Source: Candidatus Pseudobutyricicoccus lothianensis (lineage in GTDB: Bacteria; Bacillota; Clostridia; Oscillospirales; Butyricicoccaceae). From it: a DNA stretch of 64,000 bases. Location of the stretch: assembly GCA_904419295.1 (NCBI GenBank), contig CAJFRA010000005.1, positions 26,771 through 90,770 on the forward strand. Reading direction: 5' to 3'. Under the pieces are notes generated by a model. It worked only from the letters and a program-made list of their open reading frames with translations, did not search any database and had not been told where the DNA came from. Positions 1-64,000 of this stretch are shown here, in pieces (position 1 is the first letter of the stretch; each line of letters begins with the position of its first letter). Both the position numbers and the translations under genes were made by a program.

Positions 1-2100
1 GTAGTAGGCCATATCGGCGGACACCGCATTTTGCAGCAGCAGGGCGATCAGTTCCGGGTCGCGAATGATGATCTCGCTCCCTTCCCAGCTGACGCTGCTT
101 TCGATCTGATGCTGTGTTACATACTCATCCAGCGCCGCCAGGGCAGCCTTTTCTTCTTCTGTGCCGTATTTCTGCATTTCTTCCAGATCCCAATGGGATT
201 CGTTGTAAAGCGTGGCCTGCTGTACATCCGTCACACTGACCCGGGTGTTGATGTAGGCCCCTCTTTGGGCCAACAGGCGAACCGTCTGCTCATAGCTGGC
301 ATAGACGGGCACCCGGGTGGTGGCCCCGTAATATTGGCCGTTGCTCGCCTGGTAATAGCCGCCGTCGTACTTCGCCCATTCGCTGAAAGTCAGCAGGGCC
401 ACCGGCGCTTGGTCCATCAGCTCTTCGATGGGAGTTGCCAAGATCTCCTGCCGCAGGGCGTCTGCCACGGCCTGGATGGTCTGGCTGTCGGATTCCCGGA
501 ATTGCTCCATGCCGCTTTGGTCCACCAGCATGGTCTTCTGTGCCGCCGCATCCATGGAATAGATGGGATAGTAATGGGTCTTGAATTCCTGGCTGTCCAT
601 CAGGGCCACCAGGTCTTCGGCCACGGAATCATACGTCACATAGTCGTAGCGGCGGTAGACCTGTCTCCCGCTCTCCAGGGTGTAGCGCACCACCATGTCA
701 AACCCGGAACGGTTGACCGAGGCCGGCGTGGGGAACGCGATGGAAGACGACTGGGTGTCTGCCGGCTGCTGCTCGACGACCTCCTGCTGGCTCTGTTCCA
801 CCGCCTGGCCGCACATCCGCAGGGCGGCGGCGATGTTGTCCGGCTCCTGCACTGCCAACCGGTCCAGCCGGTCCATCTGCTGCCGTCCGTAACTCCAGTT
901 GTTGTCCCGCTCCACGCTCACATCCGCCATAGGCGTCAGGATGCTGACGGCCTGCACCTGGTCCTGTTCCGGCAGGAACGTGTCGTAGTGGAATACATCC
1001 ATGGCCAGCATGGCATACAGGGCGATAAACGCCAGGGCAAAGACGCCAAAGGCCCGGATGTGGCAAAAAGCGGCTTTGAAATCCAGATGATAGATGATCT
1101 CCACCAGGCAGTGGGACAGCAAGCCGCCGCAGAGGAAGCCGAAGAAGAGCCAGCTCTGCCTGCCCCCCAGCAGGTAAAAGAACATGCCGCAGCCCAAGGT
1201 ACACAGGAACACGGCTACGTATTTGAGCACGGCGGCCGGCAGGCGGAAGGCCACAGCCTGCCCTGCTTTTTCCGAGGGGCGCCGCTGGTAGAGCCAGGCA
1301 CAGGCCAGGGCGATCACCACAGCGGCCAGCAGCCAAAGCAGCAGCGTCCAGCCCGGCTTTTCTGCCCCTTCGCTCTGTATGCTGAAATACATCCACATGG
1401 GCGATAGGATCTTCATCGCCCGCTCCAAGATCAGGTCCGGCAGGAACCAGTTGTCAAAAAACATCTCCATGTAGGCGGTATAGAGGCCCACGGCGGCCGG
1501 CGGCCCGATGAACAGCAGCGCGCAGCACAGCACGCCGGTGGCCGTGGTGCCCGCCAGCTGATGGGCCAGCACACAGATGCTGTAGATCAGCAAAAAGAAC
1601 ACCATGTGGCTGGCGATGGCCGAGGGGATCTGGGCGTCGGCCAGCACAGGGGCAAAGCCGCTGCAGGCCACGATGGCCGAGGCGATGGCCAGATTGGCCA
1701 GGTATGCCGCCGCGAACAGGGCGAACCCTGCCAAGTACCGGGCGGCGAAGAAAGTCCCCCGGCGCACCGGCAGGCTGTGGTAAAAATCCACTTGTTGACG
1801 GCTGTGCATAAAGCGGAACACCACTGCCGCCAGCAAAATGGCGCCGCCGGCCACGATCATCCCCACAAAAATGTTTTCCAGCCCCAGCAGGCTGCCCATG
1901 GCCTCCAGCTGATAACTCTCTCTCCCCTGCCTGCGGGCCTCCAAGGCATCCTGCACATATTTCAATATGGGCACTGGCAGGGCGAAGAACAACGCCAGCA
2001 CAAAGAGGGCGACCGCCCACAGCTGGTGGCGCAGCGTTTCCCCCATCAGCTGCCAGATCTGCCGGGCTATGCCTTTAGAATAGGAGTTTTTTGATGTCAT
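1..2100 (-). CDS. ABC-2-type permease, C-terminus cut by window edge
   Basis: Translating the minus strand from ATG at 2100 gives 700 uninterrupted codons running off the left edge, so the stop is not seen. The N-terminal ~380 residues hold several long hydrophobic segments (for example around residues 25-45, 70-90 and 110-160). A large soluble, probably extracellular, region follows (D/E/Q-rich, with a QSQQEVVEQQ stretch). The start overlaps the end of the ATPase gene by 26 bp, so the two are translationally linked in a GntR-ATPase-permease operon like ytrABC of Bacillus. The family and substrate cannot be named more closely. Several long frames on the opposite strand here are antisense shadows. 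Confidence 0.82.
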   Translation of the reverse strand, partial: MTSKNSYSKGIARQIWQLMGETLRHQLWAVALFVLALFFALPVPILKYVQDALEARRQGRESYQLEAMGSLLGLENIFVGMIVAGGAILLAAVVFRFMHSRQQVDFYHSLPVRRGTFFAARYLAGFALFAAAYLANLAIASAIVACSGFAPVLADAQIPSAIASHMVFFLLIYSICVLAHQLAGTTATGVLCCALLFIGPPAAVGLYTAYMEMFFDNWFLPDLILERAMKILSPMWMYFSIQSEGAEKPGWTLLLWLLAAVVIALACAWLYQRRPSEKAGQAVAFRLPAAVLKYVAVFLCTLGCGMFFYLLGGRQSWLFFGFLCGGLLSHCLVEIIYHLDFKAAFCHIRAFGVFALAFIALYAMLAMDVFHYDTFLPEQDQVQAVSILTPMADVSVERDNNWSYGRQQMDRLDRLAVQEPDNIAAALRMCGQAVEQSQQEVVEQQPADTQSSSIAFPTPASVNRSGFDMVVRYTLESGRQVYRRYDYVTYDSVAEDLVALMDSQEFKTHYYPIYSMDAAAQKTMLVDQSGMEQFRESDSQTIQAVADALRQEILATPIEELMDQAPVALLTFSEWAKYDGGYYQASNGQYYGATTRVPVYASYEQTVRLLAQRGAYINTRVSVTDVQQATLYNESHWDLEEMQKYGTEEEKAALAALDEYVTQHQIESSVSWEGSEIIIRDPELIALLLQNAVSADMAYY

Positions 2101-2974
2101 AGCCGCACACCTCCGTTTCACTAATAAAGATCTCCTCCAGCGTCAGGGGGAGCACTTCAAAGAAGATGGGCCGCATCTCCTGGATGCGAGCCGTCAAATC
2201 CTCCCGGTTGGCCCGGGCCGTCACTGTGTATAGGCTGCCCCGCTGCTCAAATTGCAGCACTTCCAGCGGTGCGAAGTCCTCCCGCCTCATGGGGTCGTCA
2301 AAGACGCACTGCACTTTGTTGATGCCCAGTTTCATATCGTCCAGATCCCGCGAAAACAGGATGCCGCCCCGGTGGAGCAGGCCCACATGGTCGCAGATGT
2401 CCTCCAGCTCCCGCAGGTTGTGGGAGGCTACCACAGGCGTCAGGCCCCGCTGGGCGATGCCGTCGGCAAACAGGCTCTTCACCGCCTGCCGGGCCACCGG
2501 GTCCAGCCCGTCAAAAGTCTCGTCGCAAAACAGGTAGTCCGTGCCCGCACATACGCCGCAGATCACCGACAGCTGTTTTTTCATGCCCTTGGAAAAGGTG
2601 TTCACCTTGCGGCCCATATCCAGCTCAAAGCTCTGCATCAGCTGCTGGAAGCGGCCCTTGTCAAACTGGGGATAGACCCGGGCGTAAAAATCCCGCATCT
2701 CCTCCGGGGTGGTATTGGCATAAAAATACTGGTCGTCTGAAATGTAAAAGATCTTTCTTTTTACCGCGGGGTTTTCGTACACGGTTTCCCCGTCCACCTC
2801 CAGGCTGCCGCTATCCGGCTTGAGCACGCCGGCCGCCAGCCGCAAAAAGGTGGATTTGCCTGCGCCGTTGGAGCCGATCAGGCCGAATACGCTGCCGTCG
2901 CGGATCTGGGCGCTGACACGGTCGATGGCGTGGATCGCGCCAAAGCATTTGGTCACATCGGTGGCTTGGATCAT
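2075..2974 (-). CDS. ABC transporter ATP-binding protein (YtrB-like)
   Basis: Nucleotide-binding subunit of 299 residues that would power the neighbouring permease. Walker A GSNGAGKST lies at residues 34-42, the signature region reads FSKGMKKQLS, and Walker B ends in LFCDETFDGLD with the catalytic Glu. The C-terminal ~80 residues form an accessory domain, common in the ABC-2 drug, antibiotic or lantibiotic exporter class. ATG at 2974 is chosen because GGAGGAG lies 7-8 nt upstream; an upstream in-frame ATG would overlap the regulator much more. Its ATG overlaps the regulator stop (ATGA, 4 bp). The exported substrate is unknown. Confidence 0.93.
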   Translation of the reverse strand: MIQATDVTKCFGAIHAIDRVSAQIRDGSVFGLIGSNGAGKSTFLRLAAGVLKPDSGSLEVDGETVYENPAVKRKIFYISDDQYFYANTTPEEMRDFYARVYPQFDKGRFQQLMQSFELDMGRKVNTFSKGMKKQLSVICGVCAGTDYLFCDETFDGLDPVARQAVKSLFADGIAQRGLTPVVASHNLRELEDICDHVGLLHRGGILFSRDLDDMKLGINKVQCVFDDPMRREDFAPLEVLQFEQRGSLYTVTARANREDLTARIQEMRPIFFEVLPLTLEEIFISETEVCGYDIKKLLF

Positions 2975-3357
2975 GCTTTCTCTCCTCCTTTTCTCCGCTG
3001 GATGGTCTGCCGCAGCCACTGTTCCAGCTGTTCTTCTGTGGCGCCCAGTTCCATGGCCTGGATCACCTGTTGGGCCAAAGCGTCCAGCAAAGCCCGCAGC
3101 TTTTCCTCTTTGAGCTTCGCCGCGTCATCCGCAACGAAATTGCCCTTTCCCTTGACCGCATAGATCACACCCGCTTTTTCCAGCTCGGAATAAGCCCTTT
3201 GTATGGTGTTGGGATTGATGGAAAGCTCCATGGCCAGCTGGCGCACCGACGGCAGCTGGCTGCCGGGCCCCAGAACGCCCCGCGCCGCCAGATCTTCAAT
3301 GCTGGCCATGATCTGCTCATAGATCGGCCTCCTGTCTTTATAATCGATGGTGATCAC
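2971..3357 (-). CDS. GntR-family regulator, YtrA type
   Basis: Short 128-residue GntR protein. The N-terminal winged helix (residues ~10-75) includes PSVRQLAMELSINPNTIQRA as the recognition region, and only a short C-terminal dimerisation tail follows, as in the YtrA subfamily. The GTG at 3357 starts a typical N-terminus (ITIDYKDRRPIYEQI); a purine-rich AGGAGGGAGGG lies just upstream. An ATG further up at 3390 is possible but sits within or near the promoter-operator. First gene of a regulator-ATPase-permease operon. YtrA regulators usually repress their own operon until a cell-wall-active compound is present; the ligand here is unknown. Confidence 0.9.
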   Translation of the reverse strand: MITIDYKDRRPIYEQIMASIEDLAARGVLGPGSQLPSVRQLAMELSINPNTIQRAYSELEKAGVIYAVKGKGNFVADDAAKLKEEKLRALLDALAQQVIQAMELGATEEQLEQWLRQTIQRRKGGEKA

Positions 3358-3395
3358 ACCGCTTCCCTCCCTCCTGGGTCTGTTCTGCATAAAGT

Positions 3396-3450
3396 GTATT
3401 ATTCGTACTAATACAGTTGATATTCTATACAGCCCTGCCCCTTTTGTCAA
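3396..3450 (-). promoter_or_regulatory. Promoter and palindromic operator of the GntR-ABC operon
   Basis: On the minus strand TTGACA (3445-3450), a 17-bp spacer and TAGAAT (3422-3427) form a near-consensus sigma-A promoter. Eight bases downstream of the -10 lies a 6-bp inverted repeat, GTATTA-N7-TAATAC (3396-3414). This is the kind of site YtrA-type regulators bind, so autorepression is inferred. Confidence 0.75.
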
Positions 3451-3552
3451 GGGGAAAATGGGCCCCGGTTCCCTCACCTCCGGGCAGCTCCGCTGTTTTG
3501 CCCAAATCGCAGCCACATTTTTAGGCAAATACGCCAAATCTACCCCGCTTTC

Positions 3553-3581
3553 TGGACAATTTGCCGTGAAGCTTCTATAAT
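3553..3581 (+). promoter_or_regulatory. Promoter of pepD
   Basis: TGGACA (3553-3558), 17-bp spacer, perfect TATAAT (3576-3581), about 67 bp before the pepD ATG. Confidence 0.7.
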
Positions 3582-3647
3582 GGACTTCGGATAGAAAAAC
3601 AGGGCGCACACTGGATGCACCCTTATTTCGCAAGGAGGAAGTTCACC

Positions 3648-5102
3648 ATGGAATACCTGTTGAAAGACCGGGAGCCCAAAGAGGCCCTGCGGTATTTTGA
3701 AGAGATCAGCGCCATCCCCCGGGGCTCGGGCAACGAAGAGGCCATCAGCCAATACCTGCTGGATTTTGCCAAAGCCCACGGTCTGGACGCCTACCGGGAC
3801 AGCGCTTGGAACGTCTATATCACAAAGCCCGGCTCTGCCGGCTGTGAATCCCTGCCCCCGCTGATGCTCCAGGGCCACACCGACATGGTCTGCGAAAAGA
3901 ACCACAATGTGGACCACGACTTTACCAAAGACCCCATCAAGCTGGTGGTGGAAGGGAACATCCTGCGGGCCGACGGCACCACGTTAGGCGCCGACAACGG
4001 CGTGGCTGTGGCTTGGATGCTTTCGATCCTGGCCGACGATTCCCTCAAGCATCCGCCCCTGGAATGCGTGTTCACCGCCTCGGAGGAAGTGGGACTGATC
4101 GGCGCCCACAACCTGGAGTTTGACCGCATCCACGCCCGCCGCCTGATCAACCTGGATTGCGGCCCGGAAGGCGTGTTCTGCTGCGGCAGCGCCGGCGGCC
4201 AAGTGACGGATCTCCGCCTGCCCCTCCGTCGGGAAGAGGCCCAGGGCCTGCCGCTGACCATTCGCATCCGCGGCCTTTCCGGCGGCCATTCGGGCGGCTT
4301 GATCCACAAGGGCCTGGGCAACGCCAACGTGCTGATGGGCCGCATCCTGCGGAACCTGTGCCAGGCGTTCCCCTGCCGCCTGATCCAATGCGATGGCGGC
4401 GACAAAGACAACGCCATCCCCCGGGAATGCGACGCTGTGGTCCTGGTGGAGGAGAGCAGCAAAGAGCAAGCTCAGGCCATCGTGAACCGGGTGGAAGCCG
4501 AGATCCAGGGCCAGCTGATGCCCGAAGATGAAAACTTCCACATAGAGCTGGAGTGGGCGCCGGCCGGTTCCTGCCAAGCGGTCACGGCGGAAGACACGGT
4601 CAAGATGATGCATCTGATGGTGATGCTGCCCTGCGGCCCTCAGCTGCGGGATCTGACCATGAACGACCGGGTCGTCTCCTCGGAAAACTTCGCCAGCGTG
4701 CACACCGATGACCAGGGCGTCAAGTGTGTGATCTCCATGCGCAGCAGCAACGACGCCTACCGGCAGGATATGGCCGCCCGGCTGGAGATCCTGGGCCAGC
4801 TGACCGGTGCTTCCATCCGCCATCACGACGATTACGATTCCTGGGAGATCGAAAAGAACTCCCCCATCCGCGAGCATGTGCTGGCCTGCTACAAAGAGCT
4901 CACCGGCCAGGATGGCAAGATCGTAGCCACCCACGGCGGCCTGGAATGCGGCATTTTCCAAAAGCGCATCCCCGGCATCGATATGGTGACCATGAGCTGC
5001 AACTGTTCGGGCGCCCATTCGCCGGATGAATGCATGGAGCTGGATTCCTTTGGCCGCACCTACCAGCTGCTGTGCCGCGTGCTGGCCAGCCTGTGCCAAT
5101 AA
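3648..5102 (+). CDS. pepD: Cytosolic aminoacyl-histidine dipeptidase (PepD, M20C)
   Basis: Zinc dipeptidase of 484 residues that splits Xaa-His and other dipeptides in the cytosol. The M20 metal ligands and catalytic residues are visible: GHTDMVCE (His77, Asp79), LGADNGVA (Asp116), SEEVGLIGA (Glu146/Glu147) and LINLDCG. The C-terminal GGLECGIF and GAHSPDE blocks are typical of PepD, and the length matches the family (~480). ATG 3648 follows AAGGAGG at 8-9 nt. Monocistronic, with its own promoter and terminator. One of several peptidases in the window. Confidence 0.95.
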   Translation: MEYLLKDREPKEALRYFEEISAIPRGSGNEEAISQYLLDFAKAHGLDAYRDSAWNVYITKPGSAGCESLPPLMLQGHTDMVCEKNHNVDHDFTKDPIKLVVEGNILRADGTTLGADNGVAVAWMLSILADDSLKHPPLECVFTASEEVGLIGAHNLEFDRIHARRLINLDCGPEGVFCCGSAGGQVTDLRLPLRREEAQGLPLTIRIRGLSGGHSGGLIHKGLGNANVLMGRILRNLCQAFPCRLIQCDGGDKDNAIPRECDAVVLVEESSKEQAQAIVNRVEAEIQGQLMPEDENFHIELEWAPAGSCQAVTAEDTVKMMHLMVMLPCGPQLRDLTMNDRVVSSENFASVHTDDQGVKCVISMRSSNDAYRQDMAARLEILGQLTGASIRHHDDYDSWEIEKNSPIREHVLACYKELTGQDGKIVATHGGLECGIFQKRIPGIDMVTMSCNCSGAHSPDECMELDSFGRTYQLLCRVLASLCQ

Positions 5103-5151
5103 GCCATACTCCTCCAGAGGGCAGATGATCTCCAGCGTCCCCTCTGGGGCT

Positions 5152-5189
5152 CCAAGCGTCCGCCTATAGGTGGACGCTTGGCTTTTTTT
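5152..5189 (+). terminator. Rho-independent terminator of pepD
   Basis: Ten-bp perfect stem CCAAGCGTCC / GGACGCTTGG (5152-5161 with 5172-5181), followed by seven T. Confidence 0.9.
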
Positions 5190-5318
5190 CACCTTTTTCC
5201 GCCCCCAATTTACAAAAAGTTGTTTTTTCAGCCGCCGCCGTGTGGTATGATAGAAGTGATATTTTCGGCCCTTTTTGCGGGCCTGTGGGGCGGAGGTGAT
5301 GGGCACACGAAAACGTTA

Positions 5319-6848
5319 TTGAAAAAGCTGCTGAAGTTTTTGACGCTCCGTGTGACCTTGGTGGGCCTGTCCATCCTGGCCCAGGCGGGCATCCTGATCT
5401 TTGCCCTGGTGCAGTTCGATATCAACTTTGTCGAATTCTACGCCTTCTCCCTGGTGCTCAGCTTGGGGATCGTCCTGTGGCTCATCAACCGCAACACCAA
5501 CCCGGCCTATAAGATCGCCTGGATCGTGCCCATTTTGCTGTTTCCCATCTTTGGCGGCATGTTCTACCTGCTGCTGGGCGGCAACCACATGGGCTTCCAC
5601 TCCAAAAAGAAGATGCAGGGCATCCAGCGGAAGATCGCCAACAACCTGCACACCAACGACGGATTGATCCATCGGGTCAAGACCCGGGACCCCCAGGCTG
5701 CCGGCCTGATGCGGTACATCCAAACCTATGCTTACTGTCCCCCTTGTGAGAACACAGCCACCAAATACTACGCCCTGGGCGAACTGGCCTTTGCCGATAT
5801 GAAAGCAGAGCTGCGCCGGGCCAAGCATTACATCTTTTTGGAATATTTCATCATTGAACACGGTACGATGTGGGATGAGATCTTGGCGATCTTGCGGGAA
5901 AAGGTGGCGGAGGGCGTGGATGTGCGGGTGATCTACGACGACCTGGGCTGTGTGATGACGCTGCCCTACCGCTATGATCTGGAGCTGGAAGCCATGGGCA
6001 TCCGCTGCTGTGTGTTCAACCCCTTCCTGCCGGTGCTCAACTCCCATTTCAACCACCGGGACCACCGGAAGATCCTTGTGGTAGATGGGCATACGGCTTT
6101 TACCGGCGGCATCAACCTGGCCGACGAATACATCAACGCCTACCCCAAATACGGCCACTGGAAAGATACGGCCATCTTGCTGCGGGGTGAGGCGGCCTGG
6201 AACCTGACGGTGCTGTTCCTTTCCACATGGGACCATCTGCGGGGGGAAGATGAAAGCCTTTCCTCCTTTTTGCCCAAAGAGAGCCCGCCTGTCTATGGCA
6301 AAGGGGTGGTGCAGCCTTTTGCCGACAACCCGCTGGATGAAGAGGCGGTCTCTCAGACCGTGTACCTCCACTTGATCAACACGGCCACCCGCTATGTGTA
6401 CATCAACACCCCTTACCTGGTCATCGACAACGAAACGGTCGTCGCCCTGACCAGCGCAGCCAAGCGGGGGGTGGATGTGCGCATCATCACGCCCCATATC
6501 CCGGATAAATGGTTCGTCCACGCAGTGACCCGGGCCAATTACGAAGTGCTGGTCCAAGCAGGCGTGCGCATCTATGAATATACGCCGGGCTTCAACCACG
6601 CCAAGACCTTTGCGGTGGATGACACCCTGGGTGTGGTCGGCACCATCAATATGGATTTCCGCAGCCTCTATCTCCACTTTGAATGCGGCGCCCTGTTGTA
6701 TGATACCGACACGGTGCGGGATGTGCGGGATGACTTTTTGCAGACCCTGCGGCGCTGCCAGATCATTTCGCTGGCCGATTGCCGCAGCGTGCGCTTGTAC
6801 CAAAAGCTGGGCCGCGCCCTGTTGCGCATGTTTGCCCCTTTGATGTAA
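5319..6848 (+). CDS. cls: Cardiolipin synthase (phospholipase D family)
   Basis: Membrane enzyme joining two phosphatidylglycerols into cardiolipin. Two N-terminal membrane helices are followed by two HKD catalytic motifs: HRKILVVD at ~249 and HAKTFAVDD at ~427. About 509 residues, normal for the family. The start is uncertain. TTG at 5319 gives the expected N-terminus (LKKLLKFLTLR), but the strong ribosome-binding site GGAGGTGAT (5292-5300) is 18 nt upstream and directly precedes an ATG (5299) in another frame. That ATG reads seven codons (MGTRKRY) and stops in a TGA overlapping the TTG. ATG at 5247 is an alternative but lacks a ribosome-binding site and overlaps a -10-like TATGAT. Confidence 0.9.
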   Translation: MKKLLKFLTLRVTLVGLSILAQAGILIFALVQFDINFVEFYAFSLVLSLGIVLWLINRNTNPAYKIAWIVPILLFPIFGGMFYLLLGGNHMGFHSKKKMQGIQRKIANNLHTNDGLIHRVKTRDPQAAGLMRYIQTYAYCPPCENTATKYYALGELAFADMKAELRRAKHYIFLEYFIIEHGTMWDEILAILREKVAEGVDVRVIYDDLGCVMTLPYRYDLELEAMGIRCCVFNPFLPVLNSHFNHRDHRKILVVDGHTAFTGGINLADEYINAYPKYGHWKDTAILLRGEAAWNLTVLFLSTWDHLRGEDESLSSFLPKESPPVYGKGVVQPFADNPLDEEAVSQTVYLHLINTATRYVYINTPYLVIDNETVVALTSAAKRGVDVRIITPHIPDKWFVHAVTRANYEVLVQAGVRIYEYTPGFNHAKTFAVDDTLGVVGTINMDFRSLYLHFECGALLYDTDTVRDVRDDFLQTLRRCQIISLADCRSVRLYQKLGRALLRMFAPLM

Positions 6849-6888
6849 GATACGTCCGAAAAACCATGGAAGAACGGAGGAACCCAAT

Positions 6889-7152
6889 ATGAAAAAGCGT
6901 ACAAAAGTAGCCCTGTTCGCCGCGGCAGCGGCCGGCGTGGCCGTGGCTGGCGCCAAGCTGGCCCAGGCTGTGCAGCAAAAGAACGAAGAGCTCAACGACT
7001 TGATCGCCAACCCCGTCCCCCCGGCTGAGGAAGAGGATACCAGCGATTATGTGATGCCCGGCGAGGAAGCTGAGGCCACAGAACCCGCTGCCCCTGCCGA
7101 AGAAGAGGCTCAGGAGGAAGAGGAAGAAGAGGAGATCCAATCGGCGCAATAA
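6889..7152 (+). CDS. Small membrane-anchored acidic protein
   Basis: Protein of 87 residues: a basic start (MKKRTK), one hydrophobic Ala/Val/Gly-rich helix at ~8-28 (signal anchor or uncleaved signal), then a low-complexity tail very rich in Glu, Ala and Pro ending in seven consecutive Glu. ATG is preceded by GGAGG at ~9 nt. It lies 40 bp after the cardiolipin synthase gene in the same direction and is probably co-transcribed. No family recognised; the negative tail suggests a surface or cation-binding role, but that is a guess. Confidence 0.75.
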   Translation: MKKRTKVALFAAAAAGVAVAGAKLAQAVQQKNEELNDLIANPVPPAEEEDTSDYVMPGEEAEATEPAAPAEEEAQEEEEEEEIQSAQ

Positions 7153-7230
7153 GGGACAGTCTGGTCTCTGTACAGCCCAAACGGAAACGCCTCTCCACAA
7201 GCTGTGGAAAAACACTTGACACCGCAAAAA

Positions 7231-7254
7231 AGGGAACGGCAGCTGCCGTTCCCT
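7231..7254. terminator. Bidirectional terminator
   Basis: Perfect 24-bp palindrome (arms AGGGAACGGCAG / CTGCCGTTCCCT) with an A-run before and a T-run after, between two convergent genes. Confidence 0.88.
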
Positions 7255-7266
7255 TTTCCTTTTGGC

Positions 7267-8439
7267 TCAATGCCTGTTTTTCACCTGTGTTTCAAATTCC
7301 TCATCCACCTGCTGGCGGAAGTCCCCATCGGTGAACAGCCGCAGCCCCGCCTGGGCCATGGCCTGGGCGGCTTTCATCATCTGCCCATAGGCGTAGTCGG
7401 TGTCCGCCGCGGCGGCAAACTCCAGGGTGTGGCTGGCGGTCCCCTTTTCCGCGATCTTAAAGTAGGTATGTACGGCGGGCATCTTCAGCGTCACATTGCC
7501 GATATCCGAAGAGCCGTAGCGGCCAATGAGGGGCGCCCGCTCCACGGTCTCGCCCATTTCTTCCAATGCCTTCTGGATCTCCCGCTCGATGTGGTCGTTG
7601 GGGTAGCGCTCCGCATAGCCCCGCTCCAGGGTGTATTCCGCCCGGGCCCCGGTGATCTGCTCCACCCCGGCAATGACCCTTTTCAAATGGCCCATGACCA
7701 CGTCGCCGTCGTCTTGGGTGCGCACCCGGATGCTGAACTGGGCGTGGGCATAATCGGGGATCACGTTGCAGGCTTTGCCGCCATCCAGGATCACGCCGTT
7801 CAAATTGGCGTCGGTGGGCAGCAGCGGCCGCAGGTTGTCGATGCAGTTGAACAGCATGATCAGGGCGTTCAGCGCATTGATGCCGTTTTCCGGCCCGGCG
7901 GAATGGCAGCCTTTCCCGTGAAAGGCGATGTCAAACTTCACGGTGGCACGGCCGCCCCGGCCCACCAGGTTCTCTGTGGAAGGGTGCATCATAATGGCGT
8001 ATTGCACATCGTCAAAAGCGCCGTTTTCCAGCATGATGACCTTGCCGCCGCCCCCTTCTTCCGCCGGGGTGCCCATGACCACGATCTCGCCGCCGATCCG
8101 GTCTGCCAGCTTGCTGAGCATCAGCCCCGCCCCCACGGCGGCCGCTGCGATCAGGTTGTGGCCGCAGGCATGACCCAGGCCGGGCAAGCTGTCGTATTCC
8201 GCCAAAAAGGCCACCCGCACCCCGCCGGGCTGTTTGCCCTGGAACCGGGCCTTGAAGGCCGTTTCGATGCCGCCGGCCCCTTTTTCCACCGCAAAGCCGT
8301 GGCGTTCCAGCAGCTGGCAGCACCAGGCCTGGGCTTGGTGTTCTTCAAACCCCACTTCCGGGTGTTGGTGGATCTGGCGGCTCAGCGCCACGATCTCGCC
8401 TTCCAATTCCTTTGCGGCTTGTTTCAGCTGTTCATCCAT
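7267..8439 (-). CDS. M20 family amidohydrolase (AbgB/PgdA-like)
   Basis: Predicted metal-dependent amidohydrolase of 390 residues. EYDSLPGLGHACGHN, GTPAEEGGGGK and MMHPSTEN are hallmarks of the branch of M20 that includes p-aminobenzoyl-glutamate hydrolase subunit B and related N-acyl amino acid or peptide amidases. A dimerisation domain occupies roughly residues 170-290 (FHGKGCHSAGPENGINALNA). ATG 8439 follows GAAAGGATG. Possible promoter TTGCAA-N17-CATGAT in the upstream gap. The substrate is not deducible; folate-derived or acylated dipeptides are plausible. Confidence 0.88.
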   Translation of the reverse strand: MDEQLKQAAKELEGEIVALSRQIHQHPEVGFEEHQAQAWCCQLLERHGFAVEKGAGGIETAFKARFQGKQPGGVRVAFLAEYDSLPGLGHACGHNLIAAAAVGAGLMLSKLADRIGGEIVVMGTPAEEGGGGKVIMLENGAFDDVQYAIMMHPSTENLVGRGGRATVKFDIAFHGKGCHSAGPENGINALNALIMLFNCIDNLRPLLPTDANLNGVILDGGKACNVIPDYAHAQFSIRVRTQDDGDVVMGHLKRVIAGVEQITGARAEYTLERGYAERYPNDHIEREIQKALEEMGETVERAPLIGRYGSSDIGNVTLKMPAVHTYFKIAEKGTASHTLEFAAAADTDYAYGQMMKAAQAMAQAGLRLFTDGDFRQQVDEEFETQVKNRH

Positions 8440-8556
8440 TGCCTATCATCCTTTCTCTTGTGTGATGGAAAAGCGTACTATCCTAATCATGCCGCATTTT
8501 GCAGCAGTTTGCAAGGGGAAGGGAACGATCTCATCCATGTTTTCCCCGGGCCGCCC

Positions 8557-9354
8557 TTATCCCAAGGCCACATCCAAAACCATCATCACCAAAAAACCGG
8601 CCATGACGCCCAAGGTGCCGATGTTGGAGTGTTCGCCCAGATGGGCGGCTGGGATCAGCTCTTCCACCACCACATACAGCATGGCGCCGGCGGCAAAGGC
8701 CAAAACCCAGGGCATGATGGGCTGGATCCCCCCAGCCACCAGCACGGTCAGGATGCCAAAAACAGGCTCCACGATGCCGGACATGCTGCCATAAAGAAAG
8801 GCCCGGCCTGACGAAATGCCCTCCTGCCGCATGGGCAGGGAGATGGCCGCCCCTTCGGGGAAGTTTTGGATGCCGATGCCCAACGCCAACGCCATGGCGG
8901 CGGAATACAGCGCCGGGTCGCCGCCATGTTGGGCGGCCAGGGCAAAGGAAAGGCCCACGGCCATGCCCTCCGGTATGTTGTGCAGCGTCACCGCCAGCAC
9001 CATCAATGTGGTGCGCTTCAAATGGCTCTGCGCCCCTTCGGGCTGGGCGGACCCCGGGTGCAGATGGGGCAGCAGGAAATCCAGCCCCATCAAAAAGGCG
9101 ATGCCCAGCACAAAGCCCCCGGCGGCCGGTATCCAGCCGGCCATCCCTTGGCTTTCCGCCTCTTCGATGGCCGGGATCAGCAGCGACCAGACAGACGCCG
9201 CGATCATCACCCCTGCGGCAAACCCCATGAAGATCCGCTGCATTTTCACGCTTTCCCGCTGGCGGCGCAGCAAAAAGACCATGGCGGAGCCCAATGTAGT
9301 CATCAAAAAGGTAAAGCCCGTGCCCAACGCTGCCCATAAAATGGTTTCTTTCAT
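8557..9354 (-). CDS. ZIP family metal transporter
   Basis: Inner-membrane protein of 265 residues with about eight hydrophobic helices and the ZIP metal-site motifs HNIPEGMAVGL (helix IV) and QNFPEGAAISL (helix V). It imports divalent metal such as Zn2+, Fe2+ or Mn2+. A variable His-containing loop (LLPHLHPG) lies between helices III and IV. ATG 9354 was chosen as the family-typical start; a longer in-frame reading into the next gene is only an overlap artefact. Its promoter carries a metal-regulator-like palindrome, which supports metal-dependent expression. Confidence 0.92.
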   Translation of the reverse strand: MKETILWAALGTGFTFLMTTLGSAMVFLLRRQRESVKMQRIFMGFAAGVMIAASVWSLLIPAIEEAESQGMAGWIPAAGGFVLGIAFLMGLDFLLPHLHPGSAQPEGAQSHLKRTTLMVLAVTLHNIPEGMAVGLSFALAAQHGGDPALYSAAMALALGIGIQNFPEGAAISLPMRQEGISSGRAFLYGSMSGIVEPVFGILTVLVAGGIQPIMPWVLAFAAGAMLYVVVEELIPAAHLGEHSNIGTLGVMAGFLVMMVLDVALG

Positions 9355-9395
9355 CGTATCCCTCGTTTCTCTCGCCGGTTCTGTATGATCCATGT

Positions 9396-9429
9396 AGTTA
9401 GTATATGCTAACTGCCGAAACATTGTCAA
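9396..9429 (-). promoter_or_regulatory. ZIP promoter with DtxR/MntR-like operator over the -10
   Basis: Minus strand TTGACA (9424-9429), 18-bp spacer, TATACT (9400-9405). The imperfect palindrome AGTTAGTATATGCTAACT (9396-9413) covers the -10 element. Its TTAG...CTAA arms resemble operators of DtxR/MntR-family metal repressors; that assignment is inference. Confidence 0.68.
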
Positions 9430-9521
9430 TGCCACACCGGCTCGTGTCATCGGTTTCGCCGTTTTCCTGTATTTTGCCCCGCTTCCCTGCCGGTGATGCG
9501 GCAGGGCCTGTCCAGCGCCCC

Positions 9522-10394
9522 TTACCAGGGAGCTGCCGGCATGGCGCCGGCCTGACTGACCACGGCGGCGGCATACCGGTTGGCCTGTTCCACAGCCTGC
9601 TCCATCTCCATGCCTTGCAGCAATCCGGCCATCCACGCGCCCATATGGCCGTCTCCGGCGCCGATGGTATCCACTACCACAGCCGGGCTGGCCTTCTTGA
9701 AAAACGAACCGGCGCCCCTTTCCACATAGGCGCCCCGGCTGCCCAAGGTGACAAGTACTTCCCGCCCGGTCTTTTGCGCCAGGGCCTGGGCGGCCCGGCG
9801 CCAATCCGGCGCGCCGGTGGCGGCCAGCGCCTCTTGTTCGTTCAAGTGGACCCGGGGCCTCAGCTGCCACGCCCGTTCCAGCCGTTGGGGCGGGATCTGG
9901 CGCAGCCGCGGGCCCGGGGCAAAGTACAGCTGCGGGATGCCTGCCCCCTCCAAATAATCCAGCAGCAGGCTGCCGGTGGGCTCCTCCAATTCCAGCCCGC
10001 AGAAATAGGCGGCATCGTACCCGGCGGGCAGGCCCTGCAGCCAGTCTGCCCGGAACCGGTATTCCGCACCCCGGCAGCACAAAAAGCTGCGCTCCCCCGA
10101 TGGATCCACCAGGCAATAACAGCAGCCATTCTGGCCTTCCGCCGGAGGCAGCAGGCTGGCGATCCCCCGCTGGGCCAGCTGCCGGCGGACGAATTCGCCG
10201 TAGTAGCCTTGGCCCACCGGCGCGCACAGGTCGGCTTGGACCCCGAACAGGCCCAGCGCATAGGCCACATTGCAGGCACAGCCCCCCAGGGCCATCTGCC
10301 ACGCTGTAACATTGAGGTCTTCCCCGGCCTGGGGCAGCGCCGGCACTTGCAGCACCACATCTGCTGTCACAGAACCGATGACCAGCACACGCAT
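9522..10394 (-). CDS. PfkB family carbohydrate kinase
   Basis: Soluble ATP-dependent sugar or nucleoside kinase of 290 residues. The N-terminal VIGSVTADVVLQVP plus GGCACNVAYALGLFG and the C-terminal DTIGAGDGHMGAWMAG (GAGD with the catalytic Asp) define the family. ATG 10394 follows a run of seven G (GGGGGGGACGGG). Lies about 55 bp after the M24 peptidase gene in the same direction, with a hairpin between. Substrate unknown (ribokinase- or fructokinase-like). Confidence 0.9.
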   Translation of the reverse strand: MRVLVIGSVTADVVLQVPALPQAGEDLNVTAWQMALGGCACNVAYALGLFGVQADLCAPVGQGYYGEFVRRQLAQRGIASLLPPAEGQNGCCYCLVDPSGERSFLCCRGAEYRFRADWLQGLPAGYDAAYFCGLELEEPTGSLLLDYLEGAGIPQLYFAPGPRLRQIPPQRLERAWQLRPRVHLNEQEALAATGAPDWRRAAQALAQKTGREVLVTLGSRGAYVERGAGSFFKKASPAVVVDTIGAGDGHMGAWMAGLLQGMEMEQAVEQANRYAAAVVSQAGAMPAAPW

Positions 10395-10415
10395 CCCGTC
10401 CCCCCCCTTTGAAAC

Positions 10416-10442
10416 AGTGCCCGGAGAACTTTCCCCGGGCAC
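10416..10442 (-). terminator. Possible terminator after the M24 peptidase gene
   Basis: GTGCCCGG / CCGGGCAC stem just past the stop at 10449, followed on the minus strand only by a short GTTTC, so termination may be partial and allow read-through into the kinase gene. Confidence 0.5.
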
Positions 10443-10448
10443 TCTGTT

Positions 10449-11522
10449 TTACTTTCCGACGATCTCCAATTCCTTGGGCGCCTTGTTCAGGATCTCACAG
10501 CCCTCTTCCGTCACCAATACCAGGTCCTCGATGCGGACGCCGAAGCGGCCGGGCAGGTAGATGCCGGGCTCCACCGAAAACACCATGCCGGGCAGCGCTT
10601 TTGCCTGGCTGACATCGCTGTTGTCAGGCGGCTCGTGGCATTCCAGGCCGCAGCCGTGGCCCAGGCGGTGGGTGAAGTAGGGGCCATAGCCCGCCTCTTC
10701 AATGATGCGCCGGGCCGTGCGGTCCACCTCGCACAAGGGGACCCCTGGCCGGATCATTTTTTCCGCCTCTTCGTTGGCCCGCAGCACCGTTTCATAGACC
10801 CGGCGCTGTTCGTCGGTGACACTCTGGTAAAACACCGTACGGGTCATATCGCACCAATAGCGCTGGATGGGCGCGAACAGGTCCAGCACCACCGAATCCC
10901 CCGGCTGAATGGCCACGTCGCTGGGGCTGTGGTGCGGGTCCGCCCCATGGGCGCCAAAGCTGACGATCATCCCTTCGGTGCGGTTGCCCCCGTTTTGGCT
11001 GTACATCGTTTCCACCAGCTGGGCGATCTCAGTCTCTTTTGCCCCCTGGCCGATGGCATCGATGGCTGCCCGCACCACCCGGTCGTTGAGTTGGGAAGCC
11101 CGGCGCATGGCCTGGCGCTCTTCTTCGTCTTTGAACATGCGGGCGTCATCCACCGGGCCGGAACCCATCACCGGTGTGATGTCCGAGCGGGCTTCCAGCA
11201 GCGCGATCAGGAATTTGCTGGGCCAGAATTTATCCACGCCCAGCTTGCCGGGCCGCAGCTGCCGGGCCAGCTGGGCAGTGGGTTCGTCGCTGTCGCTATG
11301 CAGCACCAGCTCCATCCCCGGCTGGGGCTCAATGCCGAACAGTTCGTTGGCATACAGGGTGCACTGCCCCTCTGTGGTGATGTACAGGGCCAGCATCCGC
11401 TCCATGGGGGAGACCCAAATGCCGGTCAGATAATAGACGGAGGCCGTGGCCGAAACCACGATCTGTTCCAGCCCCTGCCCTTTCATATTTGCGATCACTT
11501 GCCGCAAACGGTTTTGATTCAT
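10449..11522 (-). CDS. M24 family metallopeptidase (Xaa-Pro aminopeptidase-like)
   Basis: Aminopeptidase of 357 residues acting in the cytosol, probably on Xaa-Pro peptides. An N-terminal creatinase-like domain (~1-125) precedes the pita-bread catalytic domain. Metal-ligand signatures are visible: DSVVLDLFA...DMTRTVF (two Asp), THRLGHGCGLECHEPP (His), VFSVEPGIYLP (Glu) and GVRIEDLVLVTEEG (Glu). ATG 11522 follows GGAGG at 9 nt; an upstream in-frame start would fall at the promoter. Confidence 0.93.
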   Translation of the reverse strand: MNQNRLRQVIANMKGQGLEQIVVSATASVYYLTGIWVSPMERMLALYITTEGQCTLYANELFGIEPQPGMELVLHSDSDEPTAQLARQLRPGKLGVDKFWPSKFLIALLEARSDITPVMGSGPVDDARMFKDEEERQAMRRASQLNDRVVRAAIDAIGQGAKETEIAQLVETMYSQNGGNRTEGMIVSFGAHGADPHHSPSDVAIQPGDSVVLDLFAPIQRYWCDMTRTVFYQSVTDEQRRVYETVLRANEEAEKMIRPGVPLCEVDRTARRIIEEAGYGPYFTHRLGHGCGLECHEPPDNSDVSQAKALPGMVFSVEPGIYLPGRFGVRIEDLVLVTEEGCEILNKAPKELEIVGK

Positions 11523-11569
11523 TTGCTTTGCCTCCTTTTTCTTCGCCGCCCCGGCGGCCTTCTTCTTCC

Positions 11570-11598
11570 AGTGTAGCACGCCCCGGCTCCCGAGGCAA
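11570..11598 (-). promoter_or_regulatory. Promoter of the M24 peptidase gene
   Basis: TTGCCT (11593-11598), 17-bp spacer, TACACT (11570-11575) on the minus strand, ~50 bp before the ATG. Confidence 0.65.
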
Positions 11599-11689
11599 CA
11601 CCTGTGCCTGCCGACCGCTGCCGCACGACGCCTTGGCCACTCGCTCGCCGCCCATCGGAAGCCCCCATGGTGCCGCCCGCCGGCAAAAC

Positions 11690-13177
11690 TCAGCGGAGCT
11701 GGTAGTTTTCGCTGAACCCAAATCGCACGGTGATCTCCGCCCCTTCCTCTTCCAGGGAACGCCCCTGCTCCTTGGCCTGGCGCACCATTTTATAGATGGA
11801 GCTGGCCGCCACAAAATAGCCGAACAATCCACGGGCTTTGGCGTCTTTCTCCATCCGCTCCAGCAAGGCTTGGTATATGATGTAGTAGCTGGCCATCTGG
11901 GATTTATAGCACACCGTCTCCTCTTTGCCCCGGCGGATCACCACCGTCTCCGGGCTGATGATCCCCGCATAGGCCACTTCGGCGCAGATCTCCGGCAGAA
12001 AGGAATACAGTTCTTCGGCCAAATGGGGGTCGCCTGTCAACTGGCACAGCTGCTGCAGGTAGTCCTCGTAATCGTTCCGCTCCACACACTGGCCAAACAG
12101 GTCCACGGCCTCATTGGTCAGCCGGCGCAGGTCTTGCCAGCTGTGGGGATAGGGCTTTTGGGTGACCGGTTGCTGGCGGAAAAAGAAAAACTGTTTTTGG
12201 CTGCCATACTCTTCTGTCTGCCAGGTGTGGACATACTCTTCCACCCGCCGGCTCAGCGACGGGCTGAGCACATCGTTCACCCGGCATTCCGCCGTGATGT
12301 CATCCCCCATCCGGGCTGCGAACACCTTGACATACACCAGGCTCTGGTTGCCCAGGCGGGCCAAAAGCTCCTGCCCCAGCCTATCCCAAAAAGCGTCGTA
12401 ATCCGGGGGGTAAGGGGTGTCTCCCAGGCCCACCAGGCTGCTGCGGTAGACCTGCCAGCTGTGCTCTTCGCCGGCGTATTCCGAAGTGACCCAGGCAAAG
12501 GGCTCCTGTTCCGCCATGGCCCGCAGACCATCCAACATGCCGTAGCGAAAGCTGGTGATGGCAATGGCCAGGGAGCGCTCCGGGTCCGTCCCTATCCCCA
12601 CCGACGCCTCAAAGACCGGCCGGTCCCACTGGGGGGACTCCACCTGGTAAGAGACGATGGTGCTGCCCTCTTCTGTCACATGGACTCTGGGGCGGATGGT
12701 CATCTGCCAGGCGGGGATCTCCAGCTTGTCGCCTTGGGGAATGCCTTCCCCCTCGGGCAGCAGCGCCCTGAGATCTTCCACCGGGTCGCCCGTCACGGCA
12801 GAGAGCTTTTTCTGCCGGTTCTGCCGGGCCAGCTGCCGACGGCAGATCTCCAGCATCTCTCTCCCTTCCCGGCTGTCGGGCGCCAATTCCAACATCTGTT
12901 CCAGCAAGCCGGCGGCCTGTTGGGTCTGGCCCATACACAAGCTAGCATAGGCCAAGCGGAAATACCACATGGGGTCATCCTGCCCCTCTTCCGCCACCTG
13001 GGTCAGCTGTTCCGCCGCTTCCTCGTACCGCCGCTCGGCGCACAAGGCCCGGGCCAGCAGCGACACCGTGTCATAATCCCGCTGAAGGGGCGGCTGCTCC
13101 AAAATGGCCTGTATGATCTGCCGGGATTCCCCCAGCTCATACCAGCGTATCAGCTGCCTCCATCGATTTGCTTCCAT
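11690..13177 (-). CDS. TPR-repeat protein of unknown function
   Basis: Protein of 495 residues with no signal peptide. Residues ~1-120 look like tetratricopeptide repeats (LARALCAERRYEEAAEQL, LAYASLCMGQTQQAAGLLEQ). The remaining ~370 residues form an uncharacterised domain with STIVSYQVESPQ, a long conserved-looking centre and an alpha-helical C-terminus. ATG 13177 follows GGAGG at ~7 nt. It starts 39 bp after the ABC1 kinase gene, so it probably belongs to the phasin-like/ABC1/TPR operon. Function unknown. Confidence 0.8.
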   Translation of the reverse strand: MEANRWRQLIRWYELGESRQIIQAILEQPPLQRDYDTVSLLARALCAERRYEEAAEQLTQVAEEGQDDPMWYFRLAYASLCMGQTQQAAGLLEQMLELAPDSREGREMLEICRRQLARQNRQKKLSAVTGDPVEDLRALLPEGEGIPQGDKLEIPAWQMTIRPRVHVTEEGSTIVSYQVESPQWDRPVFEASVGIGTDPERSLAIAITSFRYGMLDGLRAMAEQEPFAWVTSEYAGEEHSWQVYRSSLVGLGDTPYPPDYDAFWDRLGQELLARLGNQSLVYVKVFAARMGDDITAECRVNDVLSPSLSRRVEEYVHTWQTEEYGSQKQFFFFRQQPVTQKPYPHSWQDLRRLTNEAVDLFGQCVERNDYEDYLQQLCQLTGDPHLAEELYSFLPEICAEVAYAGIISPETVVIRRGKEETVCYKSQMASYYIIYQALLERMEKDAKARGLFGYFVAASSIYKMVRQAKEQGRSLEEEGAEITVRFGFSENYQLR

Positions 13178-13216
13178 TCCGTTCCTCCCTGGCGGCCTGC
13201 GAGCAGCCGCCCCTTT

Positions 13217-14794
13217 CTAGTCTTTGCTGCGCCCCATCTTCCACAGCAGCCACAGGCCCCACACCAGCGACCCGCCCACGCCGCAAAGACCCAGGGCCGG
13301 CACGCCCCACAGGCGGGGCCGCAGCGGGGTGGCGCACAGCAGGCAGGAGCCCACAAACAGCCCCACCAGCAACAGGCATTGGCACAGCAGCCGAAGCCCA
13401 CGGCGGACATCGCGGGCGTCGCCCGGCGCCATGCCCAATTTCACCTGGGCAATGGCCTGGCCCTGGGCGGCGCTGCGGAGCAGATCGGAGACCTGCCCGG
13501 GCAAGCCCGCCGCCTTCCAGCCGGATTCCAACAAAAGGCGGGTCCCTTTTTCCAAGGCCTGGCCCAGATCCATCCGCTGCCGCAGCTCTTCTTTCAGCCG
13601 TGCCGCCAAGATCTCCATCAGATCCAGTTCCGGGCTGATCTGGGCCAGCAGCCCTTCCAGCTGCACCATCCCCCGGGCCAACAGGGAGATGCCCGGCGGC
13701 ATTGCCAGGCCGTGGCGCCGGGCAATGGACATCATCTCACCCATGGCCTGGCCCAAAGAGATGCTTCCCAGGGCCTGGCGGCCATAGCGGGCCAAAAAAG
13801 AGGCCAAGTCCTGCTGCAGGGCCTCATGGTCCACCGTTCCCCGGCAGCTGCACAGGCGCACCACCACGCTTTCCAGCCCGGCCGGGTCATCTTTGGCCAA
13901 GGCCAGCAGCGCCTGCCCCAACAGTGCCCGGTCTTTGGGCGTGATGCGCCCCATCATCCCCATATCCAGCCAAATGATGCGGCCTTCTGCGATGCGCAGA
14001 TTGCCCGGGTGGGGGTCGCCGTGGAAAAAACCGTCTTCCAGCACCTGCTTGATGTAATGGTTGGCCAGCTTCAGCCCGATCTCTTGGCTCACATAGCCCT
14101 GCTCCGCCAGAGCCGGGCCGTCATCGATGGGAATGCCGCCCACGTATTCCATCACCAGCACCCGGGCCGTGGTGTACTCCCGGAAGACGGCAGGGCACCC
14201 TGCATACGCCAATTCCTTGCAATTTTGGCGGAACTCTGCGGCATTGGCCGCTTCCTGCAAAAAGTCCAGCTCCTGCTGGGCCGCCTGCCACATCTCATCC
14301 AGCACCATGTTCAGGTCCACTGTCCGCTGCAGGCCGGTGAGTTTCGTCAGCCCGGCCAGGCGGCGCAGCAGGGCGATGTCCTGGGCCATGGTCGCCCCGA
14401 TGCCGGGCCGCTGGACTTTTACGGCGACGGCCCGGCCGTCCCGGAGCCATGCCCGGTGCACCTGGGCCATGGAAGCCGCCCCCAAAGGCGCTTCCTCCCA
14501 GGCGGAAAACACCTCTTCCAGCGGGCGGCCAAAGGCTTCCTCCATCACCAGGCGGGCCTGGTCAAAGGGCATGGGGCGGGCCTGGACCTGGAGGCGGGCC
14601 AGTTCCCGGCAGTATTCTTCGGGCAAAAGGTCCTGCCGCAAAGAGAGGATCTGGCCCAGCTTTACATAAGTGGGCCCCAGATCCTCCACCAAGGCCCGCA
14701 GCTTTTGGGGCGTGATGCCCTGGTGCAGGCGATGGCGGGCCACCAGGGCGGCGATCTCCCGCAGGCGGCTGTCTTCTTTATTGTTTTTCGGCAT
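13217..14794 (-). CDS. ABC1/UbiB (AarF) family atypical kinase
   Basis: 525 residues. The ABC1 kinase-like fold is seen from ~40 to ~330: LGPTYVKLGQILSLRQDLLP (KxGQ motif), LGAASMAQVHRA (Ala-rich loop in place of the usual Gly-rich loop), VAVKVQRPG (catalytic-site Lys), VMEYVGG, FFHGDPHPGNLRI and WLDMGMMG (metal-binding DxG). Two hydrophobic helices close the C-terminus (~465-520), a membrane anchor typical of the family. In quinone-using bacteria these proteins support ubiquinone synthesis; no quinone genes are seen here, so the role is open. The start overlaps the phasin-like gene by 17 bp. Confidence 0.92.
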   Translation of the reverse strand: MPKNNKEDSRLREIAALVARHRLHQGITPQKLRALVEDLGPTYVKLGQILSLRQDLLPEEYCRELARLQVQARPMPFDQARLVMEEAFGRPLEEVFSAWEEAPLGAASMAQVHRAWLRDGRAVAVKVQRPGIGATMAQDIALLRRLAGLTKLTGLQRTVDLNMVLDEMWQAAQQELDFLQEAANAAEFRQNCKELAYAGCPAVFREYTTARVLVMEYVGGIPIDDGPALAEQGYVSQEIGLKLANHYIKQVLEDGFFHGDPHPGNLRIAEGRIIWLDMGMMGRITPKDRALLGQALLALAKDDPAGLESVVVRLCSCRGTVDHEALQQDLASFLARYGRQALGSISLGQAMGEMMSIARRHGLAMPPGISLLARGMVQLEGLLAQISPELDLMEILAARLKEELRQRMDLGQALEKGTRLLLESGWKAAGLPGQVSDLLRSAAQGQAIAQVKLGMAPGDARDVRRGLRLLCQCLLLVGLFVGSCLLCATPLRPRLWGVPALGLCGVGGSLVWGLWLLWKMGRSKD

Positions 14795-15074
14795 CTGGCG
14801 CAGATTCCTGGCGCTCCAGCTCTTCCAGCTTGTCTTTCAGCGCCTGGCGCTGCTGGGGCGAAAGCCGCTCCACTTGCTCCAGCCACTCTTCCTGCCGGCG
14901 CTGCTGGGCTTTGTGCTGCAGCTCTTCGTTGATGGACCGGCCCTGCTCCACCGTCAGTTCGCCCCGGCGGACCAGCTCGGCCACCACCTGCTGGGATTTT
15001 TCTGCCGTTACAGCGGCGGCGCCAATGCCCGCCAGCAAGATCTTTTTCAAGTCATTCCCCAGGCTTTGCAACAT
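14778..15074 (-). CDS. Phasin-like coiled-coil protein
   Basis: Protein of 98 residues, mostly helical: a short hydrophobic N-terminus with GNDLKKILLAGIGAAAVTAEK, then charged heptad-rich helix (QRRQEEWLEQVERLSPQQRQ). This pattern matches the small phasin/PhaF-like proteins commonly found next to ABC1 kinase genes. ATG 15074 has GGAGGG at 8 nt; a longer frame upstream has no good ribosome-binding site. First gene of the operon with the ABC1 kinase. No PHA synthase is seen, so storage-granule binding is not supported. Confidence 0.75.
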   Translation of the reverse strand: MLQSLGNDLKKILLAGIGAAAVTAEKSQQVVAELVRRGELTVEQGRSINEELQHKAQQRRQEEWLEQVERLSPQQRQALKDKLEELERQESAPDAEKQ

Positions 15075-15133
15075 GGCGAAGCCCTCCTTTCCTTTGGGTC
15101 TGCTTTTATGATACCCGGAAATTGTTACGTTTT

Positions 15134-15697
15134 CTACCTTTCCGCGCAAAAACTTTGGCCGTCTGCGGCAGGTCGGGCCTCGCTGTCCAGCAGGCGGTAG
15201 ACTTCTTGGATGAACGCCCCTTTTGCCCGCGTATAGGCGCGCCGGTCTCCCTGGTGCTGCCAGGCCAATTCCCTTTTCAGCGCGGCATACCGGGCGGCAG
15301 TCTCCGGGTGGGCGTTTAAATGATCCCGGAACCCCACCAGCTGGTCAAATTCCTTCTCCCCTGCCTGGTAACAGTGGATGTGGCGCAGGGAGATCTGTCC
15401 TTCTCCCCGCAACACAAACAGGTGGTAGTTTTCGTTGCCAAACTGGGGCCCTCGGTACTCGTAACCCAACGCCTCCAGCTTGCCTTTCTCCATGGCGGCA
15501 ATGGAGCGCAGCCGTACCGCCACATCCAAAATGGGCTTGGCACAAATGGCCGGGATCGCCGTGCTGCCCACATGTTGGATCTCCAAAATATTCTGGGGCC
15601 ACAGCTGCCACAGTTCTTCTTTTACCCGTAAAAACTCCTGCTCCCAATCTGGGTTATGGGGCAGGAGCCTTACCTGCCCCCGTGCAACGCCTTCCAT
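15134..15697 (-). CDS. GrpB family protein (UPF0157)
   Basis: 187 residues. Family motifs: HNPDWEQEF, IQHVGSTAIPAICAKPILDVAV and LRHIHCY. These place it in the nucleotidyltransferase-like GrpB group, whose reaction is mostly unproven. ATG 15697 follows GAGGAGG at 8 nt, with promoter ATGACA-N17-TATAAT. A second, diverged GrpB gene lies at 26726-27295. Confidence 0.92.
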   Translation of the reverse strand: MEGVARGQVRLLPHNPDWEQEFLRVKEELWQLWPQNILEIQHVGSTAIPAICAKPILDVAVRLRSIAAMEKGKLEALGYEYRGPQFGNENYHLFVLRGEGQISLRHIHCYQAGEKEFDQLVGFRDHLNAHPETAARYAALKRELAWQHQGDRRAYTRAKGAFIQEVYRLLDSEARPAADGQSFCAER

Positions 15698-15736
15698 GTC
15701 GATGCCTCCTCATTCGTCGTTTTATAGGTCCCTTCT

Positions 15737-15765
15737 ATTATACCTCTTCTGGCCACCTGTGTCAT
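15737..15765 (-). promoter_or_regulatory. Promoter of the GrpB gene
   Basis: ATGACA (15760-15765), 17-bp spacer, perfect TATAAT (15737-15742) on the minus strand. Confidence 0.65.
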
Positions 15766-15792
15766 TTCCTTTTCTCTTCCGGCAGCCGCCCA

Positions 15793-15821
15793 TTGTCCCA
15801 ATTCCCTGCTTTTGCTATAAT
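15793..15821 (+). promoter_or_regulatory. Promoter of the SLH-hydrolase gene
   Basis: TTGTCC (15793-15798), 17-bp spacer, TATAAT (15816-15821), 44 bp before the ATG and divergent from the GrpB promoter. Confidence 0.65.
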
Positions 15822-15864
15822 GAAGGTGTTTCCACTGGTCTGCACACAGAAAGGAGCTGTTTTC

Positions 15865-17564
15865 ATGATACGACCCATGCGGAACCGGCTGGCCTCTTTG
15901 GCCATCGCTGGCTTTCTGGCCTCATCTGCCTTAGTCCCCTCCGTCGCGGCGGCCGCTCCGCAAGGCCACTGGTCCCAAGAGGCGCTGAACCTGGCAGCCC
16001 AGCGCGGCCTGCTGGAAGGCGCGGCTGACAGCATAGACCCCGATGAAACGGTCACCCGGGGGATGTTCGTCACGCTGTTGGGGCGGCTGGACGGCGGCGA
16101 ATTGCCCTCGGAAGCCCCCACTTTTTCCGACGTGCCTGCCGGCGCCGGTTCTGCCCCCTATGTGGCCTGGGCCCAGCAGATTTCCATTGTCCAGGGCGTA
16201 TCCGCCCAGGCTTTTGCACCGGAACAGGCCGTGACCCGCCGGCAAGCGGCTCTGCTGCTGGACCGCTATTTCACGGCCCGCGGCATTCAGCTGGAATCCC
16301 AGCCGGTGACGCCTTTCGCTGACCGGGCCAGCCTGGATGCCCAGATCCTGCCCGTGGCGGAGCGGATGCAGCAGGCCGGCATCCTGACCGGCCGGCCCGA
16401 TGGCCGGTTCGACCCCGACGCCCCCATCACCTATGGGGAGGCTGCCGCCCTGCTGGACCGGGCTTGGCAAGCGGTCACCGCCCACACCAGCCAGGTGCTC
16501 ACCATCCCCTCTTTTGACGGATACCCCTTGGAAGGCAAACTGCGGATGCCCTGCCGGGACCAGGTGGACAAACTGGTCATCTACGTCAATGGTTCCGGCC
16601 CCAACACCTACGACAACCACCGGGCCCTGGGGTCGCTGGAATTCAATTACTTCGATCTGTTCGCCCGGCAATGCGCCAGAGAAGGCGCCGCTTTCTTCAG
16701 CTACAGCACCCGGGGCGTCTCCCCGGCAGCCAGCCGCCCCTGTACGACCAGATCGACGAAGAAGCCTACCAAAGTTATTTGCCCCAGAATTCGGTGCAGG
16801 ATGTGGAGCAGATCATCCTGGCCCTGCGGCAAGATCCCCGCCTGCAGCATGCAGCGGTCTATCTGCTGGGCTGGAGCGAAGGGGCGATGATCGCGCCCAA
16901 AGTGGCTCTCCGGGGCAACGCCCCGGTGGACGCTTTGCTGCTGGCGGGCTACCCCAACGGCACCATGGCCGAGACCCTGGATTGGCAGCAGACCGGCGGT
17001 TCCAGCATGGTGACCTATTGCCTGTATTTTGACACCGACGGCGACGGTGCTGTCTCACCCCAGGAATACGAAGCAGACCCCTATGGAGTGCGGGAGGCCC
17101 TGGGCCTGGGAGATACCCCTTTTTCCGGCCTGGATCTGGACCAAAACGGCCGGCTGGAAGCGGCGGATTTCGCCATCCTGCTGGCGCCCTCCCGCCAACA
17201 GCTCTATGATGCCATTGAGCGAGGGGATGACGCTTGGCTGGCGGCAAACTATTCCGTGCGCCTGACCAGCGCCTGGTTCCGTGCCCACCGGGACTTTCCG
17301 CCCAACCGGGATATGATGACGCAGTTGGATCTGCCCATCGTGATCTTCCAGGGGGAGGCCGATGCCAATGTGCCGGTACAGGGTTGCCTGGAGCTGCAGC
17401 AGGCTTTTCAGCAAGCCGGCAAGACCAACCTGACGGTGCACACCTATCCCCAGACAGACCACGATCTCAACTATTCCACCTATTTGCTGACCGGTTCCCT
17501 GCCCCAAGGGCTGGCGGACCTCTTCCACACCGTTCGGACCTTGCCCGTGCCTGCGGAGCGATAA
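15865..17564 (+). pseudogene. SLH-domain alpha/beta hydrolase with EF-hands, frameshifted
   Basis: The first frame (ATG 15865, AAGGAG upstream) encodes a signal peptide (cut near VAAAAP), SLH-type repeats to ~residue 210 and the start of a hydrolase domain (IPSFDGYPLEGKL). Reading then moves to another frame at about 16721-16726. One missing base in the CCCC run restores SPGSQPPLYDQIDEEAY and the rest to 17564. The second part holds the nucleophile elbow GWSEG, a late Asp (GEADANVPV) and His (TDHDLN), completing a serine hydrolase triad. It also carries two EF-hand-like loops (DTDGDGAVSPQE and DLDQNGRLEAAD). Secreted and wall-attached if intact. Either a real pseudogene or a homopolymer error. 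Confidence 0.82.
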
Positions 17565-17657
17565 AGGAGGCCAGGGCACAAGCACACTGCCCCGGGGCTG
17601 CACTCCCGAAGGCAAGATGCTTCCCCAGCTGCCACTGTGGCCCATACTTCCCCCCTG

Positions 17658-17677
17658 CCTGCAAATTCCCTTTTCAA
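17658..17677. repeat. Left copy of a 13-bp repeat flanking the orphan gene
   Basis: CCTGCAAATTCCC (17658-17670) recurs at 18472-18484 in the same orientation. The adjoining TCCCTTTTCAA (17667-17677) recurs inverted as TTGAAAAGGGA at 18460-18470. The two sites bracket the low-GC gene at 17788. Confidence 0.6.
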
Positions 17678-17731
17678 GGAAAGTAGTGATTTCAAGGGAA
17701 ATTGAAAATCATTGGTGAATATATACAAAAT

Positions 17732-17759
17732 GGGTATGCCCTCTGGATGGGGCATACCC
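17732..17759 (-). terminator. Terminator of the orphan gene
   Basis: GGGTATGCCC / GGGCATACCC 10-bp stem with 8-nt loop; the minus-strand side continues ATTTTG. Confidence 0.7.
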
Positions 17760-17787
17760 GTTTCAGCGATGTTCGGTTGTGCTGGGG

Positions 17788-18375
17788 TCAGCCTTCCCAC
17801 TCCGCCTTGTGGGCCTCCCACCACGCCGGAAACGCCGGGTCCTTCGGGGAGAGGGTGGACTTGACCGCAGGAGCCATTATAGCGGTGTCTGTCTTTTCCC
17901 TAAAAGGAGAAATGCAGAGGGTTTCAGGAGATACGCCCAAATACAGAAACCTTAACAATATACCCTTATCATCTGTCCAGTAATTTCCCAAGTATGTTGT
18001 GTTAAAATCATCCAATGTCAGATTATTTGGCCTTTTCGTCCTATGGGCCTCTTGAATTTGCCCAAACAAGTATTCTATGGTTCGCTTATTCTCCACCAGC
18101 GCCGCAGTATCGAATTGTATTTGTTTTTCAGCGCCCGCTTCATAGCCATGGGTCGTTGGGAAAAGAGAGGCGTAAGAAAATTTCTTGCTGTCCGGTTTCG
18201 CCAGGCACCGATTGAAGATGGCCTGGACATTGCCCTCGTTGAGTTCCAGAGGAGTAAACGACTTCAAAATTTCTTCCTTTGCCGCTATTGCCTTATTCAG
18301 ATTAAAGCCCACAACACAAGCCCCCTGCCGCGCCTTCAGCGGCGCCAAATTTTTGTTGTTTTTCCTATCATACAA
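17788..18375 (-). CDS. Hypothetical protein, low GC, probable N-terminal frameshift
   Basis: Unrecognised soluble protein, 195 residues from a TTG at 18375. Coding-quality sequence clearly continues upstream (TGKISAAGLAKGRPVL just before), then meets an in-frame TGA. If one T of the TTT run at 18427-18429 is removed, the frame joins an ATG at 18451 to give MTAQTPSVDETGKIS..., so the true gene is probably 17788-18451 with a frameshift. GC content is visibly lower than its neighbours. It lies between short repeats and beside tRNA-Leu, which suggests acquisition. No membrane helix or catalytic motif is visible. Confidence 0.65.
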   Translation of the reverse strand: MYDRKNNKNLAPLKARQGACVVGFNLNKAIAAKEEILKSFTPLELNEGNVQAIFNRCLAKPDSKKFSYASLFPTTHGYEAGAEKQIQFDTAALVENKRTIEYLFGQIQEAHRTKRPNNLTLDDFNTTYLGNYWTDDKGILLRFLYLGVSPETLCISPFREKTDTAIMAPAVKSTLSPKDPAFPAWWEAHKAEWEG

Positions 18376-18459
18376 TACCGGCCTGCCCTTTGCAAGGCCG
18401 GCGGCGGAGATTTTCCCGGTTTCGTCAAACCGACGGAGTTTGGGCCGTCATTACTTATC

Positions 18460-18484
18460 TTGAAAAGGGACCCTGCAAATTCCC
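18460..18484. repeat. Right copy of the repeat flanking the orphan gene
   Basis: TTGAAAAGGGA (18460-18470) followed by CCTGCAAATTCCC (18472-18484); see the left copy at 17658. It directly precedes the tRNA-Leu promoter. Confidence 0.6.
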
Positions 18485-18486
18485 CC

Positions 18487-18515
18487 TTGCATTTTTCACC
18501 ATGCTATGATAGAAT
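18487..18515 (+). promoter_or_regulatory. Promoter of tRNA-Leu
   Basis: TTGCAT (18487-18492), 17-bp spacer, TAGAAT (18510-18515), 20 bp before the mature tRNA. Confidence 0.7.
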
Positions 18516-18535
18516 GAATAAGCTGATTATGAAAT

Positions 18536-18618
18536 GCGGTCATGGCGGAACAGGCAGACGCGCACGTTTGAGGGGCGTGTGGGCAACCATACGGGTTCAA
18601 GTCCCGTTGACCGCACCA
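18536..18618 (+). tRNA. tRNA-Leu (anticodon GAG)
   Basis: The acceptor arms GCGGTCA / TGACCGC pair fully and CCA is encoded. The anticodon stem CACGT / GCGTG encloses loop TTGAGGG, with anticodon GAG reading CUC and CUU. A long variable arm is present, as expected for a class II leucine tRNA, and the T arm CGGGTTCAAGTCCCG is canonical. Confidence 0.96.
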
Positions 18619-18622
18619 TTTT

Positions 18623-18660
18623 AGAAAAGAGAGGGAAAATTCCTCTCTTTTCTTTATTTT
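18623..18660 (+). terminator. Terminator of tRNA-Leu
   Basis: AGAAAAGAGAGG / CCTCTCTTTTCT hairpin followed by TTATTTT. Confidence 0.85.
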
Positions 18661-18714
18661 GCTGACGAAGACACTTTATTTTCAAAGTGAAGTATCCGGT
18701 GTAATGCGATCTAT

Positions 18715-18758
18715 AAAAGGGAGTGGCAGCATGTGTCGTCATGCTGCCACTCCCTTTT
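18715..18758 (-). terminator. Terminator of the decarboxylase subunit operon
   Basis: Nineteen-bp perfect stem (AAAAGGGAGTGGCAGCATG arm) with a 6-nt loop, just past the stop of the small subunit gene; T-rich on both sides, so it can work in both directions. Confidence 0.88.
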
Positions 18759-18783
18759 ATTTTGCAGACCATCTATATTGGTC

Positions 18784-18918
18784 TTATTGGTCTTTTTTGC
18801 GGAAAGTGGCCAGGTATAACACCTGCACCATGATGTAGATCACCATCATCACCACGAATACGGCCGCAACGCCCTGCCACATCAGCTGCAGGCTCTGGGC
18901 TACCACATGCATATCCAT
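18784..18918 (-). CDS. Small membrane subunit of a Na+-pumping decarboxylase (OadG-like)
   Basis: Protein of 44 residues. A single membrane helix (GVAAVFVVMMVIYIMVQVLYL, ~residues 16-36) is followed by a short basic tail (FRKKDQ), as in the small gamma-type subunit of oxaloacetate, methylmalonyl-CoA or glutaconyl-CoA decarboxylases. ATG 18918 has GAGGTG 7 nt upstream. It starts 16 bp after the beta-subunit gene, so the pair is co-transcribed. At this size the call depends on context. Confidence 0.7.
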   Translation of the reverse strand: MDMHVVAQSLQLMWQGVAAVFVVMMVIYIMVQVLYLATFRKKDQ

Positions 18919-18934
18919 AACAGCACCTCTTTCC

Positions 18935-20074
18935 TTACAGCAGCATGCCGGGCACCAGGCCCAGGATCACGCCGCCCACGATGACCGAACCGATCTGACC
19001 CGCTACATTGGCGCCAACGGCGTGCATCAGCAGGTGGTTCTGGGGGTCTTCCTGCAGGCCCATCTTCTGGATCACGCGGGAGGACATGGGGAACGCGGAG
19101 ATACCGGCTGCACCCACCATGGGGTTGATCTTCTTTTTGGAAAACAGATTGATGAGCTTGGCGAACATACACCCGGCCATGGTGTCAAACACAAAGGCCA
19201 GAACGCCCAGCACCATGATCATAACGGTCTGCCAGTTGACGAAATTTTCCGCCTTCATGCTGGCCGAGATCGTCAGGCCCAGCAACAGGGTGATCAGGTT
19301 GGCCAGCTCTTTTTGCGCCGTCTGGGACAGGTTTTCCAGCACGCCGCATTCGCGGATCAGGTTGCCGAACATCAGGAAACCGACCAGGGCCACCGAAGAG
19401 GGAGCCACCAAACCAGCCACCACGGTCACGCCGATGGGGAACAGGATACGGGTGGTCTTGCTCACGCTCTTGGGCTCGTATGTCATGCGGATGCGCCGTT
19501 CTTTTTTCGTGGTGCACAGCTTGATGGCAAAGGGCTGTATGATGGGCACCAATGCCATATACGAGTATGCCGCCACGGCGATGGCGCCGATGTATCTGCT
19601 GCCCAGCACCAGGGAAACCAGGATGGAGGTGGGGCCGTCTGCAGCGCCGATGATGCCGATGGAGGCCGCATCGATCAGATCAAAGCCCAACAACGCCGCC
19701 ACGGTGATGGTGAGGAACACACCGAACTGGGCCGCAGCGCCAAACAGCAGCAATTTCGGGTTGGAGAGCACAGGGCCAAAATCGATCATCGCGCCGATGC
19801 CGATAAAGAGCAGCAGCGGCATGGCCTCGGAGGCGTGAATGCCCACTTCAAACAGCCAATCGATGATGCCTTGTACTTCTCCCGCGCCTTCCATCGTCTG
19901 GTTGAGCACACCCGAAAAGGGGATGTTGACCAGAATGGCGCCAAAGCCCATGGGCAAGAGCAGCGCAGGTTCCATCTGCTTTTTCAGTGCCAGCCAGATC
20001 AGCAGGCCGCCGATGACAAACATGACGACTTGCTTCCATGTGATGGCAAGGATACCTTGTGTCAGAAAGTCCAT
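18935..20074 (-). CDS. Na+-translocating decarboxylase beta subunit (OadB/GcdB family)
   Basis: Integral membrane protein of 379 residues with about nine to eleven hydrophobic helices. It uses the free energy of decarboxylating carboxybiotin to pump Na+ out. The family's conserved segments are present: FIGIGAMIDFGPVLSNP (helix III region), GIIGAADGPTSILVS (Asp-Gly-Pro, Na+/proton site) and GANVAGQIGSVIVGGV at the C-terminus. ATG 20074 follows GGAGAAG. No carboxyltransferase alpha or biotin-carrier gene is in the window, so those must be encoded elsewhere. Oxaloacetate, methylmalonyl-CoA or glutaconyl-CoA cannot be told apart from this subunit alone. Confidence 0.93.
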   Translation of the reverse strand: MDFLTQGILAITWKQVVMFVIGGLLIWLALKKQMEPALLLPMGFGAILVNIPFSGVLNQTMEGAGEVQGIIDWLFEVGIHASEAMPLLLFIGIGAMIDFGPVLSNPKLLLFGAAAQFGVFLTITVAALLGFDLIDAASIGIIGAADGPTSILVSLVLGSRYIGAIAVAAYSYMALVPIIQPFAIKLCTTKKERRIRMTYEPKSVSKTTRILFPIGVTVVAGLVAPSSVALVGFLMFGNLIRECGVLENLSQTAQKELANLITLLLGLTISASMKAENFVNWQTVMIMVLGVLAFVFDTMAGCMFAKLINLFSKKKINPMVGAAGISAFPMSSRVIQKMGLQEDPQNHLLMHAVGANVAGQIGSVIVGGVILGLVPGMLL

Positions 20075-20153
20075 ACCACTTCTTCTCCGTTCTTTTTGAT
20101 TCTTTTCCTGCGGCCTGCGGGCTTGTCCCGCCATGACGGTGGCCGCCTTTTCC

Positions 20154-20182
20154 ATTTTACCACGGCATCCCAACTCTGTCAA
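20154..20182 (-). promoter_or_regulatory. Promoter of the beta/small subunit operon
   Basis: Consensus TTGACA (20177-20182), 17-bp spacer, TAAAAT (20154-20159) on the minus strand. Confidence 0.8.
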
Positions 20183-20209
20183 AGAAACATTGTAAAAACC
20201 GCGTAAAAA

Positions 20210-21229
20210 TCAGGACGCCGAATCCAGCACTTCTCCGTCCAGTGTCACCAGGATCACCCGCATCCCTTCCCATTGCCCGGCAAAGGCCAGGGCTTGCTCC
20301 GGTTCCATCAGGAACAAAGCGGTGGACATGCAGTCCGCCAGGCCGCTGTCCGGGTAGATGACGGTGGCAGACAGCATTTTCTCCGCGGGATACAGGGTAT
20401 CCGGGTCTACGATGTGGTGATATTGCCGCCCGTCCACTGTGTAGAAGCGCTGGTAGCCGCCAGAGGTGACCACCGCTTCGTCCGTCACTTCCACCGTTGC
20501 CGCCAGGGCCCCCGTCTGCCGGGGGTCTTCGATCCCCACGCTCCAGGTGGGGCGGTCCGGCGGCGTGCCGGCGGCCTCCACATTGCCGCCTGCCGACAAG
20601 ACAAAATCGGTGTATCCCGCCTGCTTCAGCTCTTCTGTCACCCGCTGCACCGCATAGCCCTTGGCCACAGAGCCCACATCCAGCCGCATGGCCGGGTCCC
20701 GCAGCTCCACCGTGTTGTTTTCCGCATCCAACACCATATCTTCTATCTTCGTGTGCTCCGCCGCTTCCCGCAGCTGGGCCTCTTGGGGCAGCCGGGCATT
20801 GTCCGGGTCCTGCCCCGCCGCTTCCCGCAGGTCATGCCAGATCCGCAGCACACTGCCCATGGCCACATTGACCCGGCCTTCGGTCAGCTCGTAACATTCC
20901 TGGGCAAATTGCAGCAGCTCGATCACCTGGGGCTCTACTTCCACCGGCCCCTGGCCTGCCTGCTCGTTGACTTGGTATAAGCCTTTGACGCCGGCGTAGG
21001 GCACATAGATGTCATACATCTGGGAATAGGCGGTCAGCCGTTGCTGGGCCAGCTGGGCCAGCTGTTCGAAATCCTGCTCTTCCTCCAGGTATGCCGTCAA
21101 GGTGATCACGGTGTCAAAGGCGCCGTAGAATTCCTCCGTGTACCGTTGAGGGCCGCCTACGGCACAGCCGCCGGCCAGCAGGCAAAGGCAGAGGGCCAGA
21201 CAAAGGGCCCGTTCCAATGTTCGTCTCAC
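20210..21229 (-). CDS. apbE: FAD:protein FMN transferase (ApbE), lipoprotein
   Basis: Enzyme of 339 residues that attaches FMN covalently to Thr or Ser of partner flavoproteins outside the membrane. The signal peptide ends in the lipobox LLAGGC. ApbE motifs include GAFDTVITLTAY, LDVGSVAKGYAV (FAD-binding and Mg2+ site), LSAGGNVEAAG and YHHIVDPDT. Likely targets such as RnfG/D or NqrB/C are not in the window. It lies upstream of the decarboxylase operon in the same direction but is separated by that operon's own promoter. Confidence 0.94.
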   Translation of the reverse strand: MRRTLERALCLALCLCLLAGGCAVGGPQRYTEEFYGAFDTVITLTAYLEEEQDFEQLAQLAQQRLTAYSQMYDIYVPYAGVKGLYQVNEQAGQGPVEVEPQVIELLQFAQECYELTEGRVNVAMGSVLRIWHDLREAAGQDPDNARLPQEAQLREAAEHTKIEDMVLDAENNTVELRDPAMRLDVGSVAKGYAVQRVTEELKQAGYTDFVLSAGGNVEAAGTPPDRPTWSVGIEDPRQTGALAATVEVTDEAVVTSGGYQRFYTVDGRQYHHIVDPDTLYPAEKMLSATVIYPDSGLADCMSTALFLMEPEQALAFAGQWEGMRVILVTLDGEVLDSAS

Positions 21230-21393
21230 TGTGGCTCCTCCTCTGTGCTATCGTCCTTCTATCTTATATTCTCTTTGCTTTCTTTTCAATGTTTTCTTTG
21301 CAGATGATTGCAAGGCGGTGTATTTTATGGCATGATGATAGTGACCCCTGCACTCGCGCAGGGCAGAATTTGAGCAAAAAGGAGCGATGTCCT

Positions 21394-23088
21394 ATGAAAC
21401 GTCTGCGGCGCCTTATGGCCCTTGGCCTCTCTCTGTGCATGCTGGTCCCCCTTTCCCTCCGCGCGTCGGCCGCCAGTATGCCCTTCCGCGATGTGCCTGC
21501 CGACAGTTTCGCCTATGACGATATCCTGTCCCTTGCGGAAAGGGGCATTGTACAAGGGATCGGCGACGGCCTTTACGGCACCTACGAACCCTTTAAACGC
21601 TGCGATTTTGTGCTGATGCTGGCCCGGCTCATGGGGTGGCAGACCGATGGGCAAACGCCCCAGGCCACCGATGTGCCCCAAGGCCATTACGCGGCGGGCG
21701 CCATCGCCTCGGCGGAAAACGCAGGGATCGTGGGCAGCCCGGACCAAGGCTATCAGTTCCGCCCCAACGACTCCATCACCCGGGCGGAGATGGCCACCAT
21801 GCTGGTCAAAGCCCTGGGCGTCAGCTGGGAAGCCCGCAGCCAATTTGCCAGCGTCATCACCAAAGAGCCCTTCACCGATGTGACCAGGGCCCAATATCCC
21901 AGCAGCTACGATTACATCATGATGGCCTATGATTTTGGCATCATCCAGGGCCAGACGGCAGGCACGCCCACCGCCTTCAACCCCACGGGCAACGCCACCC
22001 GGGAAGAGACCGCCGCCATGATGATGCGGTTTTACCGGGTCCACACCTCTCAGCTCACCGATCTGCACGGGTTCTACGCCATCTCTTCCTATTCCCAAAA
22101 AGACCTGATCCCCGCCCTGTCGGAGATGACAGCCGGCTGGTCCCGCCTGGAGTTCAGCGAACAGAACGGCCCCTGGCTCAACACCACCGGCCAAAATGAG
22201 AACGACTGGGCCGTGCCCACCGGCAGCGAGGAGATTACCGCCTTGGCCCAGCAAAACCAGGTGCCTTTGCTGCTGGGCGTCTTTCTGAACACCGCCCAGC
22301 AATCTGGCGGCCAGGTGCAGGCAGAATTGCTGCTGAGCGACGCTTACCGCGCCCGGTCTGTGGCGGCCATCACCGATTTCCTGGCCCAAAACCCGGCCTA
22401 CAACGGCGTGACCATTGATTTTGAAGGGTTTGTTTCCTCATCGTATCAAGAGCCTTTCACCGCTTTCCTCACAGAGCTGCGCACTGCTTTGGATTCCATG
22501 GGGTCGTACCAGCTCTATTGCGCGGTGCCGCCGGCCAAATACTACCAGGGTTATGACTACCGGGCCATCGGCCAAGTGGCGGATAAAGTGATCCTCATGG
22601 CCCACGACTATGCCCCCAATACCCTTTCCACCCTGTCGGCCGATACCATCCCCGAAACGCCGCTGGCCCCGTATGCCGAGGTCTACTTGGCCCTGCAGCA
22701 GATCACCGACCCGGAGACCGGCGTGCAGGACAAGAGCAAGGTCCTTTTGGCCCTTTCTTTTGGCACCGTGCGTTGGGAATACACGGCGGAACACATCAAC
22801 ACCACGGCCAAGACTTCGGATTACACGGCCATTTACAACCGGCTGACAAATGGCAGCTCCGAATATTACTACAGCGAAGCCAGCCAGAGCCCCTATCTCT
22901 ACTATTACGATGACAGCGACGGCACCACCAACGTGGTGTGGTACGAAAACAGCGACAGCATCCAGGCCAAATGTGACCTGGCCCGCTATTTCGGCATCGG
23001 CGGCGTCTCCCTGTGGCGGCTGGGCCTGGTCCCCAATTACAGCGACCAGCACCTGGACGTGTGGCAGACCATCGCAAACTACTTTTGA
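21394..23088 (+). CDS. SLH-domain glycoside hydrolase family 18-like surface protein
   Basis: Secreted 564-residue protein. Signal peptide ~1-27 (cut after ASA), three SLH repeats to ~residue 225 (FRDVPADSFAYDDI, ATDVPQGHYAAGAI, FTDVTRAQYPSSYDYI), then a GH18-like TIM barrel. That barrel carries YNGVTIDFEGF (the DxxDxDxE strand reduced to IDFE, keeping the catalytic Glu), VILMAHDY and GGVSLWRLG. This arrangement resembles wall-anchored spore- or peptidoglycan-directed GH18 proteins. ATG 21394 follows AAGGAG at ~9 nt. Confidence 0.9.
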   Translation: MKRLRRLMALGLSLCMLVPLSLRASAASMPFRDVPADSFAYDDILSLAERGIVQGIGDGLYGTYEPFKRCDFVLMLARLMGWQTDGQTPQATDVPQGHYAAGAIASAENAGIVGSPDQGYQFRPNDSITRAEMATMLVKALGVSWEARSQFASVITKEPFTDVTRAQYPSSYDYIMMAYDFGIIQGQTAGTPTAFNPTGNATREETAAMMMRFYRVHTSQLTDLHGFYAISSYSQKDLIPALSEMTAGWSRLEFSEQNGPWLNTTGQNENDWAVPTGSEEITALAQQNQVPLLLGVFLNTAQQSGGQVQAELLLSDAYRARSVAAITDFLAQNPAYNGVTIDFEGFVSSSYQEPFTAFLTELRTALDSMGSYQLYCAVPPAKYYQGYDYRAIGQVADKVILMAHDYAPNTLSTLSADTIPETPLAPYAEVYLALQQITDPETGVQDKSKVLLALSFGTVRWEYTAEHINTTAKTSDYTAIYNRLTNGSSEYYYSEASQSPYLYYYDDSDGTTNVVWYENSDSIQAKCDLARYFGIGGVSLWRLGLVPNYSDQHLDVWQTIANYF

Positions 23089-23097
23089 CCATCCCAG

Positions 23098-23129
23098 CGC
23101 TCCCCCGGCAGGCCGGGGGAGCGTTTTTT
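23098..23129 (+). terminator. Terminator of the SLH-GH18 gene
   Basis: Twelve-bp GC-rich stem CGCTCCCCCGGC / GCCGGGGGAGCG followed by six T. Confidence 0.93.
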
Positions 23130-23281
23130 CGGCCCCTTTGGAAAAAACATTCGCCAAATCTCCGGCTTTTTAGTATAATAGGGGTTGGGCAGCGGCTGCC
23201 GGACAAAACGGGGCTTCCTCCCTGGGCAAGGCATCCGCTGTGCCGTCCATGACACCAATTCAAACCAAAGGAGAGACTTTC

Positions 23282-24316
23282 ATGGAACAGAAATACATGG
23301 ATTACCTTGTGGAACAGGCCAAGAACCTGCTGGCCATTCCCAGCCCCACAGGCTACAACCAGGAGATCCAGGCTTACCTGCGGGAAGAGCTGGCCCGTCT
23401 GGGATACCCGGAGACCACTGGCCCCCGGCGCGGCGGCGTATCCTGCCACATCGGCGGCGAGGGAAACCCCATCACCCTGACTGCCCACGCCGATACGCTG
23501 GGCGCCATGGTGCGCCACATCAAAGACAACGGCTCTTTGATGATCACCCCCATCGGCGGCCTGAACGCCAACAATGTGGAGACCAGCAACGTGGAGATCA
23601 TCACCAAGTTCGACGGCAAATATTCGGGCACCATCCAAGTGGAGAACGCCTCGGTCCATGTGAACCCGGAGGTCAACGCCCCCCGCAGCTTTGACACCAA
23701 CATCGAAGTGCTGATCGATGAAGACGTCCACTGCCCGGAAGACGTGCGCAAGCTGGGCATCGAAGTGGGGGATTTCGTCACCCTGGACCCCCGCACGGTG
23801 GTGACTTCTTCCGGCTACATCAAAAGCCGCTTTTTGGATGACAAGGTGTGCTGCGCCATCCTGCTGGCCTACGCCAAATATGTAAAAGAAGAAAATGTAA
23901 AACTGCCCCGGGCCGTCTGGCTCCATTTCAGCGTGTACGAGGAGATCGGCACCGGCGGCGCCACTCTGATCCCCCAAGACGCCCACGACATCGTGGCGGT
24001 GGATATGGGCTGCGTCGGCGAGCTGCAGACCGGCTCCGAGCGCAAAGTGACGCTGTGCGCCAAAGATTCCAAAGGCCCCTACCACTATGAGTTCCTCAAA
24101 GAACTGGCCAAAGTGTGCATCGACCACAAAGTGGATTATGTGGTGGACACCTACTTCCGCTATGGCTCCGATGTGGAAGGCAGCCTGACTGCCGGTTATG
24201 ACGCCCGCCACATCACCATGGGCCCCGGCGTATACGCTTCCCACGGCTACGAGCGGACCCACATCAGCGGTCTGGAACAGACCTTTGAGTGCATCCGCCG
24301 GTATTTGGAGCAATAA
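23282..24316 (+). CDS. M42 family metallopeptidase
   Basis: Cytosolic aminopeptidase of 344 residues from the glutamyl-aminopeptidase/PepA (M42) group, usually a dodecameric zinc or cobalt enzyme acting on small peptides. Motifs: LTAHADTLGAM (first metal His/Asp), FLDDKVCCAILL (bridging Asp), YEEIGTGGA (catalytic Glu), VAVDMGCVG (Asp). ATG 23282 follows AAAGGAGAG. A TATAAT box at 23174-23179 suggests its own promoter. Confidence 0.92.
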   Translation: MEQKYMDYLVEQAKNLLAIPSPTGYNQEIQAYLREELARLGYPETTGPRRGGVSCHIGGEGNPITLTAHADTLGAMVRHIKDNGSLMITPIGGLNANNVETSNVEIITKFDGKYSGTIQVENASVHVNPEVNAPRSFDTNIEVLIDEDVHCPEDVRKLGIEVGDFVTLDPRTVVTSSGYIKSRFLDDKVCCAILLAYAKYVKEENVKLPRAVWLHFSVYEEIGTGGATLIPQDAHDIVAVDMGCVGELQTGSERKVTLCAKDSKGPYHYEFLKELAKVCIDHKVDYVVDTYFRYGSDVEGSLTAGYDARHITMGPGVYASHGYERTHISGLEQTFECIRRYLEQ

Positions 24317-24329
24317 CGGCGTTTTTTCC

Positions 24330-24358
24330 AAGGCGGCCCAGCGGCCGCCTTCTTTTTT
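24330..24358 (+). terminator. Terminator of the M42 peptidase gene
   Basis: AAGGCGGCC / GGCCGCCTT stem, 4-nt loop, then CTTTTTT. Confidence 0.92.
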
Positions 24359-24405
24359 GGATATGACTGGAACGTGACGAGTTTGTGAACATTTTTTCGA
24401 AAGGG

Positions 24406-24434
24406 TTGCTCCTTTGCATCAGACATGCTATACT
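24406..24434 (+). promoter_or_regulatory. Promoter of the TraX-family gene
   Basis: TTGCTC (24406-24411), 17-bp spacer, TATACT (24429-24434). Confidence 0.68.
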
Positions 24435-24476
24435 CGTGCAAACTCACGAAAGTTGTAGAAAAAGGAGACGACAGTG

Positions 24477-25244
24477 ATGACACAAACCACCCGCCGCTTC
24501 CCCCTTTCCCTCACATCCTTTGATTTGCGCCTGTTGGCCATGCTCACCATGCTGGCCGACCACGTTGCCAAAACACTGGTGCTGGACTCTAATTTAACGG
24601 CAGCCTTGGGTTATTTGGGCCGGTTGGCTTTCCCCATTTTTGCTTTTCAGATCGTAGAAGGCTATTTCCATACCCATAGCTTCAAGCAATATTGTAAACG
24701 CCTGCTGGTCTTTGCCTTGCTCTCGGAGATCCCATATAATCTGATAATGGGGCTCAGTTCTCCCATCAACCCCTTCCATCAAAATGTACTGTGGACCTTT
24801 TTGATCGGCCTGTTGGTCATCCGCGGGCTGGACCGGATACGGGAACGTTTTCCCCAGCCGTTGCTTCAGGTGCTGGGCAGTCTGGCCCTGGTCTTTGTCG
24901 GCTATGGCATTGGCAATTTGGCCATGGTGGATTATTCCGGCCCCGGCGTTCTGCTGGTGGTGACTTTCTATTTGGCCAAGCGCTTTGCCCACGGCCGGCT
25001 CATCCAGCTGGCCGGCATGGTGCTGGTCAATGGTTTCCTTTTGCAGAATTTCCTCGTCTCCATCCCCCTGGGTTCCCAGACCATATCCTTCTCCCTGCAG
25101 GCCCTGGGCATCTTATCCTTGATCCCCATTTGGCTGTACAACGGCCAGCGGGGATACAGCAGCAAAGCCTGGTCCCGCTTCTGCTACTGGTTCTATCCAG
25201 TCCATATGCTGGTATTGATCGCCTTGTGTGCCATTTTATATTGA
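24477..25244 (+). CDS. TraX family membrane protein
   Basis: Polytopic membrane protein of 255 residues with about seven or eight helices. It begins with the TraX-type FDLRLLAMLTMLADHVAKTL, then YLGRLAFPIFAFQIVEGYFHT and FALLSEIPYNL, and ends WFYPVHMLVLIAL. TraX of the F plasmid acetylates pilin, but chromosomal Firmicutes members are not known to. ATG 24477 is preferred over the adjacent GTG 24474; AAGGAG lies ~9 nt upstream. No conjugation genes are nearby. Confidence 0.88.
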   Translation: MTQTTRRFPLSLTSFDLRLLAMLTMLADHVAKTLVLDSNLTAALGYLGRLAFPIFAFQIVEGYFHTHSFKQYCKRLLVFALLSEIPYNLIMGLSSPINPFHQNVLWTFLIGLLVIRGLDRIRERFPQPLLQVLGSLALVFVGYGIGNLAMVDYSGPGVLLVVTFYLAKRFAHGRLIQLAGMVLVNGFLLQNFLVSIPLGSQTISFSLQALGILSLIPIWLYNGQRGYSSKAWSRFCYWFYPVHMLVLIALCAILY

Positions 25245-25258
25245 TCCCACTGCACAGC

Positions 25259-25289
25259 AAACGCGCCCCCAACAAAGGGGGCGCGTTTG
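25259..25289. terminator. Bidirectional terminator between traX-like gene and metK
   Basis: Twelve-bp stem AAACGCGCCCCC / GGGGGCGCGTTT with a 6-nt loop between convergent genes. Confidence 0.85.
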
Positions 25290-25301
25290 TCGTTTCTCTG
25301 G

Positions 25302-26483
25302 TTATTTGCCGCAGGCTTTGCGCAGTTCATCCACCTTGTCACACTTTTCCCAGGTGAAATCCGGATCTTGTCGGCCAAAATGGCCATAAGCCGCTGTCTT
25401 GCGGAAAATGGGGCGGCGCAGATCCAAATGCCGGATGATGGCGGTGGGGCGCAGGTCGAAGCATTGACGCACCGCTTGTTCGATGGTCTCTACCGGCACA
25501 GTTTCGGTCCCAAAGGTCTCCACCGTTACCGAGACCGGGTGGGCCACGCCGATGGCATAGCTGAGCTGCAATTCGCACTTTTTCGCCAGCCCGGCTTCCA
25601 CGATGTTCTTGGCCACATAGCGGGCCATATAGGCGCCGGACCGGTCCACTTTCGTGGGGTCTTTGCCCGAAAAAGCGCCGCCGCCATGGCGCGCGTAGCC
25701 GCCATAGGTGTCCACAATGATCTTGCGGCCGGTCAGCCCGCTGTCAGCCGCAGGGCCGCCGGTGACGAAACGGCCGGTGGGGTTGATGTAGTATTTGGTG
25801 TCGGCATCCAGCAAGTGGGCCGGGATGGCCTGCCGCACCACATGCTCCAGCAGGTCTTGGCGCAGGGTCTCCATCTCCACTTCGGGGCCGTGCTGGGTGG
25901 AAAGCACCACCGCATCCACCCGGGCGGGCATGCCGTCGTGGTATTCCACAGTCACCTGGGCCTTGCCATCGGGGCGCAGATAGGGGAGCAGGCCTTCCTT
26001 GCGCACCTGGGACAGCCGGTAGCACAGCTTGTGGGCCAGCACGATGGGCATGGGCATCCGCTCCGGTGTTTCATCGCAGGCAAAGCCGAACATCATGCCC
26101 TGGTCCCCGGCGCCGTTGTCTTCTTCCGTGGCCCCCTGGCCTTTGGCTTCCAAAGAGCGGTCCACGCCCATGGCGATGTCGCCGGATTGCTCATCGATGG
26201 AAGTGACCACGGCACAGGTGTCGCAGTCAAAGCCATATTTGGCCCGGTCATACCCGATCTCCCGCACCACCTGGCGGGCGATCTTGGGAATATCCACATA
26301 ACAGCTTGTGGTGATCTCGCCCATCACGTTCACCATGCCGGTGGTGCAGGTGGTCTCACAGGCCACGCGGGCCGTGGGGTCTTGGGCGATGATGGCGTCC
26401 AGCACCGCATCCGAGATCTGGTCGCAGATCTTATCGGGATGCCCTTCGGTGACGGACTCCGATGTAAACAATCTTCTTTCCAT
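25302..26483 (-). CDS. metK: S-adenosylmethionine synthetase
   Basis: Cytosolic enzyme of 393 residues making SAM from methionine and ATP. Hallmarks: [22 protein letters not shown] (ATP site), [16 protein letters not shown], the P-loop-like [16 protein letters not shown] and [14 protein letters not shown] 26483 follows AAGGA at 7 nt; the length fits the family. Preceded by a SAM-I riboswitch with terminator, so expression should fall when SAM is plentiful. Confidence 0.98.
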
Positions 26484-26541
26484 AATCCATTCCTTTCTGT
26501 CTGTTGCCTGTGGCCAGCACAGGCGCTCATTCCGCGGGCGT

Positions 26542-26573
26542 AAAAAAGCGCCCCGCCAGACGGCGGAGCGTTG
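26542..26573 (-). terminator. Riboswitch-controlled terminator in the metK leader
   Basis: Stem of AACGCTCCGCC with GGCGGGGCGCTT (one G-T pair) followed by a T-run on the minus strand, immediately after the SAM-I aptamer. Confidence 0.9.
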
Positions 26574-26586
26574 GTTTTTGAGCACC

Positions 26587-26680
26587 CTCATCTTTCGATA
26601 CACTACCGCCGGATTTGGCACCTTGCAGATCGCAGGTTGCCGGGCTTCATCGGGCCGTTCCCTCCGCCACTCTTGATAAG
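26587..26680 (-). promoter_or_regulatory. SAM-I (S-box) riboswitch aptamer
   Basis: P1 is formed by CTTATC (26675-26680) and GATGAG (26587-26592). Between them run the conserved S-box elements AGAG, GGAGGGA, GGCCC-ATGAAGCC, GGCAACC and AAGGTGCCAAATCC in the right order. With the terminator downstream it acts as a transcriptional off-switch for metK. Confidence 0.96.
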
Positions 26681-26701
26681 GCTATGAAGTTTTCCTTGTC
26701 T

Positions 26702-26729
26702 AGTATAGCAGTTTTTCCCCATTTGTCAA
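26702..26729 (-). promoter_or_regulatory. Promoter of the metK leader
   Basis: Consensus TTGACA (26724-26729), 16-bp spacer, TATACT (26702-26707); the -35 overlaps the stop of the upstream GrpB gene. Confidence 0.78.
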
Positions 26730-27295
26730 CGGTTTTCTCGCTCCTTCGGCAAGGCGGCGGGAAAGCCCTGCCATTGGGTCCCCTTTGCCCAATCCAGGGC
26801 TGCCCCTTCCAGTTCTTTCATAAACGCCTCTTTGCCATCGCAATAGCCGTCGATGTCATAGGGGAATTTTTCCGCCAGGGCCTGTTTCAGGACCCCGTAC
26901 TGCCGGGCTTTTTCCGGGTGGGCCCGCAGGTAATCCCGCACAGCCAAATGCCGTTGGATGGCGCCGGTGTCCGATTGTGCAAACACATGGATCTGGTGGG
27001 TCCGTTCATCCCCGCCTTTGCGCAGGTACCGCCTGCCGGGAATGCCAAACTCGCCCAGGTATTCATAACCGATCTGTTCAAAACCCGGCCGCGCTGCATC
27101 CACTTGCCCTAAGTCCAGCACCACCGGCATGATATCGATGATCGGCTTTGCCGGCAATCCGGGCACCGCGGTGCTGCCGATGTGGTACAGGGCTACGCAG
27201 TTTGCTCCCAGGATCTTACGGATGCATTGTGCCTCTTTTTCAAACATGGCCGGCCAATCCGGCGAATATGGTGATACCACGATGTGCTGAGGCAT
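26726..27295 (-). CDS. GrpB family protein (UPF0157), second copy
   Basis: 189 residues. VVSPYSPDWPAMFEKE, LYHIGSTAVPGLPAKPIIDIMPVV, RRYLRKGGDERTHQIHVF and HLAVRDYLRAHPEKARQYG are the GrpB signature blocks. ATG 27295 has GGAGGG at 8 nt. It follows the GNAT gene by 29 bp, suggesting a two-gene operon. A longer same-frame reading upstream is only an antisense-phase artefact inside the GNAT gene. Activity unproven. Confidence 0.92.
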   Translation of the reverse strand: MPQHIVVSPYSPDWPAMFEKEAQCIRKILGANCVALYHIGSTAVPGLPAKPIIDIMPVVLDLGQVDAARPGFEQIGYEYLGEFGIPGRRYLRKGGDERTHQIHVFAQSDTGAIQRHLAVRDYLRAHPEKARQYGVLKQALAEKFPYDIDGYCDGKEAFMKELEGAALDWAKGTQWQGFPAALPKERENR

Positions 27296-27324
27296 TCTTT
27301 TCCCTCCTCTTTTCTTCCCATGTG

Positions 27325-27765
27325 TCACGCATTGCAAAAGACATCCCTTTGCCAGACCATGGTGTATTCTGTCTCTCCGGTGCCTTCTTCCACCGCCTCC
27401 GCCGTGACCGTGAACCCTTCCCGCTGGTAAAAGGCCACAGCGCCCCGGTTTTTCCGGTATACGTGCAGGGTGATGGACGGATGCCCTTGCCGGATGCGGC
27501 CCAGCAGCTGTTTTCCGATGCCTTGGGAGCGGGCGCATTTCGCCACAAAGATCCCGGCCAGGTAATCCCCTTGCAGCCCGGCAAAGCCCTGCACGACTCC
27601 ATCCCGCTCGCAAACGAATACTTCCGCCTGCTGCAGCTGCTCTTCCACCATGGGGGCGTTGGCCTCCCAGTATGTGGCCGGCACAAAGCTGTGCGCCTCC
27701 CGGTTGCCTGCCAGCCAGATCTCCATGACCCGTTTGAGATCGCGGGCCTCCATGTTCCGCACCAT
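27325..27765 (-). CDS. GNAT family N-acetyltransferase
   Basis: 146 residues. MEARDLKRVMEIWLAGNREAH at the start, the acetyl-CoA binding loop KCARSQGIGKQLLGRI (R/Q-x-x-G-x-G/A) at ~84, and YRKNRGAVAFYQREGF near the end match the YjaB/YiiD-like GNATs. ATG 27765 has GGAGG at ~7 nt. The acceptor substrate is unknown. Confidence 0.92.
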   Translation of the reverse strand: MVRNMEARDLKRVMEIWLAGNREAHSFVPATYWEANAPMVEEQLQQAEVFVCERDGVVQGFAGLQGDYLAGIFVAKCARSQGIGKQLLGRIRQGHPSITLHVYRKNRGAVAFYQREGFTVTAEAVEEGTGETEYTMVWQRDVFCNA

Positions 27766-27917
27766 GCCTGTTCCTCCTCTGCCTTTTTGCCGCCGTCCGA
27801 AAAACCGGCTTTTTGCATCTCTGCTTGAACACATGACTTCTCTGGAGCTATTGTACCACAGATCGGGGATGTTCAGGTACCAAACGTGTACTTTTCGTAA
27901 ATTTTGCCGGCCCGCAC

Positions 27918-27946
27918 TCGACGGTGGCCGGAAAGACGTATATAAT
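27918..27946 (+). promoter_or_regulatory. Promoter of ftsH
   Basis: TCGACG (27918-27923), 17-bp spacer, perfect TATAAT (27941-27946), ~85 bp before the ATG. Confidence 0.62.
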
Positions 27947-28032
27947 AAGAAATAGTCTAGCATTTTAGTATGGATTAGCCATCCAACCAAACGGCCGCGT
28001 TTGCCGGCCATTGTTCAAAGGAGAACGATTCA

Positions 28033-29880
28033 ATGAACCCAACTTCCCCCAACAACGGAAAAAACCCAAAGCGGCTCAAGCGTTCTTTGTTGGTCTATTA
28101 TCTGGGGCTTTTGCTCATTGTCATCTTCATCAATGTGCTGCTCTCCCCCAGCCCCCGGCAGATCGATTACAGCGATTTCATCGACCTGCTGGACCAAGGA
28201 AAGATCGACGTAGTGCAGCTGCAAGGCGATGAGATCGCCATCAAACTGAAAGATTCGGAGGGCTCCCGTTCCCAGGTATACACCACGATCAACGTAGGTG
28301 ACCCGGAGCTGACCCAGCGCCTGCTGGATGCCAAAGTCCGCTTCGGCGCTGTGACGGAAAGCGGCCTGTCCTCCCTGCTGTCCATGCTGCTGTACATGGT
28401 GCTCCCCTTTGCCATCATGGCCCTGCTGGGCACGCTGATGTTCCGTTCCATCTCCAAAAAAATGGGCGGCCCCGGCGCCATGACCTTTGGCAAGAGCAAT
28501 GCCAAAGTTTATGTGGAGGCCCAGACCGGCAAGACCTTTGCCGATGTGGCCGGGCAGGACGAAGCCAAAGAGGCGCTGACCGAACTGGTGGATTTCCTCC
28601 ACGAGCCGGCGCGCTACAGCCGCATCGGCGCACAGCTGCCCAAAGGCGCCCTGTTGGTGGGCCCGCCGGGCACCGGCAAAACGCTGCTGGCCAAAGCGGT
28701 GGCCGGTGAAGCGGGCGTCCCCTTCTTTTCCATCTCCGGTTCCGAATTTGTGGAGATGTTCGTGGGCATGGGCGCAGCCCGGGTCCGCGACCTGTTTAAA
28801 CAGGCGGCGGAAAAAGCCCCTTGCATCGTCTTCATCGATGAGATCGACACCATCGGGAAAAGGAGAGATTCCTCGCTGGGCGGCAACGACGAGCGGGAGC
28901 AGACGCTGAACCAGCTGCTTTCTGAAATGGACGGTTTCGACGGCAGCAAGGGCGTCATCATCCTGGCGGCCACCAACCGGCCGGAGACCCTGGACCCGGC
29001 GCTGCTGCGCCCCGGCCGGTTCGACCGGCGCATCCCGGTGGAACTGCCCGATCTGAACGGCCGCGTGGCCATTTTGAAAGTCCATGCCAAAGATGTGCAT
29101 GTGGCCAGCGGTGTGGATTGGAACGTGATCGCCCGGGCCACTGCCGGCGCTTCGGGGGCGGAGCTGGCAAACATCATCAACGAAGGCGCCCTGCGGGCGG
29201 TGCGCTGCGGGCGTGACACCGTGGAACAGCAGGATTTTGAAGAGGCCGTGGAGACCGTGATCGCCGGTTACCAGCGCAAAGACGCCGCCATCAACGAACA
29301 CGAGAAACAAGTGGTGGCCTACCACGAGATCGGCCACGCCCTGGTGGCAGCCAAGCAAAAAGACAGCGCCCCGGTGCACAAGATCACCATCGTGCCCCGC
29401 ACTTCCGGCGCTCTGGGCTATACCATGCAGGTGGATGAACAGGAGCGCAAGCTGATGACCAAGGAGGAAGCCCTGGCCAAAGTGGCTACGCTGACCGGCG
29501 GCCGGGCGGCGGAAGAATTGATCTTCGGCACAGGTTCTTCCGGCGCTTCCAACGACATCGAACAGGCCACCAAGATCGCCCGCACGATGATCACCCGGTT
29601 TGGCATGAGCAATACCTTTGACATGATGGCACTGGAGACCGTGACAAACCAATATCTGGGCGGCGATACCTCTCTGATCTGTTCTGCGGAGACTGCCGCC
29701 AAAGTGGATGCGGAAGTCTTGCAGATCATCAAATCCTGCCATGCCCGGGCTTCGGAGATCCTGAGCGAAAACATCGACAAGCTGCACCAGCTGGCCGCTT
29801 ATCTGCTGGAGAAAGAAACCATCACCGGCGATGAATTTATGGCCATTTTAAACGATGCCGGACAGCCCCAGCAGGCGTGA
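28033..29880 (+). CDS. ftsH: ATP-dependent zinc metalloprotease FtsH
   Basis: Membrane AAA+ protease of 615 residues that degrades misfolded membrane proteins and short-lived regulators. Two membrane helices (~18-37 and ~115-137) flank a small periplasm-side domain. The AAA domain has Walker A GPPGTGKT (210-217), Walker [10 protein letters not shown] and the second region of homology [20 protein letters not shown]. The peptidase domain has HEIGH (431-435) as the zinc site. ATG 28033 follows AAAGGAG at ~9 nt. Slightly short at the C-terminus compared with Bacillus FtsH but complete. Confidence 0.97.
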
Positions 29881-29924
29881 CCGGCTGCCCCACACAGCCC
29901 GCTGGTTCGCCTGTGCCAAGGGAT

Positions 29925-29965
29925 CGATCAGAAAAGGGACGCCATTGGCGTCCCTTTTCTGATCG
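29925..29965. terminator. Bidirectional terminator after ftsH
   Basis: Nineteen-bp arms (CGATCAGAAAAGGGACGCC and complement) with a 3-nt loop; the inner AAAA/TTTT tracts serve both convergent genes. Confidence 0.85.
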
Positions 29966-29966
29966 A

Positions 29967-30936
29967 CTAAATCTCCAGCGGAAAGGTGTAAACGCTCGCC
30001 CCTTCTGGGTGCCACGGCGTTTCAAGCAGGACCGTCACCTGTTGCACCCCGTTTTGCTGCAAATATTGCACATGCGGCTGTTCCGCTGTCAGCTGCCGGT
30101 ACAGCGATTCGGCCCGGCCGCCCAGGCTGTTTTGGAATGCCTCCACATCCCCTGCATAGTCCACCTCATAGATCGGGATCTCTGCATAGAGGTCGCCTTC
30201 GGACGGCCGCAGCCCAAAGCGCCGCAGCGTCACGTTGCCATGGGGGCTGAAACGTTCGCTGCTGAACTCCTCTGCATTCCACTGCTGCACCCACCCGTAA
30301 GCCGCCGCTTGCAGGGCTTGCTCTTCCTCCGGCAGGCACGGCGCCATGGCTCCATTGTCTCTCCCTACGCCTATGCTCCCCCCGTACACTTCTACGCCGT
30401 CAGCGCTGCGGCGGCAGGCGAGTTGGACGGTGTGCAGGGTAAACATCCCATAAGGGGTGCCGCGCGCCGCCTGGGCCACTTGATCCAGAAGCAGGGATTG
30501 GAGCTCCAGGCCGGTGGTATCCCCCTTTTCCCGGCTGTATTGGATCTCCACTTGGGCGGTCCGGTTGGCATACAGCCGCTCTCCCGTCTGTTCGTCCATC
30601 ATCAAGGGGTCGGGCAGCCAGCTCCACAAACACCGCCTCTACATCCAGCCATTCCTGTTTTTCGGCCCAATCTTTCACAGAGTTTTCAACGGCCTGCTGC
30701 ACTTCCTCTTCTGTGGCCTCATCCAACAGGGCCTGCAGCTGCTCATATAGCGCCGCTTTCTCTTCTTCCTCTGCGTCTTGTGTCCATTCCATCCATTCTT
30801 CCATGGTGGGAACTGCATCCAGCGAATTGACAGCATTTTCAGCGTTCTGGTTTCCTTTTTCCTGGTTTGTAACATTACATCCGGCCAAGATTATCATGAA
30901 CGAGAATAAAAGAATAGGCCATATCACTTTTTTCAT
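29967..30936 (-). pseudogene. Lipoprotein gene with an internal frameshift
   Basis: The first frame starts at ATG 30936 (GGAGGG upstream) with a lipoprotein signal (LLFSFMIILAGC) and a Glu-rich helical region up to ...LDVEAVFVEL. The second frame continues from about 30615 (LPDPLMMDEQTGERLYANRT...) to the stop at 29967. One extra base within 30603-30632 explains the switch. The combined product would be ~320 residues. The C-terminal part is well-formed alpha/beta sequence without a motif I can name. A TATAAT box lies at 30986-30991. Pseudogene or sequencing error cannot be decided from the sequence. Confidence 0.75.
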
Positions 30937-31147
30937 TTTGATCCCTCCACAAAAAGATACAAAAATCGCCGGATCAATTTCTGTTATTATAGTAACATAG
31001 AACAAATAGAATGTAAATGCTCGCTATTTTAATATATTTTCCATGGCCGCAGCCCGTCGGCCGTGGATCGCAGCGGCAATGGAAAAGGAGGAACGCTCTT
31101 TGTTCTCTTCACTGCTGCACTCGATCGCATATGCACCCGGAACAAGC

Positions 31148-31172
31148 AAAAAAGTCCAGCAGATGCTGGACT
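31148..31172 (-). terminator. Terminator of the UPF0251/arginase-like/NifX-like operon
   Basis: GTCCAGCA / TGCTGGAC hairpin with a T-run on the minus strand; a shorter T-run on the other side. Confidence 0.78.
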
Positions 31173-31202
31173 TTTTCCATGGCTGGATTTTTCAATTCGA
31201 TC

Positions 31203-31601
31203 CTATTTGCCGCAATGGCCGCCGCAGTGGTGGTCCCCGTGATGGCCGCAATGGTGGTGCTCTTCGCCGTGGTGGTCGCAGGTGGCGTCGTCCACGCTTT
31301 GCAGCGTGCCCTGGGCCAGCGCCTGGGCTGCATCGTCTGCCGGACCGGTGACCCCTGCATACAGCTGGATACCGGCCTGCCGCAGCGCTTCCCGCGCGCC
31401 GCCTCCGATGCCGCCGCAGATCAGGGCATCCACTCCGGCCTGCTGCAGCAGCTGGGCCAGGGCGCTATGGCCGCTGCCGCCTGCATCCAAGATCTCCCCA
31501 GGCCCTGCCTGCTGCCCCTGGATCTCATATACCTTGAACTGCTTGGAATGGCCAAAATGCTGGAATACTTGACCGTTTTCGTATGTGACTGCCACTTTCA
31601 T
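31203..31601 (-). CDS. NifX/NifB-type iron-molybdenum cofactor-binding-like protein
   Basis: 132 residues. Residues 1-105 form the dinitrogenase iron-molybdenum cofactor biosynthesis fold (MKVAVTYENGQVFQHFGHS, VDALICGGIGGGAREAL, AGVTGPADDAAQAL). The final ~25 residues are an unusual His/Cys/Gly tail with ten His and four Cys, a likely metal-binding extension. ATG 31601 follows AGGAGGA. It is 27 bp downstream of the arginase-like gene, third in the operon. No nitrogenase genes are seen; such proteins in non-fixers are thought to carry iron-sulfur or other metal clusters. Confidence 0.9.
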   Translation of the reverse strand: MKVAVTYENGQVFQHFGHSKQFKVYEIQGQQAGPGEILDAGGSGHSALAQLLQQAGVDALICGGIGGGAREALRQAGIQLYAGVTGPADDAAQALAQGTLQSVDDATCDHHGEEHHHCGHHGDHHCGGHCGK

Positions 31602-31628
31602 CTGTCTGTTCCTCCTATAAAAAATCGT

Positions 31629-32564
31629 CTATTCCCATGCTTCCAGGGCGGTGCCGATCAGCCGCATCCCATTGAGGTATGTGACGTCGCCCCCCTGGTC
31701 GTATTTGTCAAAATCCACGCAAAAGCAGGCAAAGGCGGCCACCTTGCCGGTCTTCATCACGGAAGCGATATTCCGTGTCACGGTTTCCATGGTGTGCCCG
31801 CCCGACTCTTGCCGGAAATAAGCCGGGATATACCGGCTTTGCAAAATATCCACGTCCACCATCAAAAAGATGGCGTCCACCCGCTGCGCCAGCTGCTCCA
31901 CTTTTTCATCCCATTGCTCTGCACAGGCAAATGCTTGGGGCGCGGCCCGCACGATGCCTGCTCTTTGCAGGTTCTCCAACCCTTCCGGCCCACTGCAATG
32001 GCCGTCGCCCACTAAAATCGTCTCGCCGCTGCAGGGCCGTTCCAGCAGGCAGGCTTCTTTGCGCCACTTCTCCATGGTCTGGCCTGCGATGACCGACAGG
32101 GGAAACGAGACGAACCGCAGGTCGGTCCGCTGGGTCTGCTCCACGATCAGGTTGTCGCAGTGGGCATCCATCCACACCACACCCACTGTTTTCTCAGGGC
32201 CCAGGGCCCGCTGTAAACCGCCTAGGATCGCCGGCGCAAAGGCACAATAGCCCGAAGACACCAGGATCTTTTTGCCCTCCCGTGCCGCGCGCTCGCAGGC
32301 CTTTGCAAACCCCAGGGGGACAGACTGCCAAAGCTCCAACTCAGGTGTTTCGTCTCCGGTGATCTCTTCAATGGTATAAGGGCAGCCCATTTTCCCGTAT
32401 ACACCGCACAACCGGTAATCTTCCACTGACCGGCGGCCGGAAAAAGTCACCTTTTCCGCTGTAACACGGCTGTGGTCCGCCGGGTCCAGCCGCCATGCTC
32501 CATAGCAATAAGGGTATTCCAGCACTTGCAGCCGGCTCGAGATTCCGCACGGCTCTTTTGGCAT
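31629..32564 (-). CDS. Arginase/agmatinase/deacetylase-fold protein
   Basis: 311 residues. VVWMDAHCDN and FLMVDVDILQSRYIP match two metal-binding blocks of the ureohydrolase fold (DAHxD and DxD). The third region, SSGYCAFAPAILGGLQRAL, departs from the usual GGDHS, so the substrate may not be arginine or agmatine. ATG 32564 follows GGGGAGGA; starts further upstream overlap the regulator-like gene. It begins 5 bp after the UPF0251 gene and 27 bp before NifX-like, clearly one operon. A metal-dependent amidino- or amide-hydrolase is the safest reading. Confidence 0.8.
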   Translation of the reverse strand: MPKEPCGISSRLQVLEYPYCYGAWRLDPADHSRVTAEKVTFSGRRSVEDYRLCGVYGKMGCPYTIEEITGDETPELELWQSVPLGFAKACERAAREGKKILVSSGYCAFAPAILGGLQRALGPEKTVGVVWMDAHCDNLIVEQTQRTDLRFVSFPLSVIAGQTMEKWRKEACLLERPCSGETILVGDGHCSGPEGLENLQRAGIVRAAPQAFACAEQWDEKVEQLAQRVDAIFLMVDVDILQSRYIPAYFRQESGGHTMETVTRNIASVMKTGKVAAFACFCVDFDKYDQGGDVTYLNGMRLIGTALEAWE

Positions 32565-32569
32565 CGGCT

Positions 32570-32929
32570 CTATTCCTCCCCCCTGTGGGCTGCCGCTTTT
32601 TTCGGGCAGCCCCCTCCTTTGCCGCACCCATGGGCGACCATGGGGCACAGCCTATAGTTCCCGCCCTCGATGGAAAGGCTGCGGCCTTCCACCAAAAAGG
32701 CGGCCAGTTTGCGCCGCGCGCTCTCGTAGATGCCTGTCACCGTAGGGCGGGAGACCCCCATTTGCCTGGCGCATTCCTCTTGGGTATACCCCAAATGATC
32801 CATCAGGCGTATAGTCTCATATTCATCCACGGTCATACAGATCTGCCCATCGGCCCGGCCCCCTTGGGGGATGAACTGCCGGCACCGGGGCATCTTGCAG
32901 ACGCGGCGGCATTTTTTCGGCCTGGGCAT
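32570..32929 (-). CDS. UPF0251 (DUF134) DNA-binding-like protein
   Basis: 119 residues. It begins MPRPKKCRRVCKMP and has a sigma-70 region-4-like helix-turn-helix (MTVDEYETIRLMDHLGYTQEECARQMGVSRPTVTGIYESA). The C-terminus is Cys/His/Gly-rich (CPMVAHGCGKGGGCPKK), a probable metal or cluster site. DUF134 genes are often next to NifX-like genes, as here. ATG 32929 follows GGAGG. Likely the operon's own regulator; direct evidence is lacking. Confidence 0.93.
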   Translation of the reverse strand: MPRPKKCRRVCKMPRCRQFIPQGGRADGQICMTVDEYETIRLMDHLGYTQEECARQMGVSRPTVTGIYESARRKLAAFLVEGRSLSIEGGNYRLCPMVAHGCGKGGGCPKKAAAHRGEE

Positions 32930-32965
32930 GGCCCCACGCCTCCTTTTTTGACTTATGTCAATAAT

Positions 32966-32994
32966 ATTATAACACCCATGGCTCCGGTTTTCAA
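32966..32994 (-). promoter_or_regulatory. Promoter of the UPF0251 operon
   Basis: TTGAAA (32989-32994), 17-bp spacer, perfect TATAAT (32966-32971) on the minus strand. The stretch 33000-33190 beyond it is AT-rich with no gene seen. Confidence 0.75.
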
Positions 32995-33196
32995 ACGCTT
33001 TCTTTCCCTTCTTTGGCCATTGGTCATGTTTTTTGAGGGCCCACGGTATAATATTGGAGACCTTTTCCTTCATCGTCCGCTTATTTTTCGGCTTGCTTCC
33101 CTTTTTTACAAAATATTTTGATTTCACGATCCTCGCATTTTGTTTTTATGCCAAATCTTTGGTCATTTTTCAGTGGGTTTCTGGCATCCTCATCCA

Positions 33197-33226
33197 TTGA
33201 CGGGATCCGTCCATTTCTCCTATAAT
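33197..33226 (+). promoter_or_regulatory. Promoter of the hydrogenase operon
   Basis: TTGACG (33197-33202), 18-bp spacer, perfect TATAAT (33221-33226), ~75 bp before the GTG start. Confidence 0.78.
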
Positions 33227-33300
33227 AAGGCTAAAAAGACCTCATTTTCTCTGGAGGATCGTGGAACGCGGCCGTGTGCCGCACAAGGAGGACTGTTTCT

Positions 33301-35133
33301 GTGAGCAGATTGAATATCACTGCCCCCAACGCCGCCCAACAGGTGGTAGAGGGGCTTTACCGCGATGTGGAACGGCGCATCATCGCCAGCCCGCCGGGTT
33401 TGTGCCCGGTGGACCTTTCCCTGGCATTCCTGCGCCTGTGCCACGCCCAGACCTGCGGCAAATGCGTGCCCTGCCGGGTGGGCCTGGGCACGCTGGCCCA
33501 GCTGCTGGAAAACGTGCTGGATGGCAACGCCAGTCTGGAAGACATCGACCTGATCGAGCGGACGGCCCGGGTCATCAAGAACTCTGCCGACTGTGCCATC
33601 GGTTTTGAAGCCGCCGACATGGTCCTGCGGGGCGTCATCGGTTTCCGGGATGACTATGTGGAACATATCACCAATGGCCGCTGCCTGCTGCACCTGAACC
33701 AGCCGGTGCCTTGTGTGGCCCTGTGCCCGGCCGGTGTGGATATCCCCGGCTATGTGGCGCTGGTGGGCGAAGGCCGGTATGCCGACGCCGTGCGCCTGAT
33801 CCGCAAGGACAACCCCTTCCCCGTGGCCTGCGCCCTGGTGTGCGAGCACCCCTGCGAAGCCCGCTGCCGCCGGAACATGATCGACGACAGCATCAACATC
33901 CGGGCCCTCAAGCGCTACGCGGTGGACCATGCCGGCGTGGTGCCGGCCCCGCCCTGCGCCCCCTCCACCGGCAAACATGTGGCCATCATCGGCGGCGGCC
34001 CCGGCGGCTTGAGCGCCGCCTACTTCCTCTCGCTGATGGGGCACAAAGTGACGGTATACGAAAAACGGATCCGTCTGGGCGGTATGCTGGCCTACGGCAT
34101 CCCCAGCTACCGGCTGCCCCGCAAACGGCTGGAAGAAGACATCGACCACATCCTTTCCACCGGTGTGGAAGTGCGCCACGAAGAGGTGGGCAAAGACGTT
34201 TCTCTGAAACAGCTGCACCAGGATTACGACGCTCTGTACATTGCCATCGGCGCCCAGACCGACAAGAAAATGGGCATTGAGGGCGAGGACAAACGGGGCG
34301 TTATGAGTGCGGTAGAGATGCTGCGCAACATCGGCGACGACCTCAAACCGGATTTCACCGGCAAACGGGTGGTGGTCATCGGCGGCGGCAACGTGGCCAT
34401 GGACTGCACCCGCAGCGCCAAACGCCTGGGGGCCGAAAGCGTCACCTGCGTTTACCGCCGCCGCCAGGTGGATATGACGGCCCTGCCCGAAGAGGCGGAG
34501 GGCGCTATTGCCGAGGGCTGTGAGCTGGCAACGCTGCAGGCTCCGGTGCGCATTGAAAGCGACGAGGATGAAAATGTCACCGCCCTGTGGGTACAGCCCC
34601 AGATCATCGGCAAAGTGGACAAAAGCGGCCGGCCCCGGCCTGTGCCTGCCAATGCCCCGGAACAGCGCATCCCCTGCGACATCGTGGTGGTGGCCATTGG
34701 CCAGGGCATTGAGACCCAGCCCTTTGAGGAGTACGGCGTGCCCGTCAAGCGGGGCGTCATCGAGGCTTTGACTTCCAGTGACATCGAGAACTTCAACGGC
34801 ATTTTTGCCGGCGGCGACTGTGTCACCGGCCCTGCCACCGTCATCCGCGCCATTGCCGCCGGCAAGGTGGCTGCGGCCAACATCGATGAATTCCTGGGCT
34901 TCCGCCACGAGATCACCTGCGATGTGGAGATCCCTGCCCCGGTCCTGCGGGACCATGCGGCCTGCGGCCGGGTCAACCTGACGGAGCGCCCCGCCGAAGA
35001 GCGCCAAAAGGATTTTGAATTGATGGAGTGCGGTATGACAGAGGAGGAGGCGCTGCAGGAATCCCACCGCTGCCTGCGGTGCGACCACTTCGGCTACGGC
35101 GGTTTCAAAGGAGGTCGTGTGAAAAAATGGTAA
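33301..35133 (+). CDS. NuoF C-domain/GltD-type flavoprotein fusion, hydrogenase partner
   Basis: 610 residues. Residues ~1-110 resemble the iron-sulfur C-terminal domain of NuoF/HydB, with CGKCVPCRVG (Cys52, 55, 58) and a fourth Cys near 98 for a 4Fe-4S cluster. The rest is a GltD/NfnB-like NAD(P)H oxidoreductase: Cys-rich CVALCPAGVDIPGYV and CEHPCEARCRR for 4Fe-4S clusters, FAD motif AIIGGGPGGLSAAYF, NAD(P) motif VVIGGGNVAMDCTRSAKRLGA and the closing GIFAGGDCVTGPATVIRAI. GTG 33301 is preceded by AAGGAGG at 9 nt. Its end overlaps hydA by 7 bp, so it probably exchanges electrons between NAD(P)H or ferredoxin and the hydrogenase. Confidence 0.9.
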   Translation: MSRLNITAPNAAQQVVEGLYRDVERRIIASPPGLCPVDLSLAFLRLCHAQTCGKCVPCRVGLGTLAQLLENVLDGNASLEDIDLIERTARVIKNSADCAIGFEAADMVLRGVIGFRDDYVEHITNGRCLLHLNQPVPCVALCPAGVDIPGYVALVGEGRYADAVRLIRKDNPFPVACALVCEHPCEARCRRNMIDDSINIRALKRYAVDHAGVVPAPPCAPSTGKHVAIIGGGPGGLSAAYFLSLMGHKVTVYEKRIRLGGMLAYGIPSYRLPRKRLEEDIDHILSTGVEVRHEEVGKDVSLKQLHQDYDALYIAIGAQTDKKMGIEGEDKRGVMSAVEMLRNIGDDLKPDFTGKRVVVIGGGNVAMDCTRSAKRLGAESVTCVYRRRQVDMTALPEEAEGAIAEGCELATLQAPVRIESDEDENVTALWVQPQIIGKVDKSGRPRPVPANAPEQRIPCDIVVVAIGQGIETQPFEEYGVPVKRGVIEALTSSDIENFNGIFAGGDCVTGPATVIRAIAAGKVAAANIDEFLGFRHEITCDVEIPAPVLRDHAACGRVNLTERPAEERQKDFELMECGMTEEEALQESHRCLRCDHFGYGGFKGGRVKKW

Positions 35134-36881
35134 ATATATTGGTTGATGATATCCCTATCACCGTGCCGGAGGGCACGACGATCCTGGAGGCCGCCAAGGT
35201 GGCCGGCATCCACATCCCCCATCTGTGCTATCTGAAAGGGATCAACGACATCGGCGCCTGCCGTGTCTGTGTGGTGGAACTGGTGGGCAACGACCGCCTG
35301 GTGCCCTCCTGCAACACGGCAGTGGAAGAAGGCATGCAGGTGCTGACCAACAGCCCCCGGGTGCGGGAGACCCGCCGCATCAATGTGCAGCTTTTGCTTT
35401 CACAACACGATTGCCATTGTGCCACCTGTGTGCGCAGCGGCAACTGTGTTTTACAAGACCTTTCCAACAATCTGAACATCATCGACATCCCCTATGAAAA
35501 GAAGGTGCCCCCCACCCGCTGGAACCGGGATTTCCCTTTGCAGCGGGATGCATCGAAATGCGTCAAGTGTATGCGCTGCATCCAGATCTGCGACAAGGTG
35601 CAGACCTTGAATGTATGGGATGTGGCGGCCACCGGCTCCCGTACCACTGTAGACGTATCCTATAACCGCAAGATCACCGATGCGGACTGCGCTCTGTGCG
35701 GCCAGTGCATCACCCATTGCCCGGTGGGCGCTCTGCGAGCCCGGGACGATACCGACAAAGCCTTTGCCGCCTTGGCGGATCCGGATACCATCACGGTGGT
35801 TCAAGTGGCGCCCGCCGTGCGGGCCGCTTGGGGCGAATCCCTAGGGCTGGACCCCAGCAAAGCCACGGTAGGACGGATGGTGGCCGCTCTGCGGCGCATC
35901 GGCTTTGACTATGTGTTCGACACCGACTTTGCGGCGGACCTGACCATTATGGAAGAAGCCAGCGAATTTTTGCAGCGGCTCAAGTACCCCGGTGCCTTCA
36001 AGTTCCCCATGTTCACCTCCTGCTGCCCGGGTTGGGTCCGGTTCCTCAAATCCCAATACCCGGATATGGTGGCCCAGCTGTCTTCGGCCAAATCGCCCCA
36101 GCAGATGTTCGGCGCCATCACCAAGACGTATTATGCCAACCTGCTGGGGGTGGATGCCAGCAAGATCTTCTGCATTTCCATCATGCCCTGTGTGGCCAAA
36201 AAAGAGGAATGCGCCCTGCCCACCATGGCCGATGCCGGCGCGGGCCAAGATGTGGACCTGGTGCTGACCACCCGGGAATTCGTCCGCATGATCCGTTCGG
36301 AACACATCATCCCCGAGGCTTTGGAAGACGAGGCCTTCGACCAGCCTCTGGGCACTGCCAGCGGTGCGGGCGTCATCTTTGGCGCCACCGGCGGGGTGAT
36401 GGAGGCTGCGCTGCGCACGGCCTATTACCTGGTCACCGGTGAAAACCCCTCCCCCGATGCCTTCCGGGATGTGCGGGGCATCGACGGCTGGAAAGAAGCT
36501 TGCTTCGAGATCAACGGCACCCCTTTGCGGGTGGCTGTTGCCAGCGGCTTGGGCAATGCCCGCCGCCTGGTGGAAGCCCTGCGCCGCGGCCAGGTCCACT
36601 ACGACTTTGTCGAGGTGATGGCCTGCCCGGGCGGCTGCGCCGGCGGCGGCGGACAGCCCATCCACGACGGCCAGGAGCTGGCCGAGATGCGGGGCGAAAA
36701 GCTCTATGGGCTGGACCGGATCGCCACCCTCCGTTTCTCCCACGAAAACCCGGTCATCAAACGGCTGTACAGCGAATACTTGGTGGCTCCCCTTTCGGAA
36801 AGGGCCCACCATCTGCTGCACACCGATCACACAGCTTGGCAAATGCCTTTGGCTCCCCGCCACCGGCAGGGCCAAGATTGA
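35127..36881 (+). CDS. hydA: [FeFe] hydrogenase catalytic subunit
   Basis: 584 residues, M3 architecture. N-terminal 2Fe-2S ferredoxin domain (CYLKGINDIGACRVC), His-Cys3 4Fe-4S site (HDCHCATCVRSGNC), two 4Fe-4S clusters (CVKCMRCIQIC and CALCGQCITHC), then the H-cluster domain. Its L1 TSCCPGW (297-303), L2 MPCVAKKEE (353-) and L3 MACPGGCAGGGGQP (498-) are all intact. ATG 35127 follows AAAGGAGGT at ~10 nt. It reduces protons or oxidises H2 in the cytosol. Coupling to a GltD-like partner fits the HydDB group A2 layout as I recall it. Maturases hydE/F/G are not in the window. Confidence 0.97.
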   Translation: MVNILVDDIPITVPEGTTILEAAKVAGIHIPHLCYLKGINDIGACRVCVVELVGNDRLVPSCNTAVEEGMQVLTNSPRVRETRRINVQLLLSQHDCHCATCVRSGNCVLQDLSNNLNIIDIPYEKKVPPTRWNRDFPLQRDASKCVKCMRCIQICDKVQTLNVWDVAATGSRTTVDVSYNRKITDADCALCGQCITHCPVGALRARDDTDKAFAALADPDTITVVQVAPAVRAAWGESLGLDPSKATVGRMVAALRRIGFDYVFDTDFAADLTIMEEASEFLQRLKYPGAFKFPMFTSCCPGWVRFLKSQYPDMVAQLSSAKSPQQMFGAITKTYYANLLGVDASKIFCISIMPCVAKKEECALPTMADAGAGQDVDLVLTTREFVRMIRSEHIIPEALEDEAFDQPLGTASGAGVIFGATGGVMEAALRTAYYLVTGENPSPDAFRDVRGIDGWKEACFEINGTPLRVAVASGLGNARRLVEALRRGQVHYDFVEVMACPGGCAGGGGQPIHDGQELAEMRGEKLYGLDRIATLRFSHENPVIKRLYSEYLVAPLSERAHHLLHTDHTAWQMPLAPRHRQGQD

Positions 36882-36895
36882 TCCCCCCTTCTACG

Positions 36896-36927
36896 AAAAA
36901 GCACAGCCAGTCATGGCTGTGCTTTTT
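36896..36927 (+). terminator. Terminator of the hydrogenase operon
   Basis: AAAAAGCACAGCC / GGCTGTGCTTTTT hairpin with a 6-nt loop. Confidence 0.9.
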
Positions 36928-37049
36928 ATTCCATTTGTATATATGATAATTTATAATTCAAATCGTTTTTCATTTCTATCTGCTCATTTTGAAACGATAT
37001 TGATTTCTGCTTTTTTAATTTCTTTTATTCCCCATCTGGCATCGCCATA

Positions 37050-37078
37050 TTGCCTCGTTCGGACCAAAATGGTATACT
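37050..37078 (+). promoter_or_regulatory. Promoter of the following lipoprotein gene
   Basis: TTGCCT (37050-37055), 17-bp spacer, TATACT (37073-37078). Confidence 0.65.
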
Positions 37079-37125
37079 GGTTGCAGCTACATTCCTTGGA
37101 ACGATTGTCCGAAAGAGGGGATATG

Positions 37126-37839
37126 ATGAAAAAGACCAGTCTGATCCTTTTGTCCGTTGTGGTTTTGTTGGCTCTCTGTGCCGGCTGCAGCTTGATTCCG
37201 CTGCCGGGCTTCCACCAATCCTTTTCCACTTCCATCGACGCCATTGACAGCACGGCAGACGAGGCCGCGCCCATTTTAGATCCCCAAAACGAACCAGCCC
37301 CTCAGACGTCTGTCTTTTCCCCTGGTGTCTGGGATGGAGATGTTTACCGCAGTGGGTTTTTGGAATTGACCTTTGCCAAGCCAGCCGGCTGGGTGGCTGC
37401 CACCGACGAAGAGTTATCCAATATGTTGGGCATTGCGACCGACAGCCTGGACGGCCTGGATGCGCAGACCAAAGAAATTGCGGCGGCCAATTCCATCTAT
37501 GATATGATGGTTGGGGACATGGCCACAGGGGACACCATCCTGATCTGTTTGGAGAACATTGCCGCGCTCTCTCCCATTGCCGACAACGTCACAGAGGTAG
37601 ACTATTTTCAGGCTTTGAAACGGCAGTTTGCCCAGCTGTACCCCATGCCGGTGTCTGTGCAGAGCGAAGACACCACCTGCCAGATCGGCGGCCATGTCTA
37701 TCACATCCTGCATGTGGAAGTGCCCGATGTGGGGCAGCAGTATTATGTGACCCGCAAAGTTGGGGATTATATGGCCAGCCTGCTGATCACTTCCATATCC
37801 GGCCAGGGGTTGGATGATTTTTTGTCTTTGTTTTCCTAA
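37126..37839 (+). CDS. Hypothetical lipoprotein
   Basis: 237 residues. Lipoprotein signal with lipobox ALCAGC, a short disordered linker rich in Ser, Asp and Pro, then a compact domain starting VWDGDVYRSGFLELTFAKPAGW. That opening is typical of Clostridia surface lipoproteins of unknown role that contain a 'photosystem II P-like' or DUF-type fold, but I cannot assign it firmly. ATG 37126 (or 37123) follows GAGGGG. Flanked by its own promoter and terminator, so monocistronic. Confidence 0.8.
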   Translation: MKKTSLILLSVVVLLALCAGCSLIPLPGFHQSFSTSIDAIDSTADEAAPILDPQNEPAPQTSVFSPGVWDGDVYRSGFLELTFAKPAGWVAATDEELSNMLGIATDSLDGLDAQTKEIAAANSIYDMMVGDMATGDTILICLENIAALSPIADNVTEVDYFQALKRQFAQLYPMPVSVQSEDTTCQIGGHVYHILHVEVPDVGQQYYVTRKVGDYMASLLITSISGQGLDDFLSLFS

Positions 37840-37857
37840 ATCCGTTGTTTTCACGCC

Positions 37858-37891
37858 AAAAAGGCTGCAAGCTCTTGCTTGCAGCCTTTTT
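37858..37891. terminator. Bidirectional terminator
   Basis: AAAAAGGCTGCAAGC / GCTTGCAGCCTTTTT stem with TCTT loop between convergent lipoprotein and yaaA genes. Confidence 0.92.
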
Positions 37892-37923
37892 CTTTGCAGA
37901 TCATGGTCCGCCGGCAGGAACGG

Positions 37924-38688
37924 TCAAAAGTCGCTCTTCTGCCTAGTTGCCCGATCCCGCACAAAAAAGTAGATGTGCTCAGTGGAAAGAGAGGGCTGGA
38001 ACCGGTACCCCATTTCGCAAAACTCGCGCATCTGACGCGGGTCTTCCACTTGGTTTTCCGCCAAAAAGCGCACCATCTCGCCTCGAGCCATTTTGACATA
38101 GACCCCTTTTTCACGCAGGCGGCCATTTTCCCGCTCAGCAAATACCGGCGAGATCCACTGCCCTGCCCAATGGCGGCTCACTGCTTTGCTGTATTCTTCG
38201 GAAGCCAGGTCGACGATCACATCTGTCTGGCCGGCTAAAACACGGCTCAGTTGATCGCCCCAAAAGGCATACAGATCTTTGCCCCGCGGGTTTTGCAGCT
38301 TGGCCTGCATCTCCAGCCGGTAAGGCCTCACCCCGTCAAAAGGGCGCAGCAGGCCGTAAAAGCCGGATAAGATGCGCAGGTGCTCCTCCACATAGTGGAA
38401 TTCCTCCCGCGTAAACACATTGGGAGCCATATATTGATACTGGATGCCGTCATAGGCCAGCAGAGCAGGGGACAAACGGCGGCGCAAATCCATTTCTTGA
38501 TACCGCTGCCAATTTTGCCGGGCAATGGCATCGTTGCAGGCCAGCAGCTTTTTCAGCCCGGCATAGGGCATGGCCCGCAGCAGCTCCAACAGCTGCTCCG
38601 TCTGTGGCAGCAGACAGGGCAGCTGGCGCGGCTCCAACGAATCCAACTCATCCCGCATTTTTTTGGCGGGTGAAACGATGATGCGCAT
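37924..38688 (-). CDS. yaaA: Peroxide stress protein YaaA (UPF0246)
   Basis: 254 residues, typical length. MRIIVSPAKKM at the start, ALLAYDGIQYQYM, LRILSGFYGLLRPFDGVRPYRLEM, LASEEYSKAV and FCEMGYRFQPSLS are the diagnostic blocks. In E. coli YaaA lowers free iron and protects DNA and proteins during H2O2 stress. ATG 38688 follows GGAGGGG. It starts 28 bp after a coiled-coil gene whose promoter carries a PerR/Fur-like box, consistent with stress or iron control. Confidence 0.95.
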   Translation of the reverse strand: MRIIVSPAKKMRDELDSLEPRQLPCLLPQTEQLLELLRAMPYAGLKKLLACNDAIARQNWQRYQEMDLRRRLSPALLAYDGIQYQYMAPNVFTREEFHYVEEHLRILSGFYGLLRPFDGVRPYRLEMQAKLQNPRGKDLYAFWGDQLSRVLAGQTDVIVDLASEEYSKAVSRHWAGQWISPVFAERENGRLREKGVYVKMARGEMVRFLAENQVEDPRQMREFCEMGYRFQPSLSTEHIYFFVRDRATRQKSDF

Positions 38689-38716
38689 GATCCCCTCCCG
38701 GCTCTCCGCCCCGGCC

Positions 38717-39118
38717 TTACTCCGCTTTCAGCGCTTCCATCTGGACCGAGAGGATGGTGCTCCGGTCCTCCACTTCTTTCATGCGCCGGGTGATCTCTTC
38801 CTGGTCCCGGTCCCGCTGTTCTGCCAGATTCACCTGTCCTTCCAGCAGCACATCCAGCTTGGGGCACACGTCATCTTCCATGTTCCGTTTGACCCGCAGC
38901 AGGCTGTCGCTGTGGTTCTGCAGATAGGCGCTGTGCTGCCGCAGCAGGCTGTTGTTCTCCTGCATCATTTCTTTTTGATCCTGCAGCAGGAGTGCCTGGT
39001 CCCGCAGCATAACGCCCTGCTCCGCCAGCAGGCGCTCCATAGCCGCTATGGTCTGCGCCTGTTGCTGCAAGGTCTGCAAGACCTGGGCCATTGTTTCCAG
39101 CAATTTGCTGTCTTCCAT
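38717..39118 (-). CDS. Coiled-coil protein upstream of yaaA
   Basis: 133 residues, almost wholly helical with heptad repeats and many Gln, Leu, Glu and Met (LLETMAQVLQTLQQQAQTIA, LLLQDQKEMMQENNSLLRQH). One Cys (DDVCPKL). No membrane segment or known domain. ATG 39118 is preceded by AAGGGGAAG; an alternative start 24 nt upstream is possible. Forms an operon with yaaA. Role unknown; it could be a scaffold or partner in the same stress response. Confidence 0.72.
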   Translation of the reverse strand: MEDSKLLETMAQVLQTLQQQAQTIAAMERLLAEQGVMLRDQALLLQDQKEMMQENNSLLRQHSAYLQNHSDSLLRVKRNMEDDVCPKLDVLLEGQVNLAEQRDRDQEEITRRMKEVEDRSTILSVQMEALKAE

Positions 39119-39204
39119 TCGCTCTTCCCCTTCCCCCAACACACAGCGTGTGCGCGGCTGTCTCAGTCCTCTGCCGCTTCACAGGCGCCGGGGCGTATTA
39201 TCGG

Positions 39205-39241
39205 TGATAATGATTATACATCACATCCCCCTGTGGAGCAA
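39205..39241 (-). promoter_or_regulatory. Promoter with PerR/Fur-like box before the coiled-coil/yaaA operon
   Basis: TTGCTC (39236-39241), 17-bp spacer, TATAAT (39213-39218). The minus-strand 15-mer GTATAATCATTATCA (39205-39219) overlaps the -10 and matches the PerR box TTATAATNATTATAA at 13 of 15 positions (counting N). A second palindrome, ATTATC-GGT-GATAAT, spans 39197-39211. Confidence 0.72.
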
Positions 39242-39306
39242 GAGGGGATTGGCCATTCTCCATGGGGAAGTTTTCCCTGCCGCTGCCTGTTGTTTTTTCG
39301 CCCTGT

Positions 39307-39960
39307 TTACTCGTCCCCCTCTGCCGCCCGATGGCTTTCCTCTAATGTTTCCATCTCCCCCCTTTGGATGGCCCCTATGCAGCCTTTGATCTTTTCAGCC
39401 GGCCACTCCCACCATTGCAACTTGAGCAGCTTGGCAATGGTGTCTTCTGGGAACCGGCGGCGGATGATCCGGGCTGGCACGCCGCCTACAATGGTATAGG
39501 GGGGCACATCTTTCGTCACCAAAGCCCGTGCGCCGATGATGGCTCCATCTCCCACGGTGACCCCTGCCAATACTACGGCTTCGTAGCCGATCCATACATC
39601 GTTGCCGATGACGATGTCCCCTTTGTTGTCCCAGGCCTGGGTCACATGGCCCCGGTCCAATCCCCACTCTTCATAGAAGATGGGGAACGGATAGGTGGAC
39701 AGGGAGGACTGGGTGTGATTTGCACTGTTGAACAAAAATTTGACGCCGCAGGCAATGGAACAAAATTTGCCGATGACCAGCCGGTCGCCGTTGATGGGGT
39801 ACTGGTACAGCACATTGTTTTTCTCAAACTGCCGCGGGTCGTTGACGAAGTCATTGTAGATGGTAAACTCCCCCACCTGAATATTGGGGTTGGTGATGGC
39901 ATTTTTCAGATAGATCGTCGCATCGTCCCCCGTGCGGGGGTACATGTACGCAGGCTGCAT
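39307..39960 (-). CDS. Vat/CatB-type hexapeptide-repeat O-acetyltransferase
   Basis: 217 residues. Left-handed beta-helix acetyltransferase of the xenobiotic group that includes streptogramin A (Vat) and type B chloramphenicol acetyltransferases. Evidence: ITNPNIQVGEFTIYND, IGKFCSIACGVKFLFNSANHT (catalytic His in ANH), IVIGNDVWIGYEAVVLAGVTVGDGAIIGA, VTKDVPPYTIVGGVPARII and KLLKLQWWEWP. ATG 39960 has GGAGG 8 nt upstream. It is 15 bp after the Ntn-hydrolase gene, so an operon. Whether it modifies an antibiotic is unknown; many chromosomal members are not proven resistance genes. Confidence 0.9.
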   Translation of the reverse strand: MQPAYMYPRTGDDATIYLKNAITNPNIQVGEFTIYNDFVNDPRQFEKNNVLYQYPINGDRLVIGKFCSIACGVKFLFNSANHTQSSLSTYPFPIFYEEWGLDRGHVTQAWDNKGDIVIGNDVWIGYEAVVLAGVTVGDGAIIGARALVTKDVPPYTIVGGVPARIIRRRFPEDTIAKLLKLQWWEWPAEKIKGCIGAIQRGEMETLEESHRAAEGDE

Positions 39961-39975
39961 CACGGCCGCCTCCTT

Positions 39976-40680
39976 TCACAGCGCGGGAAACGCGAAGCGT
40001 TCCACTTGGTCAAACCGGTTGTTCTGCACAAAATATACGGCCTGCTCCCCAGCTGAATAGACAAAAGAGACCCGGGTGGCCCAGATCCCCTCTTGCCGTA
40101 CCCCTTCCAAGGTCTCCAGGGCGTCGGCCACGGTGAATGCCTGGCCAAAGCTGGCCAGACGTTGGGCTGCCCTCTCATAACGGTCATCTCCCGGCAGGGC
40201 AAAAGGCCGGGTGCTTTCCGGCTCCAGCAGCGAACCGTTGGCCAGCAGCGAAAACCGGCCCCTCTCCTCTCGAAATCCAAATCCCGGTTCCACCAGCAAA
40301 GTCCGGCCGCTTTTATCCGATAACATGGCCTGCATGGTGGCGTCTGGGGCGTAGGTGATCCGTTTGGTCTGCAGGACCTCCAGCGCGCCTTCCCAGGTGA
40401 GCTGCCCCAGAACAAAAGCTTCGGTCAGATCGGCCACTGTCATGCACCCCTCCTCTGCCCGGTAGGCCCCAGCCGGGTTGCCGTGGACATACAGCAACGT
40501 GCCCACATTCCCGTTTCGGTTGACCCCATGATAACAATGGCGCCGGCCGTCGGGGCGCAAAATGCCGATGGAAAAGCAATCCTCCCGCTGTAGGATCCGA
40601 TGATCCCATTGGGCGGGGTCGATGTCAAAATTGAATCCTGTGATCAAGTCGCGGCCGCGATAGACGAATCGAATACACAT
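39976..40680 (-). CDS. Putative Ntn-hydrolase, choloylglycine hydrolase-like
   Basis: 234 residues. Cys follows the initiator Met (MCIRFVYRGRDLITGFNFDID), the pattern of N-terminal-nucleophile amidases of the choloylglycine/penicillin V acylase and acyl-transferase group, where Met is removed and Cys becomes the catalytic nucleophile. The FNFDID block resembles the G-R-N-x-D block of bile salt hydrolases. Later HGVNRNGNVGTLLYVHGNPAG also fits. It is shorter than bile salt hydrolases (~320), so the substrate is uncertain. ATG 40680 follows AAAGGAGA. First gene of an operon with the acetyltransferase. Confidence 0.7.
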   Translation of the reverse strand: MCIRFVYRGRDLITGFNFDIDPAQWDHRILQREDCFSIGILRPDGRRHCYHGVNRNGNVGTLLYVHGNPAGAYRAEEGCMTVADLTEAFVLGQLTWEGALEVLQTKRITYAPDATMQAMLSDKSGRTLLVEPGFGFREERGRFSLLANGSLLEPESTRPFALPGDDRYERAAQRLASFGQAFTVADALETLEGVRQEGIWATRVSFVYSAGEQAVYFVQNNRFDQVERFAFPAL

Positions 40681-40791
40681 AGCGTCTCCTTTCTCGCTCT
40701 ATGGTTCCTTTTCTCCATCCTACCACGGTCCATCCGCCTGTTCTACGGAAAAAACGGCACCGAACCGAAGGGTACCCAACCCATGATGCCA

Positions 40792-40829
40792 GAAAAAAGT
40801 CGGGGCCGCTCTGCCGCGGCCCCGGACTG
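40792..40829 (-). terminator. Terminator of the CD3324-family gene
   Basis: AGTCGGGGCCGC paired with GCGGCCCCGGACT, followed by a run of T on the minus strand, adjoining the stop codon. Confidence 0.92.
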
Positions 40830-41093
40830 TTATTTGTGATAAATGATCTTGTGGATGGTATGCACCGACAGGCAATATTCCCCGGCCAGCTGTTCCACAG
40901 AGGCGCCCTTTCGGTATGCCTGCTGGATCTGCCGGTTCCGCTGCTGCAATTCCTGCCGGTAGCCGGAAACTTCACCCCACCGCTTGGGGCGCGACTGGTC
41001 TGCGGGGATATAGAGGTACCCGCCTTGCAGATAGCGCTGCAGCTCTCGGACCAGCCATGGGGGAAGCACGGTCTTCGCGTTGATGTACTTCAC
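40830..41093 (-). CDS. CD3324 family HTH protein
   Basis: 87 residues. KYINAKTVLPPWLVRELQRY, QGGYLYIPA and a C-terminal helix-turn-helix (ASVEQLAGEYCLSVHTIHKII) match the CD3324/Mor-like small DNA-binding family widespread in Clostridia. GTG 41093 follows AAGGAGTG, itself preceded by a small hairpin. Probable transcriptional regulator with unknown targets. Confidence 0.9.
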   Translation of the reverse strand: MKYINAKTVLPPWLVRELQRYLQGGYLYIPADQSRPKRWGEVSGYRQELQQRNRQIQQAYRKGASVEQLAGEYCLSVHTIHKIIYHK

Positions 41094-41106
41094 GGTGGCT
41101 CACTCC

Positions 41107-41122
41107 TTGAAATTCGTTTCAA
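41107..41122 (-). promoter_or_regulatory. Hairpin next to the ribosome-binding site of the CD3324-family gene
   Basis: Perfect inverted repeat TTGAAA-CGAA-TTTCAA directly followed on the minus strand by GGAGTG and the GTG start. Could be an autoregulatory operator or an RNA structure; inference only. Confidence 0.45.
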
Positions 41123-41268
41123 GCAGCAAAGCCAGCCTTGGTCGCGACGGTTCTTACTCCATGCAAACGTCGCTGCCCACTGGCTTTGCATGGAGCTTCA
41201 CTTGGTTGCGCTTCATCAAGACCATCCCTTCTTTTCCCTGTGTTTGTGCAGCCTGTAGAATTTCTTCC

Positions 41269-41298
41269 AGTATACCACGGGCGGCACAAAGGGCGCAA
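41269..41298 (-). promoter_or_regulatory. Promoter of the CD3324-family gene
   Basis: TTGCGC (41293-41298), 18-bp spacer, TATACT (41269-41274). It lies inside the terminator region of the preceding lipoprotein gene. Confidence 0.55.
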
Positions 41299-41317
41299 GC
41301 CACTGGCTGCGCCCTTT
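41288..41317 (-). terminator. Terminator of peptide-binding lipoprotein 1
   Basis: AAAGGGCGCA / TGCGCCCTTT 10-bp stem; on the minus strand it ends CCCTTTGTG, so a modest T-tract. Confidence 0.65.
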
Positions 41318-41345
41318 GGTTTCCTGCTGATTTTGTTGCCGTGCC

Positions 41346-42878
41346 TTACGCCTTCCAGCTGATGTTTTCGTAGCGGATATTGCCCGCTGCGTTGATCTCC
41401 ACGCCCTGCAGATCCGCATCATAGGCCCGTTGGTTGACCGCTTGCCACAGCGGCGCCTGGGGACATTCTTGGTTGAGCAGCGCTGTCACTTGCAGCAGCA
41501 GCTGTTCCCGCGCCTGGTCATCCACAGTGGAAGCGGCTTGGGCGATCAGCGCATCTACTTCCGGGTTGCTGTACCGGGTGGTGTTGGAGGCATCGATGGA
41601 ACCCGTGGTGAACACACCCACCAGGTAGTTGACCATTTCGCTGGAATTGTAGCCGCCGATGGATGCTGTGTAGTCGCCATCGGTGGTCACAGAAAGATAG
41701 GTGGCCAGATCCATATTTTCAATGCCGCACTCAATGCCGATCTCTTTCAGATTGGCCTGGATCACCTCGCCGGCCCTTTTCTTTTTGTCATCTGAGCAGA
41801 TGATAGACATTTCTATGCTGGCCGGATCCACACCGGATTTCTCCATCCACTCCTTGGCCTTTTCCACATCGTACACGTCGGCATTTTCATCGGTAGAGCC
41901 CATCATGCCGTTGGGGCACTGGGAGATCAGGGATTGGCCCACATTGTTCAGCGCCACGGTGATGACGCTTTCTTTGTCAATGGCGCAGTTGATGGCATGG
42001 CGCACGTTCACATTGTCCAGGCCCGGTTTTTCGTTGTTCAGCATCAGCCAGGTGACGTTGGTCGCCTCGTGCTCCAACAGCGTCAAATCCGGGTTTTCCT
42101 GGATGCGTTCGGCGTCCATGGCTTCCACTTCCACCACGAAATCCACTTCGCCCGCTTCCAGGGCAATGGTGCGGCTCGAGCCTTCGGGGATGATCTTCCA
42201 TGTCATGTGTTGAATCGCCGGCGCCCCCATGAAGTAGTCTTCAAAAGCTTCGAATTCCACCTGATCGCCGTGCTTCCACTCCACCAGCTTGTAGGGGCCG
42301 GTGCCCACCGGGTTTTCATTGAAGTCATTGCCTTCATCGATCATCTTTTTCGACAAAATGGCATTGCCGTGGTGGCACAGGTCATACAGCAATGTGGCCG
42401 AAGGTGTGGGAGTATGGATGAGAAAAGTGCTTTCATCCACCACTTCTACGCTCTCCACCGAATTGTTGTACATGTTGATCTCACTGAAAGTCTTGGCCCA
42501 TTCGATGGACGCCTTCACATCCTCGGCAGTCAGCACGCTGCCATCGTGGAACTGGACGCCTTGCTTCAGTGTAAACTGCCAGGTGGTGTCATCCAGATTC
42601 TCATAGGTTTCCACCAAGTTGGGCTCCGGCTGCAAATTGGCATCGGTACGGAAGAGTGTGCTGTACGTCAAGTCATTCATATAGGTGCCTGCAATGGAAT
42701 TGTGGGCATAAGGGTGCAGGCTGGGGGTCTCATTGGCCGTTGCAATGACAATGCTGTCCCGGGCCTCCTCTTTGCCTCCCTCGCTTTGGCCGCTCTGCTG
42801 GGCGCATCCCGCCAGCAAGCTAGCCGATAGAACCGCGGCCAGCAAACCCGCCAGCCATTTTGTCTTTTTGCTCCTCAT
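41346..42878 (-). CDS. Peptide-binding lipoprotein 1 (SBP_bac_5)
   Basis: 510 residues. Lipobox SLLAGC at ~20-25, then the extracellular solute-binding protein family 5 fold (DppA/OppA/NikA). Typical blocks: ETPSLHPYAHNSIAG, WQFTLKQGVQFHDGSVLTAEDVKASIEW, NPVGTGPYKLVEW, VRHAINCAIDKESVITVAL and NGMMGSTDENADVYDVEKAKEWMEKSGVD. Shares the block WKIIPEGSSRTIALEAGEVD with four neighbours. Monocistronic. It should deliver peptides to an ABC importer encoded elsewhere. Confidence 0.95.
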   Translation of the reverse strand: MRSKKTKWLAGLLAAVLSASLLAGCAQQSGQSEGGKEEARDSIVIATANETPSLHPYAHNSIAGTYMNDLTYSTLFRTDANLQPEPNLVETYENLDDTTWQFTLKQGVQFHDGSVLTAEDVKASIEWAKTFSEINMYNNSVESVEVVDESTFLIHTPTPSATLLYDLCHHGNAILSKKMIDEGNDFNENPVGTGPYKLVEWKHGDQVEFEAFEDYFMGAPAIQHMTWKIIPEGSSRTIALEAGEVDFVVEVEAMDAERIQENPDLTLLEHEATNVTWLMLNNEKPGLDNVNVRHAINCAIDKESVITVALNNVGQSLISQCPNGMMGSTDENADVYDVEKAKEWMEKSGVDPASIEMSIICSDDKKKRAGEVIQANLKEIGIECGIENMDLATYLSVTTDGDYTASIGGYNSSEMVNYLVGVFTTGSIDASNTTRYSNPEVDALIAQAASTVDDQAREQLLLQVTALLNQECPQAPLWQAVNQRAYDADLQGVEINAAGNIRYENISWKA

Positions 42879-42919
42879 CTTTTCTCACTCCATCTCTTTG
42901 TTCCCCATTGGGTGAGACG

Positions 42920-42948
42920 ATTGTAGCAGAGATAGAATAAAAATGCAA
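42920..42948 (-). promoter_or_regulatory. Promoter of peptide-binding lipoprotein 1
   Basis: TTGCAT (42943-42948), 17-bp spacer, TACAAT (42920-42925); same TTGCA[A/T] -35 as the other array promoters. Confidence 0.75.
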
Positions 42949-43170
42949 GTTTATGAATTTATTTTCACTTCTGATCTTTTTTCGTTTTTTCTCCTTTTTT
43001 CCAGAATAATTTGTCCAAATTCTCTTTTTTCAAAATTTATTTTTCTCACATTGCTTCACGCACTCTCCAGTTTGTATGTTATAACCAATTTCGAAATGAT
43101 TTTTTTGATACTTTCCATCATTTTCCCGATTTCATTTCCGGGAACCCTTTCTTTGGTATGGAGGACGAAA
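42949..43170. other. AT-rich intergenic spacer
   Basis: About 220 bp rich in T-runs between lipoprotein 1 promoter and lipoprotein 2 terminator. No gene, RNA or repeat seen. Confidence 0.6.
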
Positions 43171-43200
43171 AAGGCGGATGAGAAATATCTCATCCGCCTT
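43171..43200 (-). terminator. Terminator of peptide-binding lipoprotein 2
   Basis: AAGGCGGATGAG / CTCATCCGCCTT 12-bp stem, T-run on the minus strand. Confidence 0.92.
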
Positions 43201-43256
43201 GCTGCTTTTTTTCGTTGCCGCTCTCTTCCCCAGTGTTCTGGGGAAAAAACTTTGTC

Positions 43257-44798
43257 TTATTCCTGCCAATACATGGCGTGCATGAACAGCGTGCCGCCGG
43301 GGTACATGATCACGCCGCCCAATTTGTCGTTGTAGGCACGGATATGCATATCCTGGTACAGCGGGACTTGCGGGCACTTCTCATTGATCAGCGCAATGCA
43401 CTCTTCCAGCACCTTGGCGCGTTCATCAGGGTCGATGGTGGCCGCGGCTTGATCGATCAAAGCGTCTACTTCCGGATCGTTCAAACGGGTCTTGTTGGAG
43501 GCGTTGATGGATACGCTGTGGTACACGCCGATCAGATACTGGACCATATCGGTGGAAGAATAGTTGCCGATGGCCGCGGTGTAGTCGCCCTCTGCCGTGA
43601 TGGACAGGTAGGTGGCCAGGTCCATATTCTCCAGTTCACATTCAATGCCCAGTACGTCTTTCAAGTTGGCCTGGATCACTTCGCCGGCACGCTTCTTCTG
43701 GTCGTTGGAACAGATAATGGACATCTCGATGCTGGCCGGGTCTACGCCGGAAGCCTCCATGTACTCTTTGGCAAGCTCCGGATCATGGGGCAATATGTTT
43801 TCATCGGTGGCACCCGGCATATTGTCCGGCGCCATGGAGTAGGAGGCCGTTCCCAAGCCGTTCAGCGCCACGGTAACGATGCTCTCTTTGTCGATGGCAC
43901 AGTTCATGGCGCGGCGCACATCCACATTGTCCAGGCCAGGCTTTTCGTTGTTGACCATCATCCACATGTGGTTGGTGGCAGCGATCTTATCCAGCTTGAT
44001 GCCTTCATCGTTTTCCAGCCGTTCCACGTCCATAGCCTCTACATCCACCACATAATCCACTTCGCCTGCTTCCAGGGCGATGGTGCGGCTCGAGCCTTCG
44101 GGGATGATCTTCCATGTCATGTACTTGATGGAAGGCATGTGGTCCTCATCCCAGTAGTCTTCAAACATCTCAAACTCCACGCTGTCGCCACGGTTCCACT
44201 TTTTGAACACATAAGGGCCTGTGCCGATGGGGTTTGTATTGAAGTCGTTGCCTTCATCCAGCAGCGCCTTGGGTACGATAGCGTTACCATGGTGGGCCAA
44301 GTCGGCCAACAGAATGGCAGAGGGTCCCGGCGTTGTGATCTTCACGGTATAATCATCCACTTTTTCAATGGATGCCACCGAATTGTTGTACAAGCTCACT
44401 TCGGGGCAAGTTTTGGCATAGGTAATGGAGGCCACCACATCGTCTGCCGTCATCTCGGTGCCGTCGTGGAATTTGACTCCCTTGCGCAGATGGAACAGCC
44501 ACTCGGTGTCGCTGGTGCTCTCAAACGATTCCGCCAAAGCGCCTTCCATCTCCATGTCTTCGTTCATACGGGTCAGCTGGCTGTATGTCATGGCATTCAT
44601 ATAGTTGGATGCAATGGCATTGTGATCGGTGGGCGACATGGATGGGGGCTCGCCCATGGTTGCGATGATAATGGAATCGCGCTTTCCACCGCCTGATCCT
44701 TCTCCTCCGCTTGTCTCTTGGCTGCATCCGAACAGCAGGCCTGCTGTCAGGATCGTGACCAATGTCAGACTCATTGCGCGCAATTTCCGTTTTCGCAT
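43257..44798 (-). CDS. Peptide-binding lipoprotein 2 (SBP_bac_5)
   Basis: 513 residues, lipobox GLLFGC at ~21-26 then a Gly/Ser-rich linker. Family blocks as in its neighbours: EPPSMSPTDHNAIAS, FHLRKGVKFHDGTEMTADDV, NPIGTGPYVFKKW, WKIIPEGSSRTIALEAGEVD and VDVRRAMNCAIDKESIVTVAL. ATG 44798 follows GAGGTGA; the upstream in-frame starts lie near the promoter. Its pocket-side sequence (EMFEDYWDEDHMP, ATNHMWMMVNNEKPG) differs from the others, suggesting different peptide preference. Confidence 0.95.
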   Translation of the reverse strand: MRKRKLRAMSLTLVTILTAGLLFGCSQETSGGEGSGGGKRDSIIIATMGEPPSMSPTDHNAIASNYMNAMTYSQLTRMNEDMEMEGALAESFESTSDTEWLFHLRKGVKFHDGTEMTADDVVASITYAKTCPEVSLYNNSVASIEKVDDYTVKITTPGPSAILLADLAHHGNAIVPKALLDEGNDFNTNPIGTGPYVFKKWNRGDSVEFEMFEDYWDEDHMPSIKYMTWKIIPEGSSRTIALEAGEVDYVVDVEAMDVERLENDEGIKLDKIAATNHMWMMVNNEKPGLDNVDVRRAMNCAIDKESIVTVALNGLGTASYSMAPDNMPGATDENILPHDPELAKEYMEASGVDPASIEMSIICSNDQKKRAGEVIQANLKDVLGIECELENMDLATYLSITAEGDYTAAIGNYSSTDMVQYLIGVYHSVSINASNKTRLNDPEVDALIDQAAATIDPDERAKVLEECIALINEKCPQVPLYQDMHIRAYNDKLGGVIMYPGGTLFMHAMYWQE

Positions 44799-44913
44799 AC
44801 TTTTCACCTCATAACATTCGTGATTCCATGGCCCCGATACAATCGATACCAGCCGCAGAACCCTTTTTATCCGGCAGATCCACATTGGGCGGATCCACTG
44901 GAGTCTGTTACTA

Positions 44914-44942
44914 AGTATAGTCTTTATTTATGCAAGTTGCAA
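44914..44942 (-). promoter_or_regulatory. Promoter of peptide-binding lipoprotein 2
   Basis: TTGCAA (44937-44942), 17-bp spacer, TATACT (44914-44919); leader of ~110 nt. Confidence 0.78.
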
Positions 44943-45230
44943 TATTTATTACAAGATTTCCGTGAAGAACTGGTGATTTTGTCGATTTATTCAATCTGGT
45001 TTTTTCTCTCTTGTATGGAATGACCGAATAATTTGTTTCAATATTTTTGCTTTTAAAGATATATTATATACTATTTAGTTTTTCCAGGGATTTGTTTCTT
45101 TTTTCACAATCATTTGTTCACATACTGTTCACTTATTGGGCGGCTGGAGCAAAGCAGACAGAACCATTTTGGCATCCAGACTGCCAAACGGATCCGCCTT
45201 TTTTCGCCGCTCAAAAGGTTGTGAAAAAAA
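44943..45230. other. AT-rich intergenic spacer
   Basis: About 290 bp with no gene, RNA or clear repeat seen; it ends in the A-run that forms the T-tail of the lipoprotein 3 terminator. Confidence 0.6.
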
Positions 45231-45258
45231 TCCCCCTGCATCCATGGATGCAGGGGGA
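45231..45258 (-). terminator. Terminator of peptide-binding lipoprotein 3
   Basis: Perfect 28-bp palindrome (TCCCCCTGCATCCA arm) followed on the minus strand by seven T. Confidence 0.9.
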
Positions 45259-45287
45259 CCAAACAACAGTCTGCTAATTTGCTTTGC

Positions 45288-46823
45288 TTACCAGGAGCAC
45301 TTTTCAAAATAGATCGTGCCGCTGTCGTTGACTTCCACACCCTTCAGGTTGGAGTCATAGGCGCGCAAAGCAACGGGTTGATACAGGGGCACCTGGGAAC
45401 AAATGCTGTTCAGCAGGGCAGAGCACTGCTCCAGATAGCCATTGCGCTCTTCCACATCGATGGTGGTGGAAGCCTTGTCGATCAGGGCATCCACTTCCGG
45501 GGCGTTCAGGCGGGTCTTGTTGGAGGCATTGATGGAGTCGGAATGATACACACCCACCAGATAGCCCACCATCGTGCTGGAGGTATAACCGCCGATGGCG
45601 CCTGTGTAATCGCCTTCTGCCGTGGCCGACAGATAAGTGGCCAGGTCCATGTTCTCAATGGCGGCGTCGATGCCCAGCACATCCTTCAGATTGGCCTGGA
45701 TCACTTCGCCGGCACGTTTCTTCGTATCGTTGGAGCAGATGATGGAGAGCTCGATGCTGGCCGGATCCACGCCGGAGGCGTCCATCCACTCTTTTGCCTT
45801 TTCAGGGTCATACTGGTCTGCATTTTCTTCGCTGTAGCCATCCAGATTATAAGGGGTCTGGGAAACAGCTGCTTTGCCCAGGCCGTTCAGTGCCACGGTA
45901 ACGATGCTCTCTTTGTCGATGGCACAGTTCATGGCATGGCGCACATTTTCGTTGTCCAGGCCGGGCTTCTCGTTGTTCAGCATCAACCAGTTGTGCTCGG
46001 TGGACTCATATTCCAAAACAGTGATGTTGTCATCGCCCTTCAGGCGTTCATAGTCCATGGTCTCCACTTCAACGATGAAGTCGATCTCACCGGCCTCCAG
46101 AGCGATGGTACGGCTGGAGCCTTCGGGGATGATCTTCCAAATCATATGTTTAATGGCCGGAGCGCCGCCAAAGTAATCTTCAAAGGCCTCGAACTCCAGG
46201 CTGTCGCCCCGTTTCCATTCCACCAGCTTATACGGGCCGGAACCGATGGGCTCTTCGCCAAAATCATGGCCGCTGTCGATCAGCGCTTTGGGCACGATGG
46301 CATTGCCGTGGTGGCACAGGTTGTTCAGCAAGATGGCGTCCGGCACGTTCGTGGTGATGGTAAAGCTGTAGTCGCCGGTCACTTCCACTGTCTCGATGGT
46401 CTTGTTGTACAAGCTTACTTCTGCAAATGTCTTTGCCCATTCCAGCGAAGCTTTCACATCTTCTGCTTTCATCTCGGTGCCGTCATGGAACTTGATGCCT
46501 TCCTTCAGTGTGAAGTTCCAAACAGTATCGCTGACATTTTCATATGTATCCACCAGGTTGGGCTGGGCCTGCATCTCCATATCCGTATTGAACAGAGTGC
46601 TGTAAGTCAGCAGATTCATGTAGGAACCGGCTGTGGCGTTGTGATCCGCTGGATGCACCGAAGGGGTCTCACTCATGGTGGCGATCACAATGGTATCTTT
46701 TGTTTCCCCATTGCCAGTGTCGCTTTGGTCGCTGCTGCCGTTGTTGCTGCAGCCAGCCAGCAGACCAACGGTCATGGCGCCCACAAGCAGCAGGCTGAAC
46801 ACGCGAGATTTCCTGTTTCTCAT
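45288..46823 (-). CDS. Peptide-binding lipoprotein 3 (SBP_bac_5)
   Basis: 511 residues, lipobox GLLAGC at ~20-25 followed by an Asn/Ser/Asp linker. ETPSVHPADHNATAGSYMNL, FTLKEGIKFHDGTEMKAEDV, PIGSGPYKLVEWKRGDSLEF and WKIIPEGSSRTIALEAGEID are present. It is closest to lipoprotein 4 (same signal-peptide start and same leader around the ribosome-binding site), suggesting the most recent duplication. ATG 46823 follows GAGGTGA. Confidence 0.95.
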   Translation of the reverse strand: MRNRKSRVFSLLLVGAMTVGLLAGCSNNGSSDQSDTGNGETKDTIVIATMSETPSVHPADHNATAGSYMNLLTYSTLFNTDMEMQAQPNLVDTYENVSDTVWNFTLKEGIKFHDGTEMKAEDVKASLEWAKTFAEVSLYNKTIETVEVTGDYSFTITTNVPDAILLNNLCHHGNAIVPKALIDSGHDFGEEPIGSGPYKLVEWKRGDSLEFEAFEDYFGGAPAIKHMIWKIIPEGSSRTIALEAGEIDFIVEVETMDYERLKGDDNITVLEYESTEHNWLMLNNEKPGLDNENVRHAMNCAIDKESIVTVALNGLGKAAVSQTPYNLDGYSEENADQYDPEKAKEWMDASGVDPASIELSIICSNDTKKRAGEVIQANLKDVLGIDAAIENMDLATYLSATAEGDYTGAIGGYTSSTMVGYLVGVYHSDSINASNKTRLNAPEVDALIDKASTTIDVEERNGYLEQCSALLNSICSQVPLYQPVALRAYDSNLKGVEVNDSGTIYFEKCSW

Positions 46824-46968
46824 ACGATTTCACCTCATAAAAATATTTTCAACCGGATGGGGATGACGGCCCCTGCCGGCCGAAGGTCAAAATTAACAAA
46901 ACCAACACCGTTCCATTTGTTATCTCTTTTATACAACCCACGACCTGTCGGCTGCTTTGTTTTTGTAT

Positions 46969-46997
46969 ATTATAACGCTTATTTTTCAAATTTGCAA
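46969..46997 (-). promoter_or_regulatory. Promoter of peptide-binding lipoprotein 3
   Basis: TTGCAA (46992-46997), 17-bp spacer, TATAAT (46969-46974); leader of ~140 nt. Confidence 0.8.
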
Positions 46998-47290
46998 AGT
47001 ATTTCCTTTTCACTTTTCTGTTTTCAAAAATAATTGCATAATATTCTCCCTTTTTTATTCATTTTTTCTATACATTTTGTCCATTCAATCTGCTAACACA
47101 TCAAATTTCTTTTCTTGCTTTTTGTGCATCCTGTCTTTTCGGCTTTGATACTTCACACCAATATAAACAAATTGTACAATTATTCCCTCCTATGCGCCAA
47201 TAAAAATTGTATGTATTATATATTTCAGAAGGACTTCTTTTTTGTTACACAGCTTCATATTTCTAACATAATTTCTTCAAAAAAGAATAT
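46998..47290. other. AT-rich intergenic spacer
   Basis: About 290 bp of T-rich sequence between the promoter of lipoprotein 3 and the terminator of lipoprotein 4. No gene or RNA recognised. Confidence 0.6.
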
Positions 47291-47327
47291 AACACGACCC
47301 GCGCCTCGAAAGAACGCGGGTCGTGTT
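47291..47327 (-). terminator. Terminator of peptide-binding lipoprotein 4
   Basis: AACACGACCCGCG / CGCGGGTCGTGTT 13-bp stem, then TATATTCTTTTTT on the minus strand. Confidence 0.9.
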
Positions 47328-47349
47328 AGAACCAATGATGTTGTCAGAA

Positions 47350-48891
47350 TTATTCTGCCCAACTTACATTTTCAAAATACAGTGTGCCGCTGGGGGTGAC
47401 CTCAATGCCCTGCAGGTCCGCATTGTAAGCGCGGAAGTTGACGGGCTGGTACAGAGGCACCTGGGGACACAGACTGTTCAGCAGCGCGACGCACTCCTGC
47501 AGTGTCTCGTTTCTCGCTGTTTCATCCAGGGTGGCGGAAGCTTCGTCGATCAGGGCATCCACTTCCGGGTTGTTGATACGAGTCTTGTTGGAGGCGTTGA
47601 TGGATTTGCTGTGGAACACGCCCACCAGATAGGAGATCATATCGCTGGATGTGTAGTTGCCGATGGAGGCAGTGTAATTGCCTTCCGCTGTGGTGGACAG
47701 GTAAGTCGCCAAGTCCATGCTCTCAATCGTAGCAGTGATACCCAGTACATCATTCAGATTGGCCTGGATCACCTCGGCAGCACGCTTTTTGGTGTCGTTG
47801 GAAGTGATGATGGACATTTCAATGCTGGCCGGATCCACGCCGGAAGCATCCATATACTCCTTCGCCTTTTCCGCATCGTAAGAGTTCACATTCTCTTCGC
47901 TGGCGCCAGGCAGGTTGTTGGGAGCCTGAGAATAGACTGCTGTGCCCATGCCGTTCAGCGCAACAGTGATGATGCTTTCCTTGTCAATGGCGCAATCCAT
48001 GGCCTTTCTCACATTTTCATTGTCCAGGCCGGGCTTCTCGTTGTTCAGCATCAGCCAGTTGTGCTCGGTGGCATCGTATTCATACAGGGCAATGCCGTCG
48101 GCTTCTTTCAGGCGGTCATAGTCCATGGCTTCTACTTCGACGATGAAGTCGATCTCGCCGGCTTCCAGAGCAATGGTACGGCTGGAGCCTTCGGGGATGA
48201 TCTTCCATGTCATGTTCTTAATGGCAGGTTCGCCCTTGAAATAATCGGAGAATGCTTCAAAGACCACGCTGTCGCCGCGGTTCCATTCCACCAGCTTGTA
48301 CGGGCCGGTGCCCACAGGATCTGTGGTAAAGTCATGATCGGAATCGATCAGTTCTTTCGGCACGATGGCGTTGCCGTGGTGGCACAGGTGGGAAAGCAGT
48401 ACGGCCGAGGGGCCAGGGGTCGTGATCTTAACGGTATACTCGTCTACCACTTCCACGCTTTCGATGCAGTCATTGTACAGGCTGACTTCTGCGAAGGTCT
48501 TGCCGTGTTCCAGGGAAGCCTTGACGTCTTCCGCCGTCATCTCGCTGCCATCGTGGAACTTGACGCCTTGTTTCAGCGTGAACTGCCACTCGGTGTCCGA
48601 GATGTTCTCATAGTCTTCTACCAGGTCCGGCACCGGGTTCATTTCCATATCGGTGCGGAACAAGGTGTTGTAAGTCAGCAGGTTCATATAAGAACCGGCT
48701 GTGGCGTTGTGATCCCACGGAGAAAGAGACGGCGTCTCACTCATTGTAGCGATATTGATGCTGTCTCGGCTGCCGCCGCTGTCTGTGCCGCCGCCACCGC
48801 CATTTTCACTGTTGGAACAGCCAGCCAATAGGCCAACCGTCGTAACGCCGGCGAGCAACAGGCTCATAAAACGGGATTTCCTGCTTCTCAT
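47350..48891 (-). CDS. Peptide-binding lipoprotein 4 (SBP_bac_5)
   Basis: 513 residues, lipobox GLLAGC at ~20-25 and a Gly/Ser linker. ETPSLSPWDHNATAGSYMNL, FTLKQGVKFHDGSEMTAEDV, DPVGTGPYKLVEWNRGDSVV, WKIIPEGSSRTIALEAGEID and VRKAMDCAIDKESIITVAL define the family. Ends YFENVSWAE like its neighbours. ATG 48891 follows GAGGTGA. Confidence 0.95.
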   Translation of the reverse strand: MRSRKSRFMSLLLAGVTTVGLLAGCSNSENGGGGGTDSGGSRDSINIATMSETPSLSPWDHNATAGSYMNLLTYNTLFRTDMEMNPVPDLVEDYENISDTEWQFTLKQGVKFHDGSEMTAEDVKASLEHGKTFAEVSLYNDCIESVEVVDEYTVKITTPGPSAVLLSHLCHHGNAIVPKELIDSDHDFTTDPVGTGPYKLVEWNRGDSVVFEAFSDYFKGEPAIKNMTWKIIPEGSSRTIALEAGEIDFIVEVEAMDYDRLKEADGIALYEYDATEHNWLMLNNEKPGLDNENVRKAMDCAIDKESIITVALNGMGTAVYSQAPNNLPGASEENVNSYDAEKAKEYMDASGVDPASIEMSIITSNDTKKRAAEVIQANLNDVLGITATIESMDLATYLSTTAEGNYTASIGNYTSSDMISYLVGVFHSKSINASNKTRINNPEVDALIDEASATLDETARNETLQECVALLNSLCPQVPLYQPVNFRAYNADLQGIEVTPSGTLYFENVSWAE

Positions 48892-49047
48892 ATCGATTCA
48901 CCTCATCCATATTATTTTCAGCCAAGCGCACAAGGCGCCTGAGCTAAAATACACAAATTGCACAAAAGCCCTCATAAAACGATCAGGCAGCCGACGCATT
49001 TCGCAAATCGACCATATATGAATTTGTTTTGCCCTCGTTTTTTGTAC

Positions 49048-49076
49048 ATTATATCTTGATTATTTCAAAAATGCAA
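49048..49076 (-). promoter_or_regulatory. Promoter of peptide-binding lipoprotein 4
   Basis: TTGCAT (49071-49076), 17-bp spacer, TATAAT (49048-49053); leader of ~150 nt. Confidence 0.8.
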
Positions 49077-49416
49077 TCTTTTTGTTTTCTTCTATTTTTA
49101 GATTTAATAATTGTTCATACCAATTTTACTAGTTTTCTGCCTCTATTTTTATTGGGTTATGCCAGTCCCCTGGGCATATAGACGTAATAATTGGCAATTT
49201 ATTTGTGCATTTTCCACATTTGCATCAATGAGTTAAAGTAATTTCATACAAAATTCATAATTCTTTATTTAAATTATTTATTTTATATATATGAATTATC
49301 TATTACCTAATTCCCATTTGGATTCAATATTTATTTAACTTTTGCGTGGCATTCTCCACTTTGTTCCCTCCGTCTGCCTCCGTTGACATAGCCGGCCGCA
49401 CAGCGGAAAAACAGAC
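49077..49416. other. AT-rich intergenic region inside the lipoprotein array
   Basis: About 340 bp, strongly AT-rich (for example the ATTTATTTTATATATATG stretch near 49280), between the lipoprotein 4 promoter and the PadR terminator. No coding frame or RNA family recognised. Could be curved DNA. Confidence 0.55.
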
Positions 49417-49451
49417 AAAAAAAAGCCTCCTCCCATGGTTGGAAGAAGGCT
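49417..49451 (-). terminator. Terminator of the PadR gene
   Basis: AGCCTTCTTCC / GGAGGAGGCT stem (one G-T pair and a bulge) followed by eight T on the minus strand. Confidence 0.8.
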
Positions 49452-49464
49452 GATCGAACCTTTA

Positions 49465-49812
49465 TCAACTTTGCAATATAATTTCTACAGCTTGGCATAA
49501 ATCCCGATAGACTTCTTTGATGTGCTCCAGGTACTCCAGCCCTTCGGGGGTGATCGAATAATAACCGCGGACCCGGTTATCTTCTGTGATCTGCTGCTGG
49601 GAAAGAACAACATAACCCTGTTCCTCCAGCCGGTACAACACGGGATAAAGCAGTGAAATGGTATAGGTACCGCCGCTGCGGCGCTTGAGTTCCTGCTGCA
49701 TCTGGTAAACATACATGCTTTCTTCTTTGAGCAATACCAGCACCAGCATGGGGTTCAAGGCTCTTTTGAAATAGTCTTCAAAACTATGCCCTGCTTTTTT
49801 GGTCTTGGCCAT
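49465..49812 (-). CDS. PadR family transcriptional regulator
   Basis: 115 residues. PadR winged helix: NPMLVLVLLKEESMYVYQMQQELKRRSGG, TYTISLLYPVLYRLEEQGYV, VRGYYSITPEGLEYLEHI, then a short dimerisation helix. ATG 49812 follows GGAGGAG. It lies between lipoproteins 4 and 5, same strand, with its own promoter region carrying an ATGTA-N4-TACAT palindrome. Candidate local regulator of the array. PadR proteins usually repress and are released by small phenolic, peptide or antibiotic ligands; the ligand is unknown. Confidence 0.93.
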   Translation of the reverse strand: MAKTKKAGHSFEDYFKRALNPMLVLVLLKEESMYVYQMQQELKRRSGGTYTISLLYPVLYRLEEQGYVVLSQQQITEDNRVRGYYSITPEGLEYLEHIKEVYRDLCQAVEIILQS

Positions 49813-49858
49813 GGGATTCTCCTCCTTTCTGGCTGGTTTCGTAATCGATTCGTTGGAT

Positions 49859-49872
49859 ATGTAATGCTACAT
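49859..49872 (-). promoter_or_regulatory. PadR-type palindrome upstream of the PadR gene
   Basis: ATGTA-ATGC-TACAT inverted repeat ~47 bp before the ATG, in the size and ATGT...ACAT style of known PadR operators. Autoregulation is inferred. Confidence 0.55.
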
Positions 49873-50076
49873 ACTAACTCTTTTATAAAATAGTGTAACT
49901 CATTAACGTCAAAAAAACAAGACCTGATCCGCAAATATTTCACTTTTTTAAAGCAGGAAATCCCTAAAGTGCCGGCTGCACCCGTCCGGTTTGCTCCAGA
50001 TGCTGTGCTCTTTTTTCAAAACTGCACCTGCCATCCTGTCAATCTTTTCCAAATTTTGTTCCGCTTTTTACATACA

Positions 50077-50108
50077 AAAACATGGGAAGCCGCAGCTTCC
50101 CATGTTTT
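50077..50108 (-). terminator. Terminator of peptide-binding lipoprotein 5
   Basis: AAAACATGGGAAGC / GCTTCCCATGTTTT stem with CGCA loop, T-rich on both sides. Confidence 0.9.
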
Positions 50109-50158
50109 ATCCTCATGGTTGATGGATTCTCATTGGACAAAGTTCCTTTTACCAATCT

Positions 50159-51691
50159 TTATTCCCAATAGCAATCTTTGAAATACAGGTTGCCTACAGC
50201 ATTGATCTCTACGCCTTTCAGGTCTGCATTGTAAGCGCGGACTGCAACAGTTTGCCACAGCGGCACCAATGTACAAACTTCATTCAGATAGGCATTGAGC
50301 TCTTCCAAAATAGCCTGCCGCTCTTCCGCATCCAGTGTCACCATTGCTTGATCGATGTAAGCGTCTACCTTGGGGTCATTCAGGCGGGAACGGTTGGAGC
50401 CGCCGATGGATTCGCTGTGATACATGCCCTGTACGAACAAGAGCTGGTCAGTTGTATTATAGCCGCCCAGGCAAGCTGTGAAATTGCCCTCTGTGGTGGT
50501 GGAAAGGTAGGTGGCCAAGTCCATGCTTTCAATGTCACAGGTGATGCCGATCTCCTTTAGGTTCGCCTGGATCACTTCGGCCGCCCGCTTCTTCATATCA
50601 TTGGAGCAAATAATGGAGAAGTAGATATCCGAAGGGTTCACACCGGATTCGGCCAAATATTCTCGTGCTTTCTCTACGTTGTATTCGTCGGCTCCCTCGT
50701 CGGAAGTGCCGACCAGGTTGATCGGTGTCTGACTCTTAGCTGGTGTGCCCAAGTTGTTTACCGCCACAGTTACCACATCTTCTTTGTTGATGGCACTGTT
50801 GATCGCGTGGCGCACCAAGGAATTATCCAAACCCGGGACCTCGTTGTTCAGCTGCATAAACTGGAGCTCTGTGCCTTCGTATTGATATACTTCCAAATCC
50901 TCGTTGCTTGTGATACGATCCATGTCCATGGTTTCCACTTCTACCACAAAGTCCACTTCGCCGGCTTCCAGGGCGATGGTACGGCTGGAGCCTTCCGGTA
51001 TGATCTTCCATGTCATGTGCTTGATAGCAGGTTCGCCGCCCCAATAATCTTCAAAGGCCTCGAACTCCAGGCTGTCGCCCAAATTCCATGTTTTGAATAC
51101 ATAGGGTCCGGTGCCGATGGGGTTCTCGTTGAAGTTGTTGCCGGCGTCGATCAGCTTTTTGGGCACAATGGCGTTGGCTGTGCCTGTCAGGTTATCCAAA
51201 ATAACAGCACACGGGCCATGGGTGGTGATGCGGACGGTCTCATCATCGATGATATCCACTTGCTTGATGTTTTCGGTGCTGGTCTTGATCAGCGGGAAGT
51301 TCTGCGCCCAATCCAAAGAGGCTTTGACGTCTTCTACGGTCATCTCCTCGCCTGTATGGAACTTGACGCCTTTGCGGATCTTAAAATCCCACTCGGTCTC
51401 ACTGACAGCCTCATAAGATTCCGCCAAGCAAGGCTGAGACTTCATATCCATATCGCGGTACAGCAGGCCTTCGTAGGTGAGCAGGTTCATGTAGCCGCCG
51501 GCTACCGCGTTGTGTTCATTGGGTGTGAGCGACGGCGTCTCACTCATGGTGGCGATCACAATGCTGTCTTTCGTGCTGGTCTTGCCGCCCGAACTGCCCT
51601 CCTGGCTACATCCGGCAACGCCGGCCAGCAACGTGGCCGCAACGGCAAACAATGTGACCATACTCATCATGCGCTTGTTCCGTTTTTTCAT
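50159..51691 (-). CDS. Peptide-binding lipoprotein 5 (SBP_bac_5)
   Basis: 510 residues, lipobox GVAGC slightly further in (~26-30) than in its paralogues. ETPSLTPNEHNAVAGGYMNL, FKIRKGVKFHTGEEMTVEDV, NPIGTGPYVFKTWNLGDSLEF, WKIIPEGSSRTIALEAGEVD, INSAINKEDVVTVAV. It is the most diverged member and the only one not preceded by the TTGCA-type promoter. ATG 51691 follows GAGGTGA; upstream in-frame residues are untranslated leader. Confidence 0.95.
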   Translation of the reverse strand: MKKRNKRMMSMVTLFAVAATLLAGVAGCSQEGSSGGKTSTKDSIVIATMSETPSLTPNEHNAVAGGYMNLLTYEGLLYRDMDMKSQPCLAESYEAVSETEWDFKIRKGVKFHTGEEMTVEDVKASLDWAQNFPLIKTSTENIKQVDIIDDETVRITTHGPCAVILDNLTGTANAIVPKKLIDAGNNFNENPIGTGPYVFKTWNLGDSLEFEAFEDYWGGEPAIKHMTWKIIPEGSSRTIALEAGEVDFVVEVETMDMDRITSNEDLEVYQYEGTELQFMQLNNEVPGLDNSLVRHAINSAINKEDVVTVAVNNLGTPAKSQTPINLVGTSDEGADEYNVEKAREYLAESGVNPSDIYFSIICSNDMKKRAAEVIQANLKEIGITCDIESMDLATYLSTTTEGNFTACLGGYNTTDQLLFVQGMYHSESIGGSNRSRLNDPKVDAYIDQAMVTLDAEERQAILEELNAYLNEVCTLVPLWQTVAVRAYNADLKGVEINAVGNLYFKDCYWE

Positions 51692-52120
51692 GACATTCAC
51701 CTCTTTCATCTCGTGTGGAAAACTGCCAAACATCCGGTCCGTTCCAAGCCTCTTTCCTCCCATTCTTCTGGTGGCCGGGCCGCTGAGATTTGTTTTTTCC
51801 ATTATATGCACGGATGGTTTTCTTGGCAACCTCATCGAACAAGTAACGCACACCGAAAATTGTTAATAATTAATAGTTTTTAACTACTAATTAATTATTT
51901 TTTGTGTATTCTGCTTTATTTCTTTCAATTACTTTTTACTCTTCCTTGGTGTTTTCAGCTGTTTCACCAATTTCCCGGCAACTCTGTAGATGCTTCTCAC
52001 AAAGTTTTTTACATGTCCATCGATTTTGAGTTCTTGCACTTTTTTGCAAGGGAAATCACTTGTCTTTCTTTGAAAAACAACACACTCCGCTCACACGTTT
52101 CTTTGCCTGCTCAAACAAAG
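51692..52120. other. Leader and AT-rich spacer upstream of lipoprotein 5
   Basis: Contains an imperfect AT-only palindrome around 51861-51897 (TTAATAGTT...AACTACTAA arms), a possible operator near the lipoprotein 5 start of transcription. The stretch 51900-52120 shows no gene or RNA. Confidence 0.5.
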
Positions 52121-52151
52121 AAAAGAGGCCATGCAGCACATGGCCTCTTTT
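52121..52151 (-). terminator. Terminator of the M13/HAD operon
   Basis: AAAGAGGCCATG / CATGGCCTCTTT 12-bp stem, 5-nt loop, just past the HAD stop. Confidence 0.9.
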
Positions 52152-52163
52152 CGTCTTTGACTG

Positions 52164-52793
52164 TCAGTCTTGCAGCAGCCCGGGCAGGTCTGCCATGCTG
52201 CCAATGGTGTGATCCGGCTGGTGCGCTTGCCCAAAACCGTATTGAGCGAACACAAAGGGTACGCCGGCCTGCCTGGCGGCCTGCTGGTCTCCGGCTGTAT
52301 CTCCCACATAGATAGGGGCCTGCAGCCCATTGCGCCGGGCCACCAGCTGGATGTTCTCGCCCTTGCTCAGGCCCGTAGCGCCAAACGATTCAAAATCGGT
52401 GATGTATTTGCCCAGTCCTGTGACTTGGAGGAAACACTGGATGTATCCATCCTCACAGTTGCTGACGATACAGAGGGGGAACCGGCGGCTCAGCTGCGCC
52501 AATGTCTGTTCCACCCCGTCAAACACTCTGCCGCCGTGAACCGCCAGATATTCGTGCTCCCGCTGGCAGCAGGCATCCATGAGCTGTGCCTGTTCTCCCT
52601 CTGTCTGCCGGGGAAACATCCGGCGGGCGATCTCGTCCATGGGCAGCCCCATGTAACCGCGCAATTCCTCCGCCGTCAACGGCGGGCGGAGGCCCGGATG
52701 GCGGGCGATGACTTCATTCCAAGCCACCAGGACACCTTCTACCGCATCCCACAGCGTGCCATCCAGGTCCAATAAGATCCCGTCTGTTTTCAT
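52164..52793 (-). CDS. HAD family phosphatase (phosphoglycolate phosphatase-like)
   Basis: 209 residues. Motif I LLDLDGTLWD (nucleophile Asp), motif II CIVSNCEDG, motif III Lys in LSKGENIQ, motif IV VGDTAGDQQAARQAG; helical cap between residues ~17 and 85. Acts on small phosphate esters in the cytosol. It begins 9 bp after the M13 peptidase gene, so they are co-transcribed, though no functional link is obvious. Confidence 0.92.
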   Translation of the reverse strand: MKTDGILLDLDGTLWDAVEGVLVAWNEVIARHPGLRPPLTAEELRGYMGLPMDEIARRMFPRQTEGEQAQLMDACCQREHEYLAVHGGRVFDGVEQTLAQLSRRFPLCIVSNCEDGYIQCFLQVTGLGKYITDFESFGATGLSKGENIQLVARRNGLQAPIYVGDTAGDQQAARQAGVPFVFAQYGFGQAHQPDHTIGSMADLPGLLQD

Positions 52794-52802
52794 ACTGCTC
52801 CT

Positions 52803-55145
52803 TTACCAAATCTGCACCCGGTCAGCTGGCGCCACATACATGCCGTCCCCTTCCTGGATGCCATACGTCTGATAGAATTCTTCAAAATTTTGCAGCGTGC
52901 GGTTGACCCGTACTTTGTTGAAGCTGTGCACATCCACCGAAGCCAACAATTGCAGCGTGCTGCGGCTGCTGGTCATCGTCCAGCACTTGGCCAGGTTTTC
53001 AAACAAAGCCTGGTAGTCCGGCTCGCCCTCCAGCCGGGCCGTTTCCAAAATACAGGCCATGCTGCCCAGGTCGGCAATGTTTTCGCTGAGGGTCCGGGTC
53101 CCGTTGTTGACGAAGCCGGGCGCCACCTCAACGCCGTCGTAGAAAGCTTCCACTTCGCCGCAAAGCTGCTGGAAATGCTCATAATCCCCAGGCTGCCACC
53201 AATCTGTCGCATTGCCTTGGGCATCGAACTTGGCGCCATTGTTGTCAAAGCTATGGGTGATCTCGTGGGCGATGACAAAGCCGATGCCGCCCAAATTCTC
53301 TTCCCGTGAGGCGTCTTTGTCGTAGAAAGGCGCCTGCAAAATGCCCGCCGGGAACACGATCTCGTTGTTGCCCGCATTGTAATAGGCATTGACCGTATAC
53401 ACCGTCATCATCCAGCCGCTTTTGTCCACCGGCTGGTCTTGCATCCGGGCCACTTGTGCGTTCCCCGCCTTGAGCAGGTTTACAGTGTTCTGGTAGTAAT
53501 CATCCGTGATCTCCACTCCATCCATGGAGTCATCCCATTGATCTGGATAGCCGATCTTCAGCGTCATGGCATCCAGCTTTTCAATGGCTTTGTCCTTGGT
53601 GGCCTGGCTCATCCAATCCAGGTCCTCCAGCCGCTTCTTGTAGACTTCGATGAATTCCTCCACCATCTGTGTGACATCCGCTTTGGCCTCTTCGGAAAAA
53701 TATTCTTCCACATAGATCTGGCCCACGTAGTCGCCCATGACCTGCTGGGTCACCAGGGAAGCCGCCTCTTCCGGTTCTTTGCCCCCTTCTGCCCCAAAGA
53801 ATACCTGTTGGAACTCGGTGTTCACCTGGTCCACATCGGCACTCATGGCGGCGCCCAAGCCCTGGATCAGGGACAGTTTCATCAGCGCTTTCAGCGTATC
53901 CACTTGTTCATCCGTCCAATAGGCTGCATTGGCTGCCAGCAAGCCGGGGTCCGTGACCAAAATTTGATCGGCCTGCTTCAGTCCATCCACTTGCAGCACC
54001 TGGTCCAGCCCCATGTTGGGAGCCGCCTGGCGCAGCTGGTCCATGGTGTAGACATTGTACACTTTGTCGATGTTCCCTGCATCTTCCACCTTCATGGAAG
54101 CTTTGGCCAGCGCCTCTTCCATGGCGTAGATCCGCCCGGCATCCTGCTGGGCTTGTTCGGCGCTCTCGCCGGCCAGCTGCAGCAGAGCAGCCAATGTCTG
54201 GCGGTATGCCTCCATGGCTTGGCCGCCGGCGCTAAAGTAGTCGGCCGTCAGATCGGCAGAGGCGCCGGAAAAGGTGAGCATATACCGGTCGCTGTTTTTG
54301 AGGTCCACCGTCAAGCCGAAGGTGCACAGCAGGCTCAATCCCAGCTCCTCTTTCACCCGGTTGCGCAGGGCCACCACGTCCTTCATGTTTTGGACTTGGT
54401 CTACCGCATCCAAATAGGGCTGCAGCGGGCTCAAATCGTTGACCTGGCCTTTTTTCACCGCCAGTACGCCTTTGTAAAAATCGCCGATCTTCTGCTGGAC
54501 CGACCCCGGCTGGCTGTTGCCTTGGGCGGCCTGCCGCACGATCTGCTCCACCTTCTCGTTGTTGCTGGCGGTCATTTCGTTCATAGCGCCGTTGGAGATC
54601 TCACCGCTGGGAATGGTGCTGTTCACCAGCCAATCGTGGTTGACCGTGGCGTAAAAGTCATCCCGGCGGTTGCTCCCTTCCAGCGCCCAGACCCGGCGGA
54701 TCATCCATTCCATCTGCTCCACCGTCACGTTGTCCAACGGGCTCAGCTTCCCATCGCCTGTACCGGCCAGAATGCCGGCGGCCGAAAGGGCTGCCACCTC
54801 TTCCGACGCCCATTGGGGCACATCGGTGAATGTGGTCTTGGCCAAACCGGTGCGCAGCGCGTCCCCCATGGGGGTCGGCAGCTGGCCGAAAGCCCGGCTC
54901 AGCATGGTCATGGCCTCGGCCCGCGTGACCAGTTCATCTTCCCGCAGATCGCCGTCGCCATTGCCCTGGATGATGTCTTCCTTTTTCAAACCGGGGTTGT
55001 AGTCATCCGCTGCCGCCAGCAGCATTTCCACCACTTGTCCCCGGGTGGCATATGCCGTTTGCCGGGGTGCTGCAAAAGCCTGGGGCAGGGTGGTCGCCAA
55101 CATCACCGCTGCCAGCAGGCCGGCAAGCATCCGTCTTTTTTTCAT
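52803..55145 (-). CDS. Secreted M13 (neprilysin/PepO-type) metallopeptidase with SLH domain
   Basis: 780 residues. Signal peptide ~1-25 (cut after AFA), SLH-like repeats to ~155 (LVTRAEAMTMLSRAFGQLP, FTDVPQWASEEVAALSAAG), then the M13 endopeptidase. Its features are NDFYATVNHDWL-like entry, NAYYNAGNNEIVFPAGILQAPF, zinc site HEITH (627-631) in HEITHSFDNNG, and ENIADLG (Glu688, Asp692). It should cleave oligopeptides at the cell surface, feeding the peptide uptake proteins encoded nearby. ATG 55145 has GGAGGG at ~10 nt. Wall attachment through SLH is unusual for M13. Confidence 0.95.
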   Translation of the reverse strand: MKKRRMLAGLLAAVMLATTLPQAFAAPRQTAYATRGQVVEMLLAAADDYNPGLKKEDIIQGNGDGDLREDELVTRAEAMTMLSRAFGQLPTPMGDALRTGLAKTTFTDVPQWASEEVAALSAAGILAGTGDGKLSPLDNVTVEQMEWMIRRVWALEGSNRRDDFYATVNHDWLVNSTIPSGEISNGAMNEMTASNNEKVEQIVRQAAQGNSQPGSVQQKIGDFYKGVLAVKKGQVNDLSPLQPYLDAVDQVQNMKDVVALRNRVKEELGLSLLCTFGLTVDLKNSDRYMLTFSGASADLTADYFSAGGQAMEAYRQTLAALLQLAGESAEQAQQDAGRIYAMEEALAKASMKVEDAGNIDKVYNVYTMDQLRQAAPNMGLDQVLQVDGLKQADQILVTDPGLLAANAAYWTDEQVDTLKALMKLSLIQGLGAAMSADVDQVNTEFQQVFFGAEGGKEPEEAASLVTQQVMGDYVGQIYVEEYFSEEAKADVTQMVEEFIEVYKKRLEDLDWMSQATKDKAIEKLDAMTLKIGYPDQWDDSMDGVEITDDYYQNTVNLLKAGNAQVARMQDQPVDKSGWMMTVYTVNAYYNAGNNEIVFPAGILQAPFYDKDASREENLGGIGFVIAHEITHSFDNNGAKFDAQGNATDWWQPGDYEHFQQLCGEVEAFYDGVEVAPGFVNNGTRTLSENIADLGSMACILETARLEGEPDYQALFENLAKCWTMTSSRSTLQLLASVDVHSFNKVRVNRTLQNFEEFYQTYGIQEGDGMYVAPADRVQIW

Positions 55146-55197
55146 TGCTATCGGTCCCTCCTTTTCGCCGGTCTCAGTTTATCCGGCTTCCTTCTGC

Positions 55198-55226
55198 ATG
55201 ATACACGTTCTTTTGCACAAAATCAA
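55198..55226 (-). promoter_or_regulatory. Promoter of the M13/HAD operon
   Basis: TTGATT (55221-55226), 17-bp spacer, TATCAT (55198-55203) on the minus strand. Confidence 0.65.
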
Positions 55227-55327
55227 CACATCCTATTTTGTATTACAAAATTGTAAGAATTTCGACGGATCTTTGTCAGAATTTTGTGCTTTTTCCTTCG
55301 TTCCCGCGCTTTCTCCCCAGAAACGGA

Positions 55328-55353
55328 AAAGCGGCAGCCTGCGCCGCCGCTTT
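55328..55353 (-). terminator. Terminator of the amidase_2 gene
   Basis: AAAGCGGC / GCCGCTTT stem with a 10-nt loop and TTTT on the minus strand. Confidence 0.7.
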
Positions 55354-55378
55354 CTTTCCCCCTGGGGTCACTCTCTGC

Positions 55379-56032
55379 TTATTGTTCTTCCAATGCATCG
55401 GCATATGCCTGGGCCTTTTCGATAAATTCTGCCATACGGCCTGTTTCCCGGATGGTCTGGGGACAGTTTTTGCCGGTGAAATCATAGTGTTCTTTGATGG
55501 CGTCCTGGGATAGGTGGTATGTGTGCATGAGCCAGCCTGTCAGCTTGGCGGCATTGTCAAAAGTCTTTTCAAAATCGCCGTCTGCGTTGACACACAGTTC
55601 TACGCCAATGCCATATAAGTTCCCGTCGCCATCCCGGCCGTCGCCGGCATGGTATGCCACTTCGTCATCGGGGAAACTGTGCCAGATCTCGTGGTCATCC
55701 ACGGTATAGTGCCAACCGGTCTTTCCTTCGCCGCCATTGGCCTGCAGCCGGCCATGCGCTGCCGCGTCGGCGCCTTCCGCCGGGTTTCCCGTCTCATGGA
55801 TGACAATGTAACGGATCTCCCGCTTGGTGCCCGGCCGGTTGTCGCCGCCCTCCGGCGCCAATTCAGTGTACACGGGCACTCCCAACACATCCTCTGGATA
55901 TTGCCCCTCTACACGGCCGTGCAGAAACCGCCATGCCAACCCAGCCACTATGGCCAGCAAAAAGACGGCCAAGATCCATCGGACGCCTCTCGTCTTTCTC
56001 TTCTTCTTTCTCCTCTTGGGAGCCTGGGCCAT
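55379..56032 (-). CDS. Membrane-anchored N-acetylmuramoyl-L-alanine amidase (Amidase_2)
   Basis: 217 residues. Strongly basic start (KRRKKKRK), one membrane helix (~19-37), then a peptidoglycan amidase of the AmpD/PGRP fold. Motifs: IRYIVIHETGNP (zinc His), TGWHYTVDD, VAYHAGDGRDGDGNLYGIGVELCVN (His and Glu) and IKEHYDFTGKNCPQTI (zinc-site region). It cuts the bond between muramic acid and L-Ala in the wall. ATG 56032 has GGAGGGG at 7 nt. Confidence 0.93.
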   Translation of the reverse strand: MAQAPKRRKKKRKTRGVRWILAVFLLAIVAGLAWRFLHGRVEGQYPEDVLGVPVYTELAPEGGDNRPGTKREIRYIVIHETGNPAEGADAAAHGRLQANGGEGKTGWHYTVDDHEIWHSFPDDEVAYHAGDGRDGDGNLYGIGVELCVNADGDFEKTFDNAAKLTGWLMHTYHLSQDAIKEHYDFTGKNCPQTIRETGRMAEFIEKAQAYADALEEQ

Positions 56033-56060
56033 CGTCGTCCCCTCCTTCTCCAAACCAGGC

Positions 56061-56103
56061 AAAAGGGCCTGCCTGCTGTTTGTATCATACAGCAAGGCAG
56101 GCC
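56061..56103 (-). terminator. Terminator of the amidase_3 gene
   Basis: Long stem of GGCCTGCCTGCTGT with its near-complement (one bulge) and CTTTT on the minus strand. Confidence 0.72.
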
Positions 56104-56145
56104 GCCATTTCGAAAGATTTCCTTAAGAATCGCTCTTTTTTTCGG

Positions 56146-57339
56146 TCATGCGATGGAATAGGTGTTTCTCAAAAAGGTATCCACTGCCCGGAACAAGGCC
56201 TCAGCCTCGGCTTGCAGGTCCTCCGGTGAATCGATCTTCACCCAGTCTTCCGGGTTGTCTAAAAAGGCAAATTCCGAGATCACTGCCGTCACATCGACGC
56301 CGGCGGCCGCCCGCAGCAGGCCATAATAATCCGCTGTCTGGCTGGAATTGAGCCGGTAGACGATGGGCCGGACTTTCTGGCCGATCTTTTCGTATTCCGC
56401 ATTGATCAGCTCGGCCAGTTCCGTGCTGGGGCCGCCTTCTTTGTCCGCCACCTGGGCCAGCACTTCAGCGCCTGAGGCGTTGTGGTTCGTGGTGGCGTTG
56501 TGGTGCACGCTGATCACCAGATCGGGGCGCACCTGGCGGATCAGGTTCATCCGGTCTGTCAGGGATATGGTCTCATCCCGGCCTTCCCGGGTATAGATCA
56601 CCGTATACCCGGCCTGCTCCAGCATATCGCCCAGCTGCATCGCCACATCGTAATTGACCAGGCTCTCCGTCAATCCCTGCTCTTCGTTGATGGTGCCGGT
56701 ATCCGTGCCTCCGTGGCCCGGGTCTACCATGATCACCAGATCCCCCGGCTCTTTGGGTTCCTCCGGTTCCTCTGGCTCTTCCGGTTCTTCCGGCTGTTCC
56801 GGGGTGGTGGGCTGCTCTGGCTGGTCGGTATCCAGCGGCGTGGATTCGATGAGCACACGGCGGTTGTCGTTGTCGTATTCCACACGAAAATCCAGCGCTT
56901 GGCCCAGATCTTGCAGCTTATAATAGGTATAGTCGTCAATGTTATAGGCGCTCAGTTCCACCCCCACGCCATCGATGTACAAAGCCGCCCGACTGTTCAC
57001 CGCCTGCTTGATGGTGTTGGTGCCTTGGGGCGGGCTCAGTTCCGTGCCCAAGGAAGTATAGGCCTGCCCTGTACTGATGTATATGGCGTTGGTGGTGTTA
57101 TTATATTGTATCTCAAAGGATTTGGATGTACTTTTTAACGCCTCGGCGATATCTCTCAGCTTAAAATAGTTGTAGTCATTGATGTTATAGGCCTCGACTG
57201 CAATGGCCTCGTCCTGTACAAGCACCGGCATATTGTTCAGTTGTGCTTTGAGCCCTGCCGCCCCGCTGCACAGGCCAAGGGCTGTAAACAGCGCGAACAG
57301 CAACAATACCCACTTAGTCTTTCTCCACTTTTTTGCCAT
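56146..57339 (-). CDS. Secreted N-acetylmuramoyl-L-alanine amidase (Amidase_3) with stalk domain
   Basis: 397 residues. Signal peptide ~1-27, two copies of a copper-amine-oxidase-N-like stalk repeat (AYNINDYNYFKLRDIAEAL and AYNIDDYTYYKLQDLGQAL), a Pro/Glu linker built from repeated EEP units (~175-200), then the zinc amidase. Motifs of the amidase: MVDPGHGGTDTG, SLVNYDVA (Glu in the preceding loop), ISVHHNAT and ISEFAFLDNPED (catalytic Glu). Next to the membrane-anchored amidase; the pair probably remodels peptidoglycan. Confidence 0.93.
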   Translation of the reverse strand: MAKKWRKTKWVLLLFALFTALGLCSGAAGLKAQLNNMPVLVQDEAIAVEAYNINDYNYFKLRDIAEALKSTSKSFEIQYNNTTNAIYISTGQAYTSLGTELSPPQGTNTIKQAVNSRAALYIDGVGVELSAYNIDDYTYYKLQDLGQALDFRVEYDNDNRRVLIESTPLDTDQPEQPTTPEQPEEPEEPEEPEEPKEPGDLVIMVDPGHGGTDTGTINEEQGLTESLVNYDVAMQLGDMLEQAGYTVIYTREGRDETISLTDRMNLIRQVRPDLVISVHHNATTNHNASGAEVLAQVADKEGGPSTELAELINAEYEKIGQKVRPIVYRLNSSQTADYYGLLRAAAGVDVTAVISEFAFLDNPEDWVKIDSPEDLQAEAEALFRAVDTFLRNTYSIA

Positions 57340-57559
57340 GGTCCCCTCCGAAGGTGCGCTGCGGCGGCCAACCGAACCGCCATTGTTTTCCTAAAAATTT
57401 CGTGGTAAAGGCCGGTTTTCCCCTTACCTTTTTGCCGAATGGCTTTATTATAGCATTTTTTCGGGTGTTTCGTCTACCATGGAATCCAAGTTTTTGCGCT
57501 TTTTCGTAGAAAAGCCCCAAAGTTTCCACTCTTTGTCTCAAATTTAGTCAATTTGCTGA

Positions 57560-57741
57560 ACATTTTACTCTAGTAATTCGCTGCTAAATGGAGTATGATA
57601 AAAATAAGGTCATTTATGGCAAGTGATCCCTTTTCGTAGCTTATCCCCCAGGCCCGCAGAGTCCTCCCCTCCCCAATGACTCTGCACATGGCCATTCATC
57701 TTTTCTCCCTGCCCGCCCTTTTGGGCGGGCGCAACATGGAG
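57560..57741 (+). other. Non-coding stretch with stem-loops
   Basis: No convincing gene. The plus strand shows a TATGAT box near 57594, a CAGAGTC...GACTCTG hairpin (57656-57684) and a perfect GCCCGCCC-TTTT-GGGCGGGC hairpin (57711-57730). A small RNA is possible but no family was recognised. Confidence 0.35.
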
Positions 57742-57773
57742 AAGGCCCGAAACGTCTCCCCGTTCCGGGCCTT
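57742..57773 (-). terminator. Terminator of the FakA-C-like gene
   Basis: AAGGCCCG / CGGGCCTT stem extended by AAC/GTT pairing, 13 bp past the stop at 57786. Confidence 0.65.
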
Positions 57774-57785
57774 TGCTTTGCCTTT

Positions 57786-58034
57786 TTATCCTTTGAGCCC
57801 CTGTTCCTGGCGCTCCATATTTTCCACCACCACATCGAAAATTTCCCCTTGGGCGGCGCAGTATTCCAACACTTTCCAAGGCATGTCCGTGTGGTAATGG
57901 ATCTTGATCAAATTTTCATCCCCCACTGCCAGCAGGCAATCCCCCGGGATGTTTTGCTGAATATACTGGTGGATCGCCTCTTCCGACAGGCCCTGCCCTT
58001 CGATGAGCAACTGTGTATCAAACTTATTTTCCAC
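57786..58034 (-). CDS. Stand-alone FakA/DAK C-terminal-like domain protein
   Basis: 82 residues. IPGDCLLAVGDENLIKIHYHTDMPWKVLEYCAAQGEIFDVVVENM closely resembles the C-terminal segment of FakA/YloV-type fatty-acid kinases (GDSLVVVGDEDLIKVHVHT...). Here it is alone, without the kinase domain. GTG 58034 follows GGAAGGG. Whether it is a remnant or a free-standing regulatory domain is unclear; similar small proteins are annotated in Clostridia. Confidence 0.78.
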   Translation of the reverse strand: MENKFDTQLLIEGQGLSEEAIHQYIQQNIPGDCLLAVGDENLIKIHYHTDMPWKVLEYCAAQGEIFDVVVENMERQEQGLKG

Positions 58035-58146
58035 GTTGGGTCCCTTCCTTTCCCTTTGCGGCTCTCCTGCCCGCTTTTCCAGGGCTGGTATCCGCCTTTT
58101 CTCAACAGTATAGCACGCTTTGTACGGCTTGCAAACCGGTGTGCAG

Positions 58147-59517
58147 TTACCGCATCACCCGGCGGAGCGTTTTTTCCTTTTTCTCTGTATAGGGGTGGTA
58201 CCGCACGGGCAGATCGAGCCATGTGGCTTTTTTCATGATGCTGCGGTAATGGGTAAAGGTGTCAAAGCTGGCCTGACCGTGGTAGGCGCCCATACCGCTG
58301 CGCCCCACACCGCCAAAGGGCATGTGGGTGGTGGCCAGGTGGATGATGGTATCATTGATGCAGCCGCCACCAAATTGCAGCTTTTCCAAGATCTCTTGCT
58401 GCACGCTCTTCTCCTGGGTGAACAGGTAGAGGGCCAGCGGATGGGGGCGGTCCGCCACAAAACGGATGGCCTGTTCCACGGTATCGTAGGGCAGCACAGG
58501 CAGCAGCGGCCCAAAGATCTCCTGCTGCATCACCGGATCGTCCGGCCGGACATCCACCAGCATTGTGGGCTCGATGCGCCGCTGCTGGGCATCCCACCGG
58601 CCCCCCATCCGGATGGTCCCTTGTTCCAAAAGCCCCCGCAGCCGTTCAAAATGCTTGTCGTTGACAATGCGGGGATATTCTGGGCAGCGGAGCGGGTCTT
58701 CTCCAAATGCCTGCCGGATCTGCTGCTCCAGGCAGTCCAGCAAGGGCTGCATCACGCTCCGGTCGACCAACAGATAATCGGGCGCCACACAAGTCTGCCC
58801 CGCATTGAGGAATTTTCCAAAAACAATGCGCCGGGCAGCCAGGGAAAGATCCGCATCTTTGGCCACGATGCAAGGGCTTTTGCCGCCCAATTCCAAGGTG
58901 ACCGGCGTCAAGTGCCGCGCCGCTTTCTCCAGCACAAGGCGGCCCACCGTCTCCCCGCCGGTGAAAAAGATGTGGTCGAAAGGCAGGTCCAGCAGTGCCT
59001 GGTTTTCCGCACGCCCACCCAATACCACAGCCACTTGGCCGGGGTCAAAACATTGGCGCAGCAGGTCCGCCATGGCCTGGGCCGTATGGGGCGCATCGTT
59101 GGATGGCTTCAACACCACGCAATTCCCCGCCGCAACGGCCCCCACCAATGGGCTCAAGCTCAACTGCACCGGGTAGTTCCAGGGGGCCATGACCAGCACC
59201 AGGCCGCGTGGATGGGGCGAGCGGAAACTGCGGGAGGGGAATTGTGCCAGTGGGGTAGAGACCCGGCGGGGCCGCATCATCTTTTTCAAGTGGCGGCGGT
59301 GCCAATGCAGCTCTTCCCGCACCATGCCGATCTCGGACATGTATCCTTCAAAGGGGGCTTTGCCCAGATCTTGTTGCAGCGCTTTCAGCAGTTTGTCTTC
59401 GTGCTCCTCCAGCCCCTGCAGCAGCCTATCCAAGGCCCGGCGCCGCGCCTCATAGCTTTGGGTGGCGCCGCCCTGGTAATAAGCCCGCTGTGTTTCAAAC
59501 ATTTTCTTCCAATCCAT
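58147..59517 (-). CDS. Aldehyde dehydrogenase family protein
   Basis: 456 residues, the short class-3 (fatty aldehyde/coniferyl) type. VLVMAPWNYPVQLSLSPLVGA, FFTGGETVGRLV (NAD site), TLELGGKSPCIV (general-base Glu), NAGQTCVAPDYLLV (catalytic Cys) and EIFGPLLPV are all intact. It oxidises aldehydes with NAD(P)+. The start at 59517 follows GGAGGAAAGCGG; the promoter is at 59559-59588. Confidence 0.94.
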   Translation of the reverse strand: MDWKKMFETQRAYYQGGATQSYEARRRALDRLLQGLEEHEDKLLKALQQDLGKAPFEGYMSEIGMVREELHWHRRHLKKMMRPRRVSTPLAQFPSRSFRSPHPRGLVLVMAPWNYPVQLSLSPLVGAVAAGNCVVLKPSNDAPHTAQAMADLLRQCFDPGQVAVVLGGRAENQALLDLPFDHIFFTGGETVGRLVLEKAARHLTPVTLELGGKSPCIVAKDADLSLAARRIVFGKFLNAGQTCVAPDYLLVDRSVMQPLLDCLEQQIRQAFGEDPLRCPEYPRIVNDKHFERLRGLLEQGTIRMGGRWDAQQRRIEPTMLVDVRPDDPVMQQEIFGPLLPVLPYDTVEQAIRFVADRPHPLALYLFTQEKSVQQEILEKLQFGGGCINDTIIHLATTHMPFGGVGRSGMGAYHGQASFDTFTHYRSIMKKATWLDLPVRYHPYTEKKEKTLRRVMR

Positions 59518-59558
59518 CTCTTCCGCTTTCCTCCCGGTTTCCCATTTTATACTGTTTT

Positions 59559-59588
59559 AGTATATCATTGTACAAAAAGCTCTGTCAA
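59559..59588 (-). promoter_or_regulatory. Promoter of the aldehyde dehydrogenase gene
   Basis: Consensus TTGACA (59583-59588), 18-bp spacer, TATACT (59559-59564) on the minus strand. Confidence 0.72.
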
Positions 59589-59610
59589 CTGCTTCAAAAT
59601 ATATACTATA

Positions 59611-59652
59611 TGTATTTTCGTAAAATAGTAATACAAATAATTTGTATTTTCG
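59611..59652. repeat. Palindrome and direct repeat in the divergent ALDH/M20 spacer
   Basis: Perfect 19-bp palindrome AATACAAAT-A-ATTTGTATT (59630-59648) overlapped by two copies of TGTATTTTCG (59611-59620 and 59643-59652). Possible operator between the divergent genes. Confidence 0.6.
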
Positions 59653-59814
59653 AAATGTATTTCTACATATAGCGATTTTTCACAAAATTTCGACACGTTT
59701 CTTGGCAGAGGGTACGAACTTTCCGGCGCCGCCTTTATTCCCCTTGATTTCCACTGTTCATCGGTCCATAATGGAGCTAGAAACAAAATCCAGATCGGAA
59801 AGGAATGTACAACG

Positions 59815-61056
59815 ATGAGCTATGAAGTTTCCGCCAAAATTCAAGGCGCGCTGGACCAACTGCTGGCCCAGGAAAGTGTGAAGTCGGCCCTGGCCTTTGC
59901 AGAGCAGGATGCCGACCAGACATTGGAAAACCAGATCGAGCTGTGCAAGATCGAAGCCCCCACTTTCCACGAGGAAAATAAAGCTGCCCGTTATGCCCAG
60001 TTCTACAAAGACCTCGGGCTGGACGATGTGCACATCGATAAGCATGGCAACGTGGTGGGCATCCGCCGCGGCACCGGCAACGGCAAGCGCGTGCTGATGG
60101 AAGGCCACATGGACACGGTCTTCCCCCTGGGTACCAATCCCCAGCCCCGGCGGGAAGGCACCCGCGTATATGCCCCCGGCATCGTGGACGATACCCGCGG
60201 CATGGTGGTGCCCCTTTCCGTCATCCGCTCGCTGGATGCCGCCAACATCAAAACGGTGGGCGACCTGTACTTTGTGGGCACGGTAGAAGAAGAGGGCATC
60301 GGCTCCTTTGGCGGCATGAAGACCTGGCTGGATGACAACGCCGTAGACGCCAGCATCAGTGTAGACGGCCCCAGCGCCAAGGGCATCATCTACGAGGCCA
60401 CCGGCCACATGACCTGTGAAGCCACATTCCACGGCATCGGCGGCCATGCCCATGGCGCCTTTGGCAAGGTGGCCAACCCGCTGAATGCGGCGGCCCGGGC
60501 TGTGGCAAAGATCGCGGATTTCCAAGTCCCCTCTGACCCCAAGACCTCATTCTGTGTGTCCAACTTCCACGCGGGCAACGATGCGGGCATCCATGCCATT
60601 GTGCCAGAAGCCACCATCAAGTTCAATTTCCGCTCCGATTCCCAGCAAGTGCTGGATGAGCTGTATCAGCGCATCCTGAACGCGCTGCAGGAGGCCTGCG
60701 ACGAGGAGACCGCCCGCTGGGGCAAGGATACCATCACCTTTACCCACAAGCGGTATGCCAATGTGCCCGCCGGCACCCAAGACGTCCATTCCCCCATCGT
60801 AGAGGCCACTTACGCGGTCATCCGTTCGCTGGGCTATGAGCCGGAATTCCTCCATGGCGGCTCCACCAACTGCAACATGGCCATCGGCAAGAACATCCCT
60901 GCCGTATGCCTGGGCGCAGGCGGCGAAGATTGCGGCGCCCATACCCTGCAGGAATTCTTTGAGACCACCGACGCTTATAAGGGTGTGCAGCAGGCCCTGC
61001 TGCTGGCCTTGTTGCTCGCCGGCGTAGACGGCGTGATCCCCTCCATTTTGGAGTAA
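59815..61056 (+). CDS. M20 family metallopeptidase
   Basis: 413 residues. VLMEGHMDTVFPLG (first metal His/Asp), APGIVDDTRGMVV (bridging Asp), VGTVEEEGIGSFGG (catalytic Glu), VDGPSAKG, GIGGHAHGAFGKVANPLNA in the dimerisation domain and GAGGEDCGAHTLQEF (metal His). It resembles peptidase T-like or ArgE/DapE-type dipeptidases. ATG 59815 follows AAAGGAA at ~11 nt. Cytosolic; it adds to the peptide-breakdown set. Confidence 0.93.
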   Translation: MSYEVSAKIQGALDQLLAQESVKSALAFAEQDADQTLENQIELCKIEAPTFHEENKAARYAQFYKDLGLDDVHIDKHGNVVGIRRGTGNGKRVLMEGHMDTVFPLGTNPQPRREGTRVYAPGIVDDTRGMVVPLSVIRSLDAANIKTVGDLYFVGTVEEEGIGSFGGMKTWLDDNAVDASISVDGPSAKGIIYEATGHMTCEATFHGIGGHAHGAFGKVANPLNAAARAVAKIADFQVPSDPKTSFCVSNFHAGNDAGIHAIVPEATIKFNFRSDSQQVLDELYQRILNALQEACDEETARWGKDTITFTHKRYANVPAGTQDVHSPIVEATYAVIRSLGYEPEFLHGGSTNCNMAIGKNIPAVCLGAGGEDCGAHTLQEFFETTDAYKGVQQALLLALLLAGVDGVIPSILE

Positions 61057-61080
61057 GAAAATCTTCTAGAAAACATATGA

Positions 61081-61109
61081 GAAGGCAGGATGGCATCCTG
61101 CCTTCTTTT
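61081..61109 (+). terminator. Terminator of the M20 peptidase gene
   Basis: GAAGGCAGGATG / CATCCTGCCTTC hairpin followed by TTTT. Confidence 0.9.
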
Positions 61110-61381
61110 CTGTCTGTATCATCCACCATCCCTCCAGAGAATCAATCCCTTCCCGGATCCAGACGCCAACAGAACTTGCAATTCCTGCTACACATAGTGT
61201 ACCCACTTTGTCCACCTCTTTCCATACAGTGCCCCATGCACTTTCCTTGCGCTGTATGGAACAGAAACCATGCCAATAGCGATCTGGTAGGGCCTTGTAT
61301 CGGTATCTCTTCCTCTGGCCAGCAGGTGTTCACTTGTCTCCGCCATGACTTGCCTCCCTTTTTCTGCCGGAGCATGGCCGC
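61110..61381. other. Intergenic region with an inverted repeat
   Basis: No convincing gene. Holds a 10-bp inverted repeat TTCCATACAG...CTGTATGGAA (61220-61229 and 61252-61261, 22-bp spacing) of unknown meaning. Confidence 0.5.
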
Positions 61382-62425
61382 TCAGCTGTCTGCATCTGCA
61401 AGAGGCGGCTGAAAATACACTTCCACTGGTTCCCCAGGAAAAAGTTTCCTTCCTTTCGCCCGGATCGCCGCTTGGTCTCGGGCCGGCAAAGGCCGAAAGG
61501 GTGTCACAATTAGCCGCCCTGGCTCTTTCCTCCAGCGGGCCCGCAGCCTGCCCCGCAACAAAATGGTGGGGTAAACGATGCCCGCTTGGTTGGTCACATT
61601 CCGCAGATCTCGCTGCTCCAAGCATCGGCTGCGATCCCGGTACCCCAAAACCAATTGGTCGAACCCGGCTAAGAACAGACAAGTCGGCAGCTTCCCTTTG
61701 GCTTCCAGTTCCCCCAGATAATAATACACCTTCCCTTGGCATTCCACTGCGGCAAGAGGCAGGTCAGTTGCCAGCCGGCGGATCTCAGCCATCTTCCACC
61801 CGGTAAACCAGGCGCAATCTGCCCATGTGGCAGGGCCATAGGTCTGGAAATACCGTTCCAATAGAATGTGCCTCGCCTGTTCCGTTTCCATCCATTCCAC
61901 CTGCGGCAGTACAAAACTTTTTTCTGTTCCGCTTTGATAAGCGATCCACCCTCTATCGCACATCTCCTTGATGAGACCGCCCCAGCCATAAAACACTTTC
62001 TCCACCAGAGGCTGCGCCATTCCCGCCTGCCGGCAGACCTGTTTCAACGCTTCCCGTTGGGTCGTACCCAGTTCTACCTGCTGCCGGATAAACATAGCCC
62101 AATGGACCTTTTCTTTGGCTGAAAGGCCCCAAGGGGCATCTGTCCAGGGCTGACGCTGTCCTCGTGCTGATAAAAATAATCCCACTTCCCCCTGCCCTAC
62201 CACATGGATGGTGCCTCGGTGGCTCCAGATTTTGATCAACCCCTGTGTCCAACTGGCCTGGCTAAAATCCGCTGTGCGGGTGCGCAGTGCAGTGGCTGGG
62301 TTGGTGGCAAATTGGGCTTGCAAGCCTTGCAGGGCAGATACCACTTCTTGTTTCGTCCCTTTTTCCAATAGAAATTGCCGCCATAGTGTACACAGCAGCA
62401 ATTCCTGCCTGTTCATCGTCTCCAT
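61382..62425 (-). CDS. AlkZ-like winged-helix DNA glycosylase family protein
   Basis: 347 residues. A QxQ motif in LQGLQAQFATNPATAL near residue 35, a winged-helix core, HVVGQGEVGLFLSA and a C-terminal FLAGFDQLVLGYRDRSRCL (the D-x-x-x-x-x-x-R block) match the HTH_42/AlkZ family of DNA glycosylases that excise interstrand cross-links or alkylated bases. ATG 62425 follows GGAGG at 5-6 nt; an upstream GTG is too close to the ribosome-binding site. Confidence 0.88.
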   Translation of the reverse strand: METMNRQELLLCTLWRQFLLEKGTKQEVVSALQGLQAQFATNPATALRTRTADFSQASWTQGLIKIWSHRGTIHVVGQGEVGLFLSARGQRQPWTDAPWGLSAKEKVHWAMFIRQQVELGTTQREALKQVCRQAGMAQPLVEKVFYGWGGLIKEMCDRGWIAYQSGTEKSFVLPQVEWMETEQARHILLERYFQTYGPATWADCAWFTGWKMAEIRRLATDLPLAAVECQGKVYYYLGELEAKGKLPTCLFLAGFDQLVLGYRDRSRCLEQRDLRNVTNQAGIVYPTILLRGRLRARWRKEPGRLIVTPFRPLPARDQAAIRAKGRKLFPGEPVEVYFQPPLADADS

Positions 62426-62546
62426 AGCCACCTCCTGTATGGTTTTCTATTGTACTTTTCCGTGGGATCCTTCTTTCTCCCACCCATACATCAAAAGAAG
62501 AAACGACACAATCGATACCCGCATTTCATTTGGATGGCAGCTTTCT

Positions 62547-62580
62547 GAAAATAGGCAGTGGGGAAGATCCCCACTGCCTT
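62547..62580 (-). terminator. Terminator of the secreted hypothetical gene
   Basis: AGGCAGTGGGGA / TCCCCACTGCCT 12-bp stem adjoining the stop codon, ATTTTC after it on the minus strand. Confidence 0.85.
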
Positions 62581-63255
62581 TCATCTCGATTCTTGCAAAT
62601 CTTTCTTCAGATATACGCCATCTATGATGAATGCCCCGCCGATCTTCTCTCGCCCTGTCGCGTATACAGTGCCGCTTCCATCCGCATCTTGCCACAAAAC
62701 CGTCCCTTGTATTTCAACGGCACTGTGGTAGGCAGAAATCGTCCCCGTTTTATAAGCGGGTATCGTCATCGTCCCAAGCACTGTACCGGATCTCGGTGTC
62801 GTTGTGCTCATACCCACTGAAACACCCAGTGTTTGCTCAATTTTAGAAATCACAGCCGCCTTTATGTCCCCTCTGTCGCGGATATTGTCTGTTACATCCC
62901 AGTCAGTTGTTTTCGTTTCCCCTTGCCAATCTTGCGCATATCGAAGAAGCACTGGCGCACCAGTTGTATTTCGATACGTCATGTGCCCAATGGGGCTGTA
63001 CAGATCCTTTCTTTCACAAGCAGTCAGTTCTACATTCGTATAGTAACGAGTCACTTCTGAATTGGGTCCACAAAAACGTTCCCCAGACTCCTCTTCCGCT
63101 GAAAGGGGTAACCGGCCTGCAGCCGCATCTTGGATCTGCGCTTCTGTCGGTTCTTTCCACGAATCCGCTGTGCCGGCATCGAGCGCATATACTCCTTGCA
63201 TCGTAAATACGGCAAGTAGAAGGCATTTTAGAAATTTCGTCGTGTATTTCTTCAT
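62581..63255 (-). CDS. Secreted hypothetical protein
   Basis: 224 residues. Signal peptide ~1-24 (LLLAVFTMQGVYA), then a beta-rich region with two Cys (RFCGPNSEV, LTACERKD). Its middle (TLGVSVGMSTTTPRSGTVLGTMTIPAYKTGTISAYHSAVEIQGTV) has alternating hydrophobic residues like beta-hairpin surface proteins. ATG 63255 follows GGAGG at 8 nt. No family recognised. GC content is lower than for most genes here. Confidence 0.78.
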   Translation of the reverse strand: MKKYTTKFLKCLLLAVFTMQGVYALDAGTADSWKEPTEAQIQDAAAGRLPLSAEEESGERFCGPNSEVTRYYTNVELTACERKDLYSPIGHMTYRNTTGAPVLLRYAQDWQGETKTTDWDVTDNIRDRGDIKAAVISKIEQTLGVSVGMSTTTPRSGTVLGTMTIPAYKTGTISAYHSAVEIQGTVLWQDADGSGTVYATGREKIGGAFIIDGVYLKKDLQESR

Positions 63256-64000
63256 ATTCTTGCCTCCATTTCTACAAAGATCCACTTCTTCCAATCCCAC
63301 TTTCGAGGCACATGCGAACCACTTTCCTTCTATTTTTTAGTAGAATATCATACATTCCTGCATTTATCAAGCCATTGGCTCTGCCAAGCTGTCTATTCAG
63401 AAGCTCAGGGCAGTTTACAAAGAATTACACGCAGACCACAAAACGGGGCCGCTGGCAATAAATAAAGGCTGCGTATCAAGCACTGGGAAAGTGCGAGATA
63501 TGTAGCCTGTCTTGTTGTCCGGGGTTTCCAAGGGGCCTGTCCTTTGGCTCACGACTTTGCTTACAAAGTGTAGTGTGTTATACGCTCTGTCGGCGTTACC
63601 TCCGGGGAGGAGAAGGGGATTTGAAGTGGCATGAAAACAGGGCTGTTCTTGCATGGCGTGGAGCCGCAAGCGCAGGTCTGGTTTCATCAGCATACAGGGC
63701 ATATATGGAATCCCCCCATCCCTCGTCTTACGCTCAGGCTCATGGACAAAGTATCCAGAAGTTGTGGTCACATTCACGAAAAAATAGCAGGATAGTGAGA
63801 AACCGTCAAGGCTAAAATGATTTTGGAGCGTTTCTTCTCTCAAAATGGGAATGGGCGGGAAGCCATTTTAGGGCTTTCCCGCCTTGATTATCCCCTTTAG
63901 TAAATGCTCATGTACGGTAAAGTAGCACTATAATATTACAGACAACCGCCCTACTATTTCGTATAACGCAGGGATAGAAACAAGATTACATAAGCAATTT
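63256..64000. other. Right-edge region without a convincing gene
   Basis: About 745 bp. A minus-strand frame at 63415-63843 (142 codons, TTG start) has no ribosome-binding site or recognisable sequence. A GGCGGGAAGCC-type hairpin at 63854-63883 could be a terminator for a neighbour outside the window. Composition becomes AT-rich after 63890. May be the edge of another locus or of an inserted element. Confidence 0.45.

Follow-up and report, generated by a model that had tools for sequence, protein, structure and literature searches.

Descriptions of ABC importers usually present a complete set of components served by one receptor or a few. Among the closest described systems, Pseudomonas aeruginosa has several paralogous family-5 receptors, DppA1-A5, which are reported to share one translocator, DppBCDF (PMC4206461). 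In the Opp system of Borrelia burgdorferi, five oligopeptide-binding lipoproteins are described as working with common permeases and ATPases (PMC5736914). The charged residues R383 and D436 of E. coli DppA are reported to grip the dipeptide ends (PMC12136057). The genome of Candidatus Pseudobutyricicoccus lothianensis likewise carries several paralogous family-5 receptors: 15 intact members of one solute-binding protein (SBP) subfamily, together with one broken copy and one remnant. Open-licence papers, mostly their titles and abstract openings, yielded no recognised account of this subfamily or of lone OppB genes.

The array of five lipoproteins

In the window, the 64,000-nucleotide stretch of DNA that was analysed, five SBP_bac_5 lipoprotein genes lie on one strand (Table 1). 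All five are intact minus-strand frames, with the 510-513 residues of the preliminary description when counted from the Met preceding the signal peptide, and Pfam supports each of them, with 264-287 bits against a cut-off of 32.4 for SBP_bac_5 (PF00496). This domain is their sole Pfam match (E 2e-78 to 3e-85), and all five contain a lipobox Cys. Their best NCBIfam match, Opp5A_nikA (NF045468), scores 187-203 bits, below the curated cut-off of 600 bits. The structure model of lipoprotein 4 has a pLDDT of 92.5. Near-identical assembly duplicates, which would have undone the description of the array, are ruled out by pairwise protein identities of 52.5-72.4% and by the shortness of shared DNA: no pair among the genome's 15 paralogues has an identical run longer than 45 nt.

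The row is interrupted by a PadR-family regulator gene between genes 4 and 5, which may exert putative control over the array. At gathering scores, an Rfam scan of positions 38000-55500 found no known RNA regulators, and a search for a shared upstream motif, with word counts compared to shuffles, returned A/T-rich words barely exceeding the controls. The claim that each gene has its own terminator stands for genes 3 and 4, which are followed by a strong hairpin and T-run; those of genes 2 and 5 are possible only, and for gene 1 the scan listed none within 500 nt downstream. Across the whole scan, 13 terminator-like sites were observed and 14.5 were expected from shuffles. The window had also been said to contain no permease or ATPase. 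None of the 24 BPD_transp_1 permeases in the genome lies inside it (one is on contig C5, beyond the window edge), but one ABC ATPase of another kind is present.

Table 1 Positions of the array genes, associated signals and An565 orthologues. Coordinates are those of the window unless a locus is named.
Feature	Coordinates	Strand	Remarks
ABC ATPase of another kind	2078-3019	-	PF00005, 72 bits
SBP_bac_5 lipoprotein 1, 510 aa	41346..42878	-	PF00496, 269.6 bits; within 14-member clade
Palindrome 3' of gene 2, possible terminator	43171..43200		13 pairs; scan gave + strand only
SBP_bac_5 lipoprotein 2, 513 aa	43257..44798	-	PF00496, 287.2 bits; shares fork with 1, 3 and 4, support 83
Terminator-like hairpin 3' of gene 3	45229..45260	-	14 pairs + T-run (scan)
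SBP_bac_5 lipoprotein 3, 511 aa	45288..46823	-	PF00496, 264.3 bits
Terminator-like hairpin 3' of gene 4	47290..47328	-	16 pairs + T-run (scan)
SBP_bac_5 lipoprotein 4, 513 aa	47350..48891	-	PF00496, 280.6 bits; An565 orthologue
Terminator-like hairpin 3' of PadR gene	49424..49451	-	12 pairs + T-run (scan)
PadR-family regulator gene, within row	49465..49812	-	PF03551, 53.9 bits
Hairpin 3' of gene 5, possible terminator	50080..50105		spotted by eye; absent from scan list
SBP_bac_5 lipoprotein 5, 510 aa	50159..51691	-	PF00496, 272 bits; An565 orthologue
An565 orthologue of lipoprotein 4	L045 2435-3967		79% identity, dN/dS 0.164
An565 orthologue of lipoprotein 5	L045 403-1980		76% identity, dN/dS 0.113

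Relationships and ligands of the 15 paralogues

All 15 paralogues exceed the curated cut-off in an SBP_bac_5 profile search of the genome. For 14 of them, a pattern search put the lipobox Cys between residues 20 and 28; the paralogue on contig C15 has an AAGC lipobox, visible in the sequence, that escaped the pattern. We compared the set with Intestinimonas butyriciproducens An565, the only other member of the genus examined, and found that 14 of the paralogues and 11 An565 proteins form a single clade. Array members 1-4 fall into a ten-protein fork (support 83) together with the dispersed C15 copy and five An565 proteins, whereas member 5 is separate and groups with its own An565 orthologue. 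The array as one tandem clade was rejected, given that only members 1-4 share a fork and other copies are interspersed; the proposed tandem duplication is partly supported, by the grouping of those four in company with the other copies, with member 5 standing apart. The shared block WKIIPEGSSRTIALEAGE had been offered as proof of such duplication. Several of its positions are invariant or more than 90% conserved across 69 subfamily sequences, so alone it gives no such proof.

The orthologues of members 4 and 5 also adjoin each other in An565, and no PadR match occurs in the corresponding stretch there. The dN/dS ratio was 0.11-0.29 in all five SBP orthologue pairs tested, which we counted in favour of a shared importer.

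In a gappy stretch of one alignment, the column of DppA R383 is a gap in all 15 paralogues and that of D436 is not Asp in any of them, with an acid one column later in eight. Because none of the 15 shows aligned equivalents of these dipeptide-end residues, peptide binding appears doubtful, and the "peptide-binding" label given earlier is not supported as it stands. For the same reason, annotating such genes as parts of a "peptide ABC transporter" would be unsafe. Importer-linked, operonic relatives of the subfamily likewise have no aligned R383 and D436 anchors, so anchor loss is no sign of a changed job. No ligand is assigned from the fold, since proteins that bind peptides, glutathione, Ni-His, opines and sialic acid are all structurally similar to the model. 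Ranked by entropy, sequence variation in the 14-member clade is highest in the 15-residue windows 266-280, 461-475, 131-145, 71-85 and 416-430. The last of these spans the DppA D436 region, where the ligand pockets may differ as claimed.

Importer genes and the lone permease OppB*

Nineteen intact SBP_bac_5 genes far outnumber the three complete Opp systems of the genome (C25a, C25b and C2), a count that the preliminary description had called for. Each of the three has its own SBP, and these score 89-159 bits against the subfamily profile, indicating distant kin. The 15 intact subfamily SBPs, set against three Opp systems that already have receptors, were counted in favour of a shared importer. 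No importer genes occur beside the subfamily SBPs in the flanks read, of which the downstream ones on contigs C15 and C48 are only ~230 and ~320 nt long before the contigs end. An opp operon beside each SBP, which had been named as a finding that would overturn the description, was found neither at the window array nor at eight other loci.

Among 70 named loci, 17 have an SBP-OppB-OppC operon that begins with an SBP of this subfamily; OppD and OppF are whole in 13 of them and cut by contig ends in four. The best match in our genome to the OppB of these operons is a lone OppB on contig C12, here called OppB*. It is the only gene of the cognate importer type found, and 2.3 kb separate it from the 15th SBP. 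Both genus genomes lack the cognate OppC (best match 43-44%, vs 62-71% in five of six relatives) and the cognate OppF (54-55%, vs 77-91% in six of six).

OppB* is intact and 81% identical to its An565 orthologue, which lies 1.3 kb from the orthologue of the 15th SBP. With a dN/dS of 0.135, it is under purifying selection. It contains PF00528 (152.6 bits) and the N-terminal domain PF19300 (49.2 bits), OppB and DppB of E. coli are structural matches to it, and its lineage forms a separate clade of seven. An OppB* also occurs in a record of Acidaminobacterium chupaoyuni (P0017, 62% identity), whose longest contig is 2.4 Mb. The nearness of OppB* to the 15th SBP in both genomes, its conservation and its K243-type lysine were counted in favour of a shared importer. 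Weighed against it was that the adjacency is inherited and counts only once; a hand calculation puts its probability of arising by chance at ~3% (15 genes, 2.3 kb to each side, 2.62 Mb).

The GDxG segment is found in none of the seven OppB* proteins, vs 22 of 24 cognates and all three other OppB proteins of the genome. OppB* also has no acid at the position aligned to DppB E41, where cognate OppB proteins have one; this scoop-loop acid is weakened as an OppB* hallmark, since the three other OppB proteins of the genome lack it as well. By sequence comparison, the altered part of OppB* corresponds to the face that E. coli DppB turns towards its binding protein, and the loss of GDxG and the E41-aligned acid may weaken its contact with the SBPs. 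The lysine aligned to the ATPase-contacting DppB K243 is retained. It is present in 35 of 35 aligned rows and so points to no particular ATPase. OppC, OppD or OppF genes adjoin none of the seven OppB* genes in the stretches read, one of which (G058) ends with its contig ~0.8 kb downstream. In genus g8, OppB* stands alone without an adjoining SBP, and a complete cognate B-C-D-F operon coexists in all four genomes read. This arrangement was counted against a shared importer.

Possible translocators and comparison with known systems

We tentatively favour, at somewhat less than an even chance, an explanation in which the 15 SBPs are interchangeable ligand receptors on a shared importer, with OppB* as its probable dedicated remnant. 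Since cognate OppC and OppF were not found in the draft genome (both genus genomes are drafts), the SBPs would likely have to use a common importer, either borrowed or reduced. Each lipoprotein, mostly transcribed singly and predicted to be membrane-anchored, would catch a different ligand, dock on one common translocator and hand the ligand over. The translocator would combine OppB* with an OppC-type partner and with OppD/OppF ATPases, borrowed from one of the three complete Opp systems. Such borrowing between distant systems is inferred; the candidate lenders of OppC, OppD and OppF are only 38-54% identical to the cognate set, which was counted against a shared importer. The earlier suggestion of receptors sharing one importer is partly supported: it agrees with the lack of importers adjoining the SBPs, but its single importer is not supported as worded, since of the cognate set only the lone, altered OppB was found. 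In a bolder and unlikely version, the common port for 15 receptors would be a re-shaped OppB lineage that two genera have kept with no OppC or ATPases of its own, acting as a homodimer or with subunits drafted from other Opp systems: many receptors, one permease and no dedicated motor.

The lipoproteins might instead dock on an existing complete Opp system, most likely of the C25a type, with OppB* serving another role. This is a possible alternative, less probable than a shared importer built on OppB*. The C25a system is nearest to the cognate set (OppB 45%, OppC 43%), and subfamily SBPs are found upstream of such operons elsewhere, at 1.4 kb from the C25a-type operon of An565 (L049) and at ~4.7 kb from a C25a-like one in the MAG JAEEIC (L070). 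Importers with several receptors are also known. Yet all three systems already own their distantly related SBPs, none is adjoined by a subfamily SBP in this genome, and the conserved OppB* beside an SBP would be left unexplained. Rather unlikely is an importer-free role in surface capture, sensing or other binding. It would fit the missing cognate subunits, the flanks devoid of importer genes and the absent DppA anchor residues, and P. aeruginosa is reported to have solute-binding proteins that switch on sensor kinases (PMC11113362). However, ORF lists scanned by eye showed no sensor kinase or chemoreceptor beside the SBPs, and the importer-linked relatives lack the same anchors. We consider it quite improbable that the cognate importer is present and was missed in both assemblies. 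These are drafts, in 81 and ~70 contigs, and C15 and C48 of this genome stop within ~330 nt after SBP genes, but both genomes are ~99% complete, and the operon absent from both was assembled in four others of ~50-100 contigs (G056, G060, G061 and G062).

The genus thus pairs 15 same-subfamily receptors with missing OppC and OppF and one kept, altered permease. If the receptors still feed transport, subunit mixing between Opp systems is directly testable; if they feed none, a large family of binding proteins has moved to a different function. The Bug proteins of Bordetella are a different protein family from these SBPs. They also form a large family, reported to be mostly of unassigned function (PMC11452294). 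Compared with E. coli DppABCDF, the SBPs have no aligned R383 and D436 and OppB* has neither GDxG nor the E41 acid, whereas the SBP fold, the OppB* fold and the coupling lysine are alike (PMC12136057). P. aeruginosa is reported to have five receptors and an intact DppBCDF (PMC4206461), while here there are 15 receptors and cognate OppC and OppF were not found. In Borrelia, permeases and ATPases are reported to be present and the ligands to be peptides (PMC5736914); no ligand is assigned here. Of the features of a many-receptor importer, this genome has the several paralogous receptors (15), and a complete cognate translocator was not found in it. Unlike here, the SBP-OppB-C-D-F operons of Lachnospiraceae and others (L059, L062, L078, L096 and others) have a complete importer beside the SBP; they share with this genome the same SBP subfamily and the same OppB lineage.

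The SBP array and its paralogues

The array comprises five SBP_bac_5 lipoprotein genes (see table, which also lists neighbors) and lies in a window at positions 26771-90770 of contig C5, within a draft assembly of 81 contigs and 2.62 Mb (completeness 98.75%). The array proteins share 52.5-72.4% pairwise identity, and the longest DNA run identical between any pair of the genome's 15 paralogues is 45 nt, so these genes are old copies. Four of these genes have a hairpin behind them (two are strong, one was reported on the other strand only, one was read by eye), an arrangement consistent with separate transcription as judged from sequence; the scan total of terminator-like sites is no higher than in shuffled sequence. 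The surface M13 peptidase next to these binding lipoproteins may be a functional neighbor.

Features of the array, the lone OppB and related loci (L, locus stretch)
Feature	Location	Strand	Remarks
CD3324-family small helix-turn-helix protein	window 40833-41093	-	directly after array; NF040785, 108.6 bits
Five intact SBP_bac_5 lipoprotein genes	window 41346-51691	-	array members 1-5
PadR-family gene	window		between array members 4 and 5
HAD hydrolase gene	window 52164-52793	-	next upstream of array
M13 metallopeptidase gene	window 52803-55145	-	carries an S-layer homology domain; second gene upstream of array
SBP remnant	L033 4142-4755		
Broken SBP copy	L034 4691-6267		two pieces
Lone OppB*	L035 3028-3933		301 aa; 2.3 kb from fifteenth SBP
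SBP upstream of C25a-type Opp operon	L049 430-5192		An565; subfamily SBP
SBP upstream of C25a-type Opp operon	L070 600-8725		subfamily SBP
Long rows of subfamily SBPs	L094 7998-17597; L106 1-10664		Defluviitaleaceae MAG WRBA01

Pfam gives 22 SBP_bac_5 matches in the genome: 19 intact genes, two pieces of a broken copy and one remnant, the last two loci being signs of SBP gene birth and decay. The subfamily of the window proteins accounts for 15 of the 19 (five in the window, three on contig C16, single copies on C30, C12, C9, C48, C44, C15 and C26). The other four comprise two in the C25 Opp operons, one in the C2 Opp operon and a lone gene on C10. There are three complete Opp systems and three OppC_N genes. 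On C18 there is a seventh, incomplete oligo_HPY match that contains a stop; we judge that it lies in a locus of another kind. Seven of the 24 BPD_transp_1 permeases are of Opp type (four OppB, three OppC), and the other 17 match no Opp permease. One of the four OppB genes, that on C12, lacks an adjoining partner gene.

Across the family, with at most 19 matches scored per genome, 53 of 87 genomes have 0-3 SBP_bac_5 matches. Several genera combine many SBP_bac_5 with few OppC, at 13 to 1 in G060, 11 to 1 in G063 (64% complete) and 12 to 1 in G064 (84% complete); G083-G085, among others, have numerous copies of both. In Intestinimonas butyriciproducens An565, the other genome of the genus analyzed, 12 subfamily SBPs are complete and three more are fragments cut by contig ends. 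In a quick-method tree (122 subfamily proteins, two outgroups; SH-aLRT support), one clade (98) holds 14 of our 15 SBPs and 11 of the 12 An565 rows. The fifteenth, from C12, pairs with An565 L076 among SBPs of other genera. Array members 1-4 share a fork of ten rows (83) with the C15 protein and five An565 proteins, and member 5 lies apart. Orthologues of members 4 and 5 adjoin in An565 L045, so these two genes were already neighbors before the two species split; PadR has no match in that stretch. All five SBP orthologue pairs tested have dN/dS of 0.11-0.29.

The cognate importer and a lone OppB lineage

The subfamily profile found 70 distinct named loci. In 17 the SBP is directly followed by OppB and OppC, with OppD and OppF whole in 13 and truncated by the stretch boundary in 4; hosts include Lachnospiraceae, Pseudoflavonifractor, Christensenellaceae, Treponema and Anaerolineaceae. 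Three further loci (L073, L087, L109) have importer genes before the SBPs. Many remaining loci are short and therefore uninformative on importer absence. We searched eight genomes, the two drafts of this genus and six relatives, for cognate OppF and OppC. Neither draft has a close match (best 54-55% for OppF, 43-44% for OppC). Cognate OppF is present in all six relatives at 77-91%, and OppC in five at 62-71%, the exception being G058 (83% complete). The OppD genes listed by the OppF search of our genome are only those of the three other Opp systems.

The protein of our genome nearest to operonic cognate OppB is the lone C12 OppB (about 50-56%), here termed OppB*. In An565 the distance from its orthologue (81% identity, dN/dS 0.135) to that of the fifteenth SBP is 1.3 kb. 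Relatives of 53-57%, likewise alone, occur in five of seven genomes of the related genus g8. The cognate operon is complete in all four OppB*-bearing g8 genomes read (G056, G060, G061, G062), and in G058, which also has OppB*, only OppF of the cognate set was seen. G057 and G059 (88% complete) yielded matches of ordinary length only. In all five g8 stretches (L158-L162) OppB* has a gene encoding a ~985-1030 aa protein in its vicinity, so its place is conserved.

The seven OppB* form a single clade (100/99) within the cognate OppB clade. The GDxG motif is found in none of them and in 22 of 24 cognates, and is kept in the three other OppB of our genome. The acid aligned to DppB E41 is likewise absent from all seven, present in 24/24 cognates and absent from those three. 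The lysine aligned to DppB K243 is kept in 7/7 OppB* and in 35/35 rows. Both losses are common to 43 among 120 database relatives listed. Two of the 43 show no difference from the query in the aligned region, and another belongs to Acidaminobacterium chupaoyuni (Oscillospiraceae). Among 394 genomes drawn from the order, seven have a match at E <= 1e-95: six OppB* and one ordinary cognate OppB (G085).

In E. coli, DppB E41 and R42 are salt-bridged to DppA R383 and D436 (PMC12136057). In a single alignment, the R383 column is a gap in 122/122 subfamily proteins, and none of our 15 SBPs has Asp in the D436 column, though eight have an acid one column later. R383 is absent in 18/18 operonic relatives. 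Protein 4 is modelled with the family fold (pLDDT 92.5); its structure matches bind peptides, glutathione, nickel-histidine, opines and sialic acid.

How the receptors may be served

We tentatively favor a reading in which the 15 SBPs would be a receptor panel feeding one common translocator, with OppB* a probable dedicated remnant and the remaining dedicated genes largely gone. Each step from ligand binding to transport is something we infer. It is rather unlikely that the SBPs use an existing Opp system directly, for which C25a would be the candidate: its OppB and OppC are more similar to the cognate ones than those of the other systems, and in An565 a subfamily SBP lies 1.4 kb upstream of a C25a-type operon.

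Roles free of any importer are unlikely for these SBPs. That a cognate operon was missed in a gap common to both drafts is quite improbable, even with contigs C15 and C48 ending just after SBP genes.

Within the WRBA01 rows there is a single OppB of ordinary type with no OppC adjoining it; seven OppC_N matches occur in that genome. Our searches of open-licence literature brought up no description of 15 receptors together with the absence of cognate OppC and OppF and a lone, re-shaped clade of OppB. Many-receptor importers and orphan SBPs, each taken by itself, are already known.
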